From: an uncultured Pseudomonadota bacterium
GTDB taxonomy: Bacteria > Myxococcota_A > UBA796 > SXON01
DNA length: 63,870 nucleotides
Direction of reading: 5' to 3'
Assembly (NCBI GenBank): GCA_903844155.1
Contig: CAIMSU010000271.1
Location: 1 to 63,870, forward strand
The notes under the pieces were generated by a model, which searched no databases, was not told where the DNA came from, and was given only the letters and a program-made list of their open reading frames with translations. A program made the position numbers and the translations under genes. How positions within the stretch are numbered: the stretch's first letter is position 1; each line of letters starts with the position of its first letter. Positions 1 to 63,870 of the stretch are shown one piece after another.

Positions 1-856
1 ACTTTGAGGCGGGTCATGACGGGTAGCACCGGGAGGTCTCCGACGGGAAGCCCTCCAGCTACCAGAGACCGAAAGCGGCCGGAGGGTCAGAACCCGTCAG
101 ACTTTCCGGACGACTGGCCTTCAGAATTTCTGGACTTCACAACTCGAAGCGGCGAATCGAGACAAGGTGACTCGACAACGGGGCCACCGCTGTCGGCGCG
201 TCGAGATCGATTCGGGTGCTCGGAGACACGTACATCTTCGGCATCAGTACCGCGCCGTGCATCGCGATCATCCGCGACCAACGACCGCCGCTGGCGACGT
301 CGGGTTCCCGTCCGTGAAGCCTCGCCGTCGGGCGTCGCACCAGTCAGGTCTGCGTCACCACGGGGACGAGGTCGCCATGCGCGACCGTGAAGCTAACGGA
401 GCGGAGGTCGTCGGCCAGGAACAGGGGCTGCTCGCACCCGTCGTCGCTTGGGGTGATCAGCAGCCGTTCTCCGTCGTCCCGCACCACCGTCGCGGATAGG
501 AACCACGAACAGCGTTTTTCGGCAGCACCCGGCCATCGTACACCCCGCCTGCGTCCGCGGGTGCCCATCTTGAAGGCGGGGCGAGCCCGCCAAGTCACGG
601 CGACCACGTGCCTCGAGGCTCGACGCCGTCGCGCACCTCATCGGTATCGGCTGCGGCGGATCGCGATGGGGATTCCGGCGCGGCAGCCGCACCGAGTTCG
701 GGAGGTCGTGACAAGGGGCGTGCATAGAGGTGGATCAACCCCAGTCGCGCCGGAGGGCACCTACAATGCCACTTCCACCCCGATTTCCCCATCCCATACC
801 GCCCCCGTGGGAGTCAGTGAGCGTGTCGGCGCGGCAGGCTCTCCTGGGGACGCTGG
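1..856. other. Decayed flank with no intact gene
   Basis: I see no complete gene in this stretch. It holds nested inverted repeats near its start (an 8-bp pair at 17-24 and 92-99 enclosing a 6-bp pair at 35-40 and 65-70), which would fold into a stem, and two short coding-like fragments on the minus strand that are listed separately. Together with the truncated recombinase next to it, this looks like eroded mobile or accessory DNA. I could not assign the stem to a known RNA or recombination site. Confidence 0.4.
137..607 (-). pseudogene. Two coding-like minus-strand fragments, unknown family
   Basis: Two short reading frames show the strong GC-rich third codon positions of real genes in this genome. 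The first covers about 344-487 (GTG at 487, 47 codons, ending DLVPVVTQT) and contains a hydrophilic RDDGERLLITP stretch. The second covers 137-340 and ends in SSHLVSIRRFEL. Neither is a complete recognisable protein. The coding signal upstream of 487 appears to continue in a different frame (KTLFVVPIRDGG), which suggests a frameshift. I do not recognise either family. They may be remains of one or two genes broken when nearby mobile DNA arrived. Confidence 0.25.
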
Positions 857-904
857 GTGTTCTGGTCCGTCAGACACTGCGGTCGCAGCCCATGGAGCAC
901 GACG

Positions 905-1693
905 ATGAACGAGAAGATTCAGCGGACGCGCCTGGACCGGCGGGCCGTGGTCTACCTGCGGCAGTCCACCGTGCTTCAGGTACGCGAGCACCGTGAATCC
1001 ACGCTCCGGCAGTATGACCTTCGCGGGCGCGCGTTGGCCCTCGGTTGGGCGGCCGATGCCATCGACGTGATCGACGAGGATCTCGGTCACAGCGGCGCGA
1101 CCGTCGAGGGGCGCACGGGATTCCAGCGTCTCGCCCACGATGTCGCACACGGCCGAGTCGGTGGGATCCTCGCGCTGGAGGTCTCCCGCCTGGCGCGTAG
1201 CTCGGCGGACTGGCACCGGCTGCTCGACGTGTGCCGCCTCGCCGACGTCGTCATCGCCGACGAGCAGTCGGTCTACACGCCCCGGCATTACGACGATCAG
1301 CTGCTCCTCGGACTCAAGGGCACCATGGCCGAGGCCGAGTCCGTGTGGCTCCGGCTCCGACTGCAGGGGGGCTTGCTGAACAAGGCCCGCCGTGGCGAAC
1401 TCTACGTCCGGCCACCGACGGGCTACCGCTGGGATGAGGCGGCGCACCGCCTGCGGCTGGATCCCGATGAGGCCGTCCAACGCGCGGTGACGCTGGTCTT
1501 CGAGCGCTTTCGGGTCGACGGCAGCGCACAGGCGGTCTCTCGGTTCTTCGCCACAAACAAGATCCAGCTTCCGGCGCGCGACGAGCGGACTGGCGAACAC
1601 CGCTGGGTGCCCTCCAAGCCCGCCTACGTGCTCTTGTCGCACCCTGACCACCCGCATCTGACCCGAAACCCCGTTATGTGGTGCAGCGCATAA
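905..1693 (+). CDS. Large serine recombinase, C-terminally truncated
   Basis: This is the N-terminal part of a large serine recombinase, a family that catalyses site-specific integration or excision through a 5'-phosphoserine DNA link. The resolvase-like catalytic domain starts at once: the nucleophile Ser lies in VYLRQST, followed by the DLGHSGATVEGRTGFQRL segment, the SRLARS segment and the long linker helix. The start of the recombinase domain follows (KARRGELYVRPPTGYRW and DEAVQRAVTLVFERF). Family members are usually 500-700 residues. This one stops at 262, where the DNA-binding zinc-ribbon and coiled-coil regions should follow. ATG 905 is preferred because GGAG lies 8 nt upstream; a GTG at 857 is also in frame. 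The reading frame ends inside an inverted repeat. It is probably inactive. Confidence 0.8.
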   Translation: MNEKIQRTRLDRRAVVYLRQSTVLQVREHRESTLRQYDLRGRALALGWAADAIDVIDEDLGHSGATVEGRTGFQRLAHDVAHGRVGGILALEVSRLARSSADWHRLLDVCRLADVVIADEQSVYTPRHYDDQLLLGLKGTMAEAESVWLRLRLQGGLLNKARRGELYVRPPTGYRWDEAAHRLRLDPDEAVQRAVTLVFERFRVDGSAQAVSRFFATNKIQLPARDERTGEHRWVPSKPAYVLLSHPDHPHLTRNPVMWCSA

Positions 1694-1700
1694 CGGGTTT
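1666..1700. repeat. Inverted repeat at recombinase/NTPase junction
   Basis: CCGTTATG (1671-1678) and CATAACGG (1689-1696) form a perfect 8-bp inverted repeat around a 10-bp spacer. Flanking bases nearly extend it to AAACC...GGTTT with one extra C. It covers the premature stop of the recombinase and the start of the next gene. Its form resembles a recombinase core or the terminal repeat of an inserted element. I infer an insertion or deletion scar. Confidence 0.5.
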
Positions 1701-4700
1701 TGGTGTCGCAGTTCAATGTCGGGTTCGCAAGCTACGCCGAGCGGCTTCGCTCGGAGTTGGCGCAGGGCTGGGTCGCACCAGCCCTGAGGCCCCTTGCCGG
1801 GCTCGAGCGACTGGCCACCCGGCTGGCCGCCCGCGCAGAGACTGGCTCGCCGGGGACATGGGCGCTCATGGGGCCACCGGGGGCGGGCAAGAGCGCTGCC
1901 GCCGTCGCACTCATGTTGGACCTCCTTGCGAGGGGTGTCGCGTGCGCTCGTTGGGACGCGTCCGTTCATCGGGAGCGGCCGGGCCTGCCGATGGATGGGC
2001 GCACACTGGCGGCGGCGCTCGGGCCCCCGGAGGTGGACGCCGCCCTCTGGCGGTCCCGAGCAAAGCGGGGCAGCATCGTGCTCTTCGTGGACGGTGTGGA
2101 GGAACTGGCTCGGGAAGTCCCCGGCGTTGACCCATGGAAGTTGCTCCTCGCTGAGCAGGGCTGCCCGATCGTGGTGACGCTCAACGCCGCGCGGAAGCCC
2201 CTGCCCCTGCACGTCTGTGCGCTGCGGCTGGCACCGCTGCCTGCGCACGCCATCGGACGCTTTCTCGACGCACGCGGCGTGGACCCGGAACGAGGGCTCG
2301 CCGCCCTGAAGGCCGCAGGGTTGGAGGGGGTGGCGGGCCGGCCGCGGTTCTTGTCGGCGCTCGCGAGGGAGCTGGCGGCCGGCCGGGAGTTGCCGCGAAC
2401 ACGCGCCGGGTTGCTCGATCGTCTGGGTCCTTCCAGCCAGTCACCGGAGGAGGGGGGGGCGACGTCGCTCGCGCTGCACCAACGGTTTCGGGATCAGCCC
2501 CTCCCAACGCTCGCGTGGGCGGCGGATGCGCCTGTCTCGTTCATCGGCGACTGGGCTGGGTCGGCCGCGGACGTCGAGGGCCGCGTGCGCTGGTTGATGG
2601 GCGAGGCCTTGCGGCGACGCCGTCTGGACGTACTCGTGGACGTCGTCCTCGCGAATCGGGGGGCGTTGCCTCCCCTGGTCCGGGCACGGGCGTGGCGCTC
2701 CGCCGGTGAGGCGCTGCTGGGCGACCCCCTTGTCCGGTTCCGGGCGGCGCAGCAGTTGGTGGACCTCCCGGCGTCCCTGCTGGGAGAGGCGCTGGGCGAG
2801 GGGCTCCTCGCGGGCCTGATGGAAGAGGATCACGTTGGATTCGTGGCGATGCAGGCTGACCTGTTGCGGGGGGAGCTGGCGCCGGCAACGTTGGACGCGC
2901 TGATGGCGGAGCCGCCGCTGGAGTCGGAGCCCGGGCTTGAGCTTCATGCGCATGAGCACCTCCTGGCCGAAGCGCTGGCCCAGCTCGAAACGGCCACGGG
3001 CTCCTACCGGCGCGCCGCCGCCAACGCCCTCGGGCACGCGGGCGAGCGCGGCGCGGTCGCCGGGTTGCTCCACGTGCTGCAGCCGGGCGTCGAGCGCGAC
3101 GCGAAGGTCCGCGGCTCCGCGACAAACGCGCTCGGGCAGATCGGCGATGCGAGCGCGGTTCCCGCGCTGACCCGAGTGCTGGACCCCGCGGTGGAGAGCG
3201 AGCCTCGCGTCCGCGCCTCCGCCGCGACCGCGCTGGGGAGCATCGGTGACAGCGCTGCCGCTCCCGCCCTCCTCGCTGTCTTGCACCCCGCGAAGGAGCC
3301 GGAGTCGCGGGTCCGGGCGGCCGCCGCCCGGGCCCTCGCGTGGGCGGGCGATGCCGCCACCGTATCCGGCCTCTGCGCGTCGCTCGCCCCCCGCTTCGAG
3401 CCCGATCCTTGGGTTCGGGCGACCGTCGCCGCCACGCTGGGGCGGCTTGGGGACGCTGATGCCGTGCCGATCCTGGCCGGGCTTCTGGCCCCGGGCAGGG
3501 AGGAGGATGCAGGCGTACGTGCGGGCGCGGCCGGCGCGCTCGGTAGCCTCCGTGACCGACGAGCCGAGCCCAGCCTGCTCGGCTGCGTCCGCATCGCTGT
3601 CGAACCAGCGGCTTTGGTGCGCGGCGCGGCAGCGGCCGCGTTGGGCCGGGTGGGCGGCGCAACCGCGTTGCCGACGCTCTCGGCCATGCTGAGCACTGAC
3701 CTCGAGCCAGACGCCATCGCTCGAGCCCAGGCGATCACGGCGCTTGGGGAGATCGGGGAGCCGAGAGCTGTGCCGGCGATCGTTTTGGCGCTCGGATCCG
3801 ATCCGGATGGCTTCGTCCGGGCCAGCGCGGCCGCGGTCCTCGGCCGGATCGGGGCCCGACCGGGCCTCGCGGCGCTCCAGGCGCGTATGGACAGAGCCGT
3901 CGAGGACGATCCCGAGGTTCGGGCGGCGGCCGCTCGCGCCCTGGGTGAAGCCGGGGACAGGGCAGCTGTGCCCGCGCTCTGCCGGGCACTCTCCGCCTCA
4001 GACGAGGACGGAGGCGTGCGTCGCGCGGCCGCGGAGGCCCTCGGGCGCGCTCGTGACGTGGGTGCGCACGCTGATCTGCTGGCAGTCGCCACAGACGAGG
4101 GGCTCGATTTTGAGCTACGAGCGGCGGCGGTCGATGCCCTGAGCGCCCTCTCCACGGGCGCGGAGTCGTGGATGCTCGCGATCCCGATCCGGTCGGGCCC
4201 GCGGCGAGGCGGCGCGGACGACCGCCCACTGCGCGAGTCGGTGTCAACGGCCCTGTTTGGGAACGCCGGTCATCCCGACGTGCGAAAGCGCCTGCGCACA
4301 CTGGCCTGCGCGGACCCCGATGGCGCCATTCGCGCCTCGTCCATTCACGCCCTCGCTGCGAGCGGTGGGCTCGATGACGCGACGGTCGAGCACCTCCTGG
4401 ACCCTGCGGCCCGCCGCCGGGATGAGTCGCGGCGGGATCCCGACCCCGCGGTTCGTGTCGCCGTCTGCCGCGCCGTGCTGGCTTCCCGCGATTCGAGCCG
4501 TCGCGCCGCGGGGCTCGTCGCCCTGCTGCTCGCCGAGTCCTCCACCGGACGGGCGACCGTTCGGGCCGTTTTCGGACCCTTTCTGGCGTCCCCCGGGGCC
4601 GAGGCGGCTGCCGCGCTGGCGCGGCTCGTGCCCGCGTTGCCAACGCCAGTGCCGAACCCCCACCTTCCCCGGATGCTGGAGGAGCTGCGAAAGTCCATGC

Positions 4701-4762
4701 TCGATCGCGCCGAAGCCGAGCGCTCGCTCGACGCGCTCAGGATGAGCCTCGGAATTCGCTAA
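1700..4762 (+). CDS. P-loop NTPase with HEAT-repeat array
   Basis: A protein of about 1020 residues. A short N-terminal segment leads into a P-loop NTPase domain with Walker A GPPGAGKS (residues 58-65) and Walker B IVLFVD (126-131). From about residue 430 it carries roughly a dozen HEAT-like repeats, with recurring RxxAAxALGxxGDxxAxPxL. This layout matches STAND/NACHT-like NTPases, in which repeats sense a ligand and the NTPase is the switch. I see no N-terminal effector domain; only about 55 residues precede Walker A. The start is TTG 1700 or GTG 1703, just after the in-frame stop of the recombinase and inside an inverted repeat, so an original N-terminus may be lost. The methyltransferase follows 31 nt downstream. 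Its function is unknown; defence or signalling is only a guess. Confidence 0.7.
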   Translation: MVSQFNVGFASYAERLRSELAQGWVAPALRPLAGLERLATRLAARAETGSPGTWALMGPPGAGKSAAAVALMLDLLARGVACARWDASVHRERPGLPMDGRTLAAALGPPEVDAALWRSRAKRGSIVLFVDGVEELAREVPGVDPWKLLLAEQGCPIVVTLNAARKPLPLHVCALRLAPLPAHAIGRFLDARGVDPERGLAALKAAGLEGVAGRPRFLSALARELAAGRELPRTRAGLLDRLGPSSQSPEEGGATSLALHQRFRDQPLPTLAWAADAPVSFIGDWAGSAADVEGRVRWLMGEALRRRRLDVLVDVVLANRGALPPLVRARAWRSAGEALLGDPLVRFRAAQQLVDLPASLLGEALGEGLLAGLMEEDHVGFVAMQADLLRGELAPATLDALMAEPPLESEPGLELHAHEHLLAEALAQLETATGSYRRAAANALGHAGERGAVAGLLHVLQPGVERDAKVRGSATNALGQIGDASAVPALTRVLDPAVESEPRVRASAATALGSIGDSAAAPALLAVLHPAKEPESRVRAAAARALAWAGDAATVSGLCASLAPRFEPDPWVRATVAATLGRLGDADAVPILAGLLAPGREEDAGVRAGAAGALGSLRDRRAEPSLLGCVRIAVEPAALVRGAAAAALGRVGGATALPTLSAMLSTDLEPDAIARAQAITALGEIGEPRAVPAIVLALGSDPDGFVRASAAAVLGRIGARPGLAALQARMDRAVEDDPEVRAAAARALGEAGDRAAVPALCRALSASDEDGGVRRAAAEALGRARDVGAHADLLAVATDEGLDFELRAAAVDALSALSTGAESWMLAIPIRSGPRRGGADDRPLRESVSTALFGNAGHPDVRKRLRTLACADPDGAIRASSIHALAASGGLDDATVEHLLDPAARRRDESRRDPDPAVRVAVCRAVLASRDSSRRAAGLVALLLAESSTGRATVRAVFGPFLASPGAEAAAALARLVPALPTPVPNPHLPRMLEELRKSMLDRAEAERSLDALRMSLGIR

Positions 4763-4793
4763 AGTCTCGTCGATCGAACCCGTCTATGCAACG

Positions 4794-5939
4794 ATGCATT
4801 CTCAATTGACTCCGGCGCGCGCAGCGCGCGCCCGCGGTGCGTTCGCGGACTCTGTCCGACACTACCTCGCCGTGATCGAGGAGGCCCCCCCGCCGGAGAT
4901 CCTTGCAGAAGCCGCGGAAGTGATCGGGCGCTTCCGCCCGCGGGGTGCGGAAGCTCTGGCAAGGCGTGCGTTGGAGGCCCGGCCACACCTGCCAGAAGCC
5001 TCGCACGCGCTCGCCGAGGCGCTCGCCCGGCAAGGTCGGCATCCTGAAGCCACCCCGCTCTTTCGGGACGCGGTGGCGAGAAGCGGCCGGCTGGCCGAGC
5101 TCAAGGACGCGGGAACGCCGGACGAGGCACCGCCGTGGACGCACCGCTATGCCGATGTGGACTGCCCTGCCTGCGGTGCCGCGGGCAGTACGCCGGTGCA
5201 CGTGGGCAATGCGAGTCGGGTCCAGCGATGCTTCGGGGTGGTCGACCCCGTGAAGCTCTGGGTGCGATGTGATGGTTGCGGCCTGACCCGGGTCGCGAAC
5301 CCGCCGCCGGACGACCGGCTCCCGGCCTGGTACGAGGCGGCCTACGACCGATCGCCGGACACGCACAACCCACCGGCTCCCGGCCCCGGCCTGTACGGGG
5401 AGCTCTTGAAGCACGAGTCGCAGGTACTGGAGCTGCTGGAGCGCGCCCCTGCTTCACGGGGCGGTCGCCTGCTCGAGATCGGCTGCTCGTTCGGCTTGTT
5501 CCTCGCGGTTGCCCGCTACCACGGGTTCGATTGCGTGGGCTTGGAGTTGGCCCGCGCGGCAGCCGACTGGGGGCGTTCGACGTTCGGCCTGGACGTCCGT
5601 CACGGCTCATGCCCAGCGGACCTCCCGGAGGGCCCTTTCGATGTGATCGTCGGCTTCGAGGTGATCGAACACTTCTCTCGCCCCGACGCCATCCTCGCGC
5701 TGCTCGCAGAGCGGCTCCGGCCAGGCGGGGTTCTCGTCCTCTCGACGCCCTGTCTAGATCACCCGTACCATTTGGCGGCCGGCTACGACGACCCGATGTG
5801 GAGCGTCCCGGGCCACCTCGTCTACTTCGATCGGGCGACGCTGCGGGCCTCGTTGGCGCGCGCCGGCCTGCGCGAAGTGCATCGGGCGTTCTCGGACCGG
5901 CACCTGGGCTCCGTCGTCGTCCTGTCGTCCCATGCCTGA
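4794..5939 (+). CDS. Class I SAM-dependent methyltransferase with TPR-like and zinc-ribbon N-terminus
   Basis: A 381-residue protein. The first ~100 residues are Ala-rich helices resembling TPR repeats. A zinc-ribbon-like segment follows (CPACG and CDGCG, about 35 residues apart). The C-terminal half is a Rossmann methyltransferase with SAM-binding motif I (LLEIGCSFGLFLAVA) and the later motifs FDVIVGFEVIEHF and LRPGGVLVLSTP. Start ATG 4794. The stop overlaps the start of the glycosyltransferase-sulfotransferase gene, so the two are probably translationally coupled and act on the same glycan or glycoprotein. The position beside a flagellar island suggests flagellin or surface-glycan modification, which is inference. 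A weak sigma-28-like sequence (CTAAA-N16-CCGTC, 4759-4784) lies just upstream, but its -10 part is poor. Confidence 0.8.
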   Translation: MHSQLTPARAARARGAFADSVRHYLAVIEEAPPPEILAEAAEVIGRFRPRGAEALARRALEARPHLPEASHALAEALARQGRHPEATPLFRDAVARSGRLAELKDAGTPDEAPPWTHRYADVDCPACGAAGSTPVHVGNASRVQRCFGVVDPVKLWVRCDGCGLTRVANPPPDDRLPAWYEAAYDRSPDTHNPPAPGPGLYGELLKHESQVLELLERAPASRGGRLLEIGCSFGLFLAVARYHGFDCVGLELARAAADWGRSTFGLDVRHGSCPADLPEGPFDVIVGFEVIEHFSRPDAILALLAERLRPGGVLVLSTPCLDHPYHLAAGYDDPMWSVPGHLVYFDRATLRASLARAGLREVHRAFSDRHLGSVVVLSSHA

Positions 5940-8283
5940 TCGTCCGACTCTCACCCTCTGCCTCATCGCCCGCGACGAAGAGGCCTTCCTCGGCGAGTGC
6001 CTCGAATCGGTGAAGGGAGTCGCCACCCAGATCGTGGTGGTCGACACGGGGTCGACGGATCGCACGCGGGAGATCGCCCTCGCGGCGGGAGCGCGCGTGG
6101 TCGAGCACCTGTGGAACGATGACTTCTCGGCCGCCCGGAACGCAGCGTTGCCGCACGCCAGGGGCGACTGGGTGCTGATGCTCGACGCCGATGAGCGGTT
6201 GGCGCCGGGCGCCGGGCGCGTTCTGCTGGACGCCCTGAGGCGGCCCGCCTTCGTGCTCGGGCTGCTGCCGCTGCATGACGCCACGCGCCTGGATGCCTCG
6301 CCCGCAGAGATCCTCTCCGGAGCCGCCCGAACGGGAGAGAGGGTGCTCTTGCCGCGGCTGATGCGCCGGCTGCCGGACCTCGCCTGGACAGGCCGGCTGC
6401 ACGAGAACGTGGGCGACTGGATAGTCCGCCACGGCCGCAAGGCTACGTTGATCGAGGCGGACATCCTTCATTTTGGAGCCATCCCAGAGGTTCGGAACGC
6501 GCGGGGCAAGGCCGAGCGCAACCGGAGGTTGCTGGAGCTCGAGTGTGCGACAGCTCCCGAGCGCGTCTACCCGTGGGCCTACCTCGCGGCGGAGCGGGAG
6601 CGCGCGGGCGATGGCGAGGGTGCCCGCAGCGCTGAGGAGACCGGCTGGCAGATGCTCCTCGCGGCAATCCAGCGTGGGGAGCACCCGGCGGCCGTCCCGC
6701 TGATCGGGCGCCGGGGAAACGCATTGCTGGCGCGCGGTGACTTCGACGGCGTCGTCGGGATGGTCGCCCAGGCGCGAACCTGGGGGGTAGACCACCCGAA
6801 CCTCTGCTGGCTGTTGGGCAGCGCGTTGTTGGGCCTTGGCCGAGACCCCACCATCGAGCTTCGGCGGGCGCTGGCCTGGACGACCCCTTGCGCGGACGAG
6901 ATCTTCCAGGGGGTGCGGGGTTGGCGCAGCCGAATGCTCCTCGCACAGGCGCTGCTGACCGTCGACCCTGCAGAGGCCCTGCAGCATGCCGACGCAGCGA
7001 CCGCCGAAGCCCCGGGCCCCGGGGCCCGATTGCTGAGCGCGGACGCCCTCATCGCGCTCGGACGGCACGGTGAGGCCCTGGCTCGCATCGAGCCCCTCCT
7101 CGCGAGTGGGACATCCGATGCGTGGGCGGTGGCCGCGGTGGCTGCGGCCGGGGTCGGGGACCTCGAGTCCGCGACGCTGTTCGACGCCCGGGTGACGGGC
7201 CCGATCGCGAGCTGGCGTGCGGGGCCGCTCGCCGCTCTCCGAACGGAGTTGGCGTTTCGACGCGGCGTCGCGGTGCGTGGACCTGGCCCCTGGGGCGTGG
7301 TCGCCGCGCTGGTGCATGGCTTGCCGTTGGACAACCCCGCGCCTGTACCCGCCAGCGTGCTGCAGGCCGCTGCCCAGGTCCTCGCGCGGCAGGGGGACGC
7401 CACGGGCCTCGCCGGACTGCTTGGGCGTCGGGGACAGGCGCTCCTGCCGGACATGCTGCCCGTCGTACTGGCTGCCCTGGCCGAGGAGGGGCTGGACTGG
7501 ACCGATGACGAAGACGACTTCATCTTCATCGGGGGGGCGGGCCGCTCGGGGACCACCTTGTTCCGCGCCATGCTGAGCGCCCACGCGAACCTCTGGTGTG
7601 GCCCGGAACGGAAGCTCATCCCGGTCTTCGCGGAGGTCAGCGCCGGATGGGCCCGGAGCCTCGGGCCGGAGCTGGCGGCGGCCGGTGTTGACAGCCGGGG
7701 GCTCGACCGGGCGGCCCGGGCGTGGATCGCGGAGTTCCTTCGGGCCGGCGCCCCCGATTCGCGACGACTGGCGGAGAAGACCCCGCACAACCTCATTCAT
7801 GCCGGATGGCTCGGGCAGCTGTTCCCGGCGGCCCGGTTCATCCACGTGATCCGGGACGGGCGCGCCGTCGCCGAGTCCCTCGTGCGGCAGAGCTGGAGGG
7901 ACCCGCAGACCGGAAAGCTGCTCCCGTACTGCCAGGACCTCAGCAGCGCCGCCCGGTACTGGGCGAGCGTGGTCACCGAGAGCCGCAGGCAGTGCGCGAT
8001 GGTGCCGCGCCGGGGCCTTGAGGTGCGCTACGAGCAGCTGATCGCGGAGCCCCGGGAAACGATGCAGATGGTCCTCGCTTTCCTTGGCGAACCCTGGGAT
8101 GAGCAGGTTCTGCACCACGAGTCTGCCGGCGTCGTCCTCTCCGCACGGGAGAGCAGCACGCAGGCGGTCGGCCGAGCGCGGTCGAGCGCGAACACCGAGG
8201 CGTGGCGGTCGCGGTTGAGCGAAAAGGAGGTGGCGACGATCGAGGATGTCGCTGGGCCGGTGCTGCGGGCATTCGGCTACTGA
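5932..8283 (+). CDS. Family 2 glycosyltransferase-TPR-sulfotransferase fusion
   Basis: A 783-residue protein combining two enzymes. Residues ~5-230 form a GT2 domain of the WaaE/SunS-like type (LTLCLIARDEEAFLGECLESV, VVDTGSTDRT, and MLDADERL as the DxD-like metal/nucleotide-sugar site). Residues ~230-515 are TPR-like helices. Residues ~523-783 form a PAPS-dependent sulfotransferase with the 5'-phosphosulfate loop GRSGTTLFRAML (~534) and the 3'-phosphate segment IRDGRAVAESL (~638). It should add a sugar and sulfate it, or sulfate a TPR-bound protein. ATG 5932 overlaps the methyltransferase stop. The gene ends convergently with the GRAM-PilZ gene. A target such as flagellin is inferred from location only. 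Confidence 0.82.
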   Translation: MPDRPTLTLCLIARDEEAFLGECLESVKGVATQIVVVDTGSTDRTREIALAAGARVVEHLWNDDFSAARNAALPHARGDWVLMLDADERLAPGAGRVLLDALRRPAFVLGLLPLHDATRLDASPAEILSGAARTGERVLLPRLMRRLPDLAWTGRLHENVGDWIVRHGRKATLIEADILHFGAIPEVRNARGKAERNRRLLELECATAPERVYPWAYLAAERERAGDGEGARSAEETGWQMLLAAIQRGEHPAAVPLIGRRGNALLARGDFDGVVGMVAQARTWGVDHPNLCWLLGSALLGLGRDPTIELRRALAWTTPCADEIFQGVRGWRSRMLLAQALLTVDPAEALQHADAATAEAPGPGARLLSADALIALGRHGEALARIEPLLASGTSDAWAVAAVAAAGVGDLESATLFDARVTGPIASWRAGPLAALRTELAFRRGVAVRGPGPWGVVAALVHGLPLDNPAPVPASVLQAAAQVLARQGDATGLAGLLGRRGQALLPDMLPVVLAALAEEGLDWTDDEDDFIFIGGAGRSGTTLFRAMLSAHANLWCGPERKLIPVFAEVSAGWARSLGPELAAAGVDSRGLDRAARAWIAEFLRAGAPDSRRLAEKTPHNLIHAGWLGQLFPAARFIHVIRDGRAVAESLVRQSWRDPQTGKLLPYCQDLSSAARYWASVVTESRRQCAMVPRRGLEVRYEQLIAEPRETMQMVLAFLGEPWDEQVLHHESAGVVLSARESSTQAVGRARSSANTEAWRSRLSEKEVATIEDVAGPVLRAFGY

Positions 8284-8319
8284 GACCGACGGGACCGGCG
8301 CGTCCGGGCAGAGGGTCGG

Positions 8320-10078
8320 CTACGGCGTGACCGGCCTCGCGCCGCGGAGGCGACATAGCTGCTCTCGTTGAAGCTCCATCCAGATGGCTCGGACCGCGGT
8401 ATCGAACCCGGGAGCACCATTCTCGAACACCACCCCCGCCAACTCGCCGTTGCCGAGAGGGAGCCGCCGACAGTTGATCACCCGCCCGTTCGCCGACCGA
8501 ACCCGGCCGGACTCGGTGACGTCGATATAGAGGGTCGTCCCCGCGGGGAGCTCGGTGTGGAGCCGAAGTCCGCAACCGCCGAGGGACAGGTCTGTGATGG
8601 CGCAGTCGAGGGGCTGCAGCTTCCCGTCGATGAGGAGACGGGCCAGGATGGGCGGCTGGGCTTGCTCAAGCACCTCGACCCTGTAGCTGTCCCGGCGGTT
8701 TCCGAGGCCGTCATCGACCGCCTCGGGGCGGGTTTTGGCCTGCTGCGCGTGGCGAAGGAACGCCGCCCGGAACGCCCGGCGACCTTTCGTCACCCACCGG
8801 TACGGCGAGGCGTCGAGGTCGACGCGAACCTCGTCCGGATCGTCGTCCCAGACCCAGGCCTGGGTATCGATGGGAAGGACCACCGGATGCGCTCCGGGCG
8901 CCGGAGAACGTGAGGGCAGCCAAATCAGTGCCCGTGTGGTCACCAGGAGCCACCCGTTCGTCGCCTCGTTGCTGGCGCTGACGCCGACCGCTGGTGTTGC
9001 CAGCTCCGGCTCGCGGGGGATTCCCGGCACGGATGCCCAGGCCCCAAGGGCACCGAAAAGCTCTTCGCGGGCGCATTCCGACGGGGTGCCGGCCAGCCAC
9101 ACCGGCCCCGGCGCGCTGGTGGCGAGCCAGATGAGGAGCGACCCGAAGCGGTCCGCCGCGGAGTCACACGCGATCGTGAGTCGCGTGTTCGAGGACTGGA
9201 TCTGGATGCGGCCGCCGAAGACGCCGACCAGAGAGACCCCCGTCACTGCGTCTGCGGACACCTCGGTCACGGTTGGCACGCCGACGAGCGCATCCAGCAC
9301 GCCCGTGGCGACGAAGGCCAGACGGTCGTCGAGCAGCACGAGCCCACCGCCATGGGTGATGGGCCCGCTGCACCGCGGCGGGCCAGACTTCGCCGGTCGC
9401 GTCGTCGTCGACCCCGGAGCACTCGGGGATGCACCGGAGCGCGGCATACAATTCCGGCAGTCCGTCGCCGACGAAGCGAGTGCACTGCGTGACGGTCCGA
9501 ACCGTGATTCCCGGTCGCCCGTCCGTGCTGACCGCGTCCACGATCTGCTGAGCATCGTACTCGACGGCGATGTTCGGCCAGAGCAGGCGGTCCATGCCGG
9601 TTGGCCGGAACCGGATGCGCCGTGTAGTCACCGTGACCTCACCGGCTGCGGTGAGGAACTCGCTCAGCTCGACGAGCGTGTTGGCGTGGAGCAGGACGCG
9701 CTCGTCCGGCTCATAGTGGGGGGTACCGCTGCCGCGCACACCTCGCACACCTCGCGCACCGAGGGCGAGGATTGCTGCCAAGCGCTCATGGACGATCCGC
9801 GCGCCCAGGCCAACCAGGCGGGGTACCTCAGTGTCAGTGTCAGTGTCAGTCTGGATCTGGAGCGCGGCCTCCGTACCTGAGAGCACCGCGCTGCGAATGC
9901 GGTCGATGGGGATCGACCAGGGACTCACCCCGATCCGGAGGCTGAACGGCGTCGGCTCAAAGGACACCCGCGATGTCGTCAGGATCAACCTTCCGGCGAG
10001 TCGCATCGGACCCATCAGGACCGCGCAGTTGCCAACGGCGAGCAGCTTGTCGTCCTGAGGGGGGCTCAGAATGTTCAT
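8320..10078 (-). pseudogene. GRAM/PH-like repeat plus PilZ protein, broken by a +1 frameshift
   Basis: This gene is a paralogue of the intact gene at 55701-57194. It runs in one frame from ATG 10078 to about 9385, then continues one frame over to 8320. Both halves align with the paralogue: LPELYAALRC in the first frame and DDRLAFVATGVLDALVGV in the second. The switch lies near 9365-9390. Up to four GRAM/PH-like modules (for example GEVTVTTRRIRFRP) precede a C-terminal PilZ domain with RRDSYR (RxxxR) and DLSLGG, the c-di-GMP-binding signatures. If the sequence is right the gene is broken; if it is an error, this is a ~585-residue c-di-GMP effector. The clean coding signal on both sides suggests a recent mutation or a sequencing error. 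Confidence 0.75.
9829..9852. repeat. Short tandem hexamer repeat
   Basis: Three copies of CAGTGT (9829-9846) are followed by one imperfect copy (CAGTCT). In the minus-strand GRAM-PilZ gene this codes for a Thr-Asp run (TDTDTDTE). The unit is a multiple of three, so copy-number changes would alter length without shifting the frame. The frameshift in the same gene lies about 450 bp further on and is not caused by this repeat. Confidence 0.7.
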
Positions 10079-10148
10079 GATTCTCGATTGAACGCGTACA
10101 TGCTAACGTATTCGGCGGCCCCAGGGGTCCGGCGGACCTCGGGGAGGC

Positions 10149-10177
10149 TTGACTCCAGTCGTGCGGAAGCGCAGAAT
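10149..10177 (+). promoter_or_regulatory. Candidate housekeeping promoter for the porin gene
   Basis: TTGACT (10149-10154), a 17-bp spacer and CAGAAT (10172-10177) resemble a sigma-70 type promoter, the -10 box matching 4 of 6. It lies 24 bp before the preferred porin start. No sigma-28-type motif was found in this divergent intergenic region. Confidence 0.35.
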
Positions 10178-10201
10178 CTGACGCGTTTTCCGTGCGTGCC
10201 C

Positions 10202-11254
10202 ATGCTGATCCAATTCCTCATTTTTTTTCTCACCACGGCCCACGCCGCCCCCTCGACGCCGCTCGCCGACCAACCCTTCGTGGCGCGGCCTTTCGGTTTC
10301 TTGATCCCTTCTTTCTCGCCCGTGCCCTCGCTGGCGTCGTCCGGGGAGGACGGGTTCGACCTGGAGGCGCACCTTGGAGCGGAGGCCCGGCTGGACCTGG
10401 GGACCGGGGGGCAGATGGGTGCCCTGGTGGAGCTCGATCTCACCCCGTCGCCGGGCCTCAAGGACGCCTACGCCCTTTATCGACCGACGTCGTTTCTCCG
10501 CGTGGATCTCGGACAGTTCAAAATCCCCTACGGCCTCGGGTTCCAGGCCTCGGACACGCGCCGACTCCTTCCCATGGCCCCGGTCGCGACCGAGGGGCTG
10601 GTCGGTCGCGACGAGGGGATCATGGTGACGGGATCGCTCCCCATCCATGGGGTGAGCGTCGGCAGCCTGCAGTTGGCTGCGTTCAACGGCGAGGGCCCCA
10701 ACATCTACCAGGATCCCGACCATCGCTACTTGTTTGTCGTTCGCGGGCTGATCACGCCTTTCGGCGCCCGGGTGAAGCCGTTCGAAGGTTCAGATGGCAC
10801 GTTGTATCTTGGTCTTGGTGGTGGGCTGCTCGACAACACCGTAGAGGCCGGGGGGGCTGCACACGTCCGTCAGTACGGAGCGGATGTGCAGTTCGCCTGG
10901 AACGTCCTCTCCGTCCAGGGCGAACTGCTCCTTGGGAGTCGTGCCCTGGAAGACGGAGCGCCGGAGCGATCCATCGGCGGATACGGCACGCTCTCCGTTT
11001 TCCTGCCATTCCCCTGGGTCAAGGATCATGTCCAGCTGATCGGTCGCTTCGGGCAGTCCGATCCGCAGGTCCAGAGCAGCGAGGGAGGCGACGCGACGCG
11101 CGAGTTCACCGGCGGGCTGGATCTCTACTGGTTCGCAGCGCCCGGTCCGTTCAGTGATGTGAAGCTCCAGCTCGCATTTTCCCATGTCGATGATCTGGAC
11201 GATGTCACCACATCGAGCGACCAACTCGTGGTCGCGGCGACCGTGCGGTTCTGA
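10202..11254 (+). CDS. Outer-membrane porin, OprP/OprO-like beta-barrel
   Basis: About 350 residues starting at ATG 10202, which gives a signal peptide directly (MLIQFLIFFLTTAHA, cut after AHA). Longer upstream starts would bury this signal. The mature part alternates hydrophobic and polar residues in strands. It contains FLRVDLGQFKIPYGLGFQ and RDEGIMVTGSL, which are typical of phosphate-selective porin O/P-type barrels, and it ends in Phe (VVAATVRF) as BAM-assembled barrels do. It probably forms a channel in the outer membrane; substrate unknown. It is divergent from the GRAM-PilZ gene and convergent with the kinase-HDOD gene, so it is not clearly part of the flagellar regulon. Confidence 0.75.
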   Translation: MLIQFLIFFLTTAHAAPSTPLADQPFVARPFGFLIPSFSPVPSLASSGEDGFDLEAHLGAEARLDLGTGGQMGALVELDLTPSPGLKDAYALYRPTSFLRVDLGQFKIPYGLGFQASDTRRLLPMAPVATEGLVGRDEGIMVTGSLPIHGVSVGSLQLAAFNGEGPNIYQDPDHRYLFVVRGLITPFGARVKPFEGSDGTLYLGLGGGLLDNTVEAGGAAHVRQYGADVQFAWNVLSVQGELLLGSRALEDGAPERSIGGYGTLSVFLPFPWVKDHVQLIGRFGQSDPQVQSSEGGDATREFTGGLDLYWFAAPGPFSDVKLQLAFSHVDDLDDVTTSSDQLVVAATVRF

Positions 11255-11276
11255 GCGGCGACCCTGCAACGATCGA

Positions 11277-13538
11277 TCAGCGAGTTGCCTGACGGCCCTT
11301 CTTCCAGGCCACCTCCGCCGCGTCGAGCGAGCGCGCGGCGAGCTGGGCGGTAAAACCCAGGGCGGTCAGCGCCACAAAACCATCAAAAGTGCGTGACTCG
11401 CGAGCCGCCCAGGCCTCGTGCGCCGCGATGCTTGCCGCCCGCGTCGCGAGCGCCTGAAAGTGCTGGCCGGTGGGGGCGCGGTCCGGCGCGGGTCCGAAGC
11501 CGATGCTCGCAGCGGTGGCAGGCCCGAGCTTCCACGCGTCGGCCAGAAGCATTCCAACGCTCGGGTAGACGAGGTCCGCCACCGCGCCGACGAACTCGGG
11601 GCTGGCGGACTCCTCCGGGTTCCGCGAGGGGCCGCACTTGTACACGACGAGCTTGCCCAGACCGTGCAGGAGCGTGGGGAGGAATGCCTCGCCCTTCGGG
11701 TCGAAGATGACGCTGACATCGGCGGCAACGATGGACACCTCGCGCAGGTGGTCCGCGCGGGCCTGGTGGCTCCGCGCCTGAAACACCTTGGCGTTCATGC
11801 TGGCCGACATCGCGATCTGCCAGAGCCGGCGGTGTCCGAGCCGAAGCACCGCCTCACGGACGTTGGCGGGGGGCGTCGCCCCGAACGCCGGGCTGCTTGC
11901 TTCATCCCACACACGCTTGAGCATCCCGGGCTCGCGGATGACGACCTCGACCACCTGCGTCTGATCGATGTCGCCGGCGCGCAACAGCCAGTCCAGCCGG
12001 CGCGCGCCCGTGGGGAAGAGCGGAAAGTCGAGATGCGGCGTGCTGCAGGCGCGCACGAGCCGATCGATGAACAACCAGTCGTTACGGGTCGCCGCGGCGT
12101 CCCGCAAACCGTGCAGGCGGTTGGTCAATCGCGTGCGGACCTCTGGCACCTCGCGATCCATGGCGGCCTCGGCGCCGTCCCAGGGGGCGGGGCTCTCGAC
12201 GAACCTGGCGCGCGCGCTCTTCGGCGGCTCCGAAACCTCGACCGTGGGGGTCCTCGGCACCAAAGGTTGAGGCATCGCCGGGCCGGGCTTCTTCCAGTTG
12301 GAGAGGCGCTGCCACCAGGACTTTCGCGGCCGCGCCGTGGGAGGGGGGGCTGCTTGCTTGCGGGGTCGCGCCTCCGTGACCTCCTCCTTCTGGCTCGACG
12401 TGTACGCGGGCACCATCGTCAGACCGGCCGGGTCGGGCTCGGGCTCCATCGGGTTCCCGGTCAGCCGCGGCATGCTGAACTCGGGCAACGGAAGTGCCGG
12501 TCGCCGGTCCGTGCCCTCCATCCGCGATTCGTGCATCTGCCGTGCACCGAGACTGCCTGACAGCGTGCGCGTCCGCTCGACGACGATCTCGTCCGCAAAG
12601 AGCTCGCGCATGAAGGTGGACAGGGACTGTTGAAGGACTTCCGTCGACAGCGGATGCAGGAAGTCGAGGAGGGCGAGTTGCAAGTCCCGCGCGGTCTGGT
12701 ACCGATCGTCGGGATTCAACTCCAGCGAGCGCATCGCGATCTCATCGAGGCGGGGAGGGATCGTCGGGTTCGTGATGCTCGGCCGCTTGACGTCGGCCCG
12801 GCGCACGCGGTCGATGGTCTCGATCTCGGACGCGGCCTTGAACAGGCGACGACCAGTCAGCATCTCGTGCAGCAGCACGCCCAGCGCGAAGACGTCCGAG
12901 CGGCGATCGAGGTGGACCCCGCACGCCTGTTCGGGCGACATGTACGCGACCTTGCCCGTGATCGCCCCGATGTCCGTCTTCTCTGCGCAGGACACCGCCC
13001 GAACGATGCCGAAGTCGCCGATCTTGACCTCGCCCATGTACGAGACGAGGATGTTGGACGGGTTGACGTCGCGATGGACGATGTTGAGCGGCTCGCCGGT
13101 GATCGAGACCCGCTTGTGGGCGTAGTCCAGCCCCTTGGCGGCCTCCATGGCGATGTAGACCGCGAGCTCGATGGGGAGGGCCATGCGCCTGCGGGCGAGG
13201 TTGTTGAGCAGGAACTTGACGTCCTTGCCCTCGACGCACTCCATGGCGATGAAATAGCTGGCTCCCACCTTGCCGAAGTCGTACATCCGGACGATGTTTG
13301 CGGCCTGAAGTACGGCGAACACCTTCGCCTCGTCCATGAACATGCGGACAAAGCGGTCATCGTCCGTGGGCGGCGCCACCATGCGCTTGATGGCGACCAG
13401 GTTCTCGAACCCGCCCGCTTCGAAGCTGATGGCGCGGAAGATCTCTCCCATGCCACCCACCGCGATGCGATCGAACAGGTAGTACTTCCCGAAGACCTCG
13501 ATGCCGACTGGAGTTGGCGTGCGCTCGTCGGTGGTCAT
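11277..13538 (-). CDS. Ser/Thr protein kinase-HDOD domain fusion
   Basis: About 753 residues. The N-terminal Hanks-type kinase has a Gly-rich loop (VGGMGEIF, ~28), catalytic Lys in VAIKRM (~51), HRDVNPSN (155-162; Lys of the usual HRDxKxxN is Asn, as often in myxobacterial kinases with HRDVSPQN) and DFG (175-177). The APE-like MSPEQ is also present. A Pro-rich linker (~330-470) leads to a C-terminal HDOD domain (~510-720; LDWLLRAGDIDQTQVVEVVIREPGMLKRV). HDOD domains are non-catalytic HD-fold modules linked to signalling and motility control. No transmembrane segment is evident. ATG 13538 is preferred over TTG 13559. It is last in the flgB-flgC-fliE direction, 94+ nt after fliE, which points to a motility-linked signalling role. 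Confidence 0.85.
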   Translation of the reverse strand: MTTDERTPTPVGIEVFGKYYLFDRIAVGGMGEIFRAISFEAGGFENLVAIKRMVAPPTDDDRFVRMFMDEAKVFAVLQAANIVRMYDFGKVGASYFIAMECVEGKDVKFLLNNLARRRMALPIELAVYIAMEAAKGLDYAHKRVSITGEPLNIVHRDVNPSNILVSYMGEVKIGDFGIVRAVSCAEKTDIGAITGKVAYMSPEQACGVHLDRRSDVFALGVLLHEMLTGRRLFKAASEIETIDRVRRADVKRPSITNPTIPPRLDEIAMRSLELNPDDRYQTARDLQLALLDFLHPLSTEVLQQSLSTFMRELFADEIVVERTRTLSGSLGARQMHESRMEGTDRRPALPLPEFSMPRLTGNPMEPEPDPAGLTMVPAYTSSQKEEVTEARPRKQAAPPPTARPRKSWWQRLSNWKKPGPAMPQPLVPRTPTVEVSEPPKSARARFVESPAPWDGAEAAMDREVPEVRTRLTNRLHGLRDAAATRNDWLFIDRLVRACSTPHLDFPLFPTGARRLDWLLRAGDIDQTQVVEVVIREPGMLKRVWDEASSPAFGATPPANVREAVLRLGHRRLWQIAMSASMNAKVFQARSHQARADHLREVSIVAADVSVIFDPKGEAFLPTLLHGLGKLVVYKCGPSRNPEESASPEFVGAVADLVYPSVGMLLADAWKLGPATAASIGFGPAPDRAPTGQHFQALATRAASIAAHEAWAARESRTFDGFVALTALGFTAQLAARSLDAAEVAWKKGRQATR

Positions 13539-13653
13539 CACGGCCTGACCCACGCTCAAGCCGAGCCCTCGGCCGAAGCGACCGCAGAGGGCCTGATCGG
13601 CGGCTTCGGGTCCCTGTCTGGCTCAACCGGGGCTTCCAATGGAGTCTCCAAGG

Positions 13654-13947
13654 TCAAATCGGCATGTTCCAGAGGGCCTGGTAGGCGTCGACCAGCTTGT
13701 CGCGCACGCTCGTCATCGCGCGCAGGGCGATGTTCGCCTCCTCAAGCGCGATCATCGTGCCATGCAGATCGACGCTGCGCCCGCTTGCCAGCCCCTCCAG
13801 CTGCGCGTCTGCGCCAGTCTGCGCCGCATCGACGGACTTCACGGCCGACTCGAGTAGCTCCCCAAAGTTGCTGGCGCTGGCGACGCCTGCCCCGGTGAGC
13901 TGCCCGATGTCCGCGGCGTTGGAGACGCCCTGAACGCGCTGGATCAT
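13654..13947 (-). CDS. fliE: Flagellar hook-basal body protein FliE
   Basis: A 97-residue FliE, the adaptor between the MS ring and the proximal rod. The family signature is the C-terminal part: DLHGTMIALEEANIALRAMTSVRDKLVDAYQALWNMPI aligns with the conserved helix (MIAxEKAxLSFxLxxxVRNKxVEAYQEIMRMQV). The start codon overlaps the end of flgC, so flgB-flgC-fliE form the standard compact rod operon. It is transcribed on the minus strand from the sigma-28-type promoter ahead of flgB. Confidence 0.93.
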   Translation of the reverse strand: MIQRVQGVSNAADIGQLTGAGVASASNFGELLESAVKSVDAAQTGADAQLEGLASGRSVDLHGTMIALEEANIALRAMTSVRDKLVDAYQALWNMPI

Positions 13948-14369
13948 CGCCCGATCTCGAGCGCGCGCAGCGCCATGTCGCGGGTCGCTTCGACGACCGA
14001 GCTGTCCGCCTCATACGCCCGGTTCGTCATCATGAGATCGACCATCTCCTGCATCACGTCGACGTCGGGGTAGGAGACGTAGCCGTTGGCGTCCGCGTCC
14101 GGGTGGGAGGGGTCGTACACGCGGACGGGCGGCCGCCCGTCGGAGCGGATGCCCGTCACCTCGACGCGGGAGGTCGCCCGATCGAGCTCGTCTCCGAAGG
14201 GATCGAGCTGCTTCGCCTCGAACGTGGGCACCTGCCGCTTGAACGGCCCCCCCTCCGCCGTGCGGGTCGTCCGCGCGTTCGCCATGTTCGTCGCGATGGT
14301 CTGCAGCCGCAGGCGCTCGGCCGAGAGCCCGGACGCGGCGACATTGAAGGTATCGATGATGTCGGACAT
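13944..14369 (-). CDS. flgC: Flagellar basal-body rod protein FlgC
   Basis: A 141-residue proximal rod protein. The N-terminal helix FNVAASGLSAERLRLQTIATNMANA and the C-terminal DVMQEMVDLMMTNRAYEAD segment are the paired coiled-coil signatures of axial proteins. Mid-protein it has the FlgC-typical YDPSHPDADANGYV(S)YP motif. It overlaps flgB upstream and fliE downstream by a few bases. It is exported by the flagellar type III system and assembles between FlgB and FlgF/FlgG. Confidence 0.95.
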   Translation of the reverse strand: MSDIIDTFNVAASGLSAERLRLQTIATNMANARTTRTAEGGPFKRQVPTFEAKQLDPFGDELDRATSRVEVTGIRSDGRPPVRVYDPSHPDADANGYVSYPDVDVMQEMVDLMMTNRAYEADSSVVEATRDMALRALEIGR

Positions 14370-14749
14370 CAGGACTTCCCGTTGCTGGCTGCGAAGCGCA
14401 AGAGCGCCAGATGCCGGCTCATTCCGGTGCTGAGCGCGTTGTACATCAGGGAGTTCTCGGTGAGCTTGACGGCCTCAGCTTCCGGCGACACAGAGTTCCC
14501 GTCGAGGGCCCAAGCCACCGGGTCGACCTCGCGGATCTCCTCCTCCGGGGCCGCGGATTCGCCGTTCTCGGCGGCATCGACGGCGCGGCCGAGCAGGTCG
14601 GCGAACGGAACCTCACGCGCGTGGTAGCCGGGCGTGTCCGCATTCGCGAGGTTGGCCGCGGACAGGATGTGTTGCACCTGACGGAGATCCAGCGCCCGCT
14701 GGACGCCCGCGCCCACCGCGTCGAAGAGCCGAACTGGTGTGGTTGTCAT
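14369..14749 (-). CDS. flgB: Flagellar basal-body rod protein FlgB
   Basis: A 126-residue proximal rod protein and first gene of the flgB-flgC-fliE operon. The signature HILSAANLANADTPGYHAREVPFADLL is the conserved N-terminal axial motif, and NSLMYNALSTGMSRHLALLRFA is the C-terminal helix. A good Shine-Dalgarno (GGAGTG) lies ahead of ATG 14749. An exact sigma-28-type promoter lies 22 bp upstream, inside the end of the preceding TPR gene. Confidence 0.94.
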   Translation of the reverse strand: MTTTPVRLFDAVGAGVQRALDLRQVQHILSAANLANADTPGYHAREVPFADLLGRAVDAAENGESAAPEEEIREVDPVAWALDGNSVSPEAEAVKLTENSLMYNALSTGMSRHLALLRFAASNGKS

Positions 14750-14769
14750 CGCCGAGCACTCCGCAAGTG

Positions 14770-16881
14770 CTATCGGTTGTTTTGCTCAGGACTTGAGCGG
14801 TTCTCGCCCCGACTCCGCGCGACCCGCTCGGAGAATGCGCTTTGTGCCTCATCTTCGCCCTGGATGCGGCCCCAAAGGTCGCCTGGGGCCAGGGGCTTTC
14901 CAGCCGTCCAGTTTGCGAATCCCATCGCGTCCGGGTCGATGAGCTGGGTGCCCGCGCGAGCGGCGGCCACCCGGGCCTCATCCACGCGGCCTGCCGCGAG
15001 CAGGCAGCGCGCCTGGTCCTCGTCCATCTCGGCCCTCGAGAGCCCAGCGGGGAATGGGTCGGGCGGAGCGCCGAACACGAGGAGCGCGGCATCGCATCGG
15101 CCGTCGCGGGCGTCGATCATCGCACGTCGCACTGCCGCTTCGGCGGCCTCGGCCGGCGGGCTGCCGACCGTGTTGTACAATGCGACGGCGCCGTCGTCGT
15201 CACCCGCCTCCTCCTGAATGGCGGCCCGCTCGAGCGTCAACCCGGCCGTGATGACGGGATCCGGGGGCCGACTCGCCAACACGTCGAGTGACTGGATGGC
15301 CTCGGGCGTGCGCCCGGACAGGCGATAAAGCCGGGCGATCGTCAGGATCGACGCCCGATCGTCGAGGGCGTGCTCGCCTTCGATCTCCGACGCGGTGCGC
15401 ATCAGGTCGAGCGCGGGCTCGTACATGCTGAGGCGCCCGGCGGCGGCCGCCAGCTCGTAGAGCGGCGTGGGGTCGACCATGTGGGCTGCGAGCCCAGGCC
15501 GCCAAAGGCCGTCGTGGACCGACAGGGCGTCCAGATCCTTCCCTTCCGCCAGCAGCGTTTGGACGCGCGACTGCCACGCCCGCATCAACCGCAGACCGGG
15601 ATCCCCGGTCATGAAGCGGCGGTCGCGGTCCGCGAGCGTGGTCCAGGCATAGATGGCCAGCCTGGGGTCTCCGAGGACTTCGCTGACTTGACCGAGCAGG
15701 TACAGGGACTCGTTCGCGTCGTCGCCCTCACCCCGTCCGACCCGCTCAAGCATGGGGACCATCGGGGCCCACGCGTCCGGAGGCTGCTTGAGCATGTTGA
15801 GGAGCGAGGATCGCGAACGCAGGAGCGGGACCCAGTGCTGCGCTTCGGGACTCGTCGTCAACTCCTGAAGTGCCGCGTCCGCGCCGGGCAGATCGCCGAG
15901 GAGAATCCGCGCGTCCATCAGGAGGCGCAACGACATCGCCGCGACCTGACCGTCCGAATCGTGGATCGAGCGCGCGAGGACGGCCTCCGCCTCCGCGGGG
16001 CAGCCGCCCCGGAGGAGGAGCTCCCCGGCGACGAGCGCCGCGGCCCCGGAGCTCGCGGTCGACGCGAGCGCGCGACCGGCAGCTACGGGGTCCTCTGATG
16101 GGGTCATCCACTTCGCGATCCCCTCGATCCGCAGCAGGAGCGCCTCGTCCGCTCCCAGAGCGCGGGCCTCGGACGCCGAGCTGGCGGCACCCGCCCAGTC
16201 CTGGACCGCGAGCTGTGCGCCGGCCCGTTGCAGGACGGCCGTGGCCGGCGGGGCACCCAGGCGACCGGCGGCGGTGAAGTAGTACTCGGCCTCCCGCGCT
16301 TGCCCCAGATCGCGGTGCAGCGCCCCGAGTTGGTAGTACTGTTTCGCGTCGGTGGGGTCGAGCGTGCGCCTGAGCCGGTCCACCTTGCCCCAGGTCGCGT
16401 CCGTGGGCTCCGCCTCGGACCAGCGTGGCAGCTCCGGCGTGACAATGGAGGGGAGGAGATCGCTCAACATGTCGCGCCCGTGGAGCGGCTCTAGCGGGGT
16501 CAGGGGCGTAGCGTCGCACATGGCCGACTCGGGCGTTGGAGCTGCCCTTCCCCTCCGGCGAGGAGCGGGGGGAGGAGGCGGATGGATCGGCGTGATGGCC
16601 GCCGTCAGCGTGGTGCCGGTCGGGTTGAACGCCACGGTCGTCGTCGGGTCGCGCATCGCCAGGCTCAACAACCAGACGCCACCCATGTCGAGCAGGCGCC
16701 AGGAGCGGACACCGTCGATCGTCCCCGTGCCGATCTGGGGGCGAAGGTCCTCGCTGTTCCCGTGAAACACGATGTCCACCCGACCGGGGACCATCACGGG
16801 CAGCACGTCGGTCACGGCACCGGGAGAGGGCGCGAGCGTGAGCGGCGCGGCCAGAGCCAACCCCGCGAGCAGGAGGATCAA
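14770..16881 (-). CDS. Exported TPR-repeat protein in the flagellar operon
   Basis: About 703 residues. Start TTG 16881 overlaps the stop of the preceding gene (TTGA) and gives a signal peptide directly (LILLLAGLALAAPLT); longer in-frame starts would bury it in an Arg-rich non-protein-like stretch. After a beta-rich N-terminal region and a Pro-rich linker (HPPPPPAPRRR), most of the protein is TPR-like helical repeats (YYQLGALHRDLGQAREAEYYFTAAG and others). It probably acts in the periplasm as a scaffold. Location between fliS and flgB suggests a role in flagellar assembly or passage through the envelope. It could be a PflA- or FlgP-like accessory by analogy only; I do not recognise a named family. 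Confidence 0.7.
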   Translation of the reverse strand: MILLLAGLALAAPLTLAPSPGAVTDVLPVMVPGRVDIVFHGNSEDLRPQIGTGTIDGVRSWRLLDMGGVWLLSLAMRDPTTTVAFNPTGTTLTAAITPIHPPPPPAPRRRGRAAPTPESAMCDATPLTPLEPLHGRDMLSDLLPSIVTPELPRWSEAEPTDATWGKVDRLRRTLDPTDAKQYYQLGALHRDLGQAREAEYYFTAAGRLGAPPATAVLQRAGAQLAVQDWAGAASSASEARALGADEALLLRIEGIAKWMTPSEDPVAAGRALASTASSGAAALVAGELLLRGGCPAEAEAVLARSIHDSDGQVAAMSLRLLMDARILLGDLPGADAALQELTTSPEAQHWVPLLRSRSSLLNMLKQPPDAWAPMVPMLERVGRGEGDDANESLYLLGQVSEVLGDPRLAIYAWTTLADRDRRFMTGDPGLRLMRAWQSRVQTLLAEGKDLDALSVHDGLWRPGLAAHMVDPTPLYELAAAAGRLSMYEPALDLMRTASEIEGEHALDDRASILTIARLYRLSGRTPEAIQSLDVLASRPPDPVITAGLTLERAAIQEEAGDDDGAVALYNTVGSPPAEAAEAAVRRAMIDARDGRCDAALLVFGAPPDPFPAGLSRAEMDEDQARCLLAAGRVDEARVAAARAGTQLIDPDAMGFANWTAGKPLAPGDLWGRIQGEDEAQSAFSERVARSRGENRSSPEQNNR
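14772..14797 (-). promoter_or_regulatory. Sigma-28-type promoter of flgB-flgC-fliE
   Basis: On the minus strand, CTCAA, 16 bp, then CCGATAGC: an exact match to the motif found across this island. It overlaps the 3' end of the TPR gene. The flgB start is 22 nt downstream, leaving room for its ribosome-binding site. Confidence 0.75.
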
Positions 16882-17441
16882 AGGGCCACCACCGCCCCGA
16901 GCCCGACCCGGACCGCGCTCAGATCCAACCCGCAGACGGGCTCGGTGCCACAAACATCCCCGTGCCGACGCAGCATCGCCCGGTACCCGAGCGAGACCTC
17001 GACGGCGAAGGCCGTATCCGTCGCCTGAAGCTCCCCGAGGTGTACCCGCGCGCTGCCCTCGACGAGCGCCCCCCATTTCCAGCCGCGGCTCGTCTGCGGG
17101 TCGCCCTCGCCGACCTGCTCCGAGAATCCGACGGTCGCCGGCCCCACCCCCAGCCCGAGGTCAACCCGCGAGAGCGTCTTGCGCACTCCGATTGTGGCTG
17201 AGATGGGGGTGTAGCGCATCCAGCTCGTGGCCGCGGTGAGCTGCCCGTCCGCTTCCAACTGGTGTCCCGCCGTGCGCCGGTAGCCGACCACCCCCGTCAG
17301 ACGCAGCCCATACGGCAGGTCGCCCGACGCGACCAGCTCGCCTGACAAGGAGCGGTCGCCGTACATCAACCCCAGCGTCGGATCATTCGCGCTCTCCCCG
17401 GCGAGCCGTAGGCCCAGCGCGAACCCCGTGAAACCGATCAC
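16878..17441 (-). CDS. Uncharacterised beta-rich protein, possible outer-membrane component
   Basis: A 187-residue protein of alternating hydrophobic and polar residues (GLRLTGVVGYRRTAGHQLEAD, VDLGLGVGPATVGFSEQ), as in small outer-membrane barrels. It ends with VGLGAVVAL, not an aromatic residue. GTG 17441 overlaps the stop of the preceding small gene (GTGA), and its own stop overlaps the TPR gene start, so translation is probably coupled. A clear signal peptide is not visible. I recognise no family. Its place within the fliD-fliS operon suggests a flagellum-linked envelope protein. Confidence 0.55.
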   Translation of the reverse strand: MIGFTGFALGLRLAGESANDPTLGLMYGDRSLSGELVASGDLPYGLRLTGVVGYRRTAGHQLEADGQLTAATSWMRYTPISATIGVRKTLSRVDLGLGVGPATVGFSEQVGEGDPQTSRGWKWGALVEGSARVHLGELQATDTAFAVEVSLGYRAMLRRHGDVCGTEPVCGLDLSAVRVGLGAVVAL

Positions 17442-17734
17442 TGGGGCCGCCCCGCCGAGCCGGCGTAGGCACCGACGGCCCGGCGCCCCAAACCAACGGC
17501 CCGCAGCTTCCCGGACAGCTGGTCCCGCCGGGCCTGGAGCGCGCTGATCACGCGATCGACCCGCTGCGCCAGTTGCGCCCTGCCGGCCTCATCCAGCGAA
17601 GCGGCCAACGAATCCGCCGCCTGAGAGAGCTGGGCGTATTGCACCCCGGGAATCGGCCGATCCGTCTCGATCTTCCACACAAGGGTGTCCAGCTGGAGGA
17701 GGAGTCTCCCCAGATCCGGGGCGCTCCCGTTCAC
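17438..17734 (-). CDS. Small helical protein in fliT position
   Basis: A 98-residue, mostly helical protein (LGRLLLQLDTLVWKIETDRPI and a second helix VDRVISALQARRDQLSGKLRAVG). It directly follows fliS, with overlapping start and stop codons, which is where the FliD chaperone FliT is found in fliD-fliS-fliT operons. Size and helicity fit an export chaperone, but I see no residue signature that proves FliT. Confidence 0.55.
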   Translation of the reverse strand: MNGSAPDLGRLLLQLDTLVWKIETDRPIPGVQYAQLSQAADSLAASLDEAGRAQLAQRVDRVISALQARRDQLSGKLRAVGLGRRAVGAYAGSAGRPQ

Positions 17735-18126
17735 TTCGGCGGTTCCCCGGGGCTCGAGAAGCGCGAGAGCTCGACGGCCTTGCGCCAGGTCTCCTCGACC
17801 ACCCCGGTGACGCGCTGGATCTCGGACATCAGCTCAGGATCGCGCGTGCGGACCACGGTCGTGAGCTGGTGGATGCACCAGGCATACGTCTGGTGCAAGG
17901 ACTGGGCGACGTTCGGCGCCGCAGTCGGATCCAGAGCGAGGCGCAGCTCGATGAAGATGGCTCGGGCGACATGGACGTGGGCGATCAGCCCCTCGTGATC
18001 GTCCGCCGCGAGGCACTCCGCGGCCATAGCCTCCCGGCGAACAGCCTCCGCGACGAGCAACACCAGAATGTCCTCGTTGGTGGCATGCTCAAGCTGTGTG
18101 CGGCGGTAGCTGGCGATTGCGCTCAT
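17731..18126 (-). CDS. fliS: Flagellin export chaperone FliS
   Basis: A 131-residue four-helix protein. It begins MSAIASYRRTQLEHATNEDILVLLVAEAVRREAMAA, matching the FliS pattern (YxxxxVxTAsPxeLixmLYdgAixxl), and has the usual later helix with LHQTYAWCIHQL. ATG 18126 is chosen because the upstream extension is Arg/Ser/Pro-rich antisense-like sequence. FliS binds the C-terminus of flagellin in the cytoplasm, prevents early polymerisation and delivers it to FlhA. It sits right after fliD, the usual order. Confidence 0.85.
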   Translation of the reverse strand: MSAIASYRRTQLEHATNEDILVLLVAEAVRREAMAAECLAADDHEGLIAHVHVARAIFIELRLALDPTAAPNVAQSLHQTYAWCIHQLTTVVRTRDPELMSEIQRVTGVVEETWRKAVELSRFSSPGEPPK

Positions 18127-18130
18127 GGGG

Positions 18131-19495
18131 TCAACCTGATGTGCTGGAGGAACTGGAGGAAGAGGACGGCAGGAGGGCGGCGATGGCCGACTTGGCGGAG
18201 TTGAAGCCCGCGAGCGCGAGTTCCATCGCCGTGAATTCCTGCTTGAGCCGAGCCTCATACGACGTCAGCTGGTCCTCATAGGTCGAGATCCGTGTGTCGT
18301 AGGCCGTCAAGTCCTTCGCCAACGAGTCCGAGCGCGCCGTGATCGTCCCGTCGGTGCCCGTGAACGTGCCCAGCAGCGTTGTCAGCGAGGCCGCGATGCC
18401 ATTGCTCGAGTCGGTGAACAGCTTGGTGACGTCATTGAAGCCCGAGTCCAGCGCCGACGTGAACTTGTCGGAGTCGAGCGCGATGTCGCCGTTCTGCTTG
18501 GTGGAGATGCCGAGGTTGGCGAGCGAGTTGAAGTCGCCGACCGCCGTGTATGCCGCGCTGATCGTGGACTGGAGTTGCCGGACGACGTCGGTCGGCTGGA
18601 GCTCGCCCACAAAACTGCCCTGAATGCCCTGTTTGGGGTTCCACGCTTCCTGACCGCGGATGTAGGACATGACGGAGTTGTAGGCCGTCACGACCGCCTC
18701 CATCTTCGTCACCATCGATGCCGTGTCCTTGCTCACCGTGACCGTCGCGGCGGAGCTGGTCACGTCCGTGGCGGTGAGCGTGACTCCCTGGATCACACCC
18801 GTCACATCGTTGCTGCTCGACGTGACGCTGACCCCGTTGACCTCAAGTTTCGCGTCCTGAGCGGCCGTGACCTCGGTGAAGCTCGGGACGGTCCCGGTGC
18901 TGCTGTCGAGCCCCGATGTGTCGATGCTCACGGTGTTCTCGGAGCCGCTCGAATTGGCCGTCACAACGAGCCTGTACGGGGTACTGGCATCCCCGGTGTT
19001 CATGACGTAGGCGGTGACGCCGTCGACCTGGTCGTTGATCGCGCTGACGAGGTCGTCCAGACTGGACGAACTCGAGTCGATCGTCACGTTGGTCGTCACC
19101 CCGGCGACCGTGAAGCTGTAGGTTCCGGTGGCCATCGTGCCGGAGTCGGACTCACTGGCGACACCGTCCGAGACCTCCATTGCGGTCGAGGCGAGCTGGC
19201 TGACGGTGACCGACATCGCTCCGACGATGGCGTCGCCGGCGACAGTGATGCCGACGGCGCTGCTGTTCGATGCTCCGGTGACCGACCGGAACTCCTTCGA
19301 GGTGTCCATGTCCTCGATCGCCGACTTCAGCGTGTCGAGCCGGGAGGCGAGCGTGTCGTACGCGTCCTTCCGGCTGGAGACCGTGGCCTTCTGGGCCTTG
19401 ATGGTGTTGAGCGTCACCGAGTTGGCGGCGACCAGTGACGAGATCAGCGCACCGGTATCGATGCCCGATACGATTCCGCCGGTGAATGTAGACAT
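18131..19495 (-). CDS. fliD: Flagellar filament cap protein FliD
   Basis: A 454-residue hook-associated protein 2 that caps the filament and helps flagellin insert. The N-terminal signature STFTGGIVSGIDTGALISSLVAAN and the C-terminal coiled coil (LAKDLTAYDTRISTYEDQLTSYEARLKQEFTAMELALAGFNS) are diagnostic. The core is Ser/Thr-rich and variable, and it ends in a Ser run. It lies 86 nt after fliC on the same strand with a GC-rich hairpin between them. I found no sigma-28-type motif of its own, so it is probably read through from fliC at a lower level. Confidence 0.93.
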   Translation of the reverse strand: MSTFTGGIVSGIDTGALISSLVAANSVTLNTIKAQKATVSSRKDAYDTLASRLDTLKSAIEDMDTSKEFRSVTGASNSSAVGITVAGDAIVGAMSVTVSQLASTAMEVSDGVASESDSGTMATGTYSFTVAGVTTNVTIDSSSSSLDDLVSAINDQVDGVTAYVMNTGDASTPYRLVVTANSSGSENTVSIDTSGLDSSTGTVPSFTEVTAAQDAKLEVNGVSVTSSSNDVTGVIQGVTLTATDVTSSAATVTVSKDTASMVTKMEAVVTAYNSVMSYIRGQEAWNPKQGIQGSFVGELQPTDVVRQLQSTISAAYTAVGDFNSLANLGISTKQNGDIALDSDKFTSALDSGFNDVTKLFTDSSNGIAASLTTLLGTFTGTDGTITARSDSLAKDLTAYDTRISTYEDQLTSYEARLKQEFTAMELALAGFNSAKSAIAALLPSSSSSSSSTSG

Positions 19496-19542
19496 CTGGC
19501 CTCCATTGATTCCGACGCTTTCGCAGGGGACAAGGCGAGCGC

Positions 19543-19559
19543 CCCGGGAGCAACCCGGG
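19543..19559 (-). terminator. GC-rich hairpin between fliC and fliD
   Basis: CCCGGG, a 5-nt loop, then CCCGGG forms a self-complementary 6-bp stem about 25 nt after the fliC stop. There is no U-tract, so it is at best a partial terminator or an mRNA-stabilising structure that could lower fliD relative to fliC. Confidence 0.3.
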
Positions 19560-19581
19560 ACGTTCCCTAGTCAGTCGCTGG

Positions 19582-20412
19582 CTACTGGAGCAGCGAGAGC
19601 GCGCCCTGGTTGATGCCCTTCGCCTGCGCGAGGACGGCGACGCCGGCTTGCTGCAGGACCTGGTTCTGGGTGAGGGTCGCCGTTTCCTGACCGAAGTCGG
19701 CATCGCGGATGCGGCTCTCGGCGGCCGAGGTCGCGGTCGAGAACGTCTCGAGGTTGTTCAGGGCATTCCCGAGGCGGTTCTCCACCGCGCCGAACCCGGA
19801 TCGGTAGCCCGTGACGGTGTCGATCGCGGAGTCGATTTTCGCGAGCGACGCGCTGGCCCCCGCCGCGGTGGACATGTCGATCGACGTCGTGTCCACGGTC
19901 AGGGTCGTGGCGGTGAGGTCGCCGGTAGTGATCGCGATTTGATCGTTTGTGGTCGCATGGATGCCGACCTGAACGTTCAGCGCGGTGACCGTGCCGTTCG
20001 CGAGCTTCGTGCCATTGTACTCGGTGACGGCGGCGATGCGATCGACTTCCTTCGACAGCGCCTTGAATTCGGTCGAGACGTAGGAACGATCGTTGGTGCT
20101 CAGGGTGTCCGACGCGCCCTGGACCGCGAGTTCCCTCATGCGGGTCAGGATCGAGCCGACCTCCGAGGCCGCGCCTTCCGCGACGGAGATGATGCTGATG
20201 CCGTCGTTGACGTTCCGGGCCGCGACGACCGCGGAGGTCGACGATGCGTGCAGGCGCTCGGCGGCGCCGAGGCCGGCGGCGTCATCGGCGGCGCGCGAGA
20301 TGCGCTTGCCGGAGCTGAGCCGCTCGAACGAGCGCTGGAGGGCGCGCGAGGTCTTGTTCAGGTTGGTGAGCGCCGATTGCGCGGTCGTGTTCGTACGTAC
20401 GGTGAGAGCCAT
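19582..20412 (-). CDS. fliC: Flagellin FliC, short form
   Basis: A 276-residue flagellin. The N-terminal D0/D1 (LTVRTNTTAQSALTNLNKTSRALQRSFERLSSGKRI, then ADDAAGLGAAERL) and C-terminal D0 (RIRDADFGQETATLTQNQVLQQAGVAVLAQA) regions are strongly conserved. The middle is only about 60 residues and Thr-rich, so there are essentially no D2/D3 surface domains; these Thr/Ser residues are possible glycosylation sites. It ends in SLLQ. A flagellin export chaperone (fliS) and a capping protein follow. A degenerate sigma-28-type motif lies 60 nt upstream. Confidence 0.96.
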   Translation of the reverse strand: MALTVRTNTTAQSALTNLNKTSRALQRSFERLSSGKRISRAADDAAGLGAAERLHASSTSAVVAARNVNDGISIISVAEGAASEVGSILTRMRELAVQGASDTLSTNDRSYVSTEFKALSKEVDRIAAVTEYNGTKLANGTVTALNVQVGIHATTNDQIAITTGDLTATTLTVDTTSIDMSTAAGASASLAKIDSAIDTVTGYRSGFGAVENRLGNALNNLETFSTATSAAESRIRDADFGQETATLTQNQVLQQAGVAVLAQAKGINQGALSLLQ

Positions 20413-20472
20413 GGGGTACCTCTATGGGTGGGGACTGCTGAAGTGCTCTCGGGAATCGAGAACACTTCCTTG

Positions 20473-20498
20473 TTCGGTCAACCCACCAAAATCTTCAC
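20473..20498 (-). promoter_or_regulatory. Degenerate sigma-28-type promoter of fliC
   Basis: GTGAA, a 16-bp spacer and CCGAACAAGG keep the spacing of the motif but differ in both boxes. It is the best candidate in the region upstream of flagellin and would leave a leader of about 50 nt. It is weaker than the basal-body promoters, which is unexpected for flagellin. Confidence 0.4.
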
Positions 20499-20506
20499 TG
20501 AAACTT

Positions 20507-21385
20507 TCAGGAAAGATAGTCGAGCAGGGTCCGGGTGGTCGCGGAGCCCGCGACCTTCAGGGTGGCATCGTAGGCGTTCCGCACTTCCGCCAGCTTCGTG
20601 TAGGCGGTGGCGGGGTCGGCGTTGATCAGCTGGGAAAGGCGGCTGTCGAACAGTGTGCTGAGTGACTCGGCGTTGTCCAGCGCGTCCGAGGCTGCGCGCG
20701 TCTCCGCGCCGACTCCGGCGCGCGCGTCCGACAGCATCGTTGTCGATGTGTCCAGATCGGTGAGCGTCGCCTGGGTCGCCGACGCGTCGTTTGCCTCAAG
20801 TGCGGTCGCCAGCGCCTCAAGCGTGCCGAAGATGTCAGCAGCACCGTTGAACACCGACGATCCATCCAGGCCGGTCTTGACCCAGCGAGACTCGGCGACC
20901 TGGGTGCTCGGCTCGGACGTGCTGCCCGAGTACGTGCCCGCCGTGTCGAAGGGAACCGTGGTGAACGCGGTGCCAGCGAAGAGGTAGCGGTCGTTGAACG
21001 TCGCATTCGCCGCGGTGGCCATCGACTCCTGCAGGCCCCGCACCTCTTTCGCGGCGGCCGCCCGGTCCTCCAGGGACTTCGGATCGCTCGCCATGTCCAC
21101 GGCGATCTCCCGGGCGCGTACGATGATGTCGTTCGCTTGCCCGAGCGCTGTGTCCATCGCGTTGAGCTCGCCGGTTGCGGAGTCGGCGTTCGACTTCCAG
21201 GAGTCCTGCTCCGCCATCGCCGCATTGAGCTGGTGCACCTCGAACAGGTCGGAGGGCGCGTCCGACGGCCGGTTGATGCGCCGCCCAGTCGACGCTTGCT
21301 CCTCTGCCGTGCCGAGCCGGACGGAGTTCGCGGCCTGAAGCCTCGCCGTGAGGTCGTAGATGCTGGAACGGGGAAGGCGGATCAT
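20507..21385 (-). CDS. flgL: Hook-filament junction protein FlgL (HAP3)
   Basis: A 292-residue flagellin-like junction protein. It starts MIRLPRSSIYDLTARLQAANSVRLGTAEEQASTGRRINRPSDAPSD, the FlgL-type N-terminus, and has ALGQANDIIVRAREIAVDMAS and a matching C-terminal helix (AYTKLAEVRNAYDATLKVAG). Its start overlaps the end of flgK, so flgM-flgN-flgK-flgL form one operon. It joins the hook to the filament above FlgK. Confidence 0.93.
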   Translation of the reverse strand: MIRLPRSSIYDLTARLQAANSVRLGTAEEQASTGRRINRPSDAPSDLFEVHQLNAAMAEQDSWKSNADSATGELNAMDTALGQANDIIVRAREIAVDMASDPKSLEDRAAAAKEVRGLQESMATAANATFNDRYLFAGTAFTTVPFDTAGTYSGSTSEPSTQVAESRWVKTGLDGSSVFNGAADIFGTLEALATALEANDASATQATLTDLDTSTTMLSDARAGVGAETRAASDALDNAESLSTLFDSRLSQLINADPATAYTKLAEVRNAYDATLKVAGSATTRTLLDYLS

Positions 21386-22758
21386 CCGATTGCCAGGAGG
21401 GACTGGAGCATCTGGTCTCCCGCGGAGATAATACGCGCCGCAGCGCGGTAGGCGGTCTGGAACTCGATCAACTTGATCGCCTCTTCGTCAGTATCGACCT
21501 TGGAGATGGCGTCACGCTGGGTCTGGAGGTCGGAGAGTTGCGCGGCGGACGACGTCGAGTCCGACGTGGCCGCCGCGACTTCGGAGCCGACGCTGGTCGT
21601 CAGTGAGCTGAGCGCAGTCGCGCCGGTCGTGCCGCTGCCGAAGGTCGCGGAGCTCTTCAGGGACATCAGCGCCGTGAGGTTGTCCCCATCGCCTGGATCT
21701 GCCGTGGCCGCACCGGCGACCGCGAGCAGGTTCGGGTCCGCCTGCAGGCTCGGGTCGATGGTCAGCGTGGTCCCGGGCGAGCTAGGGTCGACGGAGAACA
21801 CGTCCCCGCCAGGGTTGCCGCTGGTGTCGAAGCCCAGGGCGTGCTGCGCGTTCACGATGCTCGCGAGGTTGGTCGCGAAGTCGTCGAGCTGGCTGAGCCA
21901 GCCGTCCATGGTGGAGCGCGACGACATGAGCCCCCCGAGCTCGCCGCCGAGGGAGTCCGTCACGCGCATCTTGCCGCTGTCCGACGAGACGTAGACCTGA
22001 GCCAGGCCGGAAGAGTCGTCGGCGACCGATAGCGTTCGGGACTCCTTTCCCATGACGACGGCGAAGCCGCCGATGAACACGTTCGCCTGCCCGTTTGCGT
22101 CCAGCTCAACGGTCGCACCGGCACTCTCGCCGAGCCCCCGGATCAGCTCGTCCCGCCGGTCGAGCAGGTCACCGGGTCCCGTGTTCGCGCCCTGTTTGCC
22201 GATCGACGCGTTCAGCGACGCGATCGCGGACAGGTCGCTGTTGATCTGGTCGATGCTGTCGCCGACGGTCCCGTCGATCTGATCGATGCCGTCGGCCAGG
22301 CCCTTCCCGGTGCGGGAGACGGTCTGGGCCAGCGTGCTCGCGTTCTCCACGACCTGGCGGCGGCTCCCGGAGTCCGAGGGGTTGGCGGTGAGCTCGGACA
22401 TCGAGGAGTAGAAGGAGGAGTAGGCCTCGGAGAGGCCCGTGCCCGATGTCTCGTTGAAGTACGCCTGCGCGGTACTCAGGGTCGTCTCGATGGTACTCGC
22501 TTGCGCGTCGGCACCGGTCGCGGCCACCACACGGACTCCGAGCAGGCGATCGGAGGCGCGGTTGATGCCGCGGACGTTGACCCCGGTGCCAAGCCAGAGG
22601 CCACGTCGACGGACGGGGTCCGCGGTCTGCTGCAGCACCCGACGCCGGGAGTAGCCGGGGGTCGCGGCGTTCGCGACGTTCTGACTGACGACGTTGACCC
22701 CGGCGGACGCAGCGCCGAGCGCGCGGCGGCCGATCGCGAGCGAGTCGAGCACCCCCAT
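21382..22758 (-). CDS. flgK: Hook-associated protein FlgK (HAP1)
   Basis: A 458-residue hook-filament junction protein. The N-terminal ALGAASAGVNVVSQNVANAATPGYSRRRV motif and the C-terminal DEEAIKLIEFQTAYRAAARIISAGDQMLQSLL motif are the FlgK signatures. A DLLDRRDELIRGLGE segment is the conserved mid-protein element. It is somewhat shorter than the ~550-residue enterobacterial protein, having lost part of the outer domain. The gene follows flgN with one base between stop and start and overlaps flgL. Confidence 0.95.
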   Translation of the reverse strand: MGVLDSLAIGRRALGAASAGVNVVSQNVANAATPGYSRRRVLQQTADPVRRRGLWLGTGVNVRGINRASDRLLGVRVVAATGADAQASTIETTLSTAQAYFNETSGTGLSEAYSSFYSSMSELTANPSDSGSRRQVVENASTLAQTVSRTGKGLADGIDQIDGTVGDSIDQINSDLSAIASLNASIGKQGANTGPGDLLDRRDELIRGLGESAGATVELDANGQANVFIGGFAVVMGKESRTLSVADDSSGLAQVYVSSDSGKMRVTDSLGGELGGLMSSRSTMDGWLSQLDDFATNLASIVNAQHALGFDTSGNPGGDVFSVDPSSPGTTLTIDPSLQADPNLLAVAGAATADPGDGDNLTALMSLKSSATFGSGTTGATALSSLTTSVGSEVAAATSDSTSSAAQLSDLQTQRDAISKVDTDEEAIKLIEFQTAYRAAARIISAGDQMLQSLLAIG

Positions 22759-22759
22759 C

Positions 22760-23074
22760 TCAGACCGTGCTCGGTTGGCCGCGGCGACCGTAGGTCCGCG
22801 GGCCGGAGTCGGGGAGGACGCGGTCGATCACTGCCATGACGTTCACGGCGCACGCCCGGGTCCGCAGGTCGAGGGCACGAATGAGGCGTGCCACGCGGGC
22901 CGCCTGCTCGCGTTCTCGCGCGGTCATCGCGGCGAACGGGACGCGGCTGACCTCCATCTGCACCTCCTGTCGCTGGCGCGTGGCCGTCATCATTGCGGGG
23001 GCGTCAATGTTCCGGGCCGCCTCGAACTGCGCCTCCGCGGTGGCCAACCAGCGGTCGAACACCGTCGGGTTCAT
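22760..23074 (-). CDS. flgN: FlgN-like export chaperone
   Basis: A 104-residue, predominantly helical protein between flgM and flgK, which is where FlgN (chaperone of FlgK and FlgL) is encoded. Helices are visible in FDRWLATAEAQFEAARNIDAPAM and AREREQAARVARLIRALDLRTRACA. Sequence conservation in FlgN is low, so the call rests mainly on position, size and helicity. Confidence 0.6.
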   Translation of the reverse strand: MNPTVFDRWLATAEAQFEAARNIDAPAMMTATRQRQEVQMEVSRVPFAAMTAREREQAARVARLIRALDLRTRACAVNVMAVIDRVLPDSGPRTYGRRGQPSTV

Positions 23075-23075
23075 C

Positions 23076-23387
23076 TCAGAGCTCGTTCAGCAAGCGGACG
23101 ATGGCACGCTCGATCTCAGCGGTCCGGTCGCTCCGGCGGGTGGCGAGATCCTGCTTGATCCGGAGCACCACATCCGGCCGGATGACGCCCTCCGACGCGA
23201 CCGATGAGCGAAGGCGGTTCACCACGGTCGCGGTCTCCGACAACGAGGAGCTCGCCCCTTGATCGGCGACCTGTGGAAGTGGCGCGGACGCCGATCCGGA
23301 GCTGAGAGAACCGGCAACCACCGAACTGACGGGGGGCACACTGGACAGATCGGTTCCGATCTTGGCAACGGGCGCAACGGGTCGCAT
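23076..23387 (-). CDS. flgM: Anti-sigma-28 factor FlgM
   Basis: A 103-residue protein with a disordered Ser/Val/Pro-rich N-terminal half and a C-terminal sigma-binding region (VNRLRSSVASEGVIRPDVVLRIKQDL, then IERAIVRLLNEL), which fits FlgM. It would hold the FliA-type sigma factors inactive until it is exported. ATG 23387 is preferred over an in-frame GTG at 23396. It leaves 10 nt after the -10 box, the same distance as at other operon starts here. It heads flgM-flgN-flgK-flgL. Confidence 0.72.
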   Translation of the reverse strand: MRPVAPVAKIGTDLSSVPPVSSVVAGSLSSGSASAPLPQVADQGASSSLSETATVVNRLRSSVASEGVIRPDVVLRIKQDLATRRSDRTAEIERAIVRLLNEL

Positions 23388-23397
23388 ATGATCCACT

Positions 23398-23423
23398 AAC
23401 GGGCGAGACCGGAAAAAGTTCAG
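23398..23423 (-). promoter_or_regulatory. Sigma-28-type promoter of flgM-flgN-flgK-flgL
   Basis: CTGAA, 16 bp, CCGTTAG: one mismatch in each box relative to the island consensus, with exact spacing. Placement 10 nt before the flgM ATG equals that at flgI, fliL and flhA. FlgM would be under control of the sigma factor it inhibits. Confidence 0.6.
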
Positions 23424-24124
23424 CGGTTTTTTTCAAGGAACGCCGTCGGATCGACGGGTTCGCCGTCCTGCCGGACCTCGAAATGCAGGTGCGGCCCCGT
23501 GGATCTGCCGGTACTTCCAACCGTTCCGACGACTTCTCCCTCCGCGACCTGATCCCCCGCACGGACGTTCAGTGAGGCACAGTGCGCGTACCGGGTCTCA
23601 AGCCCGTCGCCGTGATTCAGGATGACCACGTTTCCGTAGCCGCCACGCTCACCGGCGAACGACACGACCCCGCTCCGCTCCGCGTGGATCGGCGTGCCCG
23701 CTGGCAAGCCAATGTCCAGCCCGTCGTGCCGACGCGTCGTGCCGTCGATGGGATCGATTCGGAGCCCGAACCCGCTGGTGACCCGGCTGGGCGGGGCGCT
23801 GGCGCGATCGTGAGCCGGCAGGGGATGTCGGATCTCCAAGGGTGCGATCGGCAGCGGTGCAGGCTCCCCGTGGCGGGCGAGCGCGGTCTCAAGCTCCCGG
23901 CGCAGCCCAATCCCCTGCCCCTCGGCGGCCCGCTTGCCGATCTCCTGATCCAGAAGGTCGGCGAACATGCCCGCGGCCCCGGAGTTCAGCGGCCCGTCCG
24001 GGACCGCCTCTCGCATCTGTTTGCACAGGAACCCGATCAGGTAGGCCTCGAAGGCCTCGGCCGCGCGCGGTCCCTTTTCGAGCTGGGGCGCAGGGACGGT
24101 CGCGTCGATGCCCTGGACCTTCAT
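23420..24124 (-). CDS. flgJ: FlgJ rod-binding domain fused to an M23 metallopeptidase
   Basis: A 234-residue two-domain protein. Residues ~15-90 are the FlgJ rod-binding domain (AAEAFEAYLIGFLCKQMREAVP ... GAAGMFADLLDQEIGKRAA), the rod-cap part. Residues ~125-230 are an M23/LytM zinc endopeptidase with HDGLDIG (metal-binding His and Asp) and HLHFE near the end, all metal ligands present. In gamma/beta-proteobacteria the C-terminal domain is a glucosaminidase. Here a cross-link-cutting peptidase takes its place, so the rod would pass the wall by cutting peptides, not glycan. ATG 24124 overlaps the flgI stop. No signal peptide is visible, consistent with type III export. Confidence 0.9.
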   Translation of the reverse strand: MKVQGIDATVPAPQLEKGPRAAEAFEAYLIGFLCKQMREAVPDGPLNSGAAGMFADLLDQEIGKRAAEGQGIGLRRELETALARHGEPAPLPIAPLEIRHPLPAHDRASAPPSRVTSGFGLRIDPIDGTTRRHDGLDIGLPAGTPIHAERSGVVSFAGERGGYGNVVILNHGDGLETRYAHCASLNVRAGDQVAEGEVVGTVGSTGRSTGPHLHFEVRQDGEPVDPTAFLEKNR

Positions 24125-25191
24125 CAGATGGACTCGATCTCGGCGACGAGCCCACCGGCACTGTGCATCGCCTGAAGGATGACGATCATGTCGCGCGGCG
24201 TCACGCCCATGCGGTTCAGCGCGGCGACGACGTCCCCGACCGTCACGCCCTCGATCATCTCGATGCGACCCTTCGCCTCGTCGACGTGGACCATGGGTTG
24301 GCTCGTGACGACGGTTTGCCCGTTCGAAAAGGGACCCGGCTGGCTCACCTCGGTCTGCGGGGCCACGTCGATCGTCAACCCACCGTGGGCGACGGCGACC
24401 GGGCTGACCGTGATGTCCGCACCCATCACCACCGTACCGGTGCGTTCGCTGATGACCACACGGGCGACGCGGTCGAGGTCCACGGTCACCGCATCGACCA
24501 CCGCGATGAGCTCCGCCTGGCGCCCGAGGAAGGTGTCGGGGACACGCACGCGGATGGTCCCGCCGTCGATGGCGGACGCGAAGTCGCCGTCGAGAGCGTG
24601 GTTCACTGCGAGGGCGATCCGGCTCGAGTTCGTGAAGTCGGGATCATCGAGCACCCAGTCGAACGAGACCGCCTGCTGGATGTTCAGCGCGTTCGGGACC
24701 TCGACCTCGACGAGCCCACCCCGGGGGACGATCCCGACCGTGGGGTGGTTCTTGACCGTGCTCGACCCTCCCGCCGTCACCGAGTACCCGCCGACGAGGA
24801 TGGAGCCCTGCGCCTCGGCGATCGCCATGCCGTTCGCGGAATAGAGCGGGGTCAGCAGCAGCACGCCCCCCTCGAGTGAGCGCGCGTCGCCCGCACTCGA
24901 GACTGAGACGTCGAGGGGGCTGCCGGGCCGCGTGCCGGCGGGGAGCCTCGCGGTCACCATCACCATGGCCACGTTCCGGGACTTGATCTCGGAGTCGGAC
25001 ATCGTCATGCCGAGCCCCTGAAGCCGATTGCCAAGAGCGCGGACCGCCGCCAGGTTCTGCGCCGAGTCGCCCGTGCGGTTCAGGCCCACGACCAGCCCGT
25101 ACCCGACCAGCGGGTTGTCACGGACTCCATACAGTGCGGTCACATCTTTGACCCGCGCCGCGAAGGCCACGCTGATGGCGAGCATCCACAT
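24124..25191 (-). CDS. flgI: Flagellar P-ring protein FlgI
   Basis: A 355-residue P-ring protein forming the periplasmic bushing around the rod. Family motifs include ARVKDVTALYGVRDNPLVGYGLVVGLNRTGD, SDSEIKSRNVAMVMVTA, and VGDVVAALNRMGVTPRDMIVILQAMHSAGGL near the end. It has a short signal peptide (MLAISVAFAA). Start is ATG 25191 or ATG 25185; the sigma-28-type -10 box ends only 10 nt upstream, so the mRNA is probably leaderless or nearly so. It overlaps flgJ. An exact promoter separates it from motA-motB. Confidence 0.96.
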   Translation of the reverse strand: MWMLAISVAFAARVKDVTALYGVRDNPLVGYGLVVGLNRTGDSAQNLAAVRALGNRLQGLGMTMSDSEIKSRNVAMVMVTARLPAGTRPGSPLDVSVSSAGDARSLEGGVLLLTPLYSANGMAIAEAQGSILVGGYSVTAGGSSTVKNHPTVGIVPRGGLVEVEVPNALNIQQAVSFDWVLDDPDFTNSSRIALAVNHALDGDFASAIDGGTIRVRVPDTFLGRQAELIAVVDAVTVDLDRVARVVISERTGTVVMGADITVSPVAVAHGGLTIDVAPQTEVSQPGPFSNGQTVVTSQPMVHVDEAKGRIEMIEGVTVGDVVAALNRMGVTPRDMIVILQAMHSAGGLVAEIESI

Positions 25192-25201
25192 CGGCTCTGG
25201 A

Positions 25202-25227
25202 ATCGGTCGGAGCCGGCGGAAGTTGAG
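25202..25227 (-). promoter_or_regulatory. Sigma-28-type promoter of flgI-flgJ
   Basis: CTCAA, 16 bp, CCGATTCC on the minus strand, an exact match in both core boxes. It lies between the motB stop and flgI, with 10 nt from the -10 box to the flgI ATG. Confidence 0.72.
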
Positions 25228-25236
25228 CCCTTTCTT

Positions 25237-25980
25237 CTACTTTCCCCCGTTGGCCTCTGGGAGCACCTTGTTGGCGACCTCGGCGGCCGGGCCTGGCTCG
25301 GCAACTCGGACCTTGATGTTCACGGCGCGCGCTTCGGGGTTCTCCCCGTCCGCCAGCGTCGCGCTGGTCACAAGCCGCGCGGCGGGTATTCCATGGTGTT
25401 CGAGATAGCGCACGGTGACCAGCGCGCGCTCGGAGGCCAGCGCCCAGTTGTCGGCGAACAAGCCCCCAGGAGCGATGGGGACCCCGTCGGCATGGCCGAT
25501 CACCTCTACCAACGCGGCGAACGGCGCGAGCTTCTCGGCGATCTCGCTGAGCACTCCGTACGCGCTGGGCCTGAGCTCAGCCCTTCCCACCACGAAGAGG
25601 AAGCTTTGCGGCAGCACCAACACGAGGTCCTGGTCGACCAGCCCGATCTGCACGACGTTGTCCGACATCGAGCCCTCGAGGTTGCGCTTCAGCGTGGCGA
25701 TCGTGGGTTCGGCCGCCTCCTCCATGAGGTGGTTCGGCACGATGTTCGGCACGTCGGGTGGAGGGGGCGCCACGTCGAGCACGTCGAGCAGCGCCATCGG
25801 CATACCGCCGTCGAACGCCGCGTTCATCGCGTTGATGATGGCGCTCAGCTTCTTCTGGTCGGTCTGCGCGCTCGCATAGAGCACGGTGAAGAACGCGAAC
25901 AGCAACGTGATGAAGTCCGCGTAGCTCACGAGCCAGCGCTCGTGGTTCTCGTGTTCCTCGTGCTTGACCTTGCGCGCCAT
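25237..25980 (-). CDS. motB: Flagellar motor stator protein MotB
   Basis: A 247-residue stator subunit. The single membrane helix carries the proton-accepting Asp at residue 22 (YADFITLLFAFFTVLYA), followed by a plug-like region and a C-terminal OmpA-like peptidoglycan-binding domain (SEIAEKLAPFAALVEVIGHADGVPI, then NWALASERALVTVRYLEHHGI). Proton rather than sodium coupling is likely from the MotB-type residues but not proven. It follows motA by 3 nt on the minus strand and ends the fliA-flgF-flgG-flgA-flgH-motA-motB run. Confidence 0.93.
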   Translation of the reverse strand: MARKVKHEEHENHERWLVSYADFITLLFAFFTVLYASAQTDQKKLSAIINAMNAAFDGGMPMALLDVLDVAPPPPDVPNIVPNHLMEEAAEPTIATLKRNLEGSMSDNVVQIGLVDQDLVLVLPQSFLFVVGRAELRPSAYGVLSEIAEKLAPFAALVEVIGHADGVPIAPGGLFADNWALASERALVTVRYLEHHGIPAARLVTSATLADGENPEARAVNIKVRVAEPGPAAEVANKVLPEANGGK

Positions 25981-25983
25981 CGG

Positions 25984-26772
25984 CTAGGCTGCCTGCTCGT
26001 TCTCCGCCGAGGGGCTCGGCTTCGGGCCCGCATGGCGTCCGAACGGCGCAAGCATCTCCGTCATCTGGCGTGCATTGGCGCCCGCGACGATGCCGGTCAC
26101 ACCGACGAGCAGCATCTCGCGGTCCTCGGTGTCGCCCCCCACGATCTTCTTGAGTCGGGTCCCGAGCGGAAGGAAGACGAGGTTCGCCGCACCCACGCCG
26201 TAGATCGTGGCGACGAATGCAACAGCGATGCCGGATCCGAGCTTGGCCGGGTCGGTCAGGTTCTGCATGACGTGAATCAGGCCGAGCACGGCCCCAAGGA
26301 TCCCGATGGTCGGCGAATACCCGCCGGCGGCCTCGAACAACTTCGCCGAGGCCATGCCGTGGTGCTCCTCCATGTCCATCTCCAGCTCGAGCATGTGCTT
26401 CACGTGGTCGCCGCTGCTGCCATCCACGAGCATCTGGAGCGCCTGCCGCAAGGTGGGGTCGCTCACCGACGGGAGCTGGGATTCAACCGCGAGCATGCCA
26501 TCCCGACGGACGATCGTGGTCATTCGCAGGATGTCCGACTGCATCTTCGGCCGGTCGGCTTTGCCGGGGAAGACCACACGGCGGATCAGGGCCTGGAGGC
26601 CCCGCAGCTCCTCCTTCGTCGCCCCGAGCCACGTCGCCCCGATGGTGCCGCCGAACACGATCATCGCGGCCGTCGGCTGCACCAATGACGAGAGGTGCCC
26701 CCCCTCAACCGCGTTGCCCCCGAGGATCAACCCGAAAGAGAGGGCGAGCGCGAAGACGGCCGTCAGATCCAT
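25984..26772 (-). CDS. motA: Flagellar motor stator protein MotA
   Basis: A 262-residue four-helix stator subunit of the MotA/PomA type. It starts MDLTAVFALALSFGLILGGNAVEGG and has the conserved helix 3 stretch GGYSPTIGILGAVLGLIHVMQNL and helix 4 LGSGIAVAFVATIYGVGAANL. The cytoplasmic loop with RRVVFPG carries the charged residues that touch FliG. It is placed between flgH and motB. Confidence 0.95.
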   Translation of the reverse strand: MDLTAVFALALSFGLILGGNAVEGGHLSSLVQPTAAMIVFGGTIGATWLGATKEELRGLQALIRRVVFPGKADRPKMQSDILRMTTIVRRDGMLAVESQLPSVSDPTLRQALQMLVDGSSGDHVKHMLELEMDMEEHHGMASAKLFEAAGGYSPTIGILGAVLGLIHVMQNLTDPAKLGSGIAVAFVATIYGVGAANLVFLPLGTRLKKIVGGDTEDREMLLVGVTGIVAGANARQMTEMLAPFGRHAGPKPSPSAENEQAA

Positions 26773-26780
26773 GGTGCGTC

Positions 26781-27443
26781 CTAGAAGGGCCAGAGGGTGT
26801 CGGCGAGCCGAGTGCCCCAGCCGGGTCCCTGCTTGTCTGCGAGGACCCCCGCGCCGGTGAACTCGATGTGGGCCTCCGCGATGAGATCTGACCGGACGGT
26901 GTTGTCAAGCAGGATGTCGCGCGGGCGCACGACGCCGTCGAGCGCGAGCACCTGTGTCTCCCGGTTGACCTTGACCGTCTTCGTGCCGCGGATCCGAAGG
27001 TTGCCGTTCGGCAGGACCTCTTCGACCTGGCAGGTGATCGTGGCCGCGAGCGAGCCGGTGCGCGAGGTGGAGCCGGTTCCGACATGCTTGGACGTGGAGT
27101 CCCCCCCGAGCCCGATGGTGGTCCCCATGGACGGATTCGCCTTCAGGATCTGCTGGTCCAGCCCGAGCCCGGCCGTGATGTTGAAGTCGGCGCTGCCGAC
27201 GCGGGAGGTGGACGTGTCGGCGCCGAGCGAGGTGCTCGAGCTGTCCTCGATATTCACGGTGATGAGGTCGCCGACGCGACGGGCGTTTCCATCCGCGCCG
27301 ATCAGCGCGCGGGTGCCGACCTCCGTCCAGAGCGAGCCGGGCGGGACCGTGACGAAGGGGACCGGAGCGAGGTCCACCGCAGTGGCCGGGTCCGGGGGCG
27401 GAGTCGGGTGAATGCAGCCGAGAAGCAGGAAGACGATGTTCAT
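26781..27443 (-). CDS. flgH: Flagellar L-ring lipoprotein FlgH
   Basis: A 220-residue outer-membrane L-ring protein. It has a lipoprotein signal (IVFLLLGC, Cys10), then GSLWTEVGTRALIGADGNARRVGDLITVNIEDSSSTSLGADTSTSR and the C-terminal LALDGVVRPRDILLDNTVRSDLIAEAHIEFTG typical of FlgH. Its start overlaps the end of flgA. With FlgI it makes the bushing; this shows a two-membrane envelope. Confidence 0.95.
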   Translation of the reverse strand: MNIVFLLLGCIHPTPPPDPATAVDLAPVPFVTVPPGSLWTEVGTRALIGADGNARRVGDLITVNIEDSSSTSLGADTSTSRVGSADFNITAGLGLDQQILKANPSMGTTIGLGGDSTSKHVGTGSTSRTGSLAATITCQVEEVLPNGNLRIRGTKTVKVNRETQVLALDGVVRPRDILLDNTVRSDLIAEAHIEFTGAGVLADKQGPGWGTRLADTLWPF

Positions 27444-28030
27444 GGGGCATGGACCGCGACGACGCTGGCGCCCTCATAGGTTCCGGTGAGGACCTTGTGG
27501 GTGGCGAGGTTGAGCACTGCCACCTGGCTCCCGGTGAAGCCGTCCTGAAGGAGTTGGCCGGGCGCTGCGACCGTGAGCGCCCCCGCCCGGGCCTCGAGCC
27601 GCACCTGGGCGCCCTTCTGGAGATCCGGCCAAGCCCCGACACGCGCCATGGTGACCGGCGCGCCAGCGGGCAGGGCGACGCGGGCTTGCCAGGCGCGTGA
27701 CGGGTCGACGGCCGTTTCGCCGTCGAGCGCCGTGCACGCGATCCTTGCGGTGACGATGGCAACGCGTGCGCCCGGAACGACCGCCGTTGCCGCCACCGGA
27801 ACGTCCCGGAACACGGTGACCTGGGGGTGCACCGCATACCGGTGACCGCCCGCCGCGAGGATTATCCGCACCGTTCCGCAGAGCCCGCCCGAGGTCGGCA
27901 GCGTGACCTGCCAGTCGGCGTCGTAGGAAGCCCCGACGAGCGTGTCGAGGTCGGCGACTTGCACGTCGGCCGGGGCGACTCCCTCGTGCTGGGCGACGGC
28001 GTCGCGGAGCGCGTCCGCGGGCGTCATCAT
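27440..28030 (-). CDS. flgA: P-ring assembly chaperone FlgA, no visible signal peptide
   Basis: A 196-residue FlgA with the C-terminal SAF-type domain (ARVALPAGAPVTMARVGAWPDLQKGAQVRLEARAGALTVAAPGQLLQDGFTGSQVAVLN). FlgA normally acts in the periplasm to assist FlgI ring formation and so needs a signal peptide. This protein begins MMTPADALRDAVAQHEGVAP, with no hydrophobic signal, and its start is locked to the flgG stop (4-nt overlap). Either a start further upstream within flgG was missed, or export differs. Confidence 0.85.
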   Translation of the reverse strand: MMTPADALRDAVAQHEGVAPADVQVADLDTLVGASYDADWQVTLPTSGGLCGTVRIILAAGGHRYAVHPQVTVFRDVPVAATAVVPGARVAIVTARIACTALDGETAVDPSRAWQARVALPAGAPVTMARVGAWPDLQKGAQVRLEARAGALTVAAPGQLLQDGFTGSQVAVLNLATHKVLTGTYEGASVVAVHAP

Positions 28031-28794
28031 CGCTTGAGCCCGACCGCGGTCTGGAGCATCTCGTCGGCCGCCTGGATGACCTTGCTCGACATCTCGTAGC
28101 TTCGCTGCGCGGTGATCATGTTGACGAGCTCCTCGGCGACATCGACGTTGCTCCCCTCGGTCGCGTACTGGAGCACCTGCCCTGCCCCGTCCTGCCCCGG
28201 CGTCCCGCGCGAAACCGAGCCCGCGTCCGGCGTGGCACGGTAGAGGTTCCCGCCCGCAGCCTCCAACGCCTCCGGGTTCTGGAAGTGGGCGATCTCAAGC
28301 GTGCCCAGCGCCAGCCTTTCGACGACCCCCGTGCTCGAGTTCGTGAGGTCCGCCGAGAGGGATCCGTCGCTGCCGACCACGAGGGTGCCGCCGTCTGGCA
28401 CCTGAATCCCGGGGGAGACGAGGTTCCCGGCCTGGGTGGTGAGGTTGCCGTCCACGTCCGTCCTGAAGTGGCCGTCCCGCGTGTACAGCGTCTCCCCGCT
28501 CGGCGTCTCGACGATGAAGAAGCCAGCGCCGTCGATCATCATGTCCGTCGCGTTGGAGCTTGGCACGGTGTCGCCGTTCGCAAAATTCCGGGTGAGCGAG
28601 GCGACGCGGACCCCGCTCCCGATCTGCATCCCGTCGACGCCTGAGCCGGGAACTCGTTGGTACACCAGATCCTCGTAGCTCTCCCGCACCTTCTTGAAGC
28701 CCGAGGTGCTGGAGTTCGCGATGTTGTTGGCGATGTTCTCGATCTTGAGCTGGTTCGCGGCCATGCCGGTCGCTGCGGTGTAGAGAGCGCGCAT
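28027..28794 (-). CDS. flgG: Flagellar distal rod protein FlgG
   Basis: A 255-residue distal rod protein. It starts MRALYTAATGMAANQLKIENIANNIANSSTSGFKKVRESYEDLVYQ and ends with the axial C-terminal helix NVDVAEELVNMITAQRSYEMSSKVIQAADEMLQ. It has the FlgG-specific DMMIDGAGFFIVETPSGETLYTRDGHF stretch. It lies between flgF and flgA with minimal spacing. Confidence 0.97.
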   Translation of the reverse strand: MRALYTAATGMAANQLKIENIANNIANSSTSGFKKVRESYEDLVYQRVPGSGVDGMQIGSGVRVASLTRNFANGDTVPSSNATDMMIDGAGFFIVETPSGETLYTRDGHFRTDVDGNLTTQAGNLVSPGIQVPDGGTLVVGSDGSLSADLTNSSTGVVERLALGTLEIAHFQNPEALEAAGGNLYRATPDAGSVSRGTPGQDGAGQVLQYATEGSNVDVAEELVNMITAQRSYEMSSKVIQAADEMLQTAVGLKR

Positions 28795-28797
28795 TGC

Positions 28798-29454
28798 TTA
28801 CCCCTTGATGCGGTTGAGTCGGCCCTGCATTTCGTCGCTGGTCTGCATCACCTTCTCCTGGGCTTCGAAGAAGCGAGAGGCCTCGATCAGGTCCACCATG
28901 GCCCGCATCGCGTCGACGTTACTGCCCTCGCGCGCGCCCTGCACCACGTTGATGTCCTGCACCGGGGTCGCGGTGCCAGACCAGCGTCCGCCTCCGAGCG
29001 GTGTGGCCTTCGCCAGTTGGACGATCTCCAGCCGGCCGATTTCGCCAGAGAGCGATCCGGTCACCTTGCCATCCGGCGAAACCATCAACTGCTCGCCGGG
29101 ATCGAGCCGAATCGGACCCCCTTCCGTCAGCACGGCCGTGCCGTCATTCGTGACCAGCGTGCCCTCGGCATCCAGCCGGAAGCTCCCGTCGCGAGTGGCA
29201 CTACCATCCGCCAGCGCGAAGAACCCGTCGCCACGAAGCGCGAGGTGGGTCGCGATGTTGTCGGTTTCCAGCTCGCCGTCCTGCGTGCTGAACGTCGTGC
29301 CGGATGACTTCACGGAGGTCTGTCCGACAAGCTCGAAGTGCTGGCGTTGCTCGCGAAACCCCTGCGTGTTCACGTTCGCTACGTTGTTGGAGATCATCTC
29401 CAGCTGCTTCCACGCTGCCGATGCCCCGGTAAAGGATGTGTACAGGTCACGCAT
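28798..29454 (-). CDS. flgF: Flagellar rod protein FlgF
   Basis: A 218-residue proximal rod protein of the FlgF type: MRDLYTSFTGASAAWKQLEMISNNVANVNTQGFREQRQHFELV and the C-terminal GSNVDAMRAMVDLIEASRFFEAQEKVMQTSDEM. ATG 29454 overlaps the stop of fliA, giving coupled translation from sigma gene to rod gene; longer in-frame starts would lie inside fliA. Confidence 0.93.
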   Translation of the reverse strand: MRDLYTSFTGASAAWKQLEMISNNVANVNTQGFREQRQHFELVGQTSVKSSGTTFSTQDGELETDNIATHLALRGDGFFALADGSATRDGSFRLDAEGTLVTNDGTAVLTEGGPIRLDPGEQLMVSPDGKVTGSLSGEIGRLEIVQLAKATPLGGGRWSGTATPVQDINVVQGAREGSNVDAMRAMVDLIEASRFFEAQEKVMQTSDEMQGRLNRIKG

Positions 29455-30232
29455 GGCGGTCCTCCGGGTCTTCAAGTACGCCGTCCAGATCAAAGCCGAC
29501 ATCGGCATCGACGTTGATCCCGACGGCCTTCCGGAGCTTGACGCGGGCACTCGAGAGAAGCTGGCTGATCCGGGAGGGCGTGACCTCCAGAATGGCACCG
29601 ATCTCGGCCATCGAACACTCGCGGGCGTAGTAGAGGAGCAGGGCCTGTCGCTCTTTCTGAGGCAACCCTAGGATCGCGGCTCGCAGGGCCTGGCGGGCCT
29701 CTTCCAAAAGCAGGCGCCTGGGGCCGCCCGCCTCGACGCCGAGACGGGGGTCTTCCTGGAACACGGAGGTCGACTCGCGGGTGGGTGGGGTGGTGGCGGC
29801 GCGCATTTGCCAGTAGCTCTCCATCGGTAGGCCGAGGTGGTTGGCCAGCTCTTCGTGGCCGGGGTTGTGGCCGAGCGCACGGCGGGTGTCCGCCGTCGCC
29901 CGGGCGAGGTCCTGCGACATCTGGTTCTGGCGACGCGTGACGCCGGTTGCCCGCCGCTCGGCATCCAGCATCTCCCCAAGGATCCGGTAGGAGGCGAAGC
30001 TCGAGAAGTCGACGTTCTGGGTCGGTTCGAAGCGGTCGAAGGCCTCCAAAAGGCCGAGGACGCCATAGGACACGAGGTCCTCGATGCTGAGATCGCAGCC
30101 CGGGCTCGTGCGATCGGAAAGGCGCCGAGCGAGCAGGAGGATGCGGCGCGAGAACCGCTCACAGGCCTGACTCCGGGTCATGCCCTCTACGATGCGATCG
30201 CCGTCAGAGCGATTGTAGCCACGCGGGATCAC
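29447..30232 (-). CDS. fliA: FliA-type motility sigma factor (first copy)
   Basis: About 261 residues with sigma-70 family regions 2, 3 and 4: DLVSYGVLGLLEAFDRFEPTQNVDFSSFASYRILGEMLDAERRATGVTRR (region 2 and melting segment), a short region 3, and LPQKERQALLLYYARECSMAEIGAILEVTPSRISQLLSSARVKLRKAV (region 4 HTH). No region 1.1, as in FliA. Start GTG 30232 or ATG 30181. An exact sigma-28-type promoter sits upstream, so it may activate its own transcription. It heads fliA-flgF-flgG-flgA-flgH-motA-motB. A second FliA-type factor is at 54835-55674. Confidence 0.88.
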   Translation of the reverse strand: MIPRGYNRSDGDRIVEGMTRSQACERFSRRILLLARRLSDRTSPGCDLSIEDLVSYGVLGLLEAFDRFEPTQNVDFSSFASYRILGEMLDAERRATGVTRRQNQMSQDLARATADTRRALGHNPGHEELANHLGLPMESYWQMRAATTPPTRESTSVFQEDPRLGVEAGGPRRLLLEEARQALRAAILGLPQKERQALLLYYARECSMAEIGAILEVTPSRISQLLSSARVKLRKAVGINVDADVGFDLDGVLEDPEDRHA

Positions 30233-30256
30233 GGTCGGTCCAATCTCCCGCTGTGC

Positions 30257-30282
30257 ATCGGTCGCAGATCGGGATTCTTGAG
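30257..30282 (-). promoter_or_regulatory. Sigma-28-type promoter of fliA operon
   Basis: CTCAA, 16 bp, CCGATGCA on the minus strand: an exact core match, 24 nt upstream of the fliA GTG. It is divergent from the fliL promoter about 95 bp away (between -35 boxes), and no gene lies between. Confidence 0.75.
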
Positions 30283-30377
30283 TTGGGGCGGAAAAGAGTT
30301 CGACGTTGACCGCGCGTCAGCGACCGTAGAGAAGCGCGGGGTGGCAACGCAGACTACCGCCGACCCCGCGCTATGGG

Positions 30378-30403
30378 CTAAAGAACCGGGGGCCGCGACC
30401 GAT
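30378..30403 (+). promoter_or_regulatory. Sigma-28-type promoter of fliL-M
   Basis: CTAAA, 16 bp, CCGATGGG. The -35 box is closer to the enterobacterial TAAA consensus than other copies here. The fliL ATG is 10 nt after the -10 box, so transcripts would start at or within a few bases of the start codon. Confidence 0.72.
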
Positions 30404-30413
30404 GGGGCCAGAC

Positions 30414-31010
30414 ATGAGTTCCAGCCCCGCGTCCGCCGCCTCGAAATTCGACGATCAGGCCGCGACGAAGCCAGGGGTCGCCGCGCCCGCAAGATCCCGC
30501 GTCGGCCGCTCGGTGGCCATCGGTGCTGCCATCCTCGCGGTTGGCGCTGGGGCGGGCTTCGGCGGCGCGTACCTCTCCGGCATGACCGCGACGAAGGCCA
30601 AGCCCACGGAGGCCGAGACGACCGAGGCACCGGCTGCGGCGGAGGCCATCGGGGCAGGGGCGCCCGCGACCTCCGGGACCGAAACTGCGGTGACCGTGAA
30701 CTCCGTTTCGGGAACGGCGGTGACCAACATCGGCGCGTTCACCGTCAACCTTCGCGGCGGTGCCGGCGGCCGCGTGTTGCGCCTCGAAGTGCAGATCGAG
30801 ACCCCCGCAGCGGAGGCCGCGGGCCTCACGGCGCACTCGGCGCAGCTCCGCGACTCGATCATCACAGCGGTGAGCGACTACACCTGGTCCGAACTCGAGG
30901 GAGCCGAAGGCAAGACCCGCCTGCGCGACGAGCTCATCACGCGGGTCAACGGCGTACTGGCCCCCGCCGCGATCGGAAGGCTCTACTTCACTCAGTTCGT
31001 GATTCAATGA
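30414..31010 (+). CDS. fliL: Flagellar basal-body-associated protein FliL
   Basis: A 198-residue single-pass inner-membrane protein: short cytoplasmic tail, membrane helix (VAIGAAILAVGAGAGFGGAYL, about residues 38-58), a Thr/Ala/Glu linker, then the FliL domain (FTVNLRGGAGGRVLRLEVQIE ... AAQLRDSIITAVSDYTWSELEGAEGKTRLRDELITRVN). It ends with the typical IGRLYFTQFVIQ. FliL surrounds the stator and supports torque. ATG 30414 is chosen because ATG 30402 lies inside the promoter -10 box. The stop overlaps the fliM start (ATGA). Confidence 0.9.
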   Translation: MSSSPASAASKFDDQAATKPGVAAPARSRVGRSVAIGAAILAVGAGAGFGGAYLSGMTATKAKPTEAETTEAPAAAEAIGAGAPATSGTETAVTVNSVSGTAVTNIGAFTVNLRGGAGGRVLRLEVQIETPAAEAAGLTAHSAQLRDSIITAVSDYTWSELEGAEGKTRLRDELITRVNGVLAPAAIGRLYFTQFVIQ

Positions 31011-31903
31011 GCCGGGCCGGCGTCGCGCCGAGCCCTCGGATGGGAAAGGCGGCCGCCGTCGAGACTCCCGCCGCCGAGCCGCTCTTGCACGAGGTCTTCG
31101 GGGGTGTCGCCCGACGGCTCCGGGCGCAGTTGACCACCCGGACGGGGATGGATTCGCCGTCCCGCGTGGCGGAGGTGTCGATCGCGACGCTCGGCTCGCT
31201 ATGCCGGGACCAGCGCTACTCTGACGCGGCCCTCTGGTGCGCGCACGCGGTCGGCGGTTGCATCGACCCCGCCTACGTCGTGTTTGAGCGCAGACTGCTC
31301 GGCTCGTTGATGGGACGCTTGTTCGGCGAGGGCAAGGTGGAGGCCTCGCCGACCCGTACCGGCGTCGTCACCGAAGTCGAGCAGGTGATCGGAGCGCGCA
31401 TGAGCCGCGAGCTCACCGACGCCATCTCCGCGTGCTGGGGCGTCAGCGAGCCGCTCGTCATCCGCTCGGGTGCGGTCGGGCGTTCGCGTCGGGTGTGCGC
31501 GGATGTCGATCCCGAGACGCCGTACGCCATCATCGAGCTGGAGGTGGGTGCGGATCCGCCCCACGGCCGGCTCTTCGTCGCGTTGCCGATGACCGCCATC
31601 GAGACCCTCCTTCCGCGCCGCCCGGCCGAGAAGTCCGCTGCACGGGTGCCGCGGTTCGAGCGCCTGCTGGACGTCCAGCTCGAGTTGGTCGTGGAGCTGG
31701 CCCGCTTGCAGGTCCCGCTTCGTCGGCTCCACGGACTCAAGGTCGGGCAGGAGCTGCCGCTCGGGGCGCTCGGGGTGGCGTGCGCCTGCGTGGCCGGTCG
31801 GCAGGTGTTTCTGGGCGATCCCGGCACGAGTGGTGGGCTTCGAAGCTTCCGGATCAAGCGCCGTAACGATTCCCCCTCAAGTATCAACGAGGGCGACCGA
31901 TAG
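31007..31903 (+). CDS. fliM: Divergent flagellar switch protein FliM
   Basis: A 298-residue FliM-like protein: a middle domain (ATLGSLCRDQRYSDAALWC ... RTGVVTEVEQVIGARMSRELTDAI) and a C-terminal SpoA domain (FERLLDVQLELVVELARLQVPLRRLHGLKVGQELPLG). The usual N-terminal CheY-P-binding peptide (consensus LSQxEIDALL) is missing; the N-terminus reads MSRAGVAPSPRMGKAAAVETP. It is also shorter than the typical ~330 residues. With no che genes in the window, switching may be controlled differently or not at all. Placement between fliL and fliN supports the call. Confidence 0.8.
   Translation: MSRAGVAPSPRMGKAAAVETPAAEPLLHEVFGGVARRLRAQLTTRTGMDSPSRVAEVSIATLGSLCRDQRYSDAALWCAHAVGGCIDPAYVVFERRLLGSLMGRLFGEGKVEASPTRTGVVTEVEQVIGARMSRELTDAISACWGVSEPLVIRSGAVGRSRRVCADVDPETPYAIIELEVGADPPHGRLFVALPMTAIETLLPRRPAEKSAARVPRFERLLDVQLELVVELARLQVPLRRLHGLKVGQELPLGALGVACACVAGRQVFLGDPGTSGGLRSFRIKRRNDSPSSINEGDR
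31876..31901 (+). promoter_or_regulatory. Sigma-28-type promoter of fliN-O-P-Q-R-flhB
   Basis: CTCAA, 16 bp, CCGATAGC: an exact core match lying in the last codons of fliM. The fliN ATG is 26 nt downstream and has its own GGAGTG ribosome-binding site. Confidence 0.72.
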
Positions 31904-31927
31904 CACTCCCTGTACTGGAGTGCGTTC

Positions 31928-32194
31928 ATGTCCCTCGCGAAAGGTATTGGCTTCCTTCAGGACTTTCCCGTCGAGGTGGTCGTCGTCTTGGGGCGCGCGA
32001 AGATGACCATCCGCGAGCTCGCCTCGCTCGACAACCAGGACATCATCGAGCTCGACCGGGCGAGCGACGACCCGGTGGAGCTGGTTGTCGGTGGGAGGGT
32101 GCTGGCCCGCGGCGAAATGGTGGTGGTCAAGGACAGGGTCGCGCTCCGGATCATCGAGATCGATGGTGAAACCCTCGAGCGACAGACGGGATGA
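31928..32194 (+). CDS. fliN: Flagellar switch protein FliN
   Basis: An 88-residue SpoA-domain protein: FLQDFPVEVVVVLGRAKMTIRELASLDNQDIIELDRASDDPVELVVGGRVLARGEMVVVKDRVALRIIEI, the canonical FliN core (VxvxLGxtxmxixelLxLxxGsvixLdkxxgePvdvyvNgxxiarGevvvv). It lacks the acidic N-terminal extension seen in longer FliN and is a minimal form that builds the C-ring base. A GGAGTG Shine-Dalgarno precedes ATG 31928. The stop overlaps fliO. Confidence 0.93.
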   Translation: MSLAKGIGFLQDFPVEVVVVLGRAKMTIRELASLDNQDIIELDRASDDPVELVVGGRVLARGEMVVVKDRVALRIIEIDGETLERQTG

Positions 32195-32622
32195 TCGCGG
32201 CGCTCCTCGTGCCGCTGGCCCTGGCGGACGAGCCGGCCACGTACGAGCGCCTGTTCGGCGACCCACCGGCGGCCACGACCGAGACGGTGCCGCCGGCCGA
32301 GCCTGCGCCATGGGGCATGGTCGGAGCGGTCGCGCTTGCCGGCGTCGGGCTCCTCGCGCTGTGGCGACTCCGGAAGTCGGGGCCGCACGGTGCTGCGGGG
32401 CGGCCGCTGGAGATCCTCGGCCGGTACCCGCTGGGTGACCGGAATGCGTTGGTGCTTGTGGAGGTGGTGGACGGGGATGGCGAGCGCCGCCGGCTGCTGA
32501 TCGGCACCGGCACGGGGGCCCCGACCCTCGTGTCCGATCTCGGATCGGGCGCGATGCCCAGCGTGGTGGACGAGGTGTTGGCTGAGCGCCGGCCGGACTT
32601 CCGCCGGGGGGCGGTGGTTTGA
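32191..32622 (+). CDS. fliO: Flagellar export assembly protein FliO
   Basis: A 143-residue protein with an N-terminal hydrophobic signal-like segment (MIAALLVPLALADEP), one membrane helix (GMVGAVALAGVGLLALWRLRK) and a cytoplasmic FliO domain (PLEILGRYPLGDRNALVLVEV ... RRLLIGTGTGAPTLVSDLG). FliO stabilises FliP during assembly of the export gate. Start and stop overlap fliN and fliP. Confidence 0.85.
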   Translation: MIAALLVPLALADEPATYERLFGDPPAATTETVPPAEPAPWGMVGAVALAGVGLLALWRLRKSGPHGAAGRPLEILGRYPLGDRNALVLVEVVDGDGERRRLLIGTGTGAPTLVSDLGSGAMPSVVDEVLAERRPDFRRGAVV

Positions 32623-33350
32623 CGCTCTGGCTCTTCGTCAGCGCGCACGCGGCCGGCCTCGGCGACGTCTCGGCACCCGCCGGCCAGCTTCTCACGCAGG
32701 CGGTCGGGGAGGGTCCGCTGCAGACCAGCACTGCGGTGCGAATGTTGCTGTTCCTCACCGGGCTGAGCTTCCTGCCGGCGATGATCCTCGCGATGACCCC
32801 GTTCATCCGGTTCGTCATGGTGTTCTCGCTCCTGCGGCAGGCGCTCGGTCTCAACCAGAGCCCCCCAAATCAGGTCATCGTCGGCCTCTCCCTGTTCCTG
32901 ACGCTGCTCGTGATGCAGCCGGTGTTCCAGACATCGTGGGACCATGGGCTTGCGCCGTTCCTGGACGGGACCACGGCTCCGGCCGAGGCGCTCGACGCCA
33001 CGGTCGCCCCGTTCCGAACCTTCATGCTGGCCAACACGCGCCGTGACGACATGGCCACCGTGCTGGAGGTCGCCCGGATTCCGCGCCCCGACACCCTGGC
33101 CGGATTGCCGACGGCCGCGGTCGCGAGCGCGTTCATCCTCTCCGAACTCAAGACCGCCCTGATCATCGGAATCTACACGCTGGTCCCCTTCCTGGTGATC
33201 GACCTCGTCGTCAGCAGCATCCTGCTCGGCATGGGTATGATGATGCTGCCGCCGGTCGTGGTGAGCCTCCCGTTCAAGCTCATGGTCTTCGTGTTGATGG
33301 ATGGCTGGGGGTTGCTCGTGCGCGACGTCGTCTCCGGGATCTCCCGATGA
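32619..33350 (+). CDS. fliP: Flagellar export gate protein FliP
   Basis: A 243-residue export gate subunit. The FliP signatures are MLLFLTGLSFLPAMILAMTPFIRFVMVFSLLRQALGLNQSPPNQVIVGLSLFLTLLVM and LKTALIIGIYTLVPFLVIDLVVSSILLGMGMMMLPPVVVSLPFKLMVFVLMDGWGLLV. A signal peptide-like N-terminus is present, as in other FliP proteins. The start is TTG 32619 overlapping the fliO stop (TTGA). With FliQ and FliR it builds the helical export pore. Confidence 0.96.
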   Translation: MTLWLFVSAHAAGLGDVSAPAGQLLTQAVGEGPLQTSTAVRMLLFLTGLSFLPAMILAMTPFIRFVMVFSLLRQALGLNQSPPNQVIVGLSLFLTLLVMQPVFQTSWDHGLAPFLDGTTAPAEALDATVAPFRTFMLANTRRDDMATVLEVARIPRPDTLAGLPTAAVASAFILSELKTALIIGIYTLVPFLVIDLVVSSILLGMGMMMLPPVVVSLPFKLMVFVLMDGWGLLVRDVVSGISR

Positions 33351-33616
33351 GCTTCGCGGAGGCCGCGAGGCTCGGCCGCGAGGCCCTGTGGATGGTGCTG
33401 CTGCTCGGGGGTCCAGCCCTGCTCGTCACCCTGATCGTCGGCACAACCGTGTCCGTGTTCCAGGCCGTCACCCAGGTGCACGAGATGACGCTGACCTTCC
33501 TCCCCAAGCTACTCGCGATCGCGCTCCTGCTCGCGGCGTCCGCGGGGTGGATGAGCGAGGAGGCCACGACCTACGCCACGAGCTGCTTCGAGCGCATCCC
33601 CCAGGCCGGCCTGTGA
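33347..33616 (+). CDS. fliQ: Flagellar export gate protein FliQ
   Basis: An 89-residue two-helix protein: AARLGREALWMVLLLGGPALLVTLIVGTTVSVFQAVTQVHEMTLTFLPKLLAIALLL matches FliQ (including the VFQAxTQIxExTLxFiPK loop). ATG overlaps the fliP stop; the stop overlaps the fliR GTG. Confidence 0.95.
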   Translation: MSFAEAARLGREALWMVLLLGGPALLVTLIVGTTVSVFQAVTQVHEMTLTFLPKLLAIALLLAASAGWMSEEATTYATSCFERIPQAGL

Positions 33617-34371
33617 TCGCCACAGTCGCGGCGGGGGTGCTCCTCTTCGCGCGGCTCACGGGCTTGCTCCTGATGCTGCCGGGCGTGTCGACCCGCGCGG
33701 TGCCCGGCTATGCGCGGGTCCTGGTCGCGGTGCCACTCACCCTGCTGCTTCTCCCGGCGGCGGCGCGTGAGCCGGTCGCGCCGACCCTGTCGGTGCTCTT
33801 CGCGCAGGTCGTCGGGGAGGCCATGCTTGGCATCGCCATGGGCTTTGCCGTGACGCTCGTCTTCGGCTCCCTCGCGATGGCGGCGGAGGTGATCTCCGCG
33901 CAAAGCGGGATGGCGATCGCGGCCATGCTGGACCCGCTCACGGACACCCAGCCCGGCGCCGCGGGCATCCTGGTGAGCTGGCTCGGCACTGCGGTGTTCT
34001 TTGGCGAGAACCTGCATCTTCACTGCATCGAGGCGCTCGCCGCCTCGCTCCGAGCGCTGCCCCTGGGCCACGCGTCCGGGGTGTTCCAGGCCGGGGATCT
34101 CCTGGTCCCGTTGGCCGGCGTTGCGCTTACCACGGGCATCCAGCTTGCGGGCCCGATCACCGCGTTCGTGTTCTGCGTGAACCTCGGCCTCTCGCTGCTT
34201 GGGCGCATGGCTCCAGGCCTCCAGATCTTCTTCGCGATCGGGCCCACGATCACCGTGGCCGCATCCCTCGCGCTGCTCGCCATCTCCCTGCCTGCCATCA
34301 TGACGGCCTGGTACACCACCATGCCGCACGCCTTCGAGGTACTGGCGCAGCTGCTCGGCCCGCCGAGGTAG
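33613..34371 (+). CDS. fliR: Flagellar export gate protein FliR
   Basis: A 252-residue hydrophobic export gate subunit. Motifs: LLFARLTGLLLMLPGVSTRAVPGYARVLVAVPL, VGEAMLGIAMGFAVTLVFGSLAMAAEVISAQSGMAIA, and NLGLSLLGRMAPGLQIFFAIGPTITVAASLALLAISLP. GTG 33613 overlaps the fliQ stop (GTGA). Confidence 0.95.
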   Translation: MIATVAAGVLLFARLTGLLLMLPGVSTRAVPGYARVLVAVPLTLLLLPAAAREPVAPTLSVLFAQVVGEAMLGIAMGFAVTLVFGSLAMAAEVISAQSGMAIAAMLDPLTDTQPGAAGILVSWLGTAVFFGENLHLHCIEALAASLRALPLGHASGVFQAGDLLVPLAGVALTTGIQLAGPITAFVFCVNLGLSLLGRMAPGLQIFFAIGPTITVAASLALLAISLPAIMTAWYTTMPHAFEVLAQLLGPPR

Positions 34372-34374
34372 CCC

Positions 34375-35436
34375 GTGTCCGAGACCGGCGAGAAGACCGA
34401 ACAGGCGACGGAACGACAGATCCAGAAGTTCCGGGAGGACGGCAAGGTCGCCTCCTCCAAGGAGCTTCTGGCCGCGATCTCGCTTGGCGTTGGCGGGTTC
34501 GCGCTGTATTCCAACCTGCCGCTCATCGGCGCGGGCCTGATCCGGATCGCGCGGGACAGCTTCGCGCGCGGGGTGTTTCGCGACTTCGTCCGCGCGGATA
34601 TGACCACGCTCGCGCACCGCACTCTGGAGGCCGTCGGCCCGGGCGTGTTCGGAGCGCTCGCGCCCGGTGTCCTGGCCTCCGTCGGCGTCGGGCTCGTGAT
34701 CACCGGGTTCAACATCAGCACCGAGGCGATCTCGCCGGACCCGGCGCGCATGGACCCTTTCGCGGCCGCGAAGAGCATGTTCTTCTCCTGGTCTCCCTGG
34801 GTGAACCTTGCGAAGGCGCTGACGATCGCGGTGCTCCTCACCTGGGCGGTGTACTCGGCGCTCCGCGCCCATGCCGGCTCCCTGCCTGTCACCGGCTCCT
34901 GGGCGGTCGGTGCCCAGGCCCGCTTTCTGGGGATCCTCGCCCAGTCTGTGCTGACCCGCGCGCTGCCGACGGCGCTCGCGGTCGGCGCGGCGGATCTGGC
35001 CTGGCAGCGCTACCAGATGTCCGAGCAGATGATGATGTCCCGGCAGGACGTCCGCCAGGAGCACCGGGAGTCGGAGGGCGACCCCCAGGTGCGAGCCCGC
35101 CGGCGCCAGCTGGCCAAGCAGGCCGCGGCCATGCGTCAGCTTGTAGACGTACGCCGCGCCGATGTCGTCGTGACGAATCCGACGCACTACGCGGTGGCGC
35201 TTCGCTACCGGAAGACCGAGAACGCCTCCCCGGTCGTCGTCGCCCGCGGCGTGGACCACCTCGCGCTGAAGATCCGAACCGAGGCTGGCCGCAACGACGT
35301 GCCGGTGATCGAGAACCGAAGCCTTGCCCGCTCCCTGTACGCGAAGTCGAAGGTGGGCGGGCCGATCCCCAGCCAGTTCTTCGGCCCCGTCGCGCAGATC
35401 CTGGCGCTGGTCTACCGCCGGAGGCACAAGAAGTGA
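34375..35436 (+). CDS. flhB: Flagellar export switch protein FlhB
   Basis: A 353-residue protein with four membrane helices and a cytoplasmic autocleavage domain. The start SETGEKTEQATERQIQKFREDGKVASSKEL is typical. The self-cleaving NPTH motif is at about residues 268-271 (VVVTNPTHYAVALRY), required to switch from rod-hook to filament substrates. GTG 34375 follows the fliR stop by 3 nt. It ends the fliN-flhB run; a new sigma-28-type promoter follows at once. Confidence 0.96.
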   Translation: MSETGEKTEQATERQIQKFREDGKVASSKELLAAISLGVGGFALYSNLPLIGAGLIRIARDSFARGVFRDFVRADMTTLAHRTLEAVGPGVFGALAPGVLASVGVGLVITGFNISTEAISPDPARMDPFAAAKSMFFSWSPWVNLAKALTIAVLLTWAVYSALRAHAGSLPVTGSWAVGAQARFLGILAQSVLTRALPTALAVGAADLAWQRYQMSEQMMMSRQDVRQEHRESEGDPQVRARRRQLAKQAAAMRQLVDVRRADVVVTNPTHYAVALRYRKTENASPVVVARGVDHLALKIRTEAGRNDVPVIENRSLARSLYAKSKVGGPIPSQFFGPVAQILALVYRRRHKK

Positions 35437-35454
35437 CAATCCGCGGAAACAGGC

Positions 35455-35480
35455 CTCAATTCTGCGACCAGCGCGCCGAT
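35455..35480 (+). promoter_or_regulatory. Sigma-28-type promoter of the surface-protein operon
   Basis: CTCAA, 16 bp, CCGATGGA: an exact core match lying 18 bp after the flhB stop. It would transcribe three non-flagellar-family genes (35531-41684). The leader to the first start codon is about 50 nt. Confidence 0.75.
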
Positions 35481-35530
35481 GGAAGGCGGATGCACGCCCA
35501 GACCCGCACCCCGTCGCGACGGAGGACCTC

Positions 35531-36898
35531 GTGTTCCTGATGGTCGGCGTGGCGTTCGCCACGACGAACGCGGCTTCGTTCACGACCGACGCCGGGGACT
35601 GGACGGGCGGAGCCGTGGCGGATGGCTATCTCGAGGTGACGGATGGCACCGTCTCGCTCGGGACCGGGCCGCTCGCCACCTTCACCCTCGACGCCCGTGT
35701 GCGGCTCGCGGACGGCTCGGCGCTGACGACGCGTGTCGGGGATGCCTCCCTCGTCGCGAGCTGGGGAGCCAGCGGGGGCCTTTCGCTGGGCGGCCTCACC
35801 ACGGCCCTCCCGCTCGCGGAGCAAGCCTGGAACCCCATCGGCACGGGGCTCCAGGGCGGGGGCCCCGAGCTGGTGCAGGTCGATGGTGCATGGGTGCTCT
35901 ACCGCTCCGATGGTGCGGTCGTGGAGGCCGCGACCTCGGCGGACGGCGTCGTCTGGGCGGACGTGGGCACGGTAGCCGAGGGGAGCGCGCCGAGCGCCGT
36001 CAACGAGGGCGATCAGGTCGTTCTGTACACGTCGTGCGGCGGGTCGATCTGCCGTTCGGAGTCGAACGACGGGCTCGAGTTCGGGGCACCGGTCGCCGTG
36101 CTCGACGGGGCGGTCACGGCCGTGCTCCGCGACCCGGACGGCACGTGGTGGCTCTGGTACACCGACACCGCCGGTGCCGAGCTGGCGACATCGTCCGACG
36201 GGGTCAGCTTCGACCTGTACTCGCCTCAGGCCGATGACGGCAGACTTCACGCGCTGGATGTGCTCGACGACTACGCGGGTACCTGGGACGCGTTCGACGG
36301 CCTCCACGCCTCGTACTCGGCCGACCCCACGTTCGCAGACAGCAGCGCCGACGTCGGGATCACCTACAGCTGCGACATCCCGACGGACCCCTCACTCGCC
36401 CGGGACGGCGTGATCTGGTACCTCGCGGCGGTGTGTGACGAGGAGCCCAGCGTCGCCGTCGGCACCCCGGAGCCGGGAACCTGGGCCGAACTGCACATGG
36501 AGTGGGATGGGACGACCCTGCGGGCGCAATGGGGAGACGCACTCCCCCTCAGCACGCCGCTCGCGGCTGCGGACAGCGTCTCCTTCGACGCCATCGGCTC
36601 CCTGCAGCTCGATGAAGTCGTCGTGGTGTACACCTCGCCCAGCGGGGACAGCGCGGACACGGGGGACAGCGGGGACACCGGCGACAGCGGGGACACCGGC
36701 GACAGCGGGGACACCTCGACCTCGACCGACAGCGGAGACACGGCGCCCGCTCCCGGGTACAGCGCGGCTGACGTGACGGGTGAGCCCGGAGGCTGTGGCT
36801 GTCAGGGTTCGCCCGGGCCGGCGAGCCTCGCGCTCGCGGCGCTCGCCGGGATCGCCCTCGGGATCCGGCGGTCCCGGCCAGCGCAGCCGGCGGACTGA
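35531..36898 (+). CDS. Secreted protein with MYXO-CTERM-like C-terminal signal
   Basis: A 455-residue exported protein. GTG 35531 is chosen for the strong GGAGG 5 nt upstream; ATG 35540 is an alternative. The N-terminal [12 protein letters not shown] is a signal peptide. The body is beta-rich and contains [19 protein letters not shown] and [19 protein letters not shown], suggesting a five-bladed glycosidase-like or lectin-like fold. A Gly-Asp-Ser-Thr repeat linker follows, then a tail [13 protein letters not shown], a hydrophobic stretch and GIRRSRP, which matches MYXO-CTERM signals for surface attachment. It is the first gene of a three-gene operon inside the flagellar island. Substrate unknown. 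Confidence 0.75.
36656..36716. repeat. Tandem repeats coding a Gly-Asp-Ser-Thr linker
   Basis: An 18-bp unit recurs about three times and encodes GDSGDT steps between the beta-rich domain and the sorting tail of the secreted protein. The in-frame unit would let linker length vary. Confidence 0.7.
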
Positions 36899-36900
36899 CG

Positions 36901-39900
36901 ATGTTGCTCCTGGTCCTCTGCGCGCGCGCTGCGACGCTCTCCGTCGGGCCCGCCGAGACCTACGCCACCATCGGGGATGCGGTCGAGGCGGCCTCGGACG
37001 GCGACACGATCGAGGTCGCTCCTGGCACGTATGCGGAGGCGCTCGACCTCGGCGGCCTCAGCCTGAGCGTGCTGGCGACCGGCGGCTCGGCGGTCACAGT
37101 ACTGGCCCCGACGACGCCCGACGACGCCTTCGTGATGTCGGCGGGTGAGGACGCCGTGCTGGACGGGTTCACGATCCGGCCCAGCGGCGGGCGTGGCATC
37201 GTCGTGTCGGGCGGGAGCCTGGACGCGAGCGACCTCGTCATCGAGTCGGCGGGGTCGGCGAGCGTGGAGGGCGGCGCTCTCTCGGTGGACGGCGGCACCG
37301 TGGTGTTGAGCAGCGTCGAGATGAACGGGAGCATCGCCGCCCTTGGCGGGCACATCTACGTGAGTGGCGGAGCGGTACTCACGGGGACGGACCTCAGCTT
37401 CACCGACGGCACGGCGGTCGATGGTGGTGCGCTCTGGTTGGACTCCGGGTCCGTCGTCCAACTGTCGACCTTCGTGGTGACCAACCCGACGGCAACCGGC
37501 AACGGCGGCTTCGCGTGGCTCGACGGCGCCGAGCTGGACCTGTCGGGTGGCAGCATCACGGGTGCCGCGGCAGACGCCGCAACTGGCAGCGGTGGGGGCA
37601 TCTACGGCACCGATTCGCTGCTGACGTTGACCGACACGGACATGGTCTCGTGCACCGCGTTCACTGCGGCCGGGATCGACCTCTCCGGCGCGTCGGTGGC
37701 CAGCCTGGTCGGCGGAAGCCTGAGCGGGAACGAGAGCGTCTCCAACGGGGGTGCCGGCTGGATCCACGACGGGGCCCTGCTCGCCTGCTCGGAGTGCACG
37801 ATCTCCGACAATGGGGCCGGCGGTGACGGCGGTGGCTTCGTGGCCGAGGGCGGCGCCTGGCTCGATGACGTCGATGGGACCTGGGCCGACAACACCGCCA
37901 GCGGGGACGGCGGCGCCGTGTGGGGCGACGGCACGTCGTCCCTCTCCCTGTCCGGGACGACGGTCCGCGCGAACTCCGCCAACGGGGACGGCGGAGCCAT
38001 GGCTCTTTCCGGCAGCATGAACGGCAGCGGCGCTGCATTCGACAGCAACGCAGCGGTGTTCGGCGCGGGCGGCGCGATCTCGGCGACGGGCGAGCTCACC
38101 CTGCAGCACTCGGTGTTCACCGACAACGCCGCGCTGACGGACGGCGGCGCGGTCCTCCTGCGCGACGGGAGCGCGACCTTCGAGGACGTGGACGCGGCCG
38201 GGAACGACAGCGGCGGGGACGGGGGCGCGTTCGCCTTCTCCGGGGTCGGGACCCTTTCGCTCGTCGGCGGCACCCTCTTCGGCAACTCCGCCACCGAGGG
38301 CGGTGCGGTCTTCCTGAGCGCCCCGACGACCTCGGCCGGCCTGTCGAACCTCGTGGTCACCGACAACGTCGCGGTGGACGGGGCCGGCGTCTGGCTCGAC
38401 GGGGCGCTCCAGGTCTCGCTCGTGAACAACACCTTCGCAGGCAACGAGGCCTCGGGTGCAGGGGGGCATGTCTACACCGCGGCGCCGGTCAGCTTCGTCA
38501 ACAACCTGCTCCTCGACGCGGTGGCAGGCGGCGGCGCGTTCGGCAGCTCGGACTCGGGCTCGGACCGGTACTTCAACCTCGCCTGGAACAACACCGGCGG
38601 GGACTGGGCGGGTTGGTCCGATGTCGACGGCATCAACGGAAACCTCACGCAGGACCCTCTGGTCACTGCGTACACGGCCGACGGCGACGCCAGGGACGAC
38701 GACCTCCATCTCCTCGCCACGAGCCCCTGCGTGGACGCAGGCTCGCCGACGATGACGGATCCCGATGGCTCTCGTGCGGACATCGGGGCCTACGGTGGAG
38801 CGTCCGCGCGCACGTCGGACGGCGACGGCGACGGGTTCTACGACTCCATCGACTGCGATGACGCCGACCCGGCGATCCACCCCGGCGCCCCCGAGATCGC
38901 GTACGACGGCATCGATCAGGACTGTGACGGTCTCGATCTGGACGACGTCGACGGCGATGGGCACAGCGCGAGCACCGTCGGCGGGGACGACTGTGACGAC
39001 GCCGACCCGGCGATCTACCCGGGCGCGCCCGAGGTCTGGTACGACGGAGTTGACGAGGACTGCAGCGGGGGCTCGGACACGGACGCGGACGGCGATGGGC
39101 ACGATGCCCTCGTCGTCGGCGGGGACGACTGTGACGACACGGACGCAGGCGTCTACCCTGGGGCCGCAGACCCCTGGTATGACGGAGTGGACGGCGATTG
39201 CGCCGGCGACGACGACTTCGATCAGGATCTGGACGGCTTTGACGCCACAACGGGCGGTGGGGACTGCGACGACGTCGACTCGGCGATCCACCCTGGGAGC
39301 ATCGAGATCCCGTACGACGGCATCGACCAGGACTGCTCGGGTGGCGATCTCGTCGACGTGGATGGCGACGGCTGGGCTGCCCTCGCGGCGGGTGGCGCCG
39401 ACTGCAACGATGGGGACGCCCGGGTGTACCCCGGAGCCCCGGACGACCCGACGGACGGAATCGACAGCGACTGCGATGGCTACGACGAGTGGGACCGCGA
39501 CGGCGACAGCTACCAGAACGAGCTCGGTGATGGGACCGACTGTGACGACGACGACGCCACCGTGAACCCCGCGGCGATCGAGATCTGGTACGACGGCATC
39601 GACCAGGACTGCGACGGGCGCGACGACGACCAGGACGGCGATGGCTACCCGCTCGCCACGGACTGCGACGACACCGACCCCGCCGTGAACCCCGGCGCCG
39701 AGGAGCTGGCGAACGGCATCGACGACAATTGCGACGGCTGGGCCGAGACCGACGATCAGGACGGCGACGGGCTGACCGAGGCGGAGGAGCAGACCCTGGG
39801 CACCGATCCGACGAATCCGGACACGGACGGCGACTCCCTGTCCGACGGCGTGGAGCAGGACGCCGGACCCGACCGCGACGCGGACGGTGTGCTCGACGCG

Positions 39901-40221
39901 CTGGACACCGACGACGATGCGGACGGCCTGCCCACGTTGGACGAGCAGACCTTTGACATCGACGGCGACGGCATCCTCGACACCGACGTGGACGGCGACG
40001 GCCTCATCAACGCCTGGGACGACGACAGCGATGGTGACGGCCTGCTCGACAGCGCGGAGGGCGAGGAGGACCTGGACGGAGACGGCGTGCCCGACTTCCT
40101 CGGGTACTCCGGGCCGCTCGTCGGGAGCGGATGTGGAGGCGGCAAGTGGGCCGGCCTGATGGTGCTCGGCGGGCTCCTCCGCAGGGGCGGGGTGCGCGGA
40201 CCGGGGGGGCGTCGGCCATGA
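36901..40221 (+). CDS. Large secreted beta-helix/MopE-repeat protein with sorting-like tail
   Basis: A 1106-residue surface protein. After a short signal peptide ([10 protein letters not shown]) comes a right-handed beta-helix of about 580 residues ([31 protein letters not shown] is the classic start; many [12 protein letters not shown]-type turns follow). Seven MopE-type repeats follow ([15 protein letters not shown] then [10 protein letters not shown], ~38900-39760 in DNA). TSP3-like Asp-rich repeats come next, then a tail with [22 protein letters not shown], similar to MYXO-CTERM. Paired Asp/Cys residues suggest Ca2+ binding and disulfides. ATG 36901 begins 2 nt after the previous stop. 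It would form a long stiff surface structure. Confidence 0.8.
38818..39780 (+). repeat. Array of MopE-type DCDD repeats
   Basis: Seven units of 35-48 codons, each with DCDD/DCND, PGA(P) and YDGI(D)xDC motifs. Spacing and sequence vary, and the reading frame is kept throughout, so this is a protein repeat array and not a DNA-level satellite or CRISPR. Confidence 0.85.
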
Positions 40222-41684
40222 TCGCACTGCTCACCTTGCTCCCGATTGCGTTCGCGCTTGACGTGGACACGTTCACGACCGGCGCGACGACCGGCGACCC
40301 GACCGCCTTCACGCGACTCGGCTCGATGGTGACCGGGGACGCCGGAACCTGGGACGCCGGCCTGGTCCTGGACTACGCCGACGCGCCGCTGAGCGAGCAG
40401 ATCGCCGGCGGGCGCTCGCCGGTGATCGACGTGCTCGCCACGACCAACCTCACCGGCGGGTACAGCTTCGGCGGGGTCCGGCTCGACGGCACGCTGCCCC
40501 TGCACCTCGGCGTGGATGCGAGCGACTCGGGCAACAGCTCCTCCTGGCTGGCGAGCGGCGACGCACGCGTCGGGGCGCAGCTCGCTGTGCCCCACCTGAA
40601 CCGGTTCACGCTTGGGAGTACGCTCGTCCTGCCAACCGGTGCGGACGCATTGTACGTCGGGGGACCGGGCCGGCTGGTCACGGTGCTGCGCGGGGGCCGT
40701 GAGTTCGGCCGTGTCGGCGTCCTCGCGCTCGCCGGCGCCGTGCTCTCCCTCCCGGAGCAGGTGCGCGGGCTCGAGGCGGGGGTGGGTCCCGTGCTCGGCG
40801 TCGGCGCCGCCTACCGCATGAGCGACGCGTTGTCGGCGGCATTCGAGCTCGGCGCCGAGGGCTCCTGGGGCGTCGGCTCGATCCCACTGGAGTCCACGCT
40901 GTCCGCGCGGATGCGGCTCCCGGATGGGATCTGGGCCAGTGCTGGCGCGGCTGCGGGCCTTGGCGCAGGTGTCGGTGCCAGCCGCTGGCGCGTGATCGTC
41001 GGCGTCGGGTATTCGGGTGGCCGGCCCGGGGGGGTGACCCCCGCCGAGGCAGATGCCCGTTCCGACGGTGACGCCGACGCAGATGGCGACGGGATCCTCG
41101 ACGATCAGGATGCCTGCCCGGGAGAGGCCGAGACCATCGACGGCGTCGACGACGCGGACGGATGTCCGGACCCCGATGGGGACGGGGACGCGTTCACCGT
41201 GGACGCCTGCCCCAGCGAGCCCCTCGGGCCCGGTCAGGACCCGCGACATTCGGACGGGTGCCCGCAACGCGCCGAGCTCGCTGGGGATCACGTGGCGGTC
41301 ACGGGGACGATCTTTTTCCGTGAGGGCCGGGCCGAGCTGCTCGTCAGCGCGGAGCCCGTCCTGACGGCGGTGCGCGACGCCATGCAGGCGCACCCCGAGG
41401 TCGCCCTGTTCCTCATCGAAGGCCATGCGAACACCGACGGACCTGAGGCGTACAACCTTCGCTTGTCCGACGCGCGGGCGTTTTCGGTGATGGGCTGGCT
41501 CGTGAAACACGGAGTCGACTCGAACCGGCTGATCTCAAAGGGCTTCGGCGAATCCCAGCCCCTGCTCCCGGAGTCCAGCTCGGATGCGCTCGCCGCCAAC
41601 CGGAGGGTGGAATTCCGCGTCGTCCACATCGAGGACATCCCGCCGGACTCCCGCCACATCGACGTTCCAGCCGACGCCCGGTGA
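40218..41684 (+). CDS. OmpA-like outer-membrane protein with TSP3 repeats
   Basis: A 488-residue protein. ATG 40218 overlaps the previous stop (ATGA) and gives a signal peptide ([13 protein letters not shown]). Residues ~25-275 form a beta-barrel-like region ([42 protein letters not shown]). Asp-rich thrombospondin type 3 repeats follow ([32 protein letters not shown]). The C-terminal OmpA/MotB domain ([34 protein letters not shown] ... ANRRVEFRV) binds peptidoglycan. It could anchor the other two operon products to the wall. It ends just before the flhA promoter. Confidence 0.85.
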
Positions 41685-41700
41685 ACGTTTTCTGAAATCC

Positions 41701-41726
41701 CTCAACTGCGCGCCCTGACGACCGAT
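41701..41726 (+). promoter_or_regulatory. Sigma-28-type promoter of flhA
   Basis: CTCAA, 16 bp, CCGATGGA: an exact core match. Ten nt separate it from ATG 41737. A GGAAGG sequence that would serve as Shine-Dalgarno overlaps the end of the -10 box. Confidence 0.75.
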
Positions 41727-41736
41727 GGAAGGGGCG

Positions 41737-43821
41737 ATGCCCACAACGCCACCCGCGGCCCGTTCACTCATCGGGCTGGTCCGCGCCAACGGCGACGTGG
41801 CGCTGGCCGTCGGCGTGTTCGGGATGCTCGCGCTGCTGATGGTGCCGCTCCCGCCGATGCTGCTGGACGTGTTCCTGGCGCTGTCGATCACGCTGTCACT
41901 GCTGATCTTCCTCGTCTCGCTCTACGTCCGGAAGGCCGTGGATTTTTCGGCCTTCCCGATCATCCTGCTCATCTCGACCCTGTTCCGGCTCTCCCTGAAC
42001 GTGGCGTCCACGCGGCTCATCCTGCTCCACGGCGCGCAGGGCTCGGGCGCGGCCGGGCACGTGATCGAGGCGTTCGGCAACTTCGTGGTCGGCGGGAACT
42101 ACGTCGTCGGGTTCATCCTCTTCTGCATCCTGCTTGTCATCAACTTCATCGTCATCACCAAGGGCGCGGGGCGTGTGGCCGAGGTCGCCGCGCGGTTCAC
42201 CCTCGACGCGTTGCCGGGCAAGCAGATGGCCGTCGACGCCGAGCTCAACGCGGGGGTGATCGACGAGGCCATGGCCAAGCGCCGTCGCGCCGAGGTGGCC
42301 CGGGAAGCGGACTTCTACGGTGCGATGGACGGCGCCAGCAAGTTCATCAAGGGCGATGCCATTGCGGCGATCGTCATCATGCTGATCAACCTGCTCGCCG
42401 GCATCGTGATCGGAGTGGGCATGAACGGCCTGGACCTGAAGGCCGCCGCGGCGAACTACACCCTGCTGACCATCGGCGAGGGGCTCGCCAGTCAGGTCCC
42501 GGCGCTGATCGTCTCCGCCGCGGCGGGCCTGCTGGTCACCCGCGTCGCATCGATCGACGGGGAGAGCCTGGATGAACAGTTCGGCACTCAGCTCCTTGGC
42601 AGTCCGCGCGCGCTCGCGGTACTCGCGGGGCTCGCCGGCACCTTCATCCTGGTGCCTGGCCTGCGGGGGCCCTTCGCGTTGATCTCGGCGCTGCTCGGAG
42701 GCCTCGCCTACTCGCTACGCCAGGTGCCTGTGGTGGCCACGGCGGCATCGACCGCCGAGGCCAACGCCGTGTCGGCCGAGCAGAACATCGAAGATGTCCT
42801 CCGCGTCGAGCCGCTCGTCGTGGAGGTCGGGCTCGACATCGTCTACCTCGTTGACGAAAAGAGAGGTGGCGGCGTCGTCGAGCGTATTCAGAAGATTCGC
42901 AGGCAGTTCGCGCAGAGCCTCGGCGTCGTGCTCCCGCCGGTCCGGCTCCGGGACAGCGTCCGCCTGGGTGCGGGGCAGTACCGGGTGCTGCTGCGTGGCG
43001 AAGTCATCGGCACGGGCAAGATCATCGCCCGGCAATTTCTCGCGCTGGACCCGGGCACCGCGTCCGGCACGCTGTCGGGCATCCGCGCCGTCGATCCCGT
43101 CTACGGGCTCAAGGGGTTCTGGATCCCGGAGACCACCAAGATCCGCGCCCAGGCCCAGGGCTACACGGTCGTCGACGGGCCGACCGTGCTCACCACGCAC
43201 CTCGATGACCTGCTCCGTCGGCACGCCCACGAGCTTTACGGCAGGCAACAGCTCGCGGACGCGCTCGAGCGGATCTCGGCAGAGAACCCCCGGCTCGTCG
43301 AGGAGTTGATCCCCGACCCGCTGTCCCGCGCCGCGGTGCTCAGGGTCTTCCGGAACCTCATTCAGGAGGGCGTCGGGGTGAAGGACGGGCAGGCCGTGCT
43401 CGAGGCGCTCGCCGAGTACGCGCCGAGAACCCGCGATCCGGAGCTCCTCACCGAGTTCGCCCGGCAACGTCTCAGCCGGTCGGTCACCGCCCGGTTCGTC
43501 AGCGAAGAGGGGACACTACACTACCTGGGTCTTGGCACGGACGCCGAGGACGCCGTCGTTCGCGGCCTGCAAGGTGGCGAGGGCGGTGCCATGTCGCTGT
43601 TGCTGGACCCGGACACGACCCGCAAGCTCATCGGGGCGATCCGGACGCAGACCGAGAGCTGGACCGGCACAGGCGACCTCGCGTTGCTCGTCCCCCCGCT
43701 TGCCCGCGCCCCAATTCGGCGGCTGCTCGAGAAGGTGCTCCCGCGGGTGCCGGTGTTGAGCCCTGGCGAGATCGTCCCCGGAACCCCGCTCTCCCGGGCG
43801 GCCGAAATCCGGCTTCGTTGA
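41737..43821 (+). CDS. flhA: Flagellar export protein FlhA
   Basis: A 694-residue export gate protein with about eight membrane helices in the first ~320 residues and a cytoplasmic nonameric ring domain after. Motifs: LSITLSLLIFLVSLYVRKAVDFSAFPIILLISTLFRLSLNVASTRLIL, FTLDALPGKQMAVDAELNAGVIDE, and RRAEVAREADFYGAMDGASKFIKGDAIA (the FHIPEP motif). ATG 41737 is chosen; ATG 41725 lies within the promoter -10 box. FlhA uses ion flow to drive export and receives chaperones such as FliS and FlgN. It is followed by fliF with a separate promoter. Confidence 0.96.
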   Translation: MPTTPPAARSLIGLVRANGDVALAVGVFGMLALLMVPLPPMLLDVFLALSITLSLLIFLVSLYVRKAVDFSAFPIILLISTLFRLSLNVASTRLILLHGAQGSGAAGHVIEAFGNFVVGGNYVVGFILFCILLVINFIVITKGAGRVAEVAARFTLDALPGKQMAVDAELNAGVIDEAMAKRRRAEVAREADFYGAMDGASKFIKGDAIAAIVIMLINLLAGIVIGVGMNGLDLKAAAANYTLLTIGEGLASQVPALIVSAAAGLLVTRVASIDGESLDEQFGTQLLGSPRALAVLAGLAGTFILVPGLRGPFALISALLGGLAYSLRQVPVVATAASTAEANAVSAEQNIEDVLRVEPLVVEVGLDIVYLVDEKRGGGVVERIQKIRRQFAQSLGVVLPPVRLRDSVRLGAGQYRVLLRGEVIGTGKIIARQFLALDPGTASGTLSGIRAVDPVYGLKGFWIPETTKIRAQAQGYTVVDGPTVLTTHLDDLLRRHAHELYGRQQLADALERISAENPRLVEELIPDPLSRAAVLRVFRNLIQEGVGVKDGQAVLEALAEYAPRTRDPELLTEFARQRLSRSVTARFVSEEGTLHYLGLGTDAEDAVVRGLQGGEGGAMSLLLDPDTTRKLIGAIRTQTESWTGTGDLALLVPPLARAPIRRLLEKVLPRVPVLSPGEIVPGTPLSRAAEIRLR

Positions 43822-43872
43822 TCCCCGCGGCGATTCGGGCCGTGGGTCGGCCCATGCGCTGAAAACATCGTC

Positions 43873-43898
43873 CTCAATTCACGGCGACAACGACCGAT
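43873..43898 (+). promoter_or_regulatory. Sigma-28-type promoter of fliF-G-H-I
   Basis: CTCAA, 16 bp, CCGATAGA: an exact core match, 12 nt before GTG 43911. AGAGG, the best Shine-Dalgarno candidate, overlaps the end of the -10 region. Confidence 0.75.
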
Positions 43899-43910
43899 AG
43901 AGGTTTCCAA

Positions 43911-45491
43911 GTGACCCTCGGCGAGCAACTACGTGCCTTCTACTCCAGCCTGGAACCGGGGCGGCGTCGGGTCTTGGTGCTCGCCGCCGCCCTTAGCCTC
44001 GCGGCCGTGATCGGGGTCGGGGTCTGGTCGCTCCAACCCGACTACGTACTGCTCACGCGGGCCGCCGACCCCGACGAGGCCCAGACCATCGCCCACGCAC
44101 TGGCGCAGGCCGAGGTGCCGTACAGCATCGATGCCGATGGTGTGAGCGTGCGCGTTCCCCGCGCCTCGCAGGTCGAGGGTCGCCGCGCTGCGAGCGGGGA
44201 TGGGGGCATCGTCGGCCTGGAAGGGCTCGAGAAGATCGACCCCTGGGTCACGCCGTTCCAGGAGCAGCTCCACAAGCTCCGGATGATGCAGGGCGAGCTG
44301 GTCCGCACGCTGAACGCGATCACGGGCATCTCGACGAGCACCGTGCACATCACCTTTCCGGAGCGCACGACCTTCGTGGGTGACGCGGATCGGCCCACGG
44401 CCGCCGTGACACTCCGCCCCGATGTCGGGACGACCATCAACCACGAGACCGCTCGCAGCGTGGCCGAGCTCGTAAGCCACGCAGTCACAGGGATGAGCGC
44501 TGAGGATGTGACGGTCGTCGATGCAAGCACGGGTCGCCTGCTCTTCGCCGGTGGGCGCGAGGAGTCCGACCCGACGAAGGTGAACGAAGGCGAGCTCGCC
44601 GCGATGGAGATCCACAAGGAGGGGCAGCTCTCGGAGGGCGTCCAGGCGGCGCTCGCCCAGTTGCTCGGGCGGGACAACGCGGCGACTGTGACCGTGAAGG
44701 TAGAGCTGGAGCGGTCCGCGGTGAACCAGACCGTGAACGCGGTCGATCCAGACAGCTCGGTCACCAGCAGCGAGAAGATCGAGAGCGAAACCAACGACAG
44801 CGCCAACGGGGCGCCCTCGGGCGTGCCGGGGACCGACTCGAATCTCCCCGAGCGGGCCGGCTCGACCACGACCGGGGGCTCGAGCGCGCGCAACCGGGAG
44901 ACGCAACAATCCACCTACCAGTTCACGACGACGACGACGACCACCGTGACGCCGCCGGGAGACGTGCGTCGGCTCAGCGCCGCCGTCATGATCGACGAGA
45001 AGGCTGTCACGGCGGCTGCAGCGGGCGGTGACGAAAAGGCGCTGCGTGCCCAGCTTGAAGCCGGCGTTCGCGCCGCCCTCGGCGCAAGCGACAAGCGGGG
45101 AGACTCGGTCATCGTCAGCTTCGTGCCCTTCGCGCCCGAGGTTGCGGACACGACCGTGGCGGAGGCGGCGGAGGCCGAGACGGCGACCTGGCAGCGCTGG
45201 CTACCGGTCGCCGTGGCCGCGGCCATGATCCTGCTCGCCTTTGCGTTGTTTGTGCGGCCTGTGCTGGCTGCCGCCCGCGCTCCGGCGGTCGCTCGGGGCT
45301 CAGGCGACATCGTGCTTCGGCCGGACGGCCTGGTCGACGACGAGGATGGAGAGCCAGTCGTCCACCTCAACGAGCGGCTCCGCGCGCGCATCGCCCGGCT
45401 GGACGCCCACCAGCCGAGCCACGTGAGCGAGCTGGTGCTGCAGGAGTCGGCGCACTCCGCCGAGGTTTTGCGGCGCTGGATCCGGAGCTAG
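43911..45491 (+). CDS. fliF: Flagellar MS-ring protein FliF
   Basis: A 526-residue MS-ring protein. Helix 1 (VLVLAAALSLAAVIGVGVWSL), ring-building motifs (YVLLTRAADPDEAQTIAHALAQAEVPYSIDADGVSVRVP, then GLEKIDPWVTPFQEQLHKLRMMQGELVRTLNAITGI), a second membrane helix (~residues 428-450, VAVAAAMILLAFALFVRPVLAAA) and a C-terminal FliG-binding tail. In the middle a Ser/Asn/Gly-rich insertion is followed by a Thr run (TTTTTTTVTPPGDVRRLSAAVMID). Start GTG 43911. It is the first gene of fliF-fliG-fliH-fliI. Confidence 0.95.
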   Translation: MTLGEQLRAFYSSLEPGRRRVLVLAAALSLAAVIGVGVWSLQPDYVLLTRAADPDEAQTIAHALAQAEVPYSIDADGVSVRVPRASQVEGRRAASGDGGIVGLEGLEKIDPWVTPFQEQLHKLRMMQGELVRTLNAITGISTSTVHITFPERTTFVGDADRPTAAVTLRPDVGTTINHETARSVAELVSHAVTGMSAEDVTVVDASTGRLLFAGGREESDPTKVNEGELAAMEIHKEGQLSEGVQAALAQLLGRDNAATVTVKVELERSAVNQTVNAVDPDSSVTSSEKIESETNDSANGAPSGVPGTDSNLPERAGSTTTGGSSARNRETQQSTYQFTTTTTTTVTPPGDVRRLSAAVMIDEKAVTAAAAGGDEKALRAQLEAGVRAALGASDKRGDSVIVSFVPFAPEVADTTVAEAAEAETATWQRWLPVAVAAAMILLAFALFVRPVLAAARAPAVARGSGDIVLRPDGLVDDEDGEPVVHLNERLRARIARLDAHQPSHVSELVLQESAHSAEVLRRWIRS

Positions 45492-45498
45492 CCCGATC

Positions 45499-46518
45499 AT
45501 GGCAACCAACCGCACCCCCAGCCCGTCCGAGCTGACGCCGATGCAGAAGGCTGCGGTCTTCGTCATGTACCTCGAGCGCGAAGCGGCGCGCGCGCTCCTC
45601 CGTCGCCTGACCGACGACGAAGTGAAGCTCGTCGGAGCAGCGATCAATTCGCTCGGAGAGATCGATGAGGGCCTGATTGAGGGCGTCGTCGGTGACTTCA
45701 TCGACGAGCTCTCCGCGGTGAGCATCCTCCCGTCGACGGGGCCCGACTTCGCGCGGAACGTGCTTCCAGAACTCGTCGACGACGAGCGGCGGCACCGGAT
45801 CACAACGGCGCTCAAGCGCCAGGGGACCAACGAATTCGAGCTCTTCATCGGGGCCCGGCCGCCGCACTCCGTCGCCAGCGCGCTCCGGGACGAGCACCCG
45901 CAGATCCGGGCCGTCGCGCTGCTCCGCATGGGCACCGAGAACGCGGCGAAGGTCCTGGCTTGCTTTCCCGAGGAAGAACGCGCCGACGTCACCATCCGCA
46001 TGGCGCGGGCGGAGCGGGTGGACGCGGAGATGGTCGATGATGTCGAAGCGGCGCTCCGAAACGCGCTGGGTCCGCTCGCCGGACCGGCGGAGATGGGCGG
46101 CGTCGAGAACACCGCGCGGATCCTCGGGCGCATGCCCCGTGACGCGAACATCGCGCTCCTCGACCAGGTGCGCACGTCACAAGAGGATCTCGCGGAGGAT
46201 CTGCAGCGTCGCATGGTGGTCTTCGAGGACCTCGGCAATCTGGACAGCCGCGCCATCCAGGCGCTCTTGCGCGCGGTGGACCGACCCGACCTCCTCCTCG
46301 GGCTCAAAGGGGCCTCCCAAGCCCTGCGGGAGACGTTCCTCTCGAATCTGTCGACCCGGGCCGCGGCAGACCTCGTGGAGGAGATGGAGCTCGCGGGGCG
46401 CTCGCGTCGCTCCCAGGTCCGCGCGGCGCAGGACCGCATGGTGGCGGTCGCCCGAAAGCTGGCGGACGACGGGGTCATCGAGCTCGACGTCGGCGGTACC
46501 GACGACGCCGTCGGGTAA
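45499..46518 (+). CDS. fliG: Flagellar motor switch protein FliG
   Basis: A 339-residue rotor protein. It starts with MQKAAVFVMYLEREAARALLRRLTDDEVKLVGAAI, has the conserved EHPQ motif (LRDEHPQIRAVALLRM), and a C-terminal torque domain (DLLLGLKGASQALRETFLSNLSTRAAADLVEEMELAGRSRRSQVRAAQDRMVAVARKLADDGVIEL) with the charged residues that meet MotA. Seven nt after fliF and 3 nt before fliH. Confidence 0.95.
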   Translation: MATNRTPSPSELTPMQKAAVFVMYLEREAARALLRRLTDDEVKLVGAAINSLGEIDEGLIEGVVGDFIDELSAVSILPSTGPDFARNVLPELVDDERRHRITTALKRQGTNEFELFIGARPPHSVASALRDEHPQIRAVALLRMGTENAAKVLACFPEEERADVTIRMARAERVDAEMVDDVEAALRNALGPLAGPAEMGGVENTARILGRMPRDANIALLDQVRTSQEDLAEDLQRRMVVFEDLGNLDSRAIQALLRAVDRPDLLLGLKGASQALRETFLSNLSTRAAADLVEEMELAGRSRRSQVRAAQDRMVAVARKLADDGVIELDVGGTDDAVG

Positions 46519-46521
46519 CGC

Positions 46522-47085
46522 ATGGCTGGCTTCATCCCGCTCTCGCGGCAATTGCTCGGCACGCCCGCGGAGACGCATGCCCCGGACCCGGAGCCGCTGC
46601 CCCAGCCCGCCTTCCAGATCGATGAGCGCGAGCTCGAGCGCGAGCGCGTCCACGAGGCGGCCATGGAAACGCTCGCTGAAGCGGAGGCGGAGACGCGCTC
46701 TGCCGCCAGAGCGATGCGTGAGGCCGCCGCTGCGTTCGACGCGCTGCGGAAGACCCTCCTCGCCGAGGTGCGGGAGTCCACCGCAGCCGTGATCCTTGAG
46801 GCTGCGCGCCGCATCGCCGGCGACGAGCTCCATGCGGACACGAGCCTCCTGACCGCGATCGTGGAGGACGGGGTTCGCACGCTGGGACGCGGGGGGCTGG
46901 TGGTCCGGGCTGCGCCGCAGGACGGGGAGGCGCTGCGTCAGGCGTTGGTCGGGCAGGGCGTGGAGGTCGTGGAGGACTTCTCGATCGAGGGGGGATGCAT
47001 CTGTGAGGGCCCCGGGGGCAGCATCGATGCCACCGTGGCGCGGGCCGTTGCCGGGGTGAAGGCGGTTCTGGAGCAGTGGAAATGA
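46522..47085 (+). CDS. fliH: Flagellar export ATPase regulator FliH
   Basis: A 187-residue FliH. A Pro-rich N-terminus is followed by a long charged helix (DERELERERVHEAAMETLAEAEAETRSAARAMREAAAAF) and a C-terminal V-ATPase E-subunit-like domain (ILEAARRIAGDELHADTSLLTAIVEDGVRTLGR ... DFSIEGGCICEGPGGSIDATV). The typical order fliF-G-H-I supports it. The stop overlaps the fliI ATG. Confidence 0.9.
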   Translation: MAGFIPLSRQLLGTPAETHAPDPEPLPQPAFQIDERELERERVHEAAMETLAEAEAETRSAARAMREAAAAFDALRKTLLAEVRESTAAVILEAARRIAGDELHADTSLLTAIVEDGVRTLGRGGLVVRAAPQDGEALRQALVGQGVEVVEDFSIEGGCICEGPGGSIDATVARAVAGVKAVLEQWK

Positions 47086-48413
47086 CGTCCCTGAACTTCG
47101 GTGGGCTGCGAGCTGCGCTGGCGGACGCCCCTGTGCGCCGTCGGAGCGGGCGGGTGGTCCGACTGGTCGGGACGGTGCTGGAGGCAGAGCTCCCGGGCGC
47201 CCGCGTCGGCGAGGTCTGCAACATCGAAGGCACCGGCGTGGCGGAGACCGTCGGCTTCCGGGAGCAGCGCGCGCTGTTGATGCCATTCCACTCTGTCGAG
47301 GGTGTCCGGTTCGGCGCCCGCGTGGAGACGGTCGGGGAGATGCCGTCCGTGCCAGTCGGCAGCGCGCTTCGGGGGCGTGTGCTCGACGGCTTCGGCGAGC
47401 CCATCGATGGCAAGGGTCCGCTGCAGACGGTCACCCGGCGCCCCCTGCACGCGCCGTCGCCCGACCCGCTGCGCAGGGGGCTGATCCGTGAGCCGCTGCA
47501 GACGGGGGTGCGGGTGCTCGACGGTCTGCTCACGCTCGGGCTCGGCCAGCGCGTGGGCCTCGTCGCTGGCTCGGGCGTCGGCAAGTCGACCCTGTTGGGG
47601 ATGATCGCGCGCCGATCGTCAGCGACGATCAACGTCATCGGGCTCATCGGCGAGCGCGGCCGCGAAGTCAGGGAATTCCTCGAGGACGTGCTTGGGCCCG
47701 AGGGGCTCGCGCGCTCGGTCGTCGTAGTGGTGACGTCCGACAAGGCCCCGGTGCTGCAGGTCCGCGGGGCGTTCGTGGCGGCGACCATCGCGGACTGGTT
47801 CCGCGACGAGGGGCTGGACGTGATGTTCTTCATGGACAGCGTGACGCGCCTCGCCATGGCGCAGCGCCAGATCGGGCTGGCGGCTGGCGAGCCGCCGACC
47901 ACGAAGGGGTACACGCCTTCCGTTTTCAGCCTGCTTCCCCGCCTGATGGAGCGCGCGGGGCAGGGAGTGGGCTCGGGGAGCGTCACGGCGCTCTACACGG
48001 TGCTGATCGACGGCGACGATCTTCAGGACCCCATCGGCGATGCCGTGCGCGGCATCGTGGACGGCCACATTGTGCTCTCCCGGCGGATCGCCGCCCACGG
48101 GCGGTTTCCGGCGGTCGATGTCCTCCAGAGCCTGAGCCGCGTGATGCCCGCCGTTACGACACCCGCTCACCGTGCGGCTGCGGGGGCCATCCGCAGCTTG
48201 ATGGCCACCTGGGCCGAGAACGAGGAGCTGATCCGCCTCGGGGCGTACCGGGCGGGCTCGAACGCCGGGGTGGACCTTGCGATCGCTCGCAACGACGCGA
48301 TCCGAAAGTTCTGCCTCCAGGGGGTGTCCGAGGCGAGCACCCTGACGGACTCCGTAGCCGCGATGCAGGCGATCGCAAATGAGCCCTCAACTGTGGCACC
48401 GAACGGCCGATAG
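47082..48413 (+). CDS. fliI: Flagellar export ATPase FliI
   Basis: A 443-residue F1-beta-like ATPase. Walker A GSGVGKST (~residue 163), GERGREVREF, Walker B-type VMFFMDSVTRLAMAQRQIGLA, and GSVTALYTVLIDGDDLQDPIGDAVRGIVDGHIVLSR are all present. ATG 47082 overlaps the fliH stop (ATGA); the GTG at 47076 is less likely. FliI docks chaperone-substrate complexes. The 3' end contains the fliJ promoter. Confidence 0.96.
   Translation: MTSLNFGGLRAALADAPVRRRSGRVVRLVGTVLEAELPGARVGEVCNIEGTGVAETVGFREQRALLMPFHSVEGVRFGARVETVGEMPSVPVGSALRGRVLDGFGEPIDGKGPLQTVTRRPLHAPSPDPLRRGLIREPLQTGVRVLDGLLTLGLGQRVGLVAGSGVGKSTLLGMIARRSSATINVIGLIGERGREVREFLEDVLGPEGLARSVVVVVTSDKAPVLQVRGAFVAATIADWFRDEGLDVMFFMDSVTRLAMAQRQIGLAAGEPPTTKGYTPSVFSLLPRLMERAGQGVGSGSVTALYTVLIDGDDLQDPIGDAVRGIVDGHIVLSRRIAAHGRFPAVDVLQSLSRVMPAVTTPAHRAAAGAIRSLMATWAENEELIRLGAYRAGSNAGVDLAIARNDAIRKFCLQGVSEASTLTDSVAAMQAIANEPSTVAPNGR
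48386..48411 (+). promoter_or_regulatory. Sigma-28-type promoter of fliJ-motE-like-fliK
   Basis: CTCAA, 16 bp, CCGATAGA: an exact core match inside the last codons of fliI. Nineteen nt separate it from the fliJ ATG, and AGGAGAG in between is a good Shine-Dalgarno. Confidence 0.72.
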
Positions 48414-48430
48414 AGAGGCAGGAGAGTACG

Positions 48431-48847
48431 ATGTCCAACATTCTGGCCTCGTTGCACCGGTTCAGGGCCCACGCCAGCCGTGAATCCCAGGTCTCCCTGC
48501 GACTGGCGGAGACCGCTCGGGATCAACAGGAGCAGAGGCTCACGGACGTCGGTGACGGGATCCGCGCCGCGCAGGCCGCGGTAGACTACGGTGACGTCGC
48601 GGCGATGGCCGCCTATCAGGCGTTCCGGATCCGCGAAGAGTTCAACGAGCGGCGCGAGCGCGCGCGCCTCCAGCAAAAAGAGCGCGACGTGATGCTCTCG
48701 GGCGACCGCCACGTGAAGTGCGTCCGCGATGAGTTGACCATCGAAGCGGTCATCGAGGAGCGGATGGCGGAGGATCGCGAAGAACTGCGTCGCGTCGAGG
48801 CCCGGGGGATGGACGAGATCGCGTCGCGTCTGCGGATCGCCGGATGA
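48431..48847 (+). CDS. fliJ: Flagellar export stalk protein FliJ
   Basis: A 138-residue, almost wholly alpha-helical coiled-coil protein (LHRFRAHASRESQVSLRLAETARDQQEQRLTDVGD ... MAAYQAFRIREEFNERRERARLQQKERDVML). Size, helicity and place right after fliI match FliJ, the gamma-subunit-like stalk of the FliI hexamer. Sequence identity in this family is low. The stop overlaps the next gene. Confidence 0.8.
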   Translation: MSNILASLHRFRAHASRESQVSLRLAETARDQQEQRLTDVGDGIRAAQAAVDYGDVAAMAAYQAFRIREEFNERRERARLQQKERDVMLSGDRHVKCVRDELTIEAVIEERMAEDREELRRVEARGMDEIASRLRIAG

Positions 48848-49383
48848 CACGGAGAGGGGTCTGGATCGCGGTGGGGCTGGTGGCCGCGTGCGTGGTTAGC
48901 GGCGCTGCCCTGGCGTCCGGCGCGGATGAGCCCGCCGCAGATATGGCTGCCACGCTGCGTTGGTGCGGGGAGGAGCAGGCGGGTAACCGCGAGCTCGCCG
49001 ATCAGCTTCGTCACCGCGCCCGGGAGCTGGACGAGAAGGAGCACTCCTTTGACGGCCGGAAAGCCGAGCTTACCGAGACGGAAAAGCGACTCGACACGCG
49101 CATGGACGAGCTCAAGGCGCTCCGGACCGAGGTCAGCCTGAGCCTGGACCGCGCGGACGCGGCGCAGGACGAACGCGTGAAGGGCCTTGTCAAGATGGTC
49201 GAGAGCAACCGCGCGGCCTCGATCGCACCGATGTTCGCAGTGCTGGACGAATCCCTCGCGGTTGAGGTGCTCGACCGGATGAACCGGCAGAAGGCCGGAA
49301 AGCTCCTGGCGGCACTCCCTCCGGCCAAGGCCGCATCACTGGCGGACAAGCTCACTCGCGCCCTGCAGCCGAAAGTCCATTGA
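48844..49383 (+). CDS. MotE-like motility chaperone
   Basis: A 179-residue protein with an N-terminal signal or anchor (VWIAVGLVAACVVSGAALA), a long coiled coil (ELDEKEHSFDGRKAELTETEKRLDTRMDELKALRTEVSL) and a C-terminal MgtE_N-like domain (VKMVESNRAASIAPMFAVLDESLAVEVLDRMNRQKAGKLLAALPPAKAASL). This is the arrangement of MotE proteins, periplasmic chaperones for a motility protein such as MotC in rhizobia. It lies between fliJ and fliK, with overlaps at both ends. Confidence 0.75.
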   Translation: MTRRGVWIAVGLVAACVVSGAALASGADEPAADMAATLRWCGEEQAGNRELADQLRHRARELDEKEHSFDGRKAELTETEKRLDTRMDELKALRTEVSLSLDRADAAQDERVKGLVKMVESNRAASIAPMFAVLDESLAVEVLDRMNRQKAGKLLAALPPAKAASLADKLTRALQPKVH

Positions 49384-51122
49384 TCCGCGCCGTCCAAGCC
49401 GGGGAGCATGGCGTTCATGGCGGCGTCGCAGCCCGACCACCAGAGGGCTTCGACTCGCTGTTGGCAGACGCGCAGAGCGCATTCGAGGAGCGCGGTGCCG
49501 CGTCGACCGCGCCCGCGGTGCCGAGGGCGACGCCCCTTTCCCCGCGCGACCTGTCCACGCCGCACGAACCCGAACCGCCAAGAGCGGAGCCTCGCGGCCG
49601 ACAGCGTCGGCCCCGCTTCGCGACGAAGTCGGGGCCGGGGGGCCACCGTCGCCACGCCCGAGCCAGACCGGACCCGGTGGTCCGCGAGGCCTCGGGCCAT
49701 GCCCAGCCGGCTGTCCCGCGCGAGGTCCGCGCAACGCCGGTTGCGCGCGACATGGCGGGAGCCGCCGAATCCACGCCGTCGAGCAGTCGGTCGCCCACAG
49801 GCAATTTCGGGACCTGGCGCTTTCACGATGGCCTGGCTGACGCCGCGACGAACTCGTCGGGTACGCACCCCCTCGGAGCGCGCGCGAGCGCATCTGCGCC
49901 GTCAGGCACGAAGCCCTCCGCGACGCGGACTGCTGCGGCCGCGCCCGGGGGGCGCGTTGGGGACCGCCATCCATCGGCTCCGGGCCGGGCGACACGAGAT
50001 GTCAGACGCCAGAACGCCAGCTCCCGAGGGACTGGTGCACAGCGGCTCGCGGCGCCCGCGCCCCCGGCGGGTGGCCCGGCGCCGGCGCGACCCGTCGGCG
50101 GGGCCGACCCCGCCGCCGGGCCTGGGCCTGCCGCACCGTCGCCGCCGCACAGCGACGCAGGGCCTGGGACCGCAGCGGGCTCCGAGGGTGGGGCGCTCGC
50201 GAGGTCCGGGGCGGGGCCGGCGCACGCCGGGCCGCAGTCCGCTCCGCCCACCCCGTCCACAGGCCAGCCGGAAGCGCCGTCGTCGGGGGTGGGAACGGAG
50301 ACATCCGCCGGACCGAAGGCGGCCGTTCATCACGGGCTGGCGCACCTCCGCCGCCCCCACCCCGCCGCCGACCGGACCCAGGCGAGACCCGAGGCCAGGG
50401 TCTCCGCCGGCCACCACCTCGACTTCCTGCTGGCGGGGCACGAAGTGCGGCGATCTCCTGAAAGCGCGGGGGCTCGAATCGCGGGTCCGGGGCGAGATGC
50501 TGCGAGGGGCTCAGGGCCTACGCCCGCTTCGAAGCACGCGCCCGACGCTGAGGAGGGCACCACCGCGCCGGCTGGGGCGGGGAAGGGGGACGCTGGCGCA
50601 TCGCCGCAGGACCAGCCGCCGGGTCCGCCGCTCTGGGTGCAGCAAGCGCCGGTGCCGACCGCCGCTTTCGCGCTCGCCGTAGAGCCAGGCGGGATCGCAG
50701 AGGCGACCCCGACACCACCGCCGGAGTTGGCGGCGGCGCTCCCGAAGGAGCTTCACCTGGCCGTGCCCGATCCGCTCGGGGAGTGGACGCTGGACGTGCT
50801 GCGGCACGACCACGGCGTGGACCTCGTTTTTTCGGGACATGCCGCGCTGGGCGCCGTCGTTCATGACGCGGCCCCGGAGCTTCGGGACCTGCTGTTTTCC
50901 CACGGTCATTCAACGGGCGCCATCGAATTTCGCGACGCAGGGAACGGCCACCCCGACGCATCGGGGACCGGGGCCGGCACCGGCGGTGGGCCCGCGCATC
51001 CCCACGGTCAAGGCCCGCGAACGGGTCCCGGATCCTCCGTGACCCGGAAGGCCCCCGCGCACGCCCCGACAGCCGCCGAACCCCGCCTCGCCGACCAGAC
51101 GCGGCTGAACCGACTCGCCTGA
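49380..51122 (+). CDS. fliK: Hook-length control protein FliK
   Basis: A 580-residue protein. The first ~440 residues are low-complexity Pro/Ala/Gly/Arg-rich, as expected for the extended ruler part. The C-terminal ~100 residues form the Flg_hook substrate-switch domain (ELAAALPKELHLAVPDPLGEWTLDVLRHDHGVDLVFSGHAALGAVVHDAAPELRDLLFSHGHSTGAIEFRDA). TTG 49380 overlaps the previous stop (TTGA). FliK measures the hook and triggers the FlhB switch. flgD follows after a promoter. Confidence 0.85.
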   Translation: MIRAVQAGEHGVHGGVAARPPEGFDSLLADAQSAFEERGAASTAPAVPRATPLSPRDLSTPHEPEPPRAEPRGRQRRPRFATKSGPGGHRRHARARPDPVVREASGHAQPAVPREVRATPVARDMAGAAESTPSSSRSPTGNFGTWRFHDGLADAATNSSGTHPLGARASASAPSGTKPSATRTAAAAPGGRVGDRHPSAPGRATRDVRRQNASSRGTGAQRLAAPAPPAGGPAPARPVGGADPAAGPGPAAPSPPHSDAGPGTAAGSEGGALARSGAGPAHAGPQSAPPTPSTGQPEAPSSGVGTETSAGPKAAVHHGLAHLRRPHPAADRTQARPEARVSAGHHLDFLLAGHEVRRSPESAGARIAGPGRDAARGSGPTPASKHAPDAEEGTTAPAGAGKGDAGASPQDQPPGPPLWVQQAPVPTAAFALAVEPGGIAEATPTPPPELAAALPKELHLAVPDPLGEWTLDVLRHDHGVDLVFSGHAALGAVVHDAAPELRDLLFSHGHSTGAIEFRDAGNGHPDASGTGAGTGGGPAHPHGQGPRTGPGSSVTRKAPAHAPTAAEPRLADQTRLNRLA

Positions 51123-51148
51123 CTCAAGTTTTCGCCCCTGCGACCGAT
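51123..51148 (+). promoter_or_regulatory. Sigma-28-type promoter of flgD
   Basis: CTCAA, 16 bp, CCGATGGA: an exact core match overlapping the end of fliK. Nine nt separate it from ATG 51158. Confidence 0.75.
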
Positions 51149-51157
51149 GGAACACCC

Positions 51158-51832
51158 ATGAGTTCGACCGTGACCGGAGTCAACACCACCGCAGACATCC
51201 CCACGGCGACGTCCACGTCGGGTTCAACCTCCCTCGGCAAGGATTCGTTCCTGCTACTGTTGACGACGCAGCTCAAGAATCAGGACCCGAGTGCCCCGGT
51301 GTCGAACACCGAGTTCGTTTCCCAGCTGGCGCAGTTCTCGCAGCTCGAACAACTGCAGACAGTGTCCAGCCAGCTCGAGTCGTTGTACCTCGTGAATGTG
51401 TCGATGAACAACGCGTCGATGACCAGCCTGCTCGGCAAGCAGGTCGTCGCGCGGTCGGACACGTTCCACCATTCGAGCGGCTCCCAGGACATGCACTTCG
51501 ACGCCGCGAGCGCCACCACCAGCACCACGCTGACCATCACGAATTCCAGTGGGACGGTGGTCTACAGCGGAGAAATCGGGGCGGAGGCGGCCGGTGAGGG
51601 CACCTACACTTGGGACGGCAAGGATCAGAGCGGGCAACTCGTCGCGGACGGCGACTACACCTTCACGGTCAGCGGCTCCGACGTGAACGGCAACGACGTC
51701 AGCGTACAGACCTTGATCCAGGGCACCGTCGACGAAATGTCCTTCGCGACCGGGTCTGCGGCACCCTCGGTAAACGGGGTGGACATCGCCATGGGCGACA
51801 TCGTCCGCCTGGTGGAAGGGAGCGGCTCGTGA
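51158..51832 (+). CDS. flgD: Hook cap protein FlgD
   Basis: A 224-residue hook scaffolding protein. The conserved N-terminus LGKDSFLLLLTTQLKNQDPSAPVSNTEFVSQLAQFSQLEQL is diagnostic, followed by beta domains with GTYTWDGKDQSGQLVADGDYTFTVSG. It caps the growing hook and directs FlgE polymerisation. The stop overlaps the next gene (GTGA). Confidence 0.95.
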   Translation: MSSTVTGVNTTADIPTATSTSGSTSLGKDSFLLLLTTQLKNQDPSAPVSNTEFVSQLAQFSQLEQLQTVSSQLESLYLVNVSMNNASMTSLLGKQVVARSDTFHHSSGSQDMHFDAASATTSTTLTITNSSGTVVYSGEIGAEAAGEGTYTWDGKDQSGQLVADGDYTFTVSGSDVNGNDVSVQTLIQGTVDEMSFATGSAAPSVNGVDIAMGDIVRLVEGSGS

Positions 51833-52218
51833 ACCTGCGCTCCGTCGGCTCGGTCGGACCGACCCCGGCGTCGGGAACGGCGACCCTGCCGGAGTCCGCA
51901 CCCGGCTTCGGCTCCAACCTCGACGCGCTGCTTCGGCCAACTTCGGGGGCCTCGTCGCCCACGGGCGTCCAATTCTCGCGCCACGCGTCCGCGCGCATGG
52001 AGTCCCGGGGCGTGGCGCTCGACTCTGCCGACCTGTCGGACCTGTCGGACACCATCGATCGCCTCGCCAAGCGCGGAGCCAAGGAGAGTCTCGTCCTGAT
52101 GGGCGAGCACGCGTTCATCGTCGGGGTGCCCGACCGCAAGGTCGTCACCGTGCTGACGCGGCAGGAGGCCGCAGGCAACATCTTCACGCACATTGATTCA
52201 ACCGCTGTGATTCGCTGA
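51829..52218 (+). CDS. Flagellar operon protein, TIGR02530-like
   Basis: A 129-residue protein of the small flagellar operon family found between flgD and flgE (FlbD-neighbour/TIGR02530 type). The core is VQFSRHASARMESRGVALDSADLSDLSDTIDRLAKRGAKESLVLMGEHAFIVGVPDRKVVTVLTRQEAAGNIFTHIDSTAVI, which matches the family pattern (FSxHAxxRlxxRgi ... tvit). GTG 51829 overlaps the flgD stop. Its role is unknown; its position suggests hook assembly. Confidence 0.85.
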   Translation: MNLRSVGSVGPTPASGTATLPESAPGFGSNLDALLRPTSGASSPTGVQFSRHASARMESRGVALDSADLSDLSDTIDRLAKRGAKESLVLMGEHAFIVGVPDRKVVTVLTRQEAAGNIFTHIDSTAVIR

Positions 52219-52284
52219 TTCTCGATCGCTGATTCTCGATTTTCAACAACGGGCCGGACCGCGGAATTCCCCAAGGAGGCCCAA

Positions 52285-52333
52285 GACAACTCCCGATCGA
52301 CTGACGGAGTTGTCCCTCACGCGCCGTTGGCGC
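52285..52333 (+). promoter_or_regulatory. Two hairpins ahead of flgE
   Basis: A 9-bp perfect stem (GACAACTCC at 52285-52293 with GGAGTTGTC at 52306-52314) is followed by a tight stem (GCGCC, GTT, GGCGC at 52321-52333). The second ends 2-4 nt before the flgE Shine-Dalgarno (AAGGAG). A 14-bp direct repeat (52213-52226 and 52227-52240) lies just before. No U-tract is present, so an RNA-level control of hook translation or an mRNA end is more likely than a strong terminator. No sigma-28-type motif was found here. Confidence 0.4.
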
Positions 52334-52350
52334 TTCCAAGGAGTGTTCCC

Positions 52351-53691
52351 ATGTCCCTGTTCAGTACCCTCGGTGTCGGAGCCAGCGGGCTCAACGTGGC
52401 CAGCGTCGGGCTCGGCGTGGCCGGTGACAACATCGCAAACATCGGCACCACCGGGTACAAGCACACCCGGGCGACGTTCGCGGACTTCCTGCCGCAGAAC
52501 GTCTTCGGGCTGAGCGGCGTCGGCCAGCTCGGCACGGGTGCGGCCACGAACTACCTCTCCACCCAATTCGCTCAGGGCAGCATCAACAGCAGCGACTCGT
52601 CGCTGGACATGGCGATCGGCGGGAACGGCTTCTTCGTCGTGAACGACGGGAACCAAAGCTCCTACACGCGAAATGGGGAGTTCTACATGGACGACAACGG
52701 GTTCATCACCACCGCCTCCGGGCTCAACCTGCAGGGCTACAATGCCGTCAACGGCGCGGTGTCCGGAGCCATCGGGGATCTCCAGATCGATGAGACGACG
52801 ATCCCTCCGGCCGTCACCACGACGGTGGTGGCGGACGCCACGCTCTCCGCGGAGACGGTACCGGGCGTCGACCTCGCCGCCATCGACATGTACGGCACCG
52901 GCACCGGCACGAACACGCTGACCGAGGCTGGAGACGCCGCTGACTTCACGATGGGGACGACCATCTACGACACGCTGGGGGTCGCTCACGACGTCACTGT
53001 GCTGTTCGAGCGGTCTGGCACGTCGGACTGGATCTGGCGCGCAGTCACCGACGCGACTCAGGTGTACGACACGACCAACACCGCGTTCTCCACCACCGCC
53101 GATTCGGGATTCGAGATCGCGAACGGCACCGTCAGCTTCGACACCGACGGGAACATCTCGGCCTTCACCCAGACCAACACGTCGACCACCACGCCGTGGA
53201 CCTTTCAGGGGGCCGCGGCACAGGACGTCGCGTTCGACTTCGGGATGGACTCCACGGGCGTGGCCACGGACGGCGCCGTCACCATGGTCGGCGACGAGTC
53301 CTCGGTCCAGGCGCTCTCCCAGGACGGCCGGTCCGCCGGCATCCTGTCGAGCCTCGCAGTGTCCGACGATGGCACGATCACGGGGTCCTACACGAACGGC
53401 GAGGATCTGGTCGTCGGGCAGGTCGCGCTCGCCACCTTCACCGCGGAGTCTGGGCTCATCCGGGCGGGGGGCACGTTGTTCACGGCGTCATCCGCCGCCG
53501 GCGCGCCGGCGGTCGGCGCTGCGGGCACGGGCACGCGGGGGACCATCTCCGGAAGCGCGCTCGAAGGGAGCAACGCCAATCTCGAAGACGAGTTCGTCAA
53601 CATGATCACCGCCCAGCGCATGTACCAGGCCAACGCCAAGGTGATCACGGCCGCCGACGAGTCCCTGCAGACCCTGATGGCGATCCAGTAG
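52351..53691 (+). CDS. flgE: Flagellar hook protein FlgE
   Basis: A 446-residue hook protein. N-terminal LFSTLGVGASGLNVASVGLGVAGDNIANIGTTGYKHTRATF, the DLGQ-type core (MAIGGNGFFVVNDGNQSSYTRNGEFYMDDNGFI) and the C-terminal GSNANLEDEFVNMITAQRMYQANAKVITAADESLQTLMAIQ are the hook signatures. The variable domain is Thr/Ser-rich. ATG 52351 has AAGGAG 8 nt upstream. It ends 3 nt before the convergent regulator gene. Confidence 0.96.
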   Translation: MSLFSTLGVGASGLNVASVGLGVAGDNIANIGTTGYKHTRATFADFLPQNVFGLSGVGQLGTGAATNYLSTQFAQGSINSSDSSLDMAIGGNGFFVVNDGNQSSYTRNGEFYMDDNGFITTASGLNLQGYNAVNGAVSGAIGDLQIDETTIPPAVTTTVVADATLSAETVPGVDLAAIDMYGTGTGTNTLTEAGDAADFTMGTTIYDTLGVAHDVTVLFERSGTSDWIWRAVTDATQVYDTTNTAFSTTADSGFEIANGTVSFDTDGNISAFTQTNTSTTTPWTFQGAAAQDVAFDFGMDSTGVATDGAVTMVGDESSVQALSQDGRSAGILSSLAVSDDGTITGSYTNGEDLVVGQVALATFTAESGLIRAGGTLFTASSAAGAPAVGAAGTGTRGTISGSALEGSNANLEDEFVNMITAQRMYQANAKVITAADESLQTLMAIQ

Positions 53692-53694
53692 CGG

Positions 53695-54468
53695 TCAGCC
53701 GAGAGCCTGGGAGGGGGGAGCCCCGGCCCAGGCTCGGTAGGTGCGGGAAAAGTAGGCGGGGGCCATGCCGACCGCAGCGGCGACCTCGGCTACGCTGCCG
53801 AACGCGCCGACCTCAAGCATCTCGTGGGCGGCCTTCAGCCTGACCTCCCGGATGTACGCTTTCGGCCCAAGTGGCCCGAGCTCGAGGAGGCGGCGGCGGA
53901 GCTGCCGGGGGCTCACGGCGAGGTCCCGTGCGAGGTCGTCGACTGTGTACAAGGCGTCCCCAAGCGACCGGTGGATGGCCTCGTCGATGCGACGACGGAG
54001 GGCACGGAGCTGCGCCGGGCTCGTCGTCGAACCGCTGGAGGGCAACGGGCTCGTCGGGGGGGCCCCAAGGGCGATTCCTGCGCTACGGGCGATGAGCTTC
54101 TTCAACCGGACGATGAGCTCGGCCTCGTGGAAAGGCTTGCCCATGAACTCATCGACCGTCCAGAGCGCGGAGGCCTGGACTTCGCCGGTGCCGTTCGCGC
54201 TCAGGAGCATGACCGGCAAGTGGGCAAGGCGCCGGTTGCTCCGGATCCGGTCGCAGAGCGCGAGGCCGTCGATGTCCGGCATGATCAGATCGGACAGGAC
54301 GGCCACCGGCTGGAGATCTTCCAGCACCTTGAGCGCCTCGGCTCCGCCGGATGCGGTGGTGACGGTCCAGTGTGGCGACAAGAGGTCGACCAGCACGGCA
54401 CGCATCCAGGCATCATCCTCGACGACGAGGAGGGAAGGGCGGAGTTCGTCCGTGGGAATCGGGTCCAT
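53695..54468 (-). CDS. Response regulator with AraC-type DNA-binding domain
   Basis: A 257-residue regulator. Receiver domain: acidic pair in LLVVEDDAWMRAVL, phospho-acceptor Asp in VLSDLIMPDIDGLAL, Ser in MLLSANG and Lys in MGKPF. A Ser/Pro linker follows, then an AraC-family double HTH (TVDDLARDLAVSPRQLRRRLLELGPLGPKAYIREVRLKAAHEMLEVG, then EVAAAVGMAPAYFSRTYRAWAG). It is probably switched by an unlinked kinase. Start ATG 54468 preferred over 54492. It is convergent with flgE and divergent from the second sigma gene, so it may act on the shared upstream region. Confidence 0.85.
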   Translation of the reverse strand: MDPIPTDELRPSLLVVEDDAWMRAVLVDLLSPHWTVTTASGGAEALKVLEDLQPVAVLSDLIMPDIDGLALCDRIRSNRRLAHLPVMLLSANGTGEVQASALWTVDEFMGKPFHEAELIVRLKKLIARSAGIALGAPPTSPLPSSGSTTSPAQLRALRRRIDEAIHRSLGDALYTVDDLARDLAVSPRQLRRRLLELGPLGPKAYIREVRLKAAHEMLEVGAFGSVAEVAAAVGMAPAYFSRTYRAWAGAPPSQALG

Positions 54469-54549
54469 GGTGCTGACTATCTCGCCGCCCAACGCACGTC
54501 ACCAACCGGCGAAGGCTGTCGGTAACCGTACAGATTGTCAATAGTCGTG

Positions 54550-54575
54550 CTCACGTTTTCGCCACCCCGACCGAG
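54550..54575 (+). promoter_or_regulatory. Near-consensus sigma-28-type promoter of second sigma gene
   Basis: CTCAC, 16 bp, CCGAGAG: one mismatch in each box, spacing exact. The spacer resembles that of the flgD promoter. It is 259 bp upstream of the second sigma gene, so the leader would be long. Confidence 0.45.
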
Positions 54576-54604
54576 AGCGGACCCCTTCCGGACGTGTTCA
54601 AACC

Positions 54605-54628
54605 GGACATAGGCTTGCACTTATGTCC
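54605..54628. promoter_or_regulatory. Perfect dyad, possible operator
   Basis: GGACATA and TATGTCC around a 10-bp spacer, 30 bp after the sigma-28-type motif. This is the size expected of a dimeric repressor or activator site. The neighbouring AraC-type regulator is one candidate to bind here, but AraC proteins usually use direct repeats. Confidence 0.35.
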
Positions 54629-54834
54629 CCGAGGGTGCTGTTGGGGTGAACCGTCTGGTAGTCTTCAACCGTCCCTGCGAGAAGCACCCAATCCACAACC
54701 GCAAGAATCGATAAAAGCATTGCTCATCGCTCGGTTATCGCGCGGTGACCTTCCCTGCCACTGTTCCGCCGCCCGCCGAAGCTCGCCGACACAGGCGCAA
54801 CCCTTTTCAGACGATTGCCCCCCGAGGAGGCCGC

Positions 54835-55674
54835 ATGAGCCATCATCTCGCGAACTGCCCGCCGACCCCGCAGCGGAAGCTTGAGCTTCAGGCACGCGCA
54901 AGCGCGCGCGGCGTCGATCTCGACAACCGGGACTGGGCCGAGCCCCGGGCACCCCGTTCGCGCTCCCGCCCGAGTCGTCGCGACCGGGAGGCCATGATTG
55001 TGGCTCACGTGCAGTTGGTGCGCGTGATCGCTTCGCGCATCTCGCGCCGGCTGCCCTCGCATGTCGACACCGACGAGCTGACCGGCGTCGGGATGCTTGG
55101 CCTGATCGACGCTGTCGACCGGTTCGACCCCGAGCGAGGAACCCCGTTCAAGGCCTACGCGGAGATCCGCGTCCGCGGCGCCATCATCGACTCTTTGCGA
55201 TCGGCTGACTGGGTCCCGCTCGTCGTTCGCCGCAAGGTGGCGCGCATCGAGCGCACTCGCGACGCGCTTCGACGGCGCACCGGGCGCGACCCGAACCGTG
55301 TGGACATGGCGGAAGCCCTCGGCATGTCACCAGGCGCCTACGACGACCTGCTCGGAGACGCGGTGGTCCACCACCTCGTCTCCCTGGAGGCCGTGGACGG
55401 CCAACCGAATGGGAGCTCCCCGGCGGACCGCATTGCCAGCTCTTCCGACCACGCCCTCGATGTCTGGCTTGCAGAAGAGGGCCAGCAGGCGATCGAGCGG
55501 GCCGTCCACCACCTACCCGAGATGGAGCGCAAGGTGCTGCATCTCTACTACGGCGACGGCCTGAAGTACCGCGAGATCGGGCTGTCGCTGGGGGTGTGTG
55601 AGTCCCGGGTGTGCCAGCTCCGGGGTCAGGCCATCGCCCGGCTGCGGAAGGTCGTCTCGGCCACGATCGATTGA
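54835..55674 (+). CDS. FliA-type motility sigma factor (second copy)
   Basis: A 279-residue sigma factor with FliA-like regions: VDTDELTGVGMLGLIDAVDRFDPERGTPFKAYAEIRVRGAIIDSLRSADWVPLVVRRK (region 2 to 3, closest to classic FliA), a region 3 with TGRDPNRVDMAEALGMSPGAYDDLL, and region 4 LPEMERKVLHLYYGDGLKYREIGLSLGVCESRVCQLRGQAIARLRKVV. ATG 54835 has AGGAGG at the right spacing; longer starts are unsupported. It differs clearly from the first copy at 29447-30232. Which one reads the CTCAA-N16-CCGAT motif is open. The GRAM-PilZ gene follows. Confidence 0.9.
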   Translation: MSHHLANCPPTPQRKLELQARASARGVDLDNRDWAEPRAPRSRSRPSRRDREAMIVAHVQLVRVIASRISRRLPSHVDTDELTGVGMLGLIDAVDRFDPERGTPFKAYAEIRVRGAIIDSLRSADWVPLVVRRKVARIERTRDALRRRTGRDPNRVDMAEALGMSPGAYDDLLGDAVVHHLVSLEAVDGQPNGSSPADRIASSSDHALDVWLAEEGQQAIERAVHHLPEMERKVLHLYYGDGLKYREIGLSLGVCESRVCQLRGQAIARLRKVVSATID

Positions 55675-55687
55675 CGCGGAGGTGGAT

Positions 55688-55726
55688 ATGATATCTTTGA
55701 GTGCCCTTCGTCTCCACTCCATGTGA
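55688..55726 (+). CDS. Possible 12-codon leader ORF before GRAM-PilZ gene
   Basis: GGAGG at 55678-55682 sits 5 nt before ATG 55688, the best Shine-Dalgarno spacing here, yet this frame encodes only MISLSALRLHSM and then stops within the GRAM-PilZ gene. The annotated GTG of that gene (55701) lies 18 nt from the same GGAGG, too far. It may be a leader peptide that couples translation, or a sign of a frameshift at the start of the PilZ gene. Confidence 0.35.
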   Translation: MISLSALRLHSM

Positions 55727-57194
55727 GCTGTCGTTGAGTCCCACACGTCCCAACCTTGGTGATGGCTCGCCTGCGGACCCGGTCCTGCTTCAGGGATCGG
55801 CCACCGTCGAGGTCAACGACCTGCTCGCGGCTGTCGGGGAGCTCACGATCACGACCCAGCGCATCCGTTTCAGGCCGAACCGGGTCGAGAATCTGGTCGG
55901 GTTGGCTGCGGCCTTCGACGATCCGGTCGATGCGATCAGCGGTTTCGAGATCACCGGCGCACGGCACCGCCTCGAGGTTCGCTCGGCCAGCCGCACGGTC
56001 CGATTCATGGGGGATGTCGTCCCCGGCGTGTACGGTGCGCTTCAGGCCCTCGCGGAGGTGGCGTCCGGAGAGGTCAAGGCGGAGCATCTCGGGTTCCGGC
56101 TGGTTCCGGCGTCACTGTGTCGCGGCCCGGTGATGCATCCTGGTGCGCTGGTGTTCACAGGCACCCGGCTCGCGTTCGTCGCGACCGGTTTTCTCGACTC
56201 CCTCGTCGGCGTGCACGCGCTCACCGAGATCCCGGTAGGGGCGATCACCAACCTCACCTTGTCCGGAAGGCTCGACCCGCGCATCGAGGTCGGCACGGTC
56301 GGAGCGCGGTTGATCTTCGCCTGTGCAGACGCGGCCAACCAGTACGAGCGGGCGGTGGCTTGGCTGGCCGAGCACCTCCCGGGTCCGATGGTGCTCGGCG
56401 GAGCAGCGGCGACGGGCCCCGTGGCGACGGAACTCGACCGGGTGATCGGCCCATACCGGGGCCTTGGAGCCCTCGCCGAGGCCCCGCTCATGTTCACCCC
56501 GGCCGTCGCACTGAGCGCCAACAGCCCCGCCACACCTGGCTGGCTGTTCGTCGGCGCGGAGTCCATGGTCTGGCTCCCTGGGCCTACACCAAGCGTAGCA
56601 AGGCCGCCGGTGTCCCTGCCTCTGGGCCGTGAACGCTGGATCTGGGGTGAGCCAGCGGCCGAGATCCGGGCCGACCGCGAAGGGATCCCGTATCGATGGG
56701 TGACCCGGCTCGGGGTCCCGTTCCGGCAAGCGCTCTTCGAGCAGGTCGAGCGGATCCGGAAGCGGATCGCGCTGGCATGGGCGTCGTCCGGCACGGGGGT
56801 GATCGCGGACGGGCAGAACCGCCGGGACAGCTACCGCGTGCAGGTGATGGAGCAGGGGCAGCCTGCGATCGGCATCTGGGTCGCCACGGAAGGGGAGTTC
56901 CGGCAGCTGAGCTGCAAGATCATCGAGCTCTCACTCGGCGGCTGTTCCATCCGGACCGCGGCGCAGCTCCCGCTCGATCTGCTCGCCCGCGTCGATCTCG
57001 CGGAGAGCGGCCGCGTCTGCTCCGTCCGCGCTCGTGTGGCCTACACCCGGCAGGGCATGCATGACCAACGCTCGGTGGCTGGGCTCGTGTTCATCGAGCC
57101 GCCGTCCGACTTTGACACCGTCCTCCGGCACATGTGGATGTCGCTCCAGCAGCAGCAGCTGAAACGGCTGCGTGGTGGTGGCGAGCCAACGTGA
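55701..57194 (+). CDS. GRAM/PH-like repeat plus PilZ protein
   Basis: A 497-residue protein. Two to three GRAM/PH-like modules (GELTITTQRIRFRPNRVENL ... HRLEVRSASRTVRFMGDV; GALVFTGTRLAFVATGFLDSLVG) precede a C-terminal PilZ domain (~residues 370-480) with RRDSYR (RxxxR) and ELSLGG, where the usual Asp/Asn of (D/N)xSxxG is Glu. PilZ domains bind c-di-GMP and often act on flagellar motors (YcgR type). GTG 55701 or a later start; a leader-like ORF with a better Shine-Dalgarno overlaps. It lies 26 nt after the second sigma gene. An intact paralogue of the broken gene at 8320-10078. Confidence 0.82.
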   Translation: MPFVSTPCELSLSPTRPNLGDGSPADPVLLQGSATVEVNDLLAAVGELTITTQRIRFRPNRVENLVGLAAAFDDPVDAISGFEITGARHRLEVRSASRTVRFMGDVVPGVYGALQALAEVASGEVKAEHLGFRLVPASLCRGPVMHPGALVFTGTRLAFVATGFLDSLVGVHALTEIPVGAITNLTLSGRLDPRIEVGTVGARLIFACADAANQYERAVAWLAEHLPGPMVLGGAAATGPVATELDRVIGPYRGLGALAEAPLMFTPAVALSANSPATPGWLFVGAESMVWLPGPTPSVARPPVSLPLGRERWIWGEPAAEIRADREGIPYRWVTRLGVPFRQALFEQVERIRKRIALAWASSGTGVIADGQNRRDSYRVQVMEQGQPAIGIWVATEGEFRQLSCKIIELSLGGCSIRTAAQLPLDLLARVDLAESGRVCSVRARVAYTRQGMHDQRSVAGLVFIEPPSDFDTVLRHMWMSLQQQQLKRLRGGGEPT

Positions 57195-57212
57195 GCCCCT
57201 GATATGGTGGCT

Positions 57213-58229
57213 TCACGCCCGGAGGCGCTTGAGCAGCGATCTCGCGCCGGCGTGGCTCTGGTCGATCCCGACCGCCCGCGAGGCCAGACTCCGGGCGTTC
57301 TCCTTCAGCCCGAGGGCCTCATAGACCTCGGCGAGCACCATCGCGTACTCGAGGTTTTTCGGCTCCTTGGCGCAGGCCTTCCGGTACAGCTGCACCGCGC
57401 CGCGAAGATCCTCGCCCTGCGCGCGCAAGAGCTGCGCGAGGCGGAAGAACGCGACGCCGTCCGGGGGGTCCAGATCGATCGCCTTTCTGTAGCGGGTGAC
57501 GGCCTCTGCCTTCTGGGCGTAGCTCTCGGCGCGCCCTGCCTCTGCCACGAGCACCTTCGCCCGGGCTTGGCGGCTGCGCATCAGGGCCCCGCGGTGAAGG
57601 GCGGCGTAGTCGGGGTTGGCGGGCTCGAAGCGGGACGCGAGGTACAGGTTCGTCTCGGCGAGGGCGTAGCGCCCGGCCTCGAGGTCCGCCTTTCCGGCGG
57701 AAAAGTAGCGTTCGGCGCGTTGGCGGTGGTCGTCGAGCTGGCGACGGATGGCTTCGACGGCCTGACCCTGCTCCGGAGCGCCGGGGGGACTGCTTCCGGG
57801 GCGGCGGAAGGATGTCTCGGACGACGATCCGCGCGCCGGCTCCGAAGCGAGCGACGGCTGGGATGCCGTGGAGACGGCTGAGGCCGCGCTGCGATCACTC
57901 GACGCCGTGCGATGCGGGTTCCAGCCGGGGACGGAGCTCGCGGGCGCGAGCGACGTGGACGCCGACCGCGGCGATCGGCGTGCCTCCTGGAACCAGCGCG
58001 TCACCAACGCGAAATTCTCGTCGAGCACCCGTCCGAGCGCGCCGACGTCGCGGCTGTAGAAGCGGTCGGGGTGCCACTGATGCACGAACTCGCGGTACGC
58101 CCGGTCGAACCCCAGCGCGTCCGACGCGTCCACGAAACCCAGCGCAACACCTGTCGCTCCCTGGCCGAGCGCGTCCTGAATGCGCGTGATCTCGTTGATC
58201 TCGGTCTGGCTAAGCGGCCGTCGTTCCAT
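57213..58229 (-). CDS. J-domain-like protein with TPR repeats
   Basis: A 338-residue cytoplasmic protein (no signal peptide). The N-terminal ~95 residues form a J-like domain with the HPD motif (YREFVHQWHPDRFYSRD), which stimulates DnaK-type ATPases. A Ser-rich linker is followed by TPR repeats (AERYFSAGKADLEAGRYALAETNLYLASRFEPANPDYAALHRGALM ... AVTRYRKAIDLDPPDGVAFFRLAQLLRAQGEDLRGAVQLYRKA). ATG 58229 chosen; TTG 58271 is also possible. A sigma-28-type promoter lies upstream, so it may be a motility-linked chaperone. It is convergent with the GRAM-PilZ gene. Confidence 0.75.
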   Translation of the reverse strand: MERRPLSQTEINEITRIQDALGQGATGVALGFVDASDALGFDRAYREFVHQWHPDRFYSRDVGALGRVLDENFALVTRWFQEARRSPRSASTSLAPASSVPGWNPHRTASSDRSAASAVSTASQPSLASEPARGSSSETSFRRPGSSPPGAPEQGQAVEAIRRQLDDHRQRAERYFSAGKADLEAGRYALAETNLYLASRFEPANPDYAALHRGALMRSRQARAKVLVAEAGRAESYAQKAEAVTRYRKAIDLDPPDGVAFFRLAQLLRAQGEDLRGAVQLYRKACAKEPKNLEYAMVLAEVYEALGLKENARSLASRAVGIDQSHAGARSLLKRLRA

Positions 58230-58290
58230 CCGATCTCTCGCGGGCGCTCCCGACCGCCTGTACGGCGGCAACCTGCCCTTGCCGAGTGGT

Positions 58291-58316
58291 ATCGGCCAAG
58301 TGACGGAGGACTTGAA
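58291..58316 (-). promoter_or_regulatory. Sigma-28-type promoter of J-domain/TPR gene
   Basis: TTCAA, 16 bp, CCGATACC on the minus strand: one mismatch in the -35 box. The -35 end closely matches the flgB promoter sequence. Confidence 0.6.
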
Positions 58317-58350
58317 CGCTGCGAGCCGACTGTCCGCTATTTTCCCGCTT

Positions 58351-58371
58351 GCGGGGAGACTTCAGCCCCGC
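58351..58371 (-). terminator. Hairpin after the minimal rod-type gene
   Basis: GCGGGG and CCCCGC with a 9-nt loop lie directly after the stop codon of the minimal rod-type gene. No clear U-tract. It may end that transcript before the J-domain promoter. Confidence 0.35.
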
Positions 58372-58373
58372 GG

Positions 58374-58721
58374 CTACGCCAGTCGGTTCAGAAGCGACCC
58401 GACCGCGGCGTCCTCCGCGCGGATCACCGCGGCGTTCGCGGCGTACATGAACGTCGAAACCCGGGTGCCGATCATGGCGTCCTCAAGGTTGACGTTCGAC
58501 AACTCGGTCGTTCCCCCTGTACTCGGGTCGAATGACTGCAAGCCCGGGCTGTCATCGGTTCGGACGGAAGCCGTCACGCCCCCGTTGGCCACATCGCGCC
58601 CCGAGACCACCCGGGCCTTGTACCCGTCGGACAGCAAGTTCGCGGTGTTGGACGCGTAAGCGGCCAGACTCGTGTCCGCGAATCGCATCCCGGATGCGGC
58701 AATGGCGAGGGCGGGGTTCAT
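58374..58721 (-). CDS. Minimal flagellar rod-type protein
   Basis: A 115-residue protein with the axial-protein architecture reduced to its two ends. The N-terminal PALAIAASGMRFADTSLAAYASNTANLLSDGYKARVV resembles FlgB/FlgC/FlgG N-termini. The C-terminal STGGTTELSNVNLEDAMIGTRVSTFMYAANAAVIRAEDAAVGSLLN matches the rod C-terminal helix. Only ~25 residues lie between, far fewer than in FlgB, FlgC, FlgF or FlgG, all present elsewhere in the window. It stands alone beside a MopE lipoprotein gene. It may be an extra rod or spacer subunit, or a decoy for the export system. Confidence 0.7.
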   Translation of the reverse strand: MNPALAIAASGMRFADTSLAAYASNTANLLSDGYKARVVSGRDVANGGVTASVRTDDSPGLQSFDPSTGGTTELSNVNLEDAMIGTRVSTFMYAANAAVIRAEDAAVGSLLNRLA

Positions 58722-58770
58722 GCCGGGATTGTATCACAAGGCCAGTTTGAATTCGTTCCGGAGACCCACG

Positions 58771-61700
58771 CTATCCCCCCGCGAAGAAGTACACCGTCCC
58801 TGCGTCCGGGCGCCCCGAGTAGTCGCCTTTCGAGCAGCCCATCATCATGTCGGCCGCGCCGTCCGCGTTCAGATCCCCGATGCCGACCGAGCTGCCGCAG
58901 GCGTCGCTGCTGCCGTCCCCGGTGAACGTCGCGTCGTAGCCGTCGGCGCTGGCGAGGTCGTACACACCGCTCAGCGGACCGTAGATGAGCCATGCCGCAC
59001 CTGCGCTGCTGGCCGAGCCGTTGTCCCAGTTGGGCGCTCCGACGAAGATGTCCAGCTCGCCGTCGCCGTTGACGTCGCCGAGGGCGGGCTGCGCGGAGCC
59101 AAGGTTGTCGCTGTTGTTCGCCCCGATGATCTTGACCGCGTAGTCCGAGGTCGCGCTGTCCGGGGTGCCGGCCTCAGGGTTGATCCCCTCGAAGAGGTAG
59201 ACCGCGCCCGCATTGTAGCTGCCGTCATCGTCGCGCGGGGCGGTCACGACCATGTCCGGCTGGCCGTCCCCGTTCACGTCGCCCGGCGCCCCGACCGCCC
59301 AGCCGAAGTACTCGCTGGACGTCGTCCCCGGGATCTTCAGGGCGGCGTCGGCGAGGCTGAACGTGGCGGTGATCGGGGCCTCGACCACGTAGACAGCACC
59401 GGCTCCGGACGCGCCGCTGTCCTGCCCGTAGGCGCCGATGAAGAGGTCATCGTAGCCGTCCCCGTTCGGGTCGTTGCCTTCCCCGCCAGCGAGGCCGTGG
59501 CCCGCCTGATCGAGGCTGGCCTCCTGGTTGATGACGTAGAGGCTCGTCAGCCCGCCCGCGCCGTGACTGTACAGGGAGACTGCGCCGGTCGCGGGGTTCG
59601 CGATGGCGATCTCGTTGTCGCCATACGTCGACCCTTCGTCCCCGATACCCGAGACAGGACCGTTCGCCGCGACCCGGTCATAGTACACGGAGGAGGACGA
59701 ATAGTCGCTCGTGGCGGCCAGACTCGTCCCTTCGTAGAGGTAGACATACGTCGTGGTGCTGTCGGAGCGAGCGACGGCCAGCTCATCGACACCGTCACTA
59801 TCGAAGTCCTGGACGCCCCAGAGCGCCGCACCCCACGTGTAGGACGCGCTTGTCGAGCCGTAGAGCAGGCCCGTGGCGTCGGTCGCCGCGCTCGCGCTGG
59901 CCGTCGGGAAGCCGTCGTAGACGTACACGACGCCCTCATACAAGCCCGCGTAGGTCTCCCCGCTGGCCCCCACAGCGAGATCGTCCGCGCCGTCGCCGTT
60001 GAAGTCCATCCCCGTGGCCAGCACGCTGCCAAAGGCGTCACTGCCCGCGGTCCCATAGTAGACGGCGTCAGCGTCGGTGCTCGCCCCGTCCTCCGCGAGG
60101 TAGGTGCCATGGTACGCGTACGTCGGGCACCCGTCGTCGGCGACGCCGTCGCAGTCGTTGTCCGCTCCGTCACCGCAGATCTCCAACGCAGCCGGATTGA
60201 CGGCCGAGGCCGCATCGTCGCAGTCCGTGCTGGCGCTGCTGGTGTACACAGTGTCGGCGGAGCACGTGCATTGGCCGGCGCCCGCCCCGTAGCCGTCGAG
60301 ATCGAGATCGATGTAGAAGTCCGTGCAGGCGAGCGCGTCGATGTCATTGGCCGAGCCGTCGCAATCATCGTCGTCGGGGGTCAGGCAGGTCTCGGCCACC
60401 CCGGGGTTCACCGTGGTCACGGCGTCGTCGCAGTCCGTCCCAGAGGTGCCGCCGGTGGGGGTCTCGTCGCCGTAGTCGTCAAGATCGTCGTCCTGCATGC
60501 ACGCGGTCGCCGAGTCGAGCGGCGCGGCGCCCGGGTAGGCCTCGGCGTCGGAGTCGTCACAATCGGAGGCATCGGACACAACCCCGACCGCGGCGTCGCA
60601 GCGCTTGGAGGCGGAAGCGGCCGCGCCGAAGCCATCGCCATCGCTGTCGGCGTAGAAGGAGGACTTGCTGCTGGACGCTACGTCCGGGTCCGCATCGTCG
60701 GCAAGGCCGTCGCAGTCCTCGTCCACATCGGCGGCGTCGCAAACCTCGGTCGCGCCGGGGTTGATGGAGGCGTTGGTGTCGTCACAGTCGGTATCGGCGG
60801 GGGCGAAGACCCGGTAGTCGCCTTCCGGTGCGCAGTAGCACGCGCTGTCGGTCGCAAGGCCGTAATCGTCGAGGTCCGCGTCCGCAAAATACGCCACGCA
60901 GCCTGTTGCGCCGCGCGCGTTGAGGGAACCGTCACAGTCGTCGTCGTAGGCCGTCGCGCAGTCCTCGGTCCCGGCGGGGCTCACCAGCGGGTCGGTGTCG
61001 TCGCAGTCCGTGCCGGCATCGACGGGTGCGGAGACGGCGCTGTCTCCGTAGCCGTCGCCGTCGGCATCGCGCGTGCAGAGAGTCGGGTCCTCGCTCAGCG
61101 CGGAGCCCGGAAACGTGTCGGCGTCCGAGTCGTCGCAGTCGTTGCTCGATTCGACGTACCCAGGGACCGGGTCGCAGAGCGGCAACGCGGCCCCCGCGCC
61201 GTACCCGTCGGCGTCACCATCGAAGTAGAAGTCGACCTTGCCCGCGGCCGCCACGCCGGGGTCGTGATCGTCCGCGGTGCCGTTGCAATCATCGTCCACG
61301 TCGAACGCATCGCAGACCTCGGCTTCGCCCGGGTTGACAGCGCCGTTGGAGTCGTCGCAGTCGTCGCCGGTCGCAGCGTACCCGGCGGGCGCGACACATG
61401 CGCTGGCCGTGGGGCTCGGCCCGCCGTACCCGTCCCGATCGCCGTCGATGTAGAACGTCGATTGGCCAATCGCGCTCGGGTCGGCGTCGTCGGCCAGCCC
61501 GTCGCAGTCCTCGTCCGTGGAGGCGCTGTCACACACTTCCTGGGCACCGGGGTTCCGTCCTGCGTCGGTGTCGTCGCAGTCCGTGCCATCGAGGACGTAG
61601 CCTGCCGGTGCCTCACACTGGGCCGCGGCCCGGGCACCCTCGCCGTAGCCGTCGGCATCGAGATCGCCGTAGTACGTGAGGAACGAGGCGGGGTCCGTGG

Positions 61701-62682
61701 ACGGGTCGGAGTCGTCCGAGAGCCCGTCGCAGTCCTCGTCGAGGTCCTCGGGGTCGCAGACCTCCAGCATGCCTGGGTTCACGCGCGGGTCGTAGTCATC
61801 GCAGTCGCCCAGCAGGGTGGTGTACGCGGCTGTCGGTGGGTCACACTGCAGGACCGTCAGCCCTGTCCCGTCGCTGTAGCCGTCCAGATCGACGTCGCGG
61901 TACCAGGTCGACAACGTGGTCGGGTCCACGCTGTCGTCGTCATCGTCGGCAAGTCCATCACAGTCCTCGTCCACGTTGAGGTCGTCGCAGACCTCGGCCA
62001 AGAGCGGGCTTCGGCCGCTGTCCGAGTCGTCGCAATCCGTGCAGGCGGGAGCGCCATCGCCATCCGCATCCGCGTAGCCGACAGACCCGTCGCAGTTGTA
62101 GTCGACCGGGTCGGTGCAGTCGGATTCGTCGGCACCGGGGTGCACGGCACCGTTCGTGTCGTCACAGTCGGTCGAGGACGCGACGTACCCGGGCGGGGCC
62201 TCACACGCGTCCACAGAGACACCGGGGTCGCCGTACCCGTCGCCGTCACCATCTTCGTAGTACGGGGTGGCTTCCGCGGCGTTGTCATCGACGTCCCCGT
62301 TGCAGTCGTTGTCGACACCGTCGCAGACCTCGGGGTTGCCGGGGAACGCCGTCGGGTCTGCATCGTCACAGTCGTCGCCGAGCTCCACGTAGCCGGGGGT
62401 GCCTGCACACAGGTCTGCAGGGGCTGCTGGATTCCCGTGGTTATCGGCGTCCACATCGGCGTAATAGCGAGAGGCATCCGAGGCGCCGACATCGACCGTC
62501 CCATCACAGTCATTGTCGATGCCGTCACAAACCTCCTCGGCCTCCGGGTTCACGTCGGCCCGCGCGTCGTCGCAGTCGACCTGATCCGAGTACCCGTCGC
62601 CATCATTGTCGATGCGCTGCTTCGTCACGCGGATGTCCTGCGGACATCCGAGCAGGAGCGCGAGGGGCAGGTATGGAAGCAT
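58771..62682 (-). CDS. Giant MopE-repeat/FG-GAP lipoprotein
   Basis: A 1303-residue exported lipoprotein (signal MLPYLPLALLLGC with the lipobox Cys13). About 860 residues hold 13 MopE-type repeats (DCDDTNGAVHPGAD, EVCDGxDNDCDG), rich in Asp and paired Cys, likely Ca2+-binding. The C-terminal ~450 residues are FG-GAP/VCBS-like repeats (DFNGDGADDLAVGASGE, GVQDFDSDGVDELAVARSD, DVNGDGQPDMVVTAPRDDD) that form a beta-propeller of the integrin-alpha type. There is no MYXO-CTERM tail. A TATA-rich stretch just upstream of ATG 62682 may be a housekeeping promoter. Probably an adhesin or matrix component; ligand unknown. Confidence 0.85.
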   Translation of the reverse strand: MLPYLPLALLLGCPQDIRVTKQRIDNDGDGYSDQVDCDDARADVNPEAEEVCDGIDNDCDGTVDVGASDASRYYADVDADNHGNPAAPADLCAGTPGYVELGDDCDDADPTAFPGNPEVCDGVDNDCNGDVDDNAAEATPYYEDGDGDGYGDPGVSVDACEAPPGYVASSTDCDDTNGAVHPGADESDCTDPVDYNCDGSVGYADADGDGAPACTDCDDSDSGRSPLLAEVCDDLNVDEDCDGLADDDDDSVDPTTLSTWYRDVDLDGYSDGTGLTVLQCDPPTAAYTTLLGDCDDYDPRVNPGMLEVCDPEDLDEDCDGLSDDSDPSTDPASFLTYYGDLDADGYGEGARAAAQCEAPAGYVLDGTDCDDTDAGRNPGAQEVCDSASTDEDCDGLADDADPSAIGQSTFYIDGDRDGYGGPSPTASACVAPAGYAATGDDCDDSNGAVNPGEAEVCDAFDVDDDCNGTADDHDPGVAAAGKVDFYFDGDADGYGAGAALPLCDPVPGYVESSNDCDDSDADTFPGSALSEDPTLCTRDADGDGYGDSAVSAPVDAGTDCDDTDPLVSPAGTEDCATAYDDDCDGSLNARGATGCVAYFADADLDDYGLATDSACYCAPEGDYRVFAPADTDCDDTNASINPGATEVCDAADVDEDCDGLADDADPDVASSSKSSFYADSDGDGFGAAASASKRCDAAVGVVSDASDCDDSDAEAYPGAAPLDSATACMQDDDLDDYGDETPTGGTSGTDCDDAVTTVNPGVAETCLTPDDDDCDGSANDIDALACTDFYIDLDLDGYGAGAGQCTCSADTVYTSSASTDCDDAASAVNPAALEICGDGADNDCDGVADDGCPTYAYHGTYLAEDGASTDADAVYYGTAGSDAFGSVLATGMDFNGDGADDLAVGASGETYAGLYEGVVYVYDGFPTASASAATDATGLLYGSTSASYTWGAALWGVQDFDSDGVDELAVARSDSTTTYVYLYEGTSLAATSDYSSSSVYYDRVAANGPVSGIGDEGSTYGDNEIAIANPATGAVSLYSHGAGGLTSLYVINQEASLDQAGHGLAGGEGNDPNGDGYDDLFIGAYGQDSGASGAGAVYVVEAPITATFSLADAALKIPGTTSSEYFGWAVGAPGDVNGDGQPDMVVTAPRDDDGSYNAGAVYLFEGINPEAGTPDSATSDYAVKIIGANNSDNLGSAQPALGDVNGDGELDIFVGAPNWDNGSASSAGAAWLIYGPLSGVYDLASADGYDATFTGDGSSDACGSSVGIGDLNADGAADMMMGCSKGDYSGRPDAGTVYFFAGG

Positions 62683-62815
62683 TCTGCCCTTATACTATAG
62701 CACACATCGGGAGGCAGGCCTTCCCGACAGCATCTGCGATGCAGCGGTCGAGGCCATACTCCTCTCCCGGCGACCGGGGCCCGGGCCGCGGCGATCAGGG
62801 TCCCCCGCCCGCGCT

Positions 62816-63300
62816 GTGAACCAGCATCCAGTGCAACACGGCGTCTTCGAGATCGTCGAGAAGGGCCACCGTACCTGGATCTCCGCGTCGTGCGCGATCC
62901 CGCACGGGCGGCCATACATCAGCGAGTTGTGGCCGCTCCACCGTCCTGCAGGCGTCATGTGTGTCATCCACCCCTCCGACCTCCAGGACGCCATCCAGCC
63001 GCTCGGCGACCCCGTGACCGTCGTCCTGATCGGCCGACGCGGCGCGGACGCCGTCTCACCCGGTTCGCGGGGCCAGGCGGGACGGACAGCGGCGCGCAAC
63101 CTCGGCGCGTCGATGCTCCGGGGAAACAGCCGATCCGCAACGAGAAACCCCCGCCGTGCGCGACCCTGCCCTGCCGCCTGCAGCTCACCGCCGTTCGCGC
63201 GCCGACAGAGCATGCGGGACGAAGCTCGCTCGTCATGAAGATGCTCGAACGGGACGCCGTTTCGATGGGCCCCGCCTGCGAAGCGCGTGGTGGTCCTCTC
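62816..63300 (+). pseudogene. Decayed gene of unknown family
   Basis: From GTG 62816 a plus-strand frame has strong GC-rich third codon positions and a normal amino-acid mix (VNQHPVQHGVFEIVEKGHRTW, RPYISELWPLH, DPVTVVLIGRRG). Near 63066 the coding signal switches to another frame (LPCRLQLTAVRAPTEHAGRSS, LVMKMLERDAVSMGPACEA) and then fades. This is best read as one gene broken by a frameshift. I do not recognise the family. It overlaps no other real gene but runs toward the transposase relic. Confidence 0.4.
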
Positions 63301-63322
63301 AGGCGACGAGCGAGTCGGGGTC

Positions 63323-63789
63323 TCAGTCGACGTGGGGCTCGAAGACGGCGAACTTCGACGACTGATCGACGTCGTCTCGGGCCAGGAACCGCAGGATGGC
63401 GGCCTCGGCTGTCCGATTGAACCGTTCAATTTTCCCTCTGCCGGGAGGGTACCCGACCGTCCTGTGGACGATGCGGATGTCAAGGTTGGTGAGATCGCGA
63501 CGCGGCGCAGTCCCTGCCGACCGGCGCGAAAATGCTTGCCGTCGCGGAGCACGATCTGCATACGGTTTTCCTTGGCGAACCGCCGCGAATCGAGCGACGG
63601 GGCCGTGCCTGTCCGGGTACGCACGTCGAGCCGACGGAGCGCACGCCCGGCCGTCGTGCGATCCACATCCGCTGGACGTTGAAGCAGCCCGACATCGACG
63701 GCCCGTTGCAGCAGCTCGGGGATGCTGGCCCTTAGCCCAAGATGTGCGCGAACGCCGCGAATTCTCACATCCAAGCCTAGACAAAACAT
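63323..63789 (-). pseudogene. Degenerate IS481-like transposase
   Basis: Pieces of a DDE transposase lie on the minus strand in two frames. The N-terminal helix-turn-helix part is in one frame from about 63789 (LRASIPELLQRAVDVGLLQ, DRTTAGRALRRLDVRTR), then RRFAKENRMQIVLRDGKHFRAG. After a frame change near 63510, VHRTVGYPPGRGKIERFNRT follows, with the catalytic Glu of the DDE triad. The central part with the second Asp is missing, so it is inactive. The inverted repeat at 63787-63845 abuts its start. Confidence 0.6.
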
Positions 63790-63845
63790 AGGTTCCGCCT
63801 TAGTAGTTGGTTGTTGAAACCCCCACTACGAACGAGGAACCTATG
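63787..63845. repeat. Inverted repeat at right edge
   Basis: CATAGGTTCC (63787-63796) and GGAACCTATG (63836-63845) form a perfect 10-bp inverted repeat around 39 bp. A second imperfect pair inside (TTAGTAGT with ACTACGAA) extends the symmetry. It lies between the transposase relic and the start of a plus-strand frame (ATG 63843, MGRSSTTRR) that leaves the window. It could be an insertion-sequence end or a regulatory dyad. Confidence 0.5.
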
Positions 63846-63870
63846 GGTAGGAGTTCTACCACACGCCGCG

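Follow-up and report, generated by a model that had tools for sequence, protein, structure and literature searches.

A flagellar accessory block conserved between fliS and flgB across a bacterial order: a predicted divergent FliT, a putative outer-membrane beta-barrel and a candidate PflA/MotK-type spoke protein

The window, that is, the whole stretch of 63,870 nucleotides analysed, carries a flagellar gene cluster in which three genes lie between fliS and flgB on the reverse strand. The genes and protein regions considered in this work are the following.

18131..19495, reverse strand: fliD, the gene upstream of fliS within the conserved block (assigned by family position and by orthologues that phmmer detects in relatives)
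17731..18126, reverse strand: fliS, starting with MSAIASYR at 18126 (Pfam FliS, E = 8e-19)
17438..17734, reverse strand: ORF1, predicted divergent FliT, 98 aa, overlapping the fliS stop as GTGA
16878..17441, reverse strand: ORF2, putative outer-membrane beta-barrel, relative of the MXAN_2562 family, 187 aa
14770..16881, reverse strand: TPR protein, candidate spoke of PflA/MotK type, 703 aa, TTG start at 16881
16846..16881, reverse strand: predicted signal peptide of the TPR protein, about residues 1-12, MILLLAGLALAA (hydropathy and small-residue rule, kept in relatives)
16591..16845, reverse strand: N-terminal domain of the TPR protein, possibly AMIN-like (weak hhalign profile match)
16519..16590, reverse strand: proline-rich linker of the TPR protein, about residues 98-121 (read from the sequence)
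14803..16398, reverse strand: predicted TPR solenoid, about residues 162-693, 30 predicted helices (AlphaFold2 model)
14369..14749, reverse strand: flgB (synteny and orthologues)
13944..14369, reverse strand: flgC (synteny and orthologues)
13654..13947, reverse strand: fliE (synteny and orthologues)
48844..49383, forward strand: predicted E-ring protein of FlgY/MotE/FlbB type, downstream of fliI and before a putative fliK, presumed partner of the TPR protein
25237..26772, reverse strand: motB and motA, stator genes (Pfam MotB_plug/OmpA and MotA_ExbB)

The junctions were read directly from the sequence: fliS and ORF1 overlap by GTGA (..AAGTGAAC..), as do ORF1 and ORF2 (..CAGTGATC..), ORF2 and the TPR gene overlap by TTGA (..CTTTGATC..), and 20 nt separate the end of the TPR gene from flgB. 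Four-base overlaps are ordinary in bacterial operons and, taken alone, are weak evidence. In most relatives the stop of ORF2 lies about 4 nt or less from the TPR start, and the tight coupling is thus kept. The 175-aa frame of fliS was regarded as over-extended, and the start was taken as MSAIASYR; a longer ATG frame of the TPR gene, from 17076, was rejected, as the relatives gave it no support. Comparison of the window with the congener L022 gave dN/dS values of 0.20 for ORF2, 0.31 for the TPR gene and 0.66 for ORF1, on the basis of which all three are considered real genes; the values for FliS and FlgB in the same comparison were 0.20 and 0.05, respectively.

The order fliC-fliD-fliS-ORF1-ORF2-TPR-flgB-flgC-fliE was found in almost all the flagellated relatives of the order in which it was readable, with an extra gene occasionally inserted before flgB or between ORF1 and ORF2, and the block is retained in numerous genera belonging to six families of the order. 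FliS was found in 39 of 58 relatives and the TPR gene likewise in 39/58, 38 genomes being common to both. Among the 63 genomes of the order met in a class-wide search, 41 contained FliS and a full-length TPR gene, two FliS only, one the TPR gene only and 19 neither (Fisher p about 7e-13, a value which ignores relatedness and is too small for that reason). In the genome with the TPR gene only (L069) the contig breaks within this gene. Two genomes without fliS, G003 and G011, from the window's genus and genus g6, are also without the trio. Conservation and gene order mark the three as an accessory flagellar block, retained together with the flagellum across an order. The initial annotation had described the three overlapping genes as they are found here, and had named lack of conservation with flagellar genes in relatives as the finding that would count against its reading; the co-occurrence counts, the shared gene order and the joint absence of fliS and the trio from G003 and G011 speak for conservation.

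FliT is a cytoplasmic export chaperone, and its gene normally follows fliS. ORF1 lies directly after fliS and encodes a protein of about 100 aa, helical as judged by composition and profile match only. Comparison of the ORF1 family with the FliT proteins of the phylum (hhalign) gave Prob 91.5, E 8e-7 and a score of 38.9, which was reached in none of 200 shuffles (maximum 13.8); FliS, FliE and FlgB used as controls scored 12-15. A C-terminal G-R-x-A-x-x-x-Y motif is common to ORF1 and several FliT proteins of the phylum. The Pfam FliT profile matched ORF1 below threshold (14.4 bits), a divergence shared with most of the FliT candidates found after fliS in this phylum, where the cut-off is reached in only two of 235 genomes. 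Comparison with solved structures returned unrelated helical proteins only. In view of the significant profile match with the FliT proteins of the phylum, we assign ORF1 as a divergent FliT, that is, a core flagellar chaperone; the earlier description of a small helical protein in the fliT position stands as to place, size and helical character, and its exclusion from the core flagellar families does not.

The window's copy of ORF2, searched alone, matched no family, MXAN_2562_fam included. Among its relatives, 6 of 30 matched the NCBIfam profile MXAN_2562_fam over most of the barrel (best 7.3e-15), and 3 of 30 matched Pfam OMP_b-brl (best 2.1e-7). The curated cut-off of the former (NF040596) is 100 bits, and L184, the flagellar-locus relative whose score was the one read, reached 45.3 bits; since this is under the cut-off and the window's copy is unmatched, ORF2 was filed as a relative and not as a member of NF040596. 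Unlike that family, ORF2 is tied to the flagellum; the barrel family of ORF2 is also present in genomes without flagella. A literature search on MXAN_2562 and MXAN_2561 yielded no papers. The structural model of ORF2, a shallow one built from two sequences, was all-beta with low confidence (pLDDT 53.7). In Foldseek its best matches, all weak (E 0.15 upward), were nearly all outer-membrane barrels, such as NspA. The last residue is F or L in most of the 30 members (for instance VRF or ARL), as expected of the hydrophobic or aromatic C-terminal strand of such a barrel, and the window's copy ends in VAL.

A signal peptide was recognisable in the ORF2 of nearly all the relatives outside the window's genus (g1) and genus g6, with 18-72 residues before the first strand; in g1 and g6 only 4-10 residues precede it and no signal peptide was recognised. 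The ORF2 of L083, with the start as chosen, had no clear hydrophobic start. A search for an in-frame upstream start that would supply the window's ORF2 with a signal peptide found none. The profile matches relate the ORF2 family to the outer-membrane barrel family MXAN_2562, and an outer-membrane location holds for the ORF2 family; because the window's copy has no recognisable signal peptide, its own location there is proposed by extension from the family. ORF2 is therefore referred to as a putative outer-membrane beta-barrel. The matches in relatives and the all-beta model are in agreement with the beta-rich, possible outer-membrane protein of the initial annotation.

TPR families were matched by most relatives of the TPR protein, and no enzyme domain was found. 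Nearly all members of the family have a hydrophobic start and a small-residue cleavage site; signal peptides were called here by a heuristic (hydropathy and small-residue rule) and not by SignalP. On the evidence of this signal sequence, the protein is exported to the periplasm. The AlphaFold2 model, made from two sequences, had a mean pLDDT of 58.7, the solenoid being better than the remainder, and contained about 30 predicted helices forming about 15 TPR hairpins. Family-wide signal peptide, TPR matches and helical-repeat model thus all bear out the exported TPR protein proposed earlier.

The N-terminal domain of the TPR protein, which is conserved in the family, had a pLDDT under 45 in this model and no match in Pfam. 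Its profile, aligned by hhalign with the AMIN domains of the same genomes, scored 17.7, as compared with 7-12 for unrelated controls; the match is weak, a score of 17.7 being equalled by 1 of 300 column shuffles, and the resemblance to AMIN is suggestive and no more. A linker of low conservation, proline-rich in the window, lies between this domain and the solenoid. Searches of the PDB with the TPR alignment and with its N-terminal part returned generic TPR proteins, other helical-repeat proteins or noise, and no PflA match. Fold searches with the model returned generic TPR superhelices; PflA was absent among the matches listed, which excludes nothing.

The protein encoded at 48844-49383 combines a signal segment at its N-terminus with a coiled coil and an MgtE_N-like C-terminal part. 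It matched Pfam MgtE_N with E = 4e-4 and 21.3 bits (cut-off 25.9) and, along most of its length, NCBIfam collar_FlbB with E = 0.002, both below cut-off. Its layout and the place of its gene are those of FlgY/MotE/FlbB, the E-ring protein (PMC13023049). These weak profile matches and its position mark it as a predicted E-ring protein of FlgY/MotE/FlbB type. A search of the window's own genome with MgtE_N listed its only match on another contig and missed the window's protein. Orthologues were found in 33 of 58 relatives.

Spokes of the PflA kind scaffold high-torque flagellar motors, and the E-ring and PflA spokes have been argued to be ancient parts of the flagellar motor; spokes are hard to find, since TPR proteins keep their sequence poorly. 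ORF2, as a predicted barrel, was rejected as a PflB, since PflB is made of helical TPRs. The comparison with PflA/PflB made in the initial annotation thus fails for PflB, the pair in the window resembling instead PflA plus an outer-membrane protein. The PflA part is strengthened by the FlgY/MotE-type partner and by the published features of this family, whose homologues are identified by their multiple TPRs, by the flagellar genes close to them and by an FlgY gene in the same genome (PMC11870540). The TPR protein has at least three consecutive TPR motifs, a signal peptide, a flagellar context (its gene lies between fliS and flgB, i.e., within five genes of the flagellar cluster) and an FlgY-type gene in the same genome; in these respects it fits the published description of PflA/MotK-type spokes, and PflA is therefore a good lead.

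PflA consists of a beta-sandwich, a linker and 16 TPR motifs (PMC12222027). Like the PflA of Campylobacter jejuni and Helicobacter pylori, the TPR protein is predicted to be exported and to have an N-terminal domain, a linker and a long TPR superhelix, and its gene lies beside flagellar genes in a genome with an FlgY-type partner (PMC12222027, PMC11870540, PMC13023049). It differs in that no sequence match with PflA is detectable and in that its gene lies between fliS/fliT/OMP and flgB, together with an outer-membrane barrel; an unsystematic search identified none of PflB, PflC and PflD here. MotK is composed of AMIN, proline-rich and TPR parts (PMC10954123). The AMIN-like N-terminus, the proline-rich stretch, the TPR-rich body of similar size and the MotE-type partner are features that the TPR protein would share with MotK of Cereibacter sphaeroides and CC_2058 of Caulobacter (PMC10954123, PMC13023049), whereas genes of the motK type usually follow motA or motE, the TPR gene lies in the fliD-fliS-flgB block, and the AMIN likeness is weak. 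In the Borrelia collar, the TPR proteins FlcA and FlcB sit on the FlbB-type E-ring protein, and the window's E-ring protein is weakly FlbB-like; that collar belongs to periplasmic flagella, unlike here, and a weak NCBIfam match to FlcA was seen in only 1 of 34 relatives of the TPR protein.

We regard as probable a reading in which the block encodes FliT, a TPR spoke of PflA/MotK type and an outer-membrane barrel that fastens or positions the scaffold or the rod's passage. ORF1 would act in the cytoplasm as the export chaperone FliT. The TPR protein, once in the periplasm, would act as a spoke: its AMIN-like N-terminal domain may bind peptidoglycan or a partner, and its solenoid would extend inward to the rotor axis and there meet the FlgY/MotE-type E-ring protein of the same cluster. 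By joining the E-ring to the stator ring, such a spoke would keep the stator units, presumably those encoded by motA and motB, in a wider or steadier ring. Both the spoke function and the contact with the E-ring protein are proposed from these likenesses. At the outer membrane, the ORF2 barrel would most likely fasten or position either this scaffold or the passage of the rod; contact between barrel and spoke, the location of the two in the motor and any phenotype are likewise proposals.

What is new here is that one operon holds, as a conserved pair, a putative spoke and a putative outer-membrane barrel. In a limited literature search, no study dedicated to flagellar motors in this phylum came to light. 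Throughout a whole order, which its MYXO-CTERM and MXAN_ families suggest to belong to the Myxococcota, the candidate spoke is traceable by sequence, by gene order, by its joint absence with the flagellum and by the E-ring partner alongside, and the co-conserved barrel suggests a route by which motor scaffolds could reach the outer membrane. A stronger form of this reading, possible and rather doubtful, is that the lineage pairs a PflA-type spoke with a dedicated integral outer-membrane barrel, so that the stator scaffold is anchored across the periplasm in the outer membrane. If this form is true, an integral outer-membrane barrel would be a structural part of the flagellar motor, and in some genera it would get to the membrane with no classical signal peptide.

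The barrel and the TPR protein could instead build the envelope passage of the rod, by L-ring insertion, by local remodelling of peptidoglycan or outer membrane or in a pilotin role like that of PilF/Tgl, and not a stator scaffold. Their genes adjoin flgB-flgC-fliE and not motAB, the weak NCBIfam matches of the TPR protein include PilW/Tgl pilotins and BamD, and an outer-membrane barrel fits such a passage better than a role at the stator. We consider this unlikely, as a protein with about 15 hairpins and an N-terminal domain is unlike the small pilotins, flgH, flgI and flgA are present as normal genes, and the FlgY/MotE-type partner indicates a spoke.

Decidedly less probable is a system for surface display or for a sheath that simply shares its regulation with the flagellum and goes back to the MXAN_2561/MXAN_2562 pair, in which a barrel accompanies a MYXO-CTERM surface protein. 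Besides the kinship of the ORF2 relatives with MXAN_2562, in some relatives a D/T-rich, MYXO-CTERM-like protein (weak match) is encoded shortly before ORF2, and elsewhere in these genomes homologous barrels follow MYXO-CTERM propeller-like proteins; for the first two of these reasons a surface-protein role keeps some place among the explanations. However, the block contains no MYXO-CTERM gene in the window or in most relatives, and genomes without a flagellum have no TPR gene. That the genes are passengers without a role in motility, kept by operon structure because recombination rarely separates overlapping genes, is hardly credible, given the purifying selection on ORF2 and the TPR gene, their retention in many genera spanning six families of the order, even with additional genes inserted in the block, and their absence where flagella are absent.

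The spoke and barrel reading, which we prefer, does not make the two proteins an obligate pair, since two families of the class that lie outside the order, f7 and f8, also have ORF2 near fliS, and there the TPR gene is absent. This class-wide retention of ORF2 beside fliS speaks for the preferred reading. At this locus the barrel thus has a broader distribution than the TPR gene, and it may therefore have a task of its own. Where the f7 and f8 loci could be read, the barrel gene was preceded by a FliT-like gene and a PilZ gene.

In the window's genus and in another genus, g6, the ORF2 gene, which encodes a putative outer-membrane beta-barrel protein (window 16878-17441; loci L052, L053, L054, L060 and L063 across the two genera), specifies no recognisable signal peptide. 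The ORF2 start lies just ahead of the first beta-strand in both genera, and the gene is still under purifying selection.

Barrels related to ORF2 were also found in relatives with and without flagella, within open frames of about 800-1100 aa:
L178 3018-5411, frame with barrel
L180 768-3269, frame with barrel
L182 988-3591, frame with barrel
L179, L181 and L183, further frames with barrel

In these frames a propeller-like and Fn3-like part, as read by eye, is followed by a MYXO-CTERM sorting signal and then by the barrel, an unusual order within a single frame. In family f3 (L085, L088 and L090), the flagellar barrel gene is separated from the FliT-like gene by genes for short proteins that are rich in D and T and end in a MYXO-CTERM-like tail; the D/T-rich proteins of these three loci did not reach the curated MYXO-CTERM model.

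Other genes stand near fliS in further relatives:
L128 4442-5011 and L129 4486-5061, PilZ-domain gene that parts the barrel gene from the FliT-like gene, in another family of the class
L142 7463-8803 and L143 7019-8206, different protein of about 400 aa between fliS and flgB, in flagellated bacteria elsewhere in the phylum

The PilZ-domain gene is a possible c-di-GMP input to the FliT-like/barrel block. The protein of about 400 aa is apparently exported, and its L142 representative, which gave a weak TPR match (E 1e-4), may be another motor spoke.

Three further genes of the window were recorded:
10088-11254, + strand, porin candidate of 388 aa
11277-13559, - strand, Ser/Thr protein kinase with an HDOD domain, immediately after fliE
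23420-24124, - strand, rod-binding (FlgJ-type) domain fused to Peptidase_M23

The porin assignment is a possible one, made from sequence only. The kinase-HDOD gene is retained after fliE in at least two congeners (L052 and L054). The FlgJ-type protein carries Peptidase_M23 in place of the usual glucosaminidase.

Among the relatives' loci, a FliS match was obtained on G030:C8 (L076), and no FliC, FliD, FlgB, FlgC or FliE was recognisable in the 18 kb around it. Near relatives of the window genome's flagellar genes are encoded by L022, whose public record title, Bifidobacterium breve, looks wrong.

Follow-up and report, generated by a model that had tools for sequence, protein, structure and literature searches.

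The short protein P0001 belongs by type to the flagellar axial (rod/hook) proteins, and we put at about one half the probability that it serves the flagellum as an accessory axial subunit of low copy number, made of the polymerisation core only. The window, i.e., the whole stretch of DNA analyzed here, is an entire contig of 63,870 bases from an assembly of 8.1 Mb, and all Flg_bb_rod matches over the cut-off in this 8.1-Mb genome fall inside it. Its relevant features are as follows.

58374 to 58721, minus strand: short axial ("mini-rod") protein P0001, recognized by its ORF, family models, AlphaFold2, a FlgC-like fold and homologues
58728 to 58733, minus strand: TACAAT, a putative -10 box that lies 6 nt ahead of the ATG
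57213 to 58271, minus strand: TPR protein whose N-terminus is J-domain-like; its gene separates the PilZ and mini-rod genes here, not in sister genome G004
58771 to 62682, minus strand: large MopE/FG-GAP repeat lipoprotein gene, its end 49 nt upstream of the mini-rod start
51158 to 57194, plus strand: FlgD, FlgE, a sigma-70-type factor (FliA-like) and a PilZ protein
28027 to 29598, minus strand: FlgG and FlgF, the ordinary distal rod set
13654 to 14749, minus strand: FliE, FlgC and FlgB, the ordinary proximal rod set

The mini-rod ORF starts with ATG, is intact and encodes 115 residues on the minus strand, exactly as in a preliminary description of this DNA, which had called the product rod-type; the family models agreed with that call, if weakly. 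Flg_bbr_C matched residues 70 to 111 of P0001 with an E value of 4.7e-4 and 20 bits, under its curated cut-off of 23, and the FlgG, FlgEFG, FlgE, FlgF and FlgC models gave E values from 1e-5 to 5e-3, far under their cut-offs (17.2 bits for the FlgC model TIGR01395, whose curated cut-off is 102.1). TIGR01396 and the FlgB models left P0001 unmatched at E up to 10, and the D1 domain PF22692, which does match the window's own FlgG, FlgF and FlgE, had no match in it. Since P0001 scores under both the Pfam and the NCBIfam cut-offs, the gene is easily missed by annotation. Among 23 family members, Flg_bb_rod was found in 20 and Flg_bbr_C in 16 at E up to 0.1, while at E up to 0.01 all 23 matched TIGR03506 and 14 weakly matched TIGR01396 (FlgB); the N-x-x-N type and Y-x-A-N type motif checks were each passed by 22/23.

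AlphaFold2, run with six sequences, gave a model of P0001 with a pLDDT of 89.1 and a pTM of 0.75, one of the five models being poor (37.7). The predicted structure consists of a helix (residues 3 to 27), four strands (37 to 43, 49 to 55, 62 to 65 and 70 to 73) and a second helix (79 to 114). The best 10 Foldseek hits span the whole model with TM scores of 0.79 to 0.87 (query length) and belong to four proximal-rod entries, from Salmonella or from a polar motor. FlgC is the named molecule of 7bin_V, of one chain of 7cg0 and of 8z5s_g, and from their chain lengths the remaining top chains are presumably FlgC as well. With VIA-align, P0001 was superposed on 7bin_W (Z 13.8, 2.1 Å, 115 residues), FlgC 8z5s_g (Z 13.3, 2.0 Å, 115 residues), FlgG 8z5u_A (Z 13.5, 1.5 Å, 114 residues) and the hook chain 6k9q_Q (Z 12.9, 1.3 Å, 110 residues). 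The flagellar rows all lie within about 1 Z of one another and the non-flagellar chains start at 6.4; helical pairs may score high by arrangement alone, the flagellar rows standing well above the others, and the absence of a family from the VIA-align list is not taken as evidence. The model thus suggests an axial D0-type fold that is FlgC-like over the whole length of P0001, a fold that by itself is no proof of assembly.

To place the short proteins among the axial families, a tree was built from 96 columns of the two ends and 84 rows, including the 23 family members, 8 short proteins from outside, and FlgC, FlgB, FlgG and FlgF rows limited to 12, 6, 10 and 9, respectively, plus those of the window (G530 was left out). 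Thirty short proteins fell on a single branch (98/96), apart from FlgC (99/100), FlgB, FlgE, FlgF and FlgG, and one of those from outside (G337) grouped with FlgK; an earlier tree with 16 of the 23 likewise gave separate branches. The branch of short proteins joins FlgK (99/95) and then FlgE (91/82). In AU tests, from which G337 was omitted, placement with FlgC (p 0.27) or with FlgE (p 0.10) was not rejected on these few columns and long branches, while placement with FlgG (0.031) or FlgF (0.029) was disfavoured. An origin of the short proteins from a short FlgC is neither shown nor excluded by the tree and the AU test. These data raise the alternative that P0001 is a subunit of another axial junction (rod-hook or hook-filament), kin to FlgE and FlgK and not to FlgC. 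Besides the tree order, the VIA-align rmsd values, which are smaller for FlgE (1.3 Å over 110 residues) and FlgG than for FlgC (2.0 to 2.1 Å over 113 to 115), and the C-terminal SNVNLE...YAAN, closer to FlgE than to FlgC, speak for this alternative; against it, the AU test does not reject the short proteins with FlgC, and the branches are long and the columns few, and we consider it unlikely. Because the tree puts P0001 nearer to FlgE and FlgK than to FlgC and the AU test rejects neither FlgC nor FlgE, it is by its fold that P0001 is assigned a position in the rod.

FliE, FlgC, FlgB, FlgG, FlgF, FlgK, FlgE and FlgD are all encoded in the window, so the short protein is an addition to the standard set, as had been proposed from the presence of FlgB, FlgC, FlgF and FlgG. 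FlgH, FlgI, FliP, FlhB, FliF, FliD, flagellin, MotB and a rod-binding protein are encoded there too. Several other genes of this flagellar region were noted. The rod-binding (FlgJ-like) protein (23420 to 24124, minus strand) carries a C-terminal Peptidase M23 domain; FlgJ of enterics has a glucosaminidase at its C-terminus. Between FlhB and FlhA, within the flagellar gene run, are genes for a MopE/beta-helix repeat protein of 1106 aa and for one with an OmpA domain (36901 to 41684, plus strand), and the gene next to FliE codes for a fusion of a protein kinase with an HDOD domain (11277 to 13559, minus strand). The vicinity of the short gene likewise has kinase or HDOD genes in G018, G056 and G169.

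Homologues were then sought in related genomes, a check that the preliminary description had proposed. Among 58 relatives, short homologues with 43 to 63% identity were present in five (G004, G009, G018, G056 and G007), and G002 had a diverged one; some match at E up to 0.01 was found in 12 of the 58, the ones other than short homologues being FlgE- or FlgG-like pieces or weak, unassigned matches. A profile of the 23 aligned members, which are 99 to 118 aa long, yielded 43 full-length matches, which are spread over 42 of the 282 genomes sampled from the phylum, probably Myxococcota. These are the 43 rows down to E 1.5e-17, counted by eye on the basis of full model span, and the first true FlgC appears at 7.5e-16, i.e., poorer than all 43; the 42 do not count G002, which is diverged, G215 (E 5e-9) or the split G272:C482. 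Two homologues (L031 and L033) lie in MAG records that bear the names Bifidobacterium breve and Klebsiella pneumoniae, titles that are at odds with their likeness to the window's genome and look mislabelled. Outside the phylum, one Sumerlaeota genome has the short protein. A further set was entered via a Salinarimonas record with a FlgC hit, whose phylum we take to be Pseudomonadota; a match at E up to 1e-12 was obtained in 32 of its 249 scanned genomes, giving 33 rows, of which 8 were taken as short proteins by their span (276 to 303 nt), the other 25 having FlgC-like spans (of these, the C9 row of G292 was read). No match to the mini-rod protein was found in the plasmid collection searched. 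As judged from sequence comparison, the mini-rod proteins appear to form a scattered, conserved family in at least three phyla.

Two outcomes named beforehand as fatal to the proposal, a lack of conservation beyond this genome and decay from a longer gene, were both looked for and neither was found. The length class and both helices are retained across phyla, and dN was below dS in 15/15 pairs of six order-level genes, with dS at 0.7 to 2.2 (near saturation) and dN/dS at about 0.25 to 0.82. The homologues, the length and dN < dS rule out a chance ORF. Decay does occur in the family: a diverged copy is present in the same genus (G002, L029:11901-12311), and a second copy in another genome is split over two frames (G272:C482:4335-4687), which suggests that the mini-rod gene is sometimes lost. 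That P0001 itself is what decay has left of a longer rod or hook gene is nonetheless hardly credible, given the uniform length class, the two helices kept across phyla and dN < dS.

The family is nearly restricted to flagellate genomes. FlgC was over the cut-off in 110 of the 282 genomes and in 38 of the 42 with a short gene (Fisher p 8e-14, the relatives being non-independent); G185 and G280 have a partial FlgC and a full FlgI, so that flagellar genes are present in 40/42. All nine Pseudomonadota and Sumerlaeota genomes with the short gene have FlgC over the cut-off. Conversely, 72 of the 110 FlgC-bearing genomes are without a full-length short gene, and since only 38/110 of the sampled flagellates, roughly one in three, carry it, the gene is dispensable and its product accessory. 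The two exceptions, G172 and G138, in which no FlgC, FlgI or other axial match was found, could point to a takeover of the protein for a non-flagellar job, as could the location of most copies far from flagellar genes. However, these two assemblies are incomplete (93 and 89%), and four other genomes of the genus of G138 (G195, G207, G226 and G234) have FlgC; we regard such a takeover as very improbable.

The surroundings of the gene vary. In the window it stands apart from the other rod genes and beside the large lipoprotein gene, as the preliminary description had it; the latter encodes a MopE/FG-GAP repeat protein of 1303 aa with the N-terminus MLPYLPLALLLGC, which is lipobox-like by the consensus. 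A conserved partnership with this gene was ruled out, the neighbour in G004 being PilZ; an FG-GAP protein gene adjoins the short gene in G007 (43 nt) and lies about 7 kb off in G056. In G004 the mini-rod gene comes after the PilZ gene in the FlgD-FlgE-FliA-PilZ run and shares its strand, whereas in the window the TPR gene intervenes and the strand of the mini-rod gene is reversed. This TPR protein has an HPD-bearing N-terminus, its Pfam J-domain match being no better than E 0.17. FliD and flagellin genes are close to the short gene in G062, G289 and G253 (a single genus, g41), with FliS and FliT in between as read in G253; MotA and MotB lie about 2 kb from it in G261, and FlgE lies 13 kb from it on the same contig in G081. 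In total, a flagellar gene was in the fetched stretch at 5 of 43 places besides the window, some of these stretches being merely 3 to 8 kb long. In family f23, four genomes (L079, L082, L083 and L084) have OmpA-domain genes in the vicinity of the short gene, and a penicillin-binding transpeptidase gene adjoins it in G113; these OmpA-domain and transpeptidase surroundings make up a conserved non-flagellar neighbourhood.

Upstream of the gene, a TAnnnT box ending 5 to 6 nt before the ATG was found in 7/7 order-level genes (the window and L024 to L029). By comparison, the same DNA has such a box at 32 of its 3077 ATGs and at 9 of 127 called genes, and 4 of those 9 are short genes of the mini-rod family. 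No Shine-Dalgarno-like string was present in the last 18 nt before 6/7 of the order-level genes, the window gene among them, and for this reason the window transcript is probably leaderless; it would start from a housekeeping-type promoter, the box being a consensus match rather than a mapped start. No FliA or sigma-54 promoter was seen upstream on inspection by eye.

This promoter bears on the main rival, namely, that the protein regulates flagellar assembly negatively. As a truncated axial mimic, it would sit at the export gate or the rod tip and cap or delay growth, and it would be expressed from its own housekeeping-type promoter. The -10 box near the start in 7/7 order-level genes agrees with it, as do the patchy, dispensable distribution and two neighbours with c-di-GMP themes, the adjoining PilZ gene in G004 and a GGDEF gene one small ORF from the mini-rod gene in G253. 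Moreover, P0001 has neither the FlgC cap motif nor D1, so a layer built of it could end growth. On the other hand, the conserved C-terminal helix and the beta region seem needless for a simple plug, the PilZ/GGDEF neighbourhood was seen in two lineages only, and we know of no regulator of the truncated-axial-mimic type. We hold this rival to be rather doubtful.

As an accessory axial subunit, P0001 would comprise the D0 helices together with a small Dc-like beta region, would pass through the flagellar secretion gate on export, and would pack into the axial tube by its two terminal helices. Its most likely site would be the single-layered proximal rod, next to FlgC, where it may add to or vary a junction while no standard subunit is replaced, presumably in few copies. 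The fold, the conservation and the near-restriction to flagellates bear out the earlier proposal of an extra rod-type subunit; its extension to a sheathed or wall-anchored flagellum did not stand, as the window has ordinary genes for the FlgI P-ring and the FlgH L-ring and the lipoprotein neighbour is not conserved. More tentatively, and with the odds against it, the short proteins may constitute a further axial family beside FliE, FlgB, FlgC, FlgF, FlgG, FlgE and FlgK, encoded by an orphan gene in scattered flagellates of at least three phyla and forming an optional rod segment or a stop signal that adjusts at which site a flagellum is finished, or if it is finished at all. Standard accounts give the rod five fixed proteins; a short axial protein that is conserved yet dispensable, and mostly encoded outside the flagellar clusters, would mean an optional part in the rod or in its assembly.

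Compared with known systems, the mini-rod protein appears to be a part of a known kind that, as a separate conserved family, is undescribed in the literature searched. In the portions of the open PMC literature that the search returned, we found no description of a short extra rod protein save a bare mention of SO4782 of Shewanella oneidensis, called a "protein with c-terminal DUF1078 domain" with no function given in the excerpt (PMC4476702), where DUF1078 corresponds to PF06429, according to the part seen of PMC2955703; SO4782, with a predicted 8.9 kDa and the same Pfam C-terminal domain, is likened to P0001 by description. In Actinobacteria, FlgB and FlgC are reported to have no domains other than D0 and Dc, FlgC carrying a cap region in addition (PMC10746217). 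FlgB (TIGR01396) shares with P0001 the size class and helical ends and stands on a separate tree branch. FlgG, FlgF and FlgE (TIGR03506) have terminal helices as in P0001 and VIA-align Z values within 1 of FlgC, but in the window they are 255 to 454 aa long and carry D1 (PF22692), which the 115-aa P0001 does not. The earlier statement that P0001 keeps almost none of the middle therefore holds against FlgG and FlgE; it fails against FlgC, which is itself almost without a middle, P0001 being 26 residues shorter than the 141-aa FlgC of the window and keeping four short strands between its helices. The FlgC cap motif Y-D-P-x-H-P-x-A...G-x-V is present in 27/31 FlgC proteins and in 0/23 of the short ones, yet FlgC (TIGR01395) is like P0001 in having a terminal helix on either side of a small beta region, in its fold over the whole length and in its similar size.
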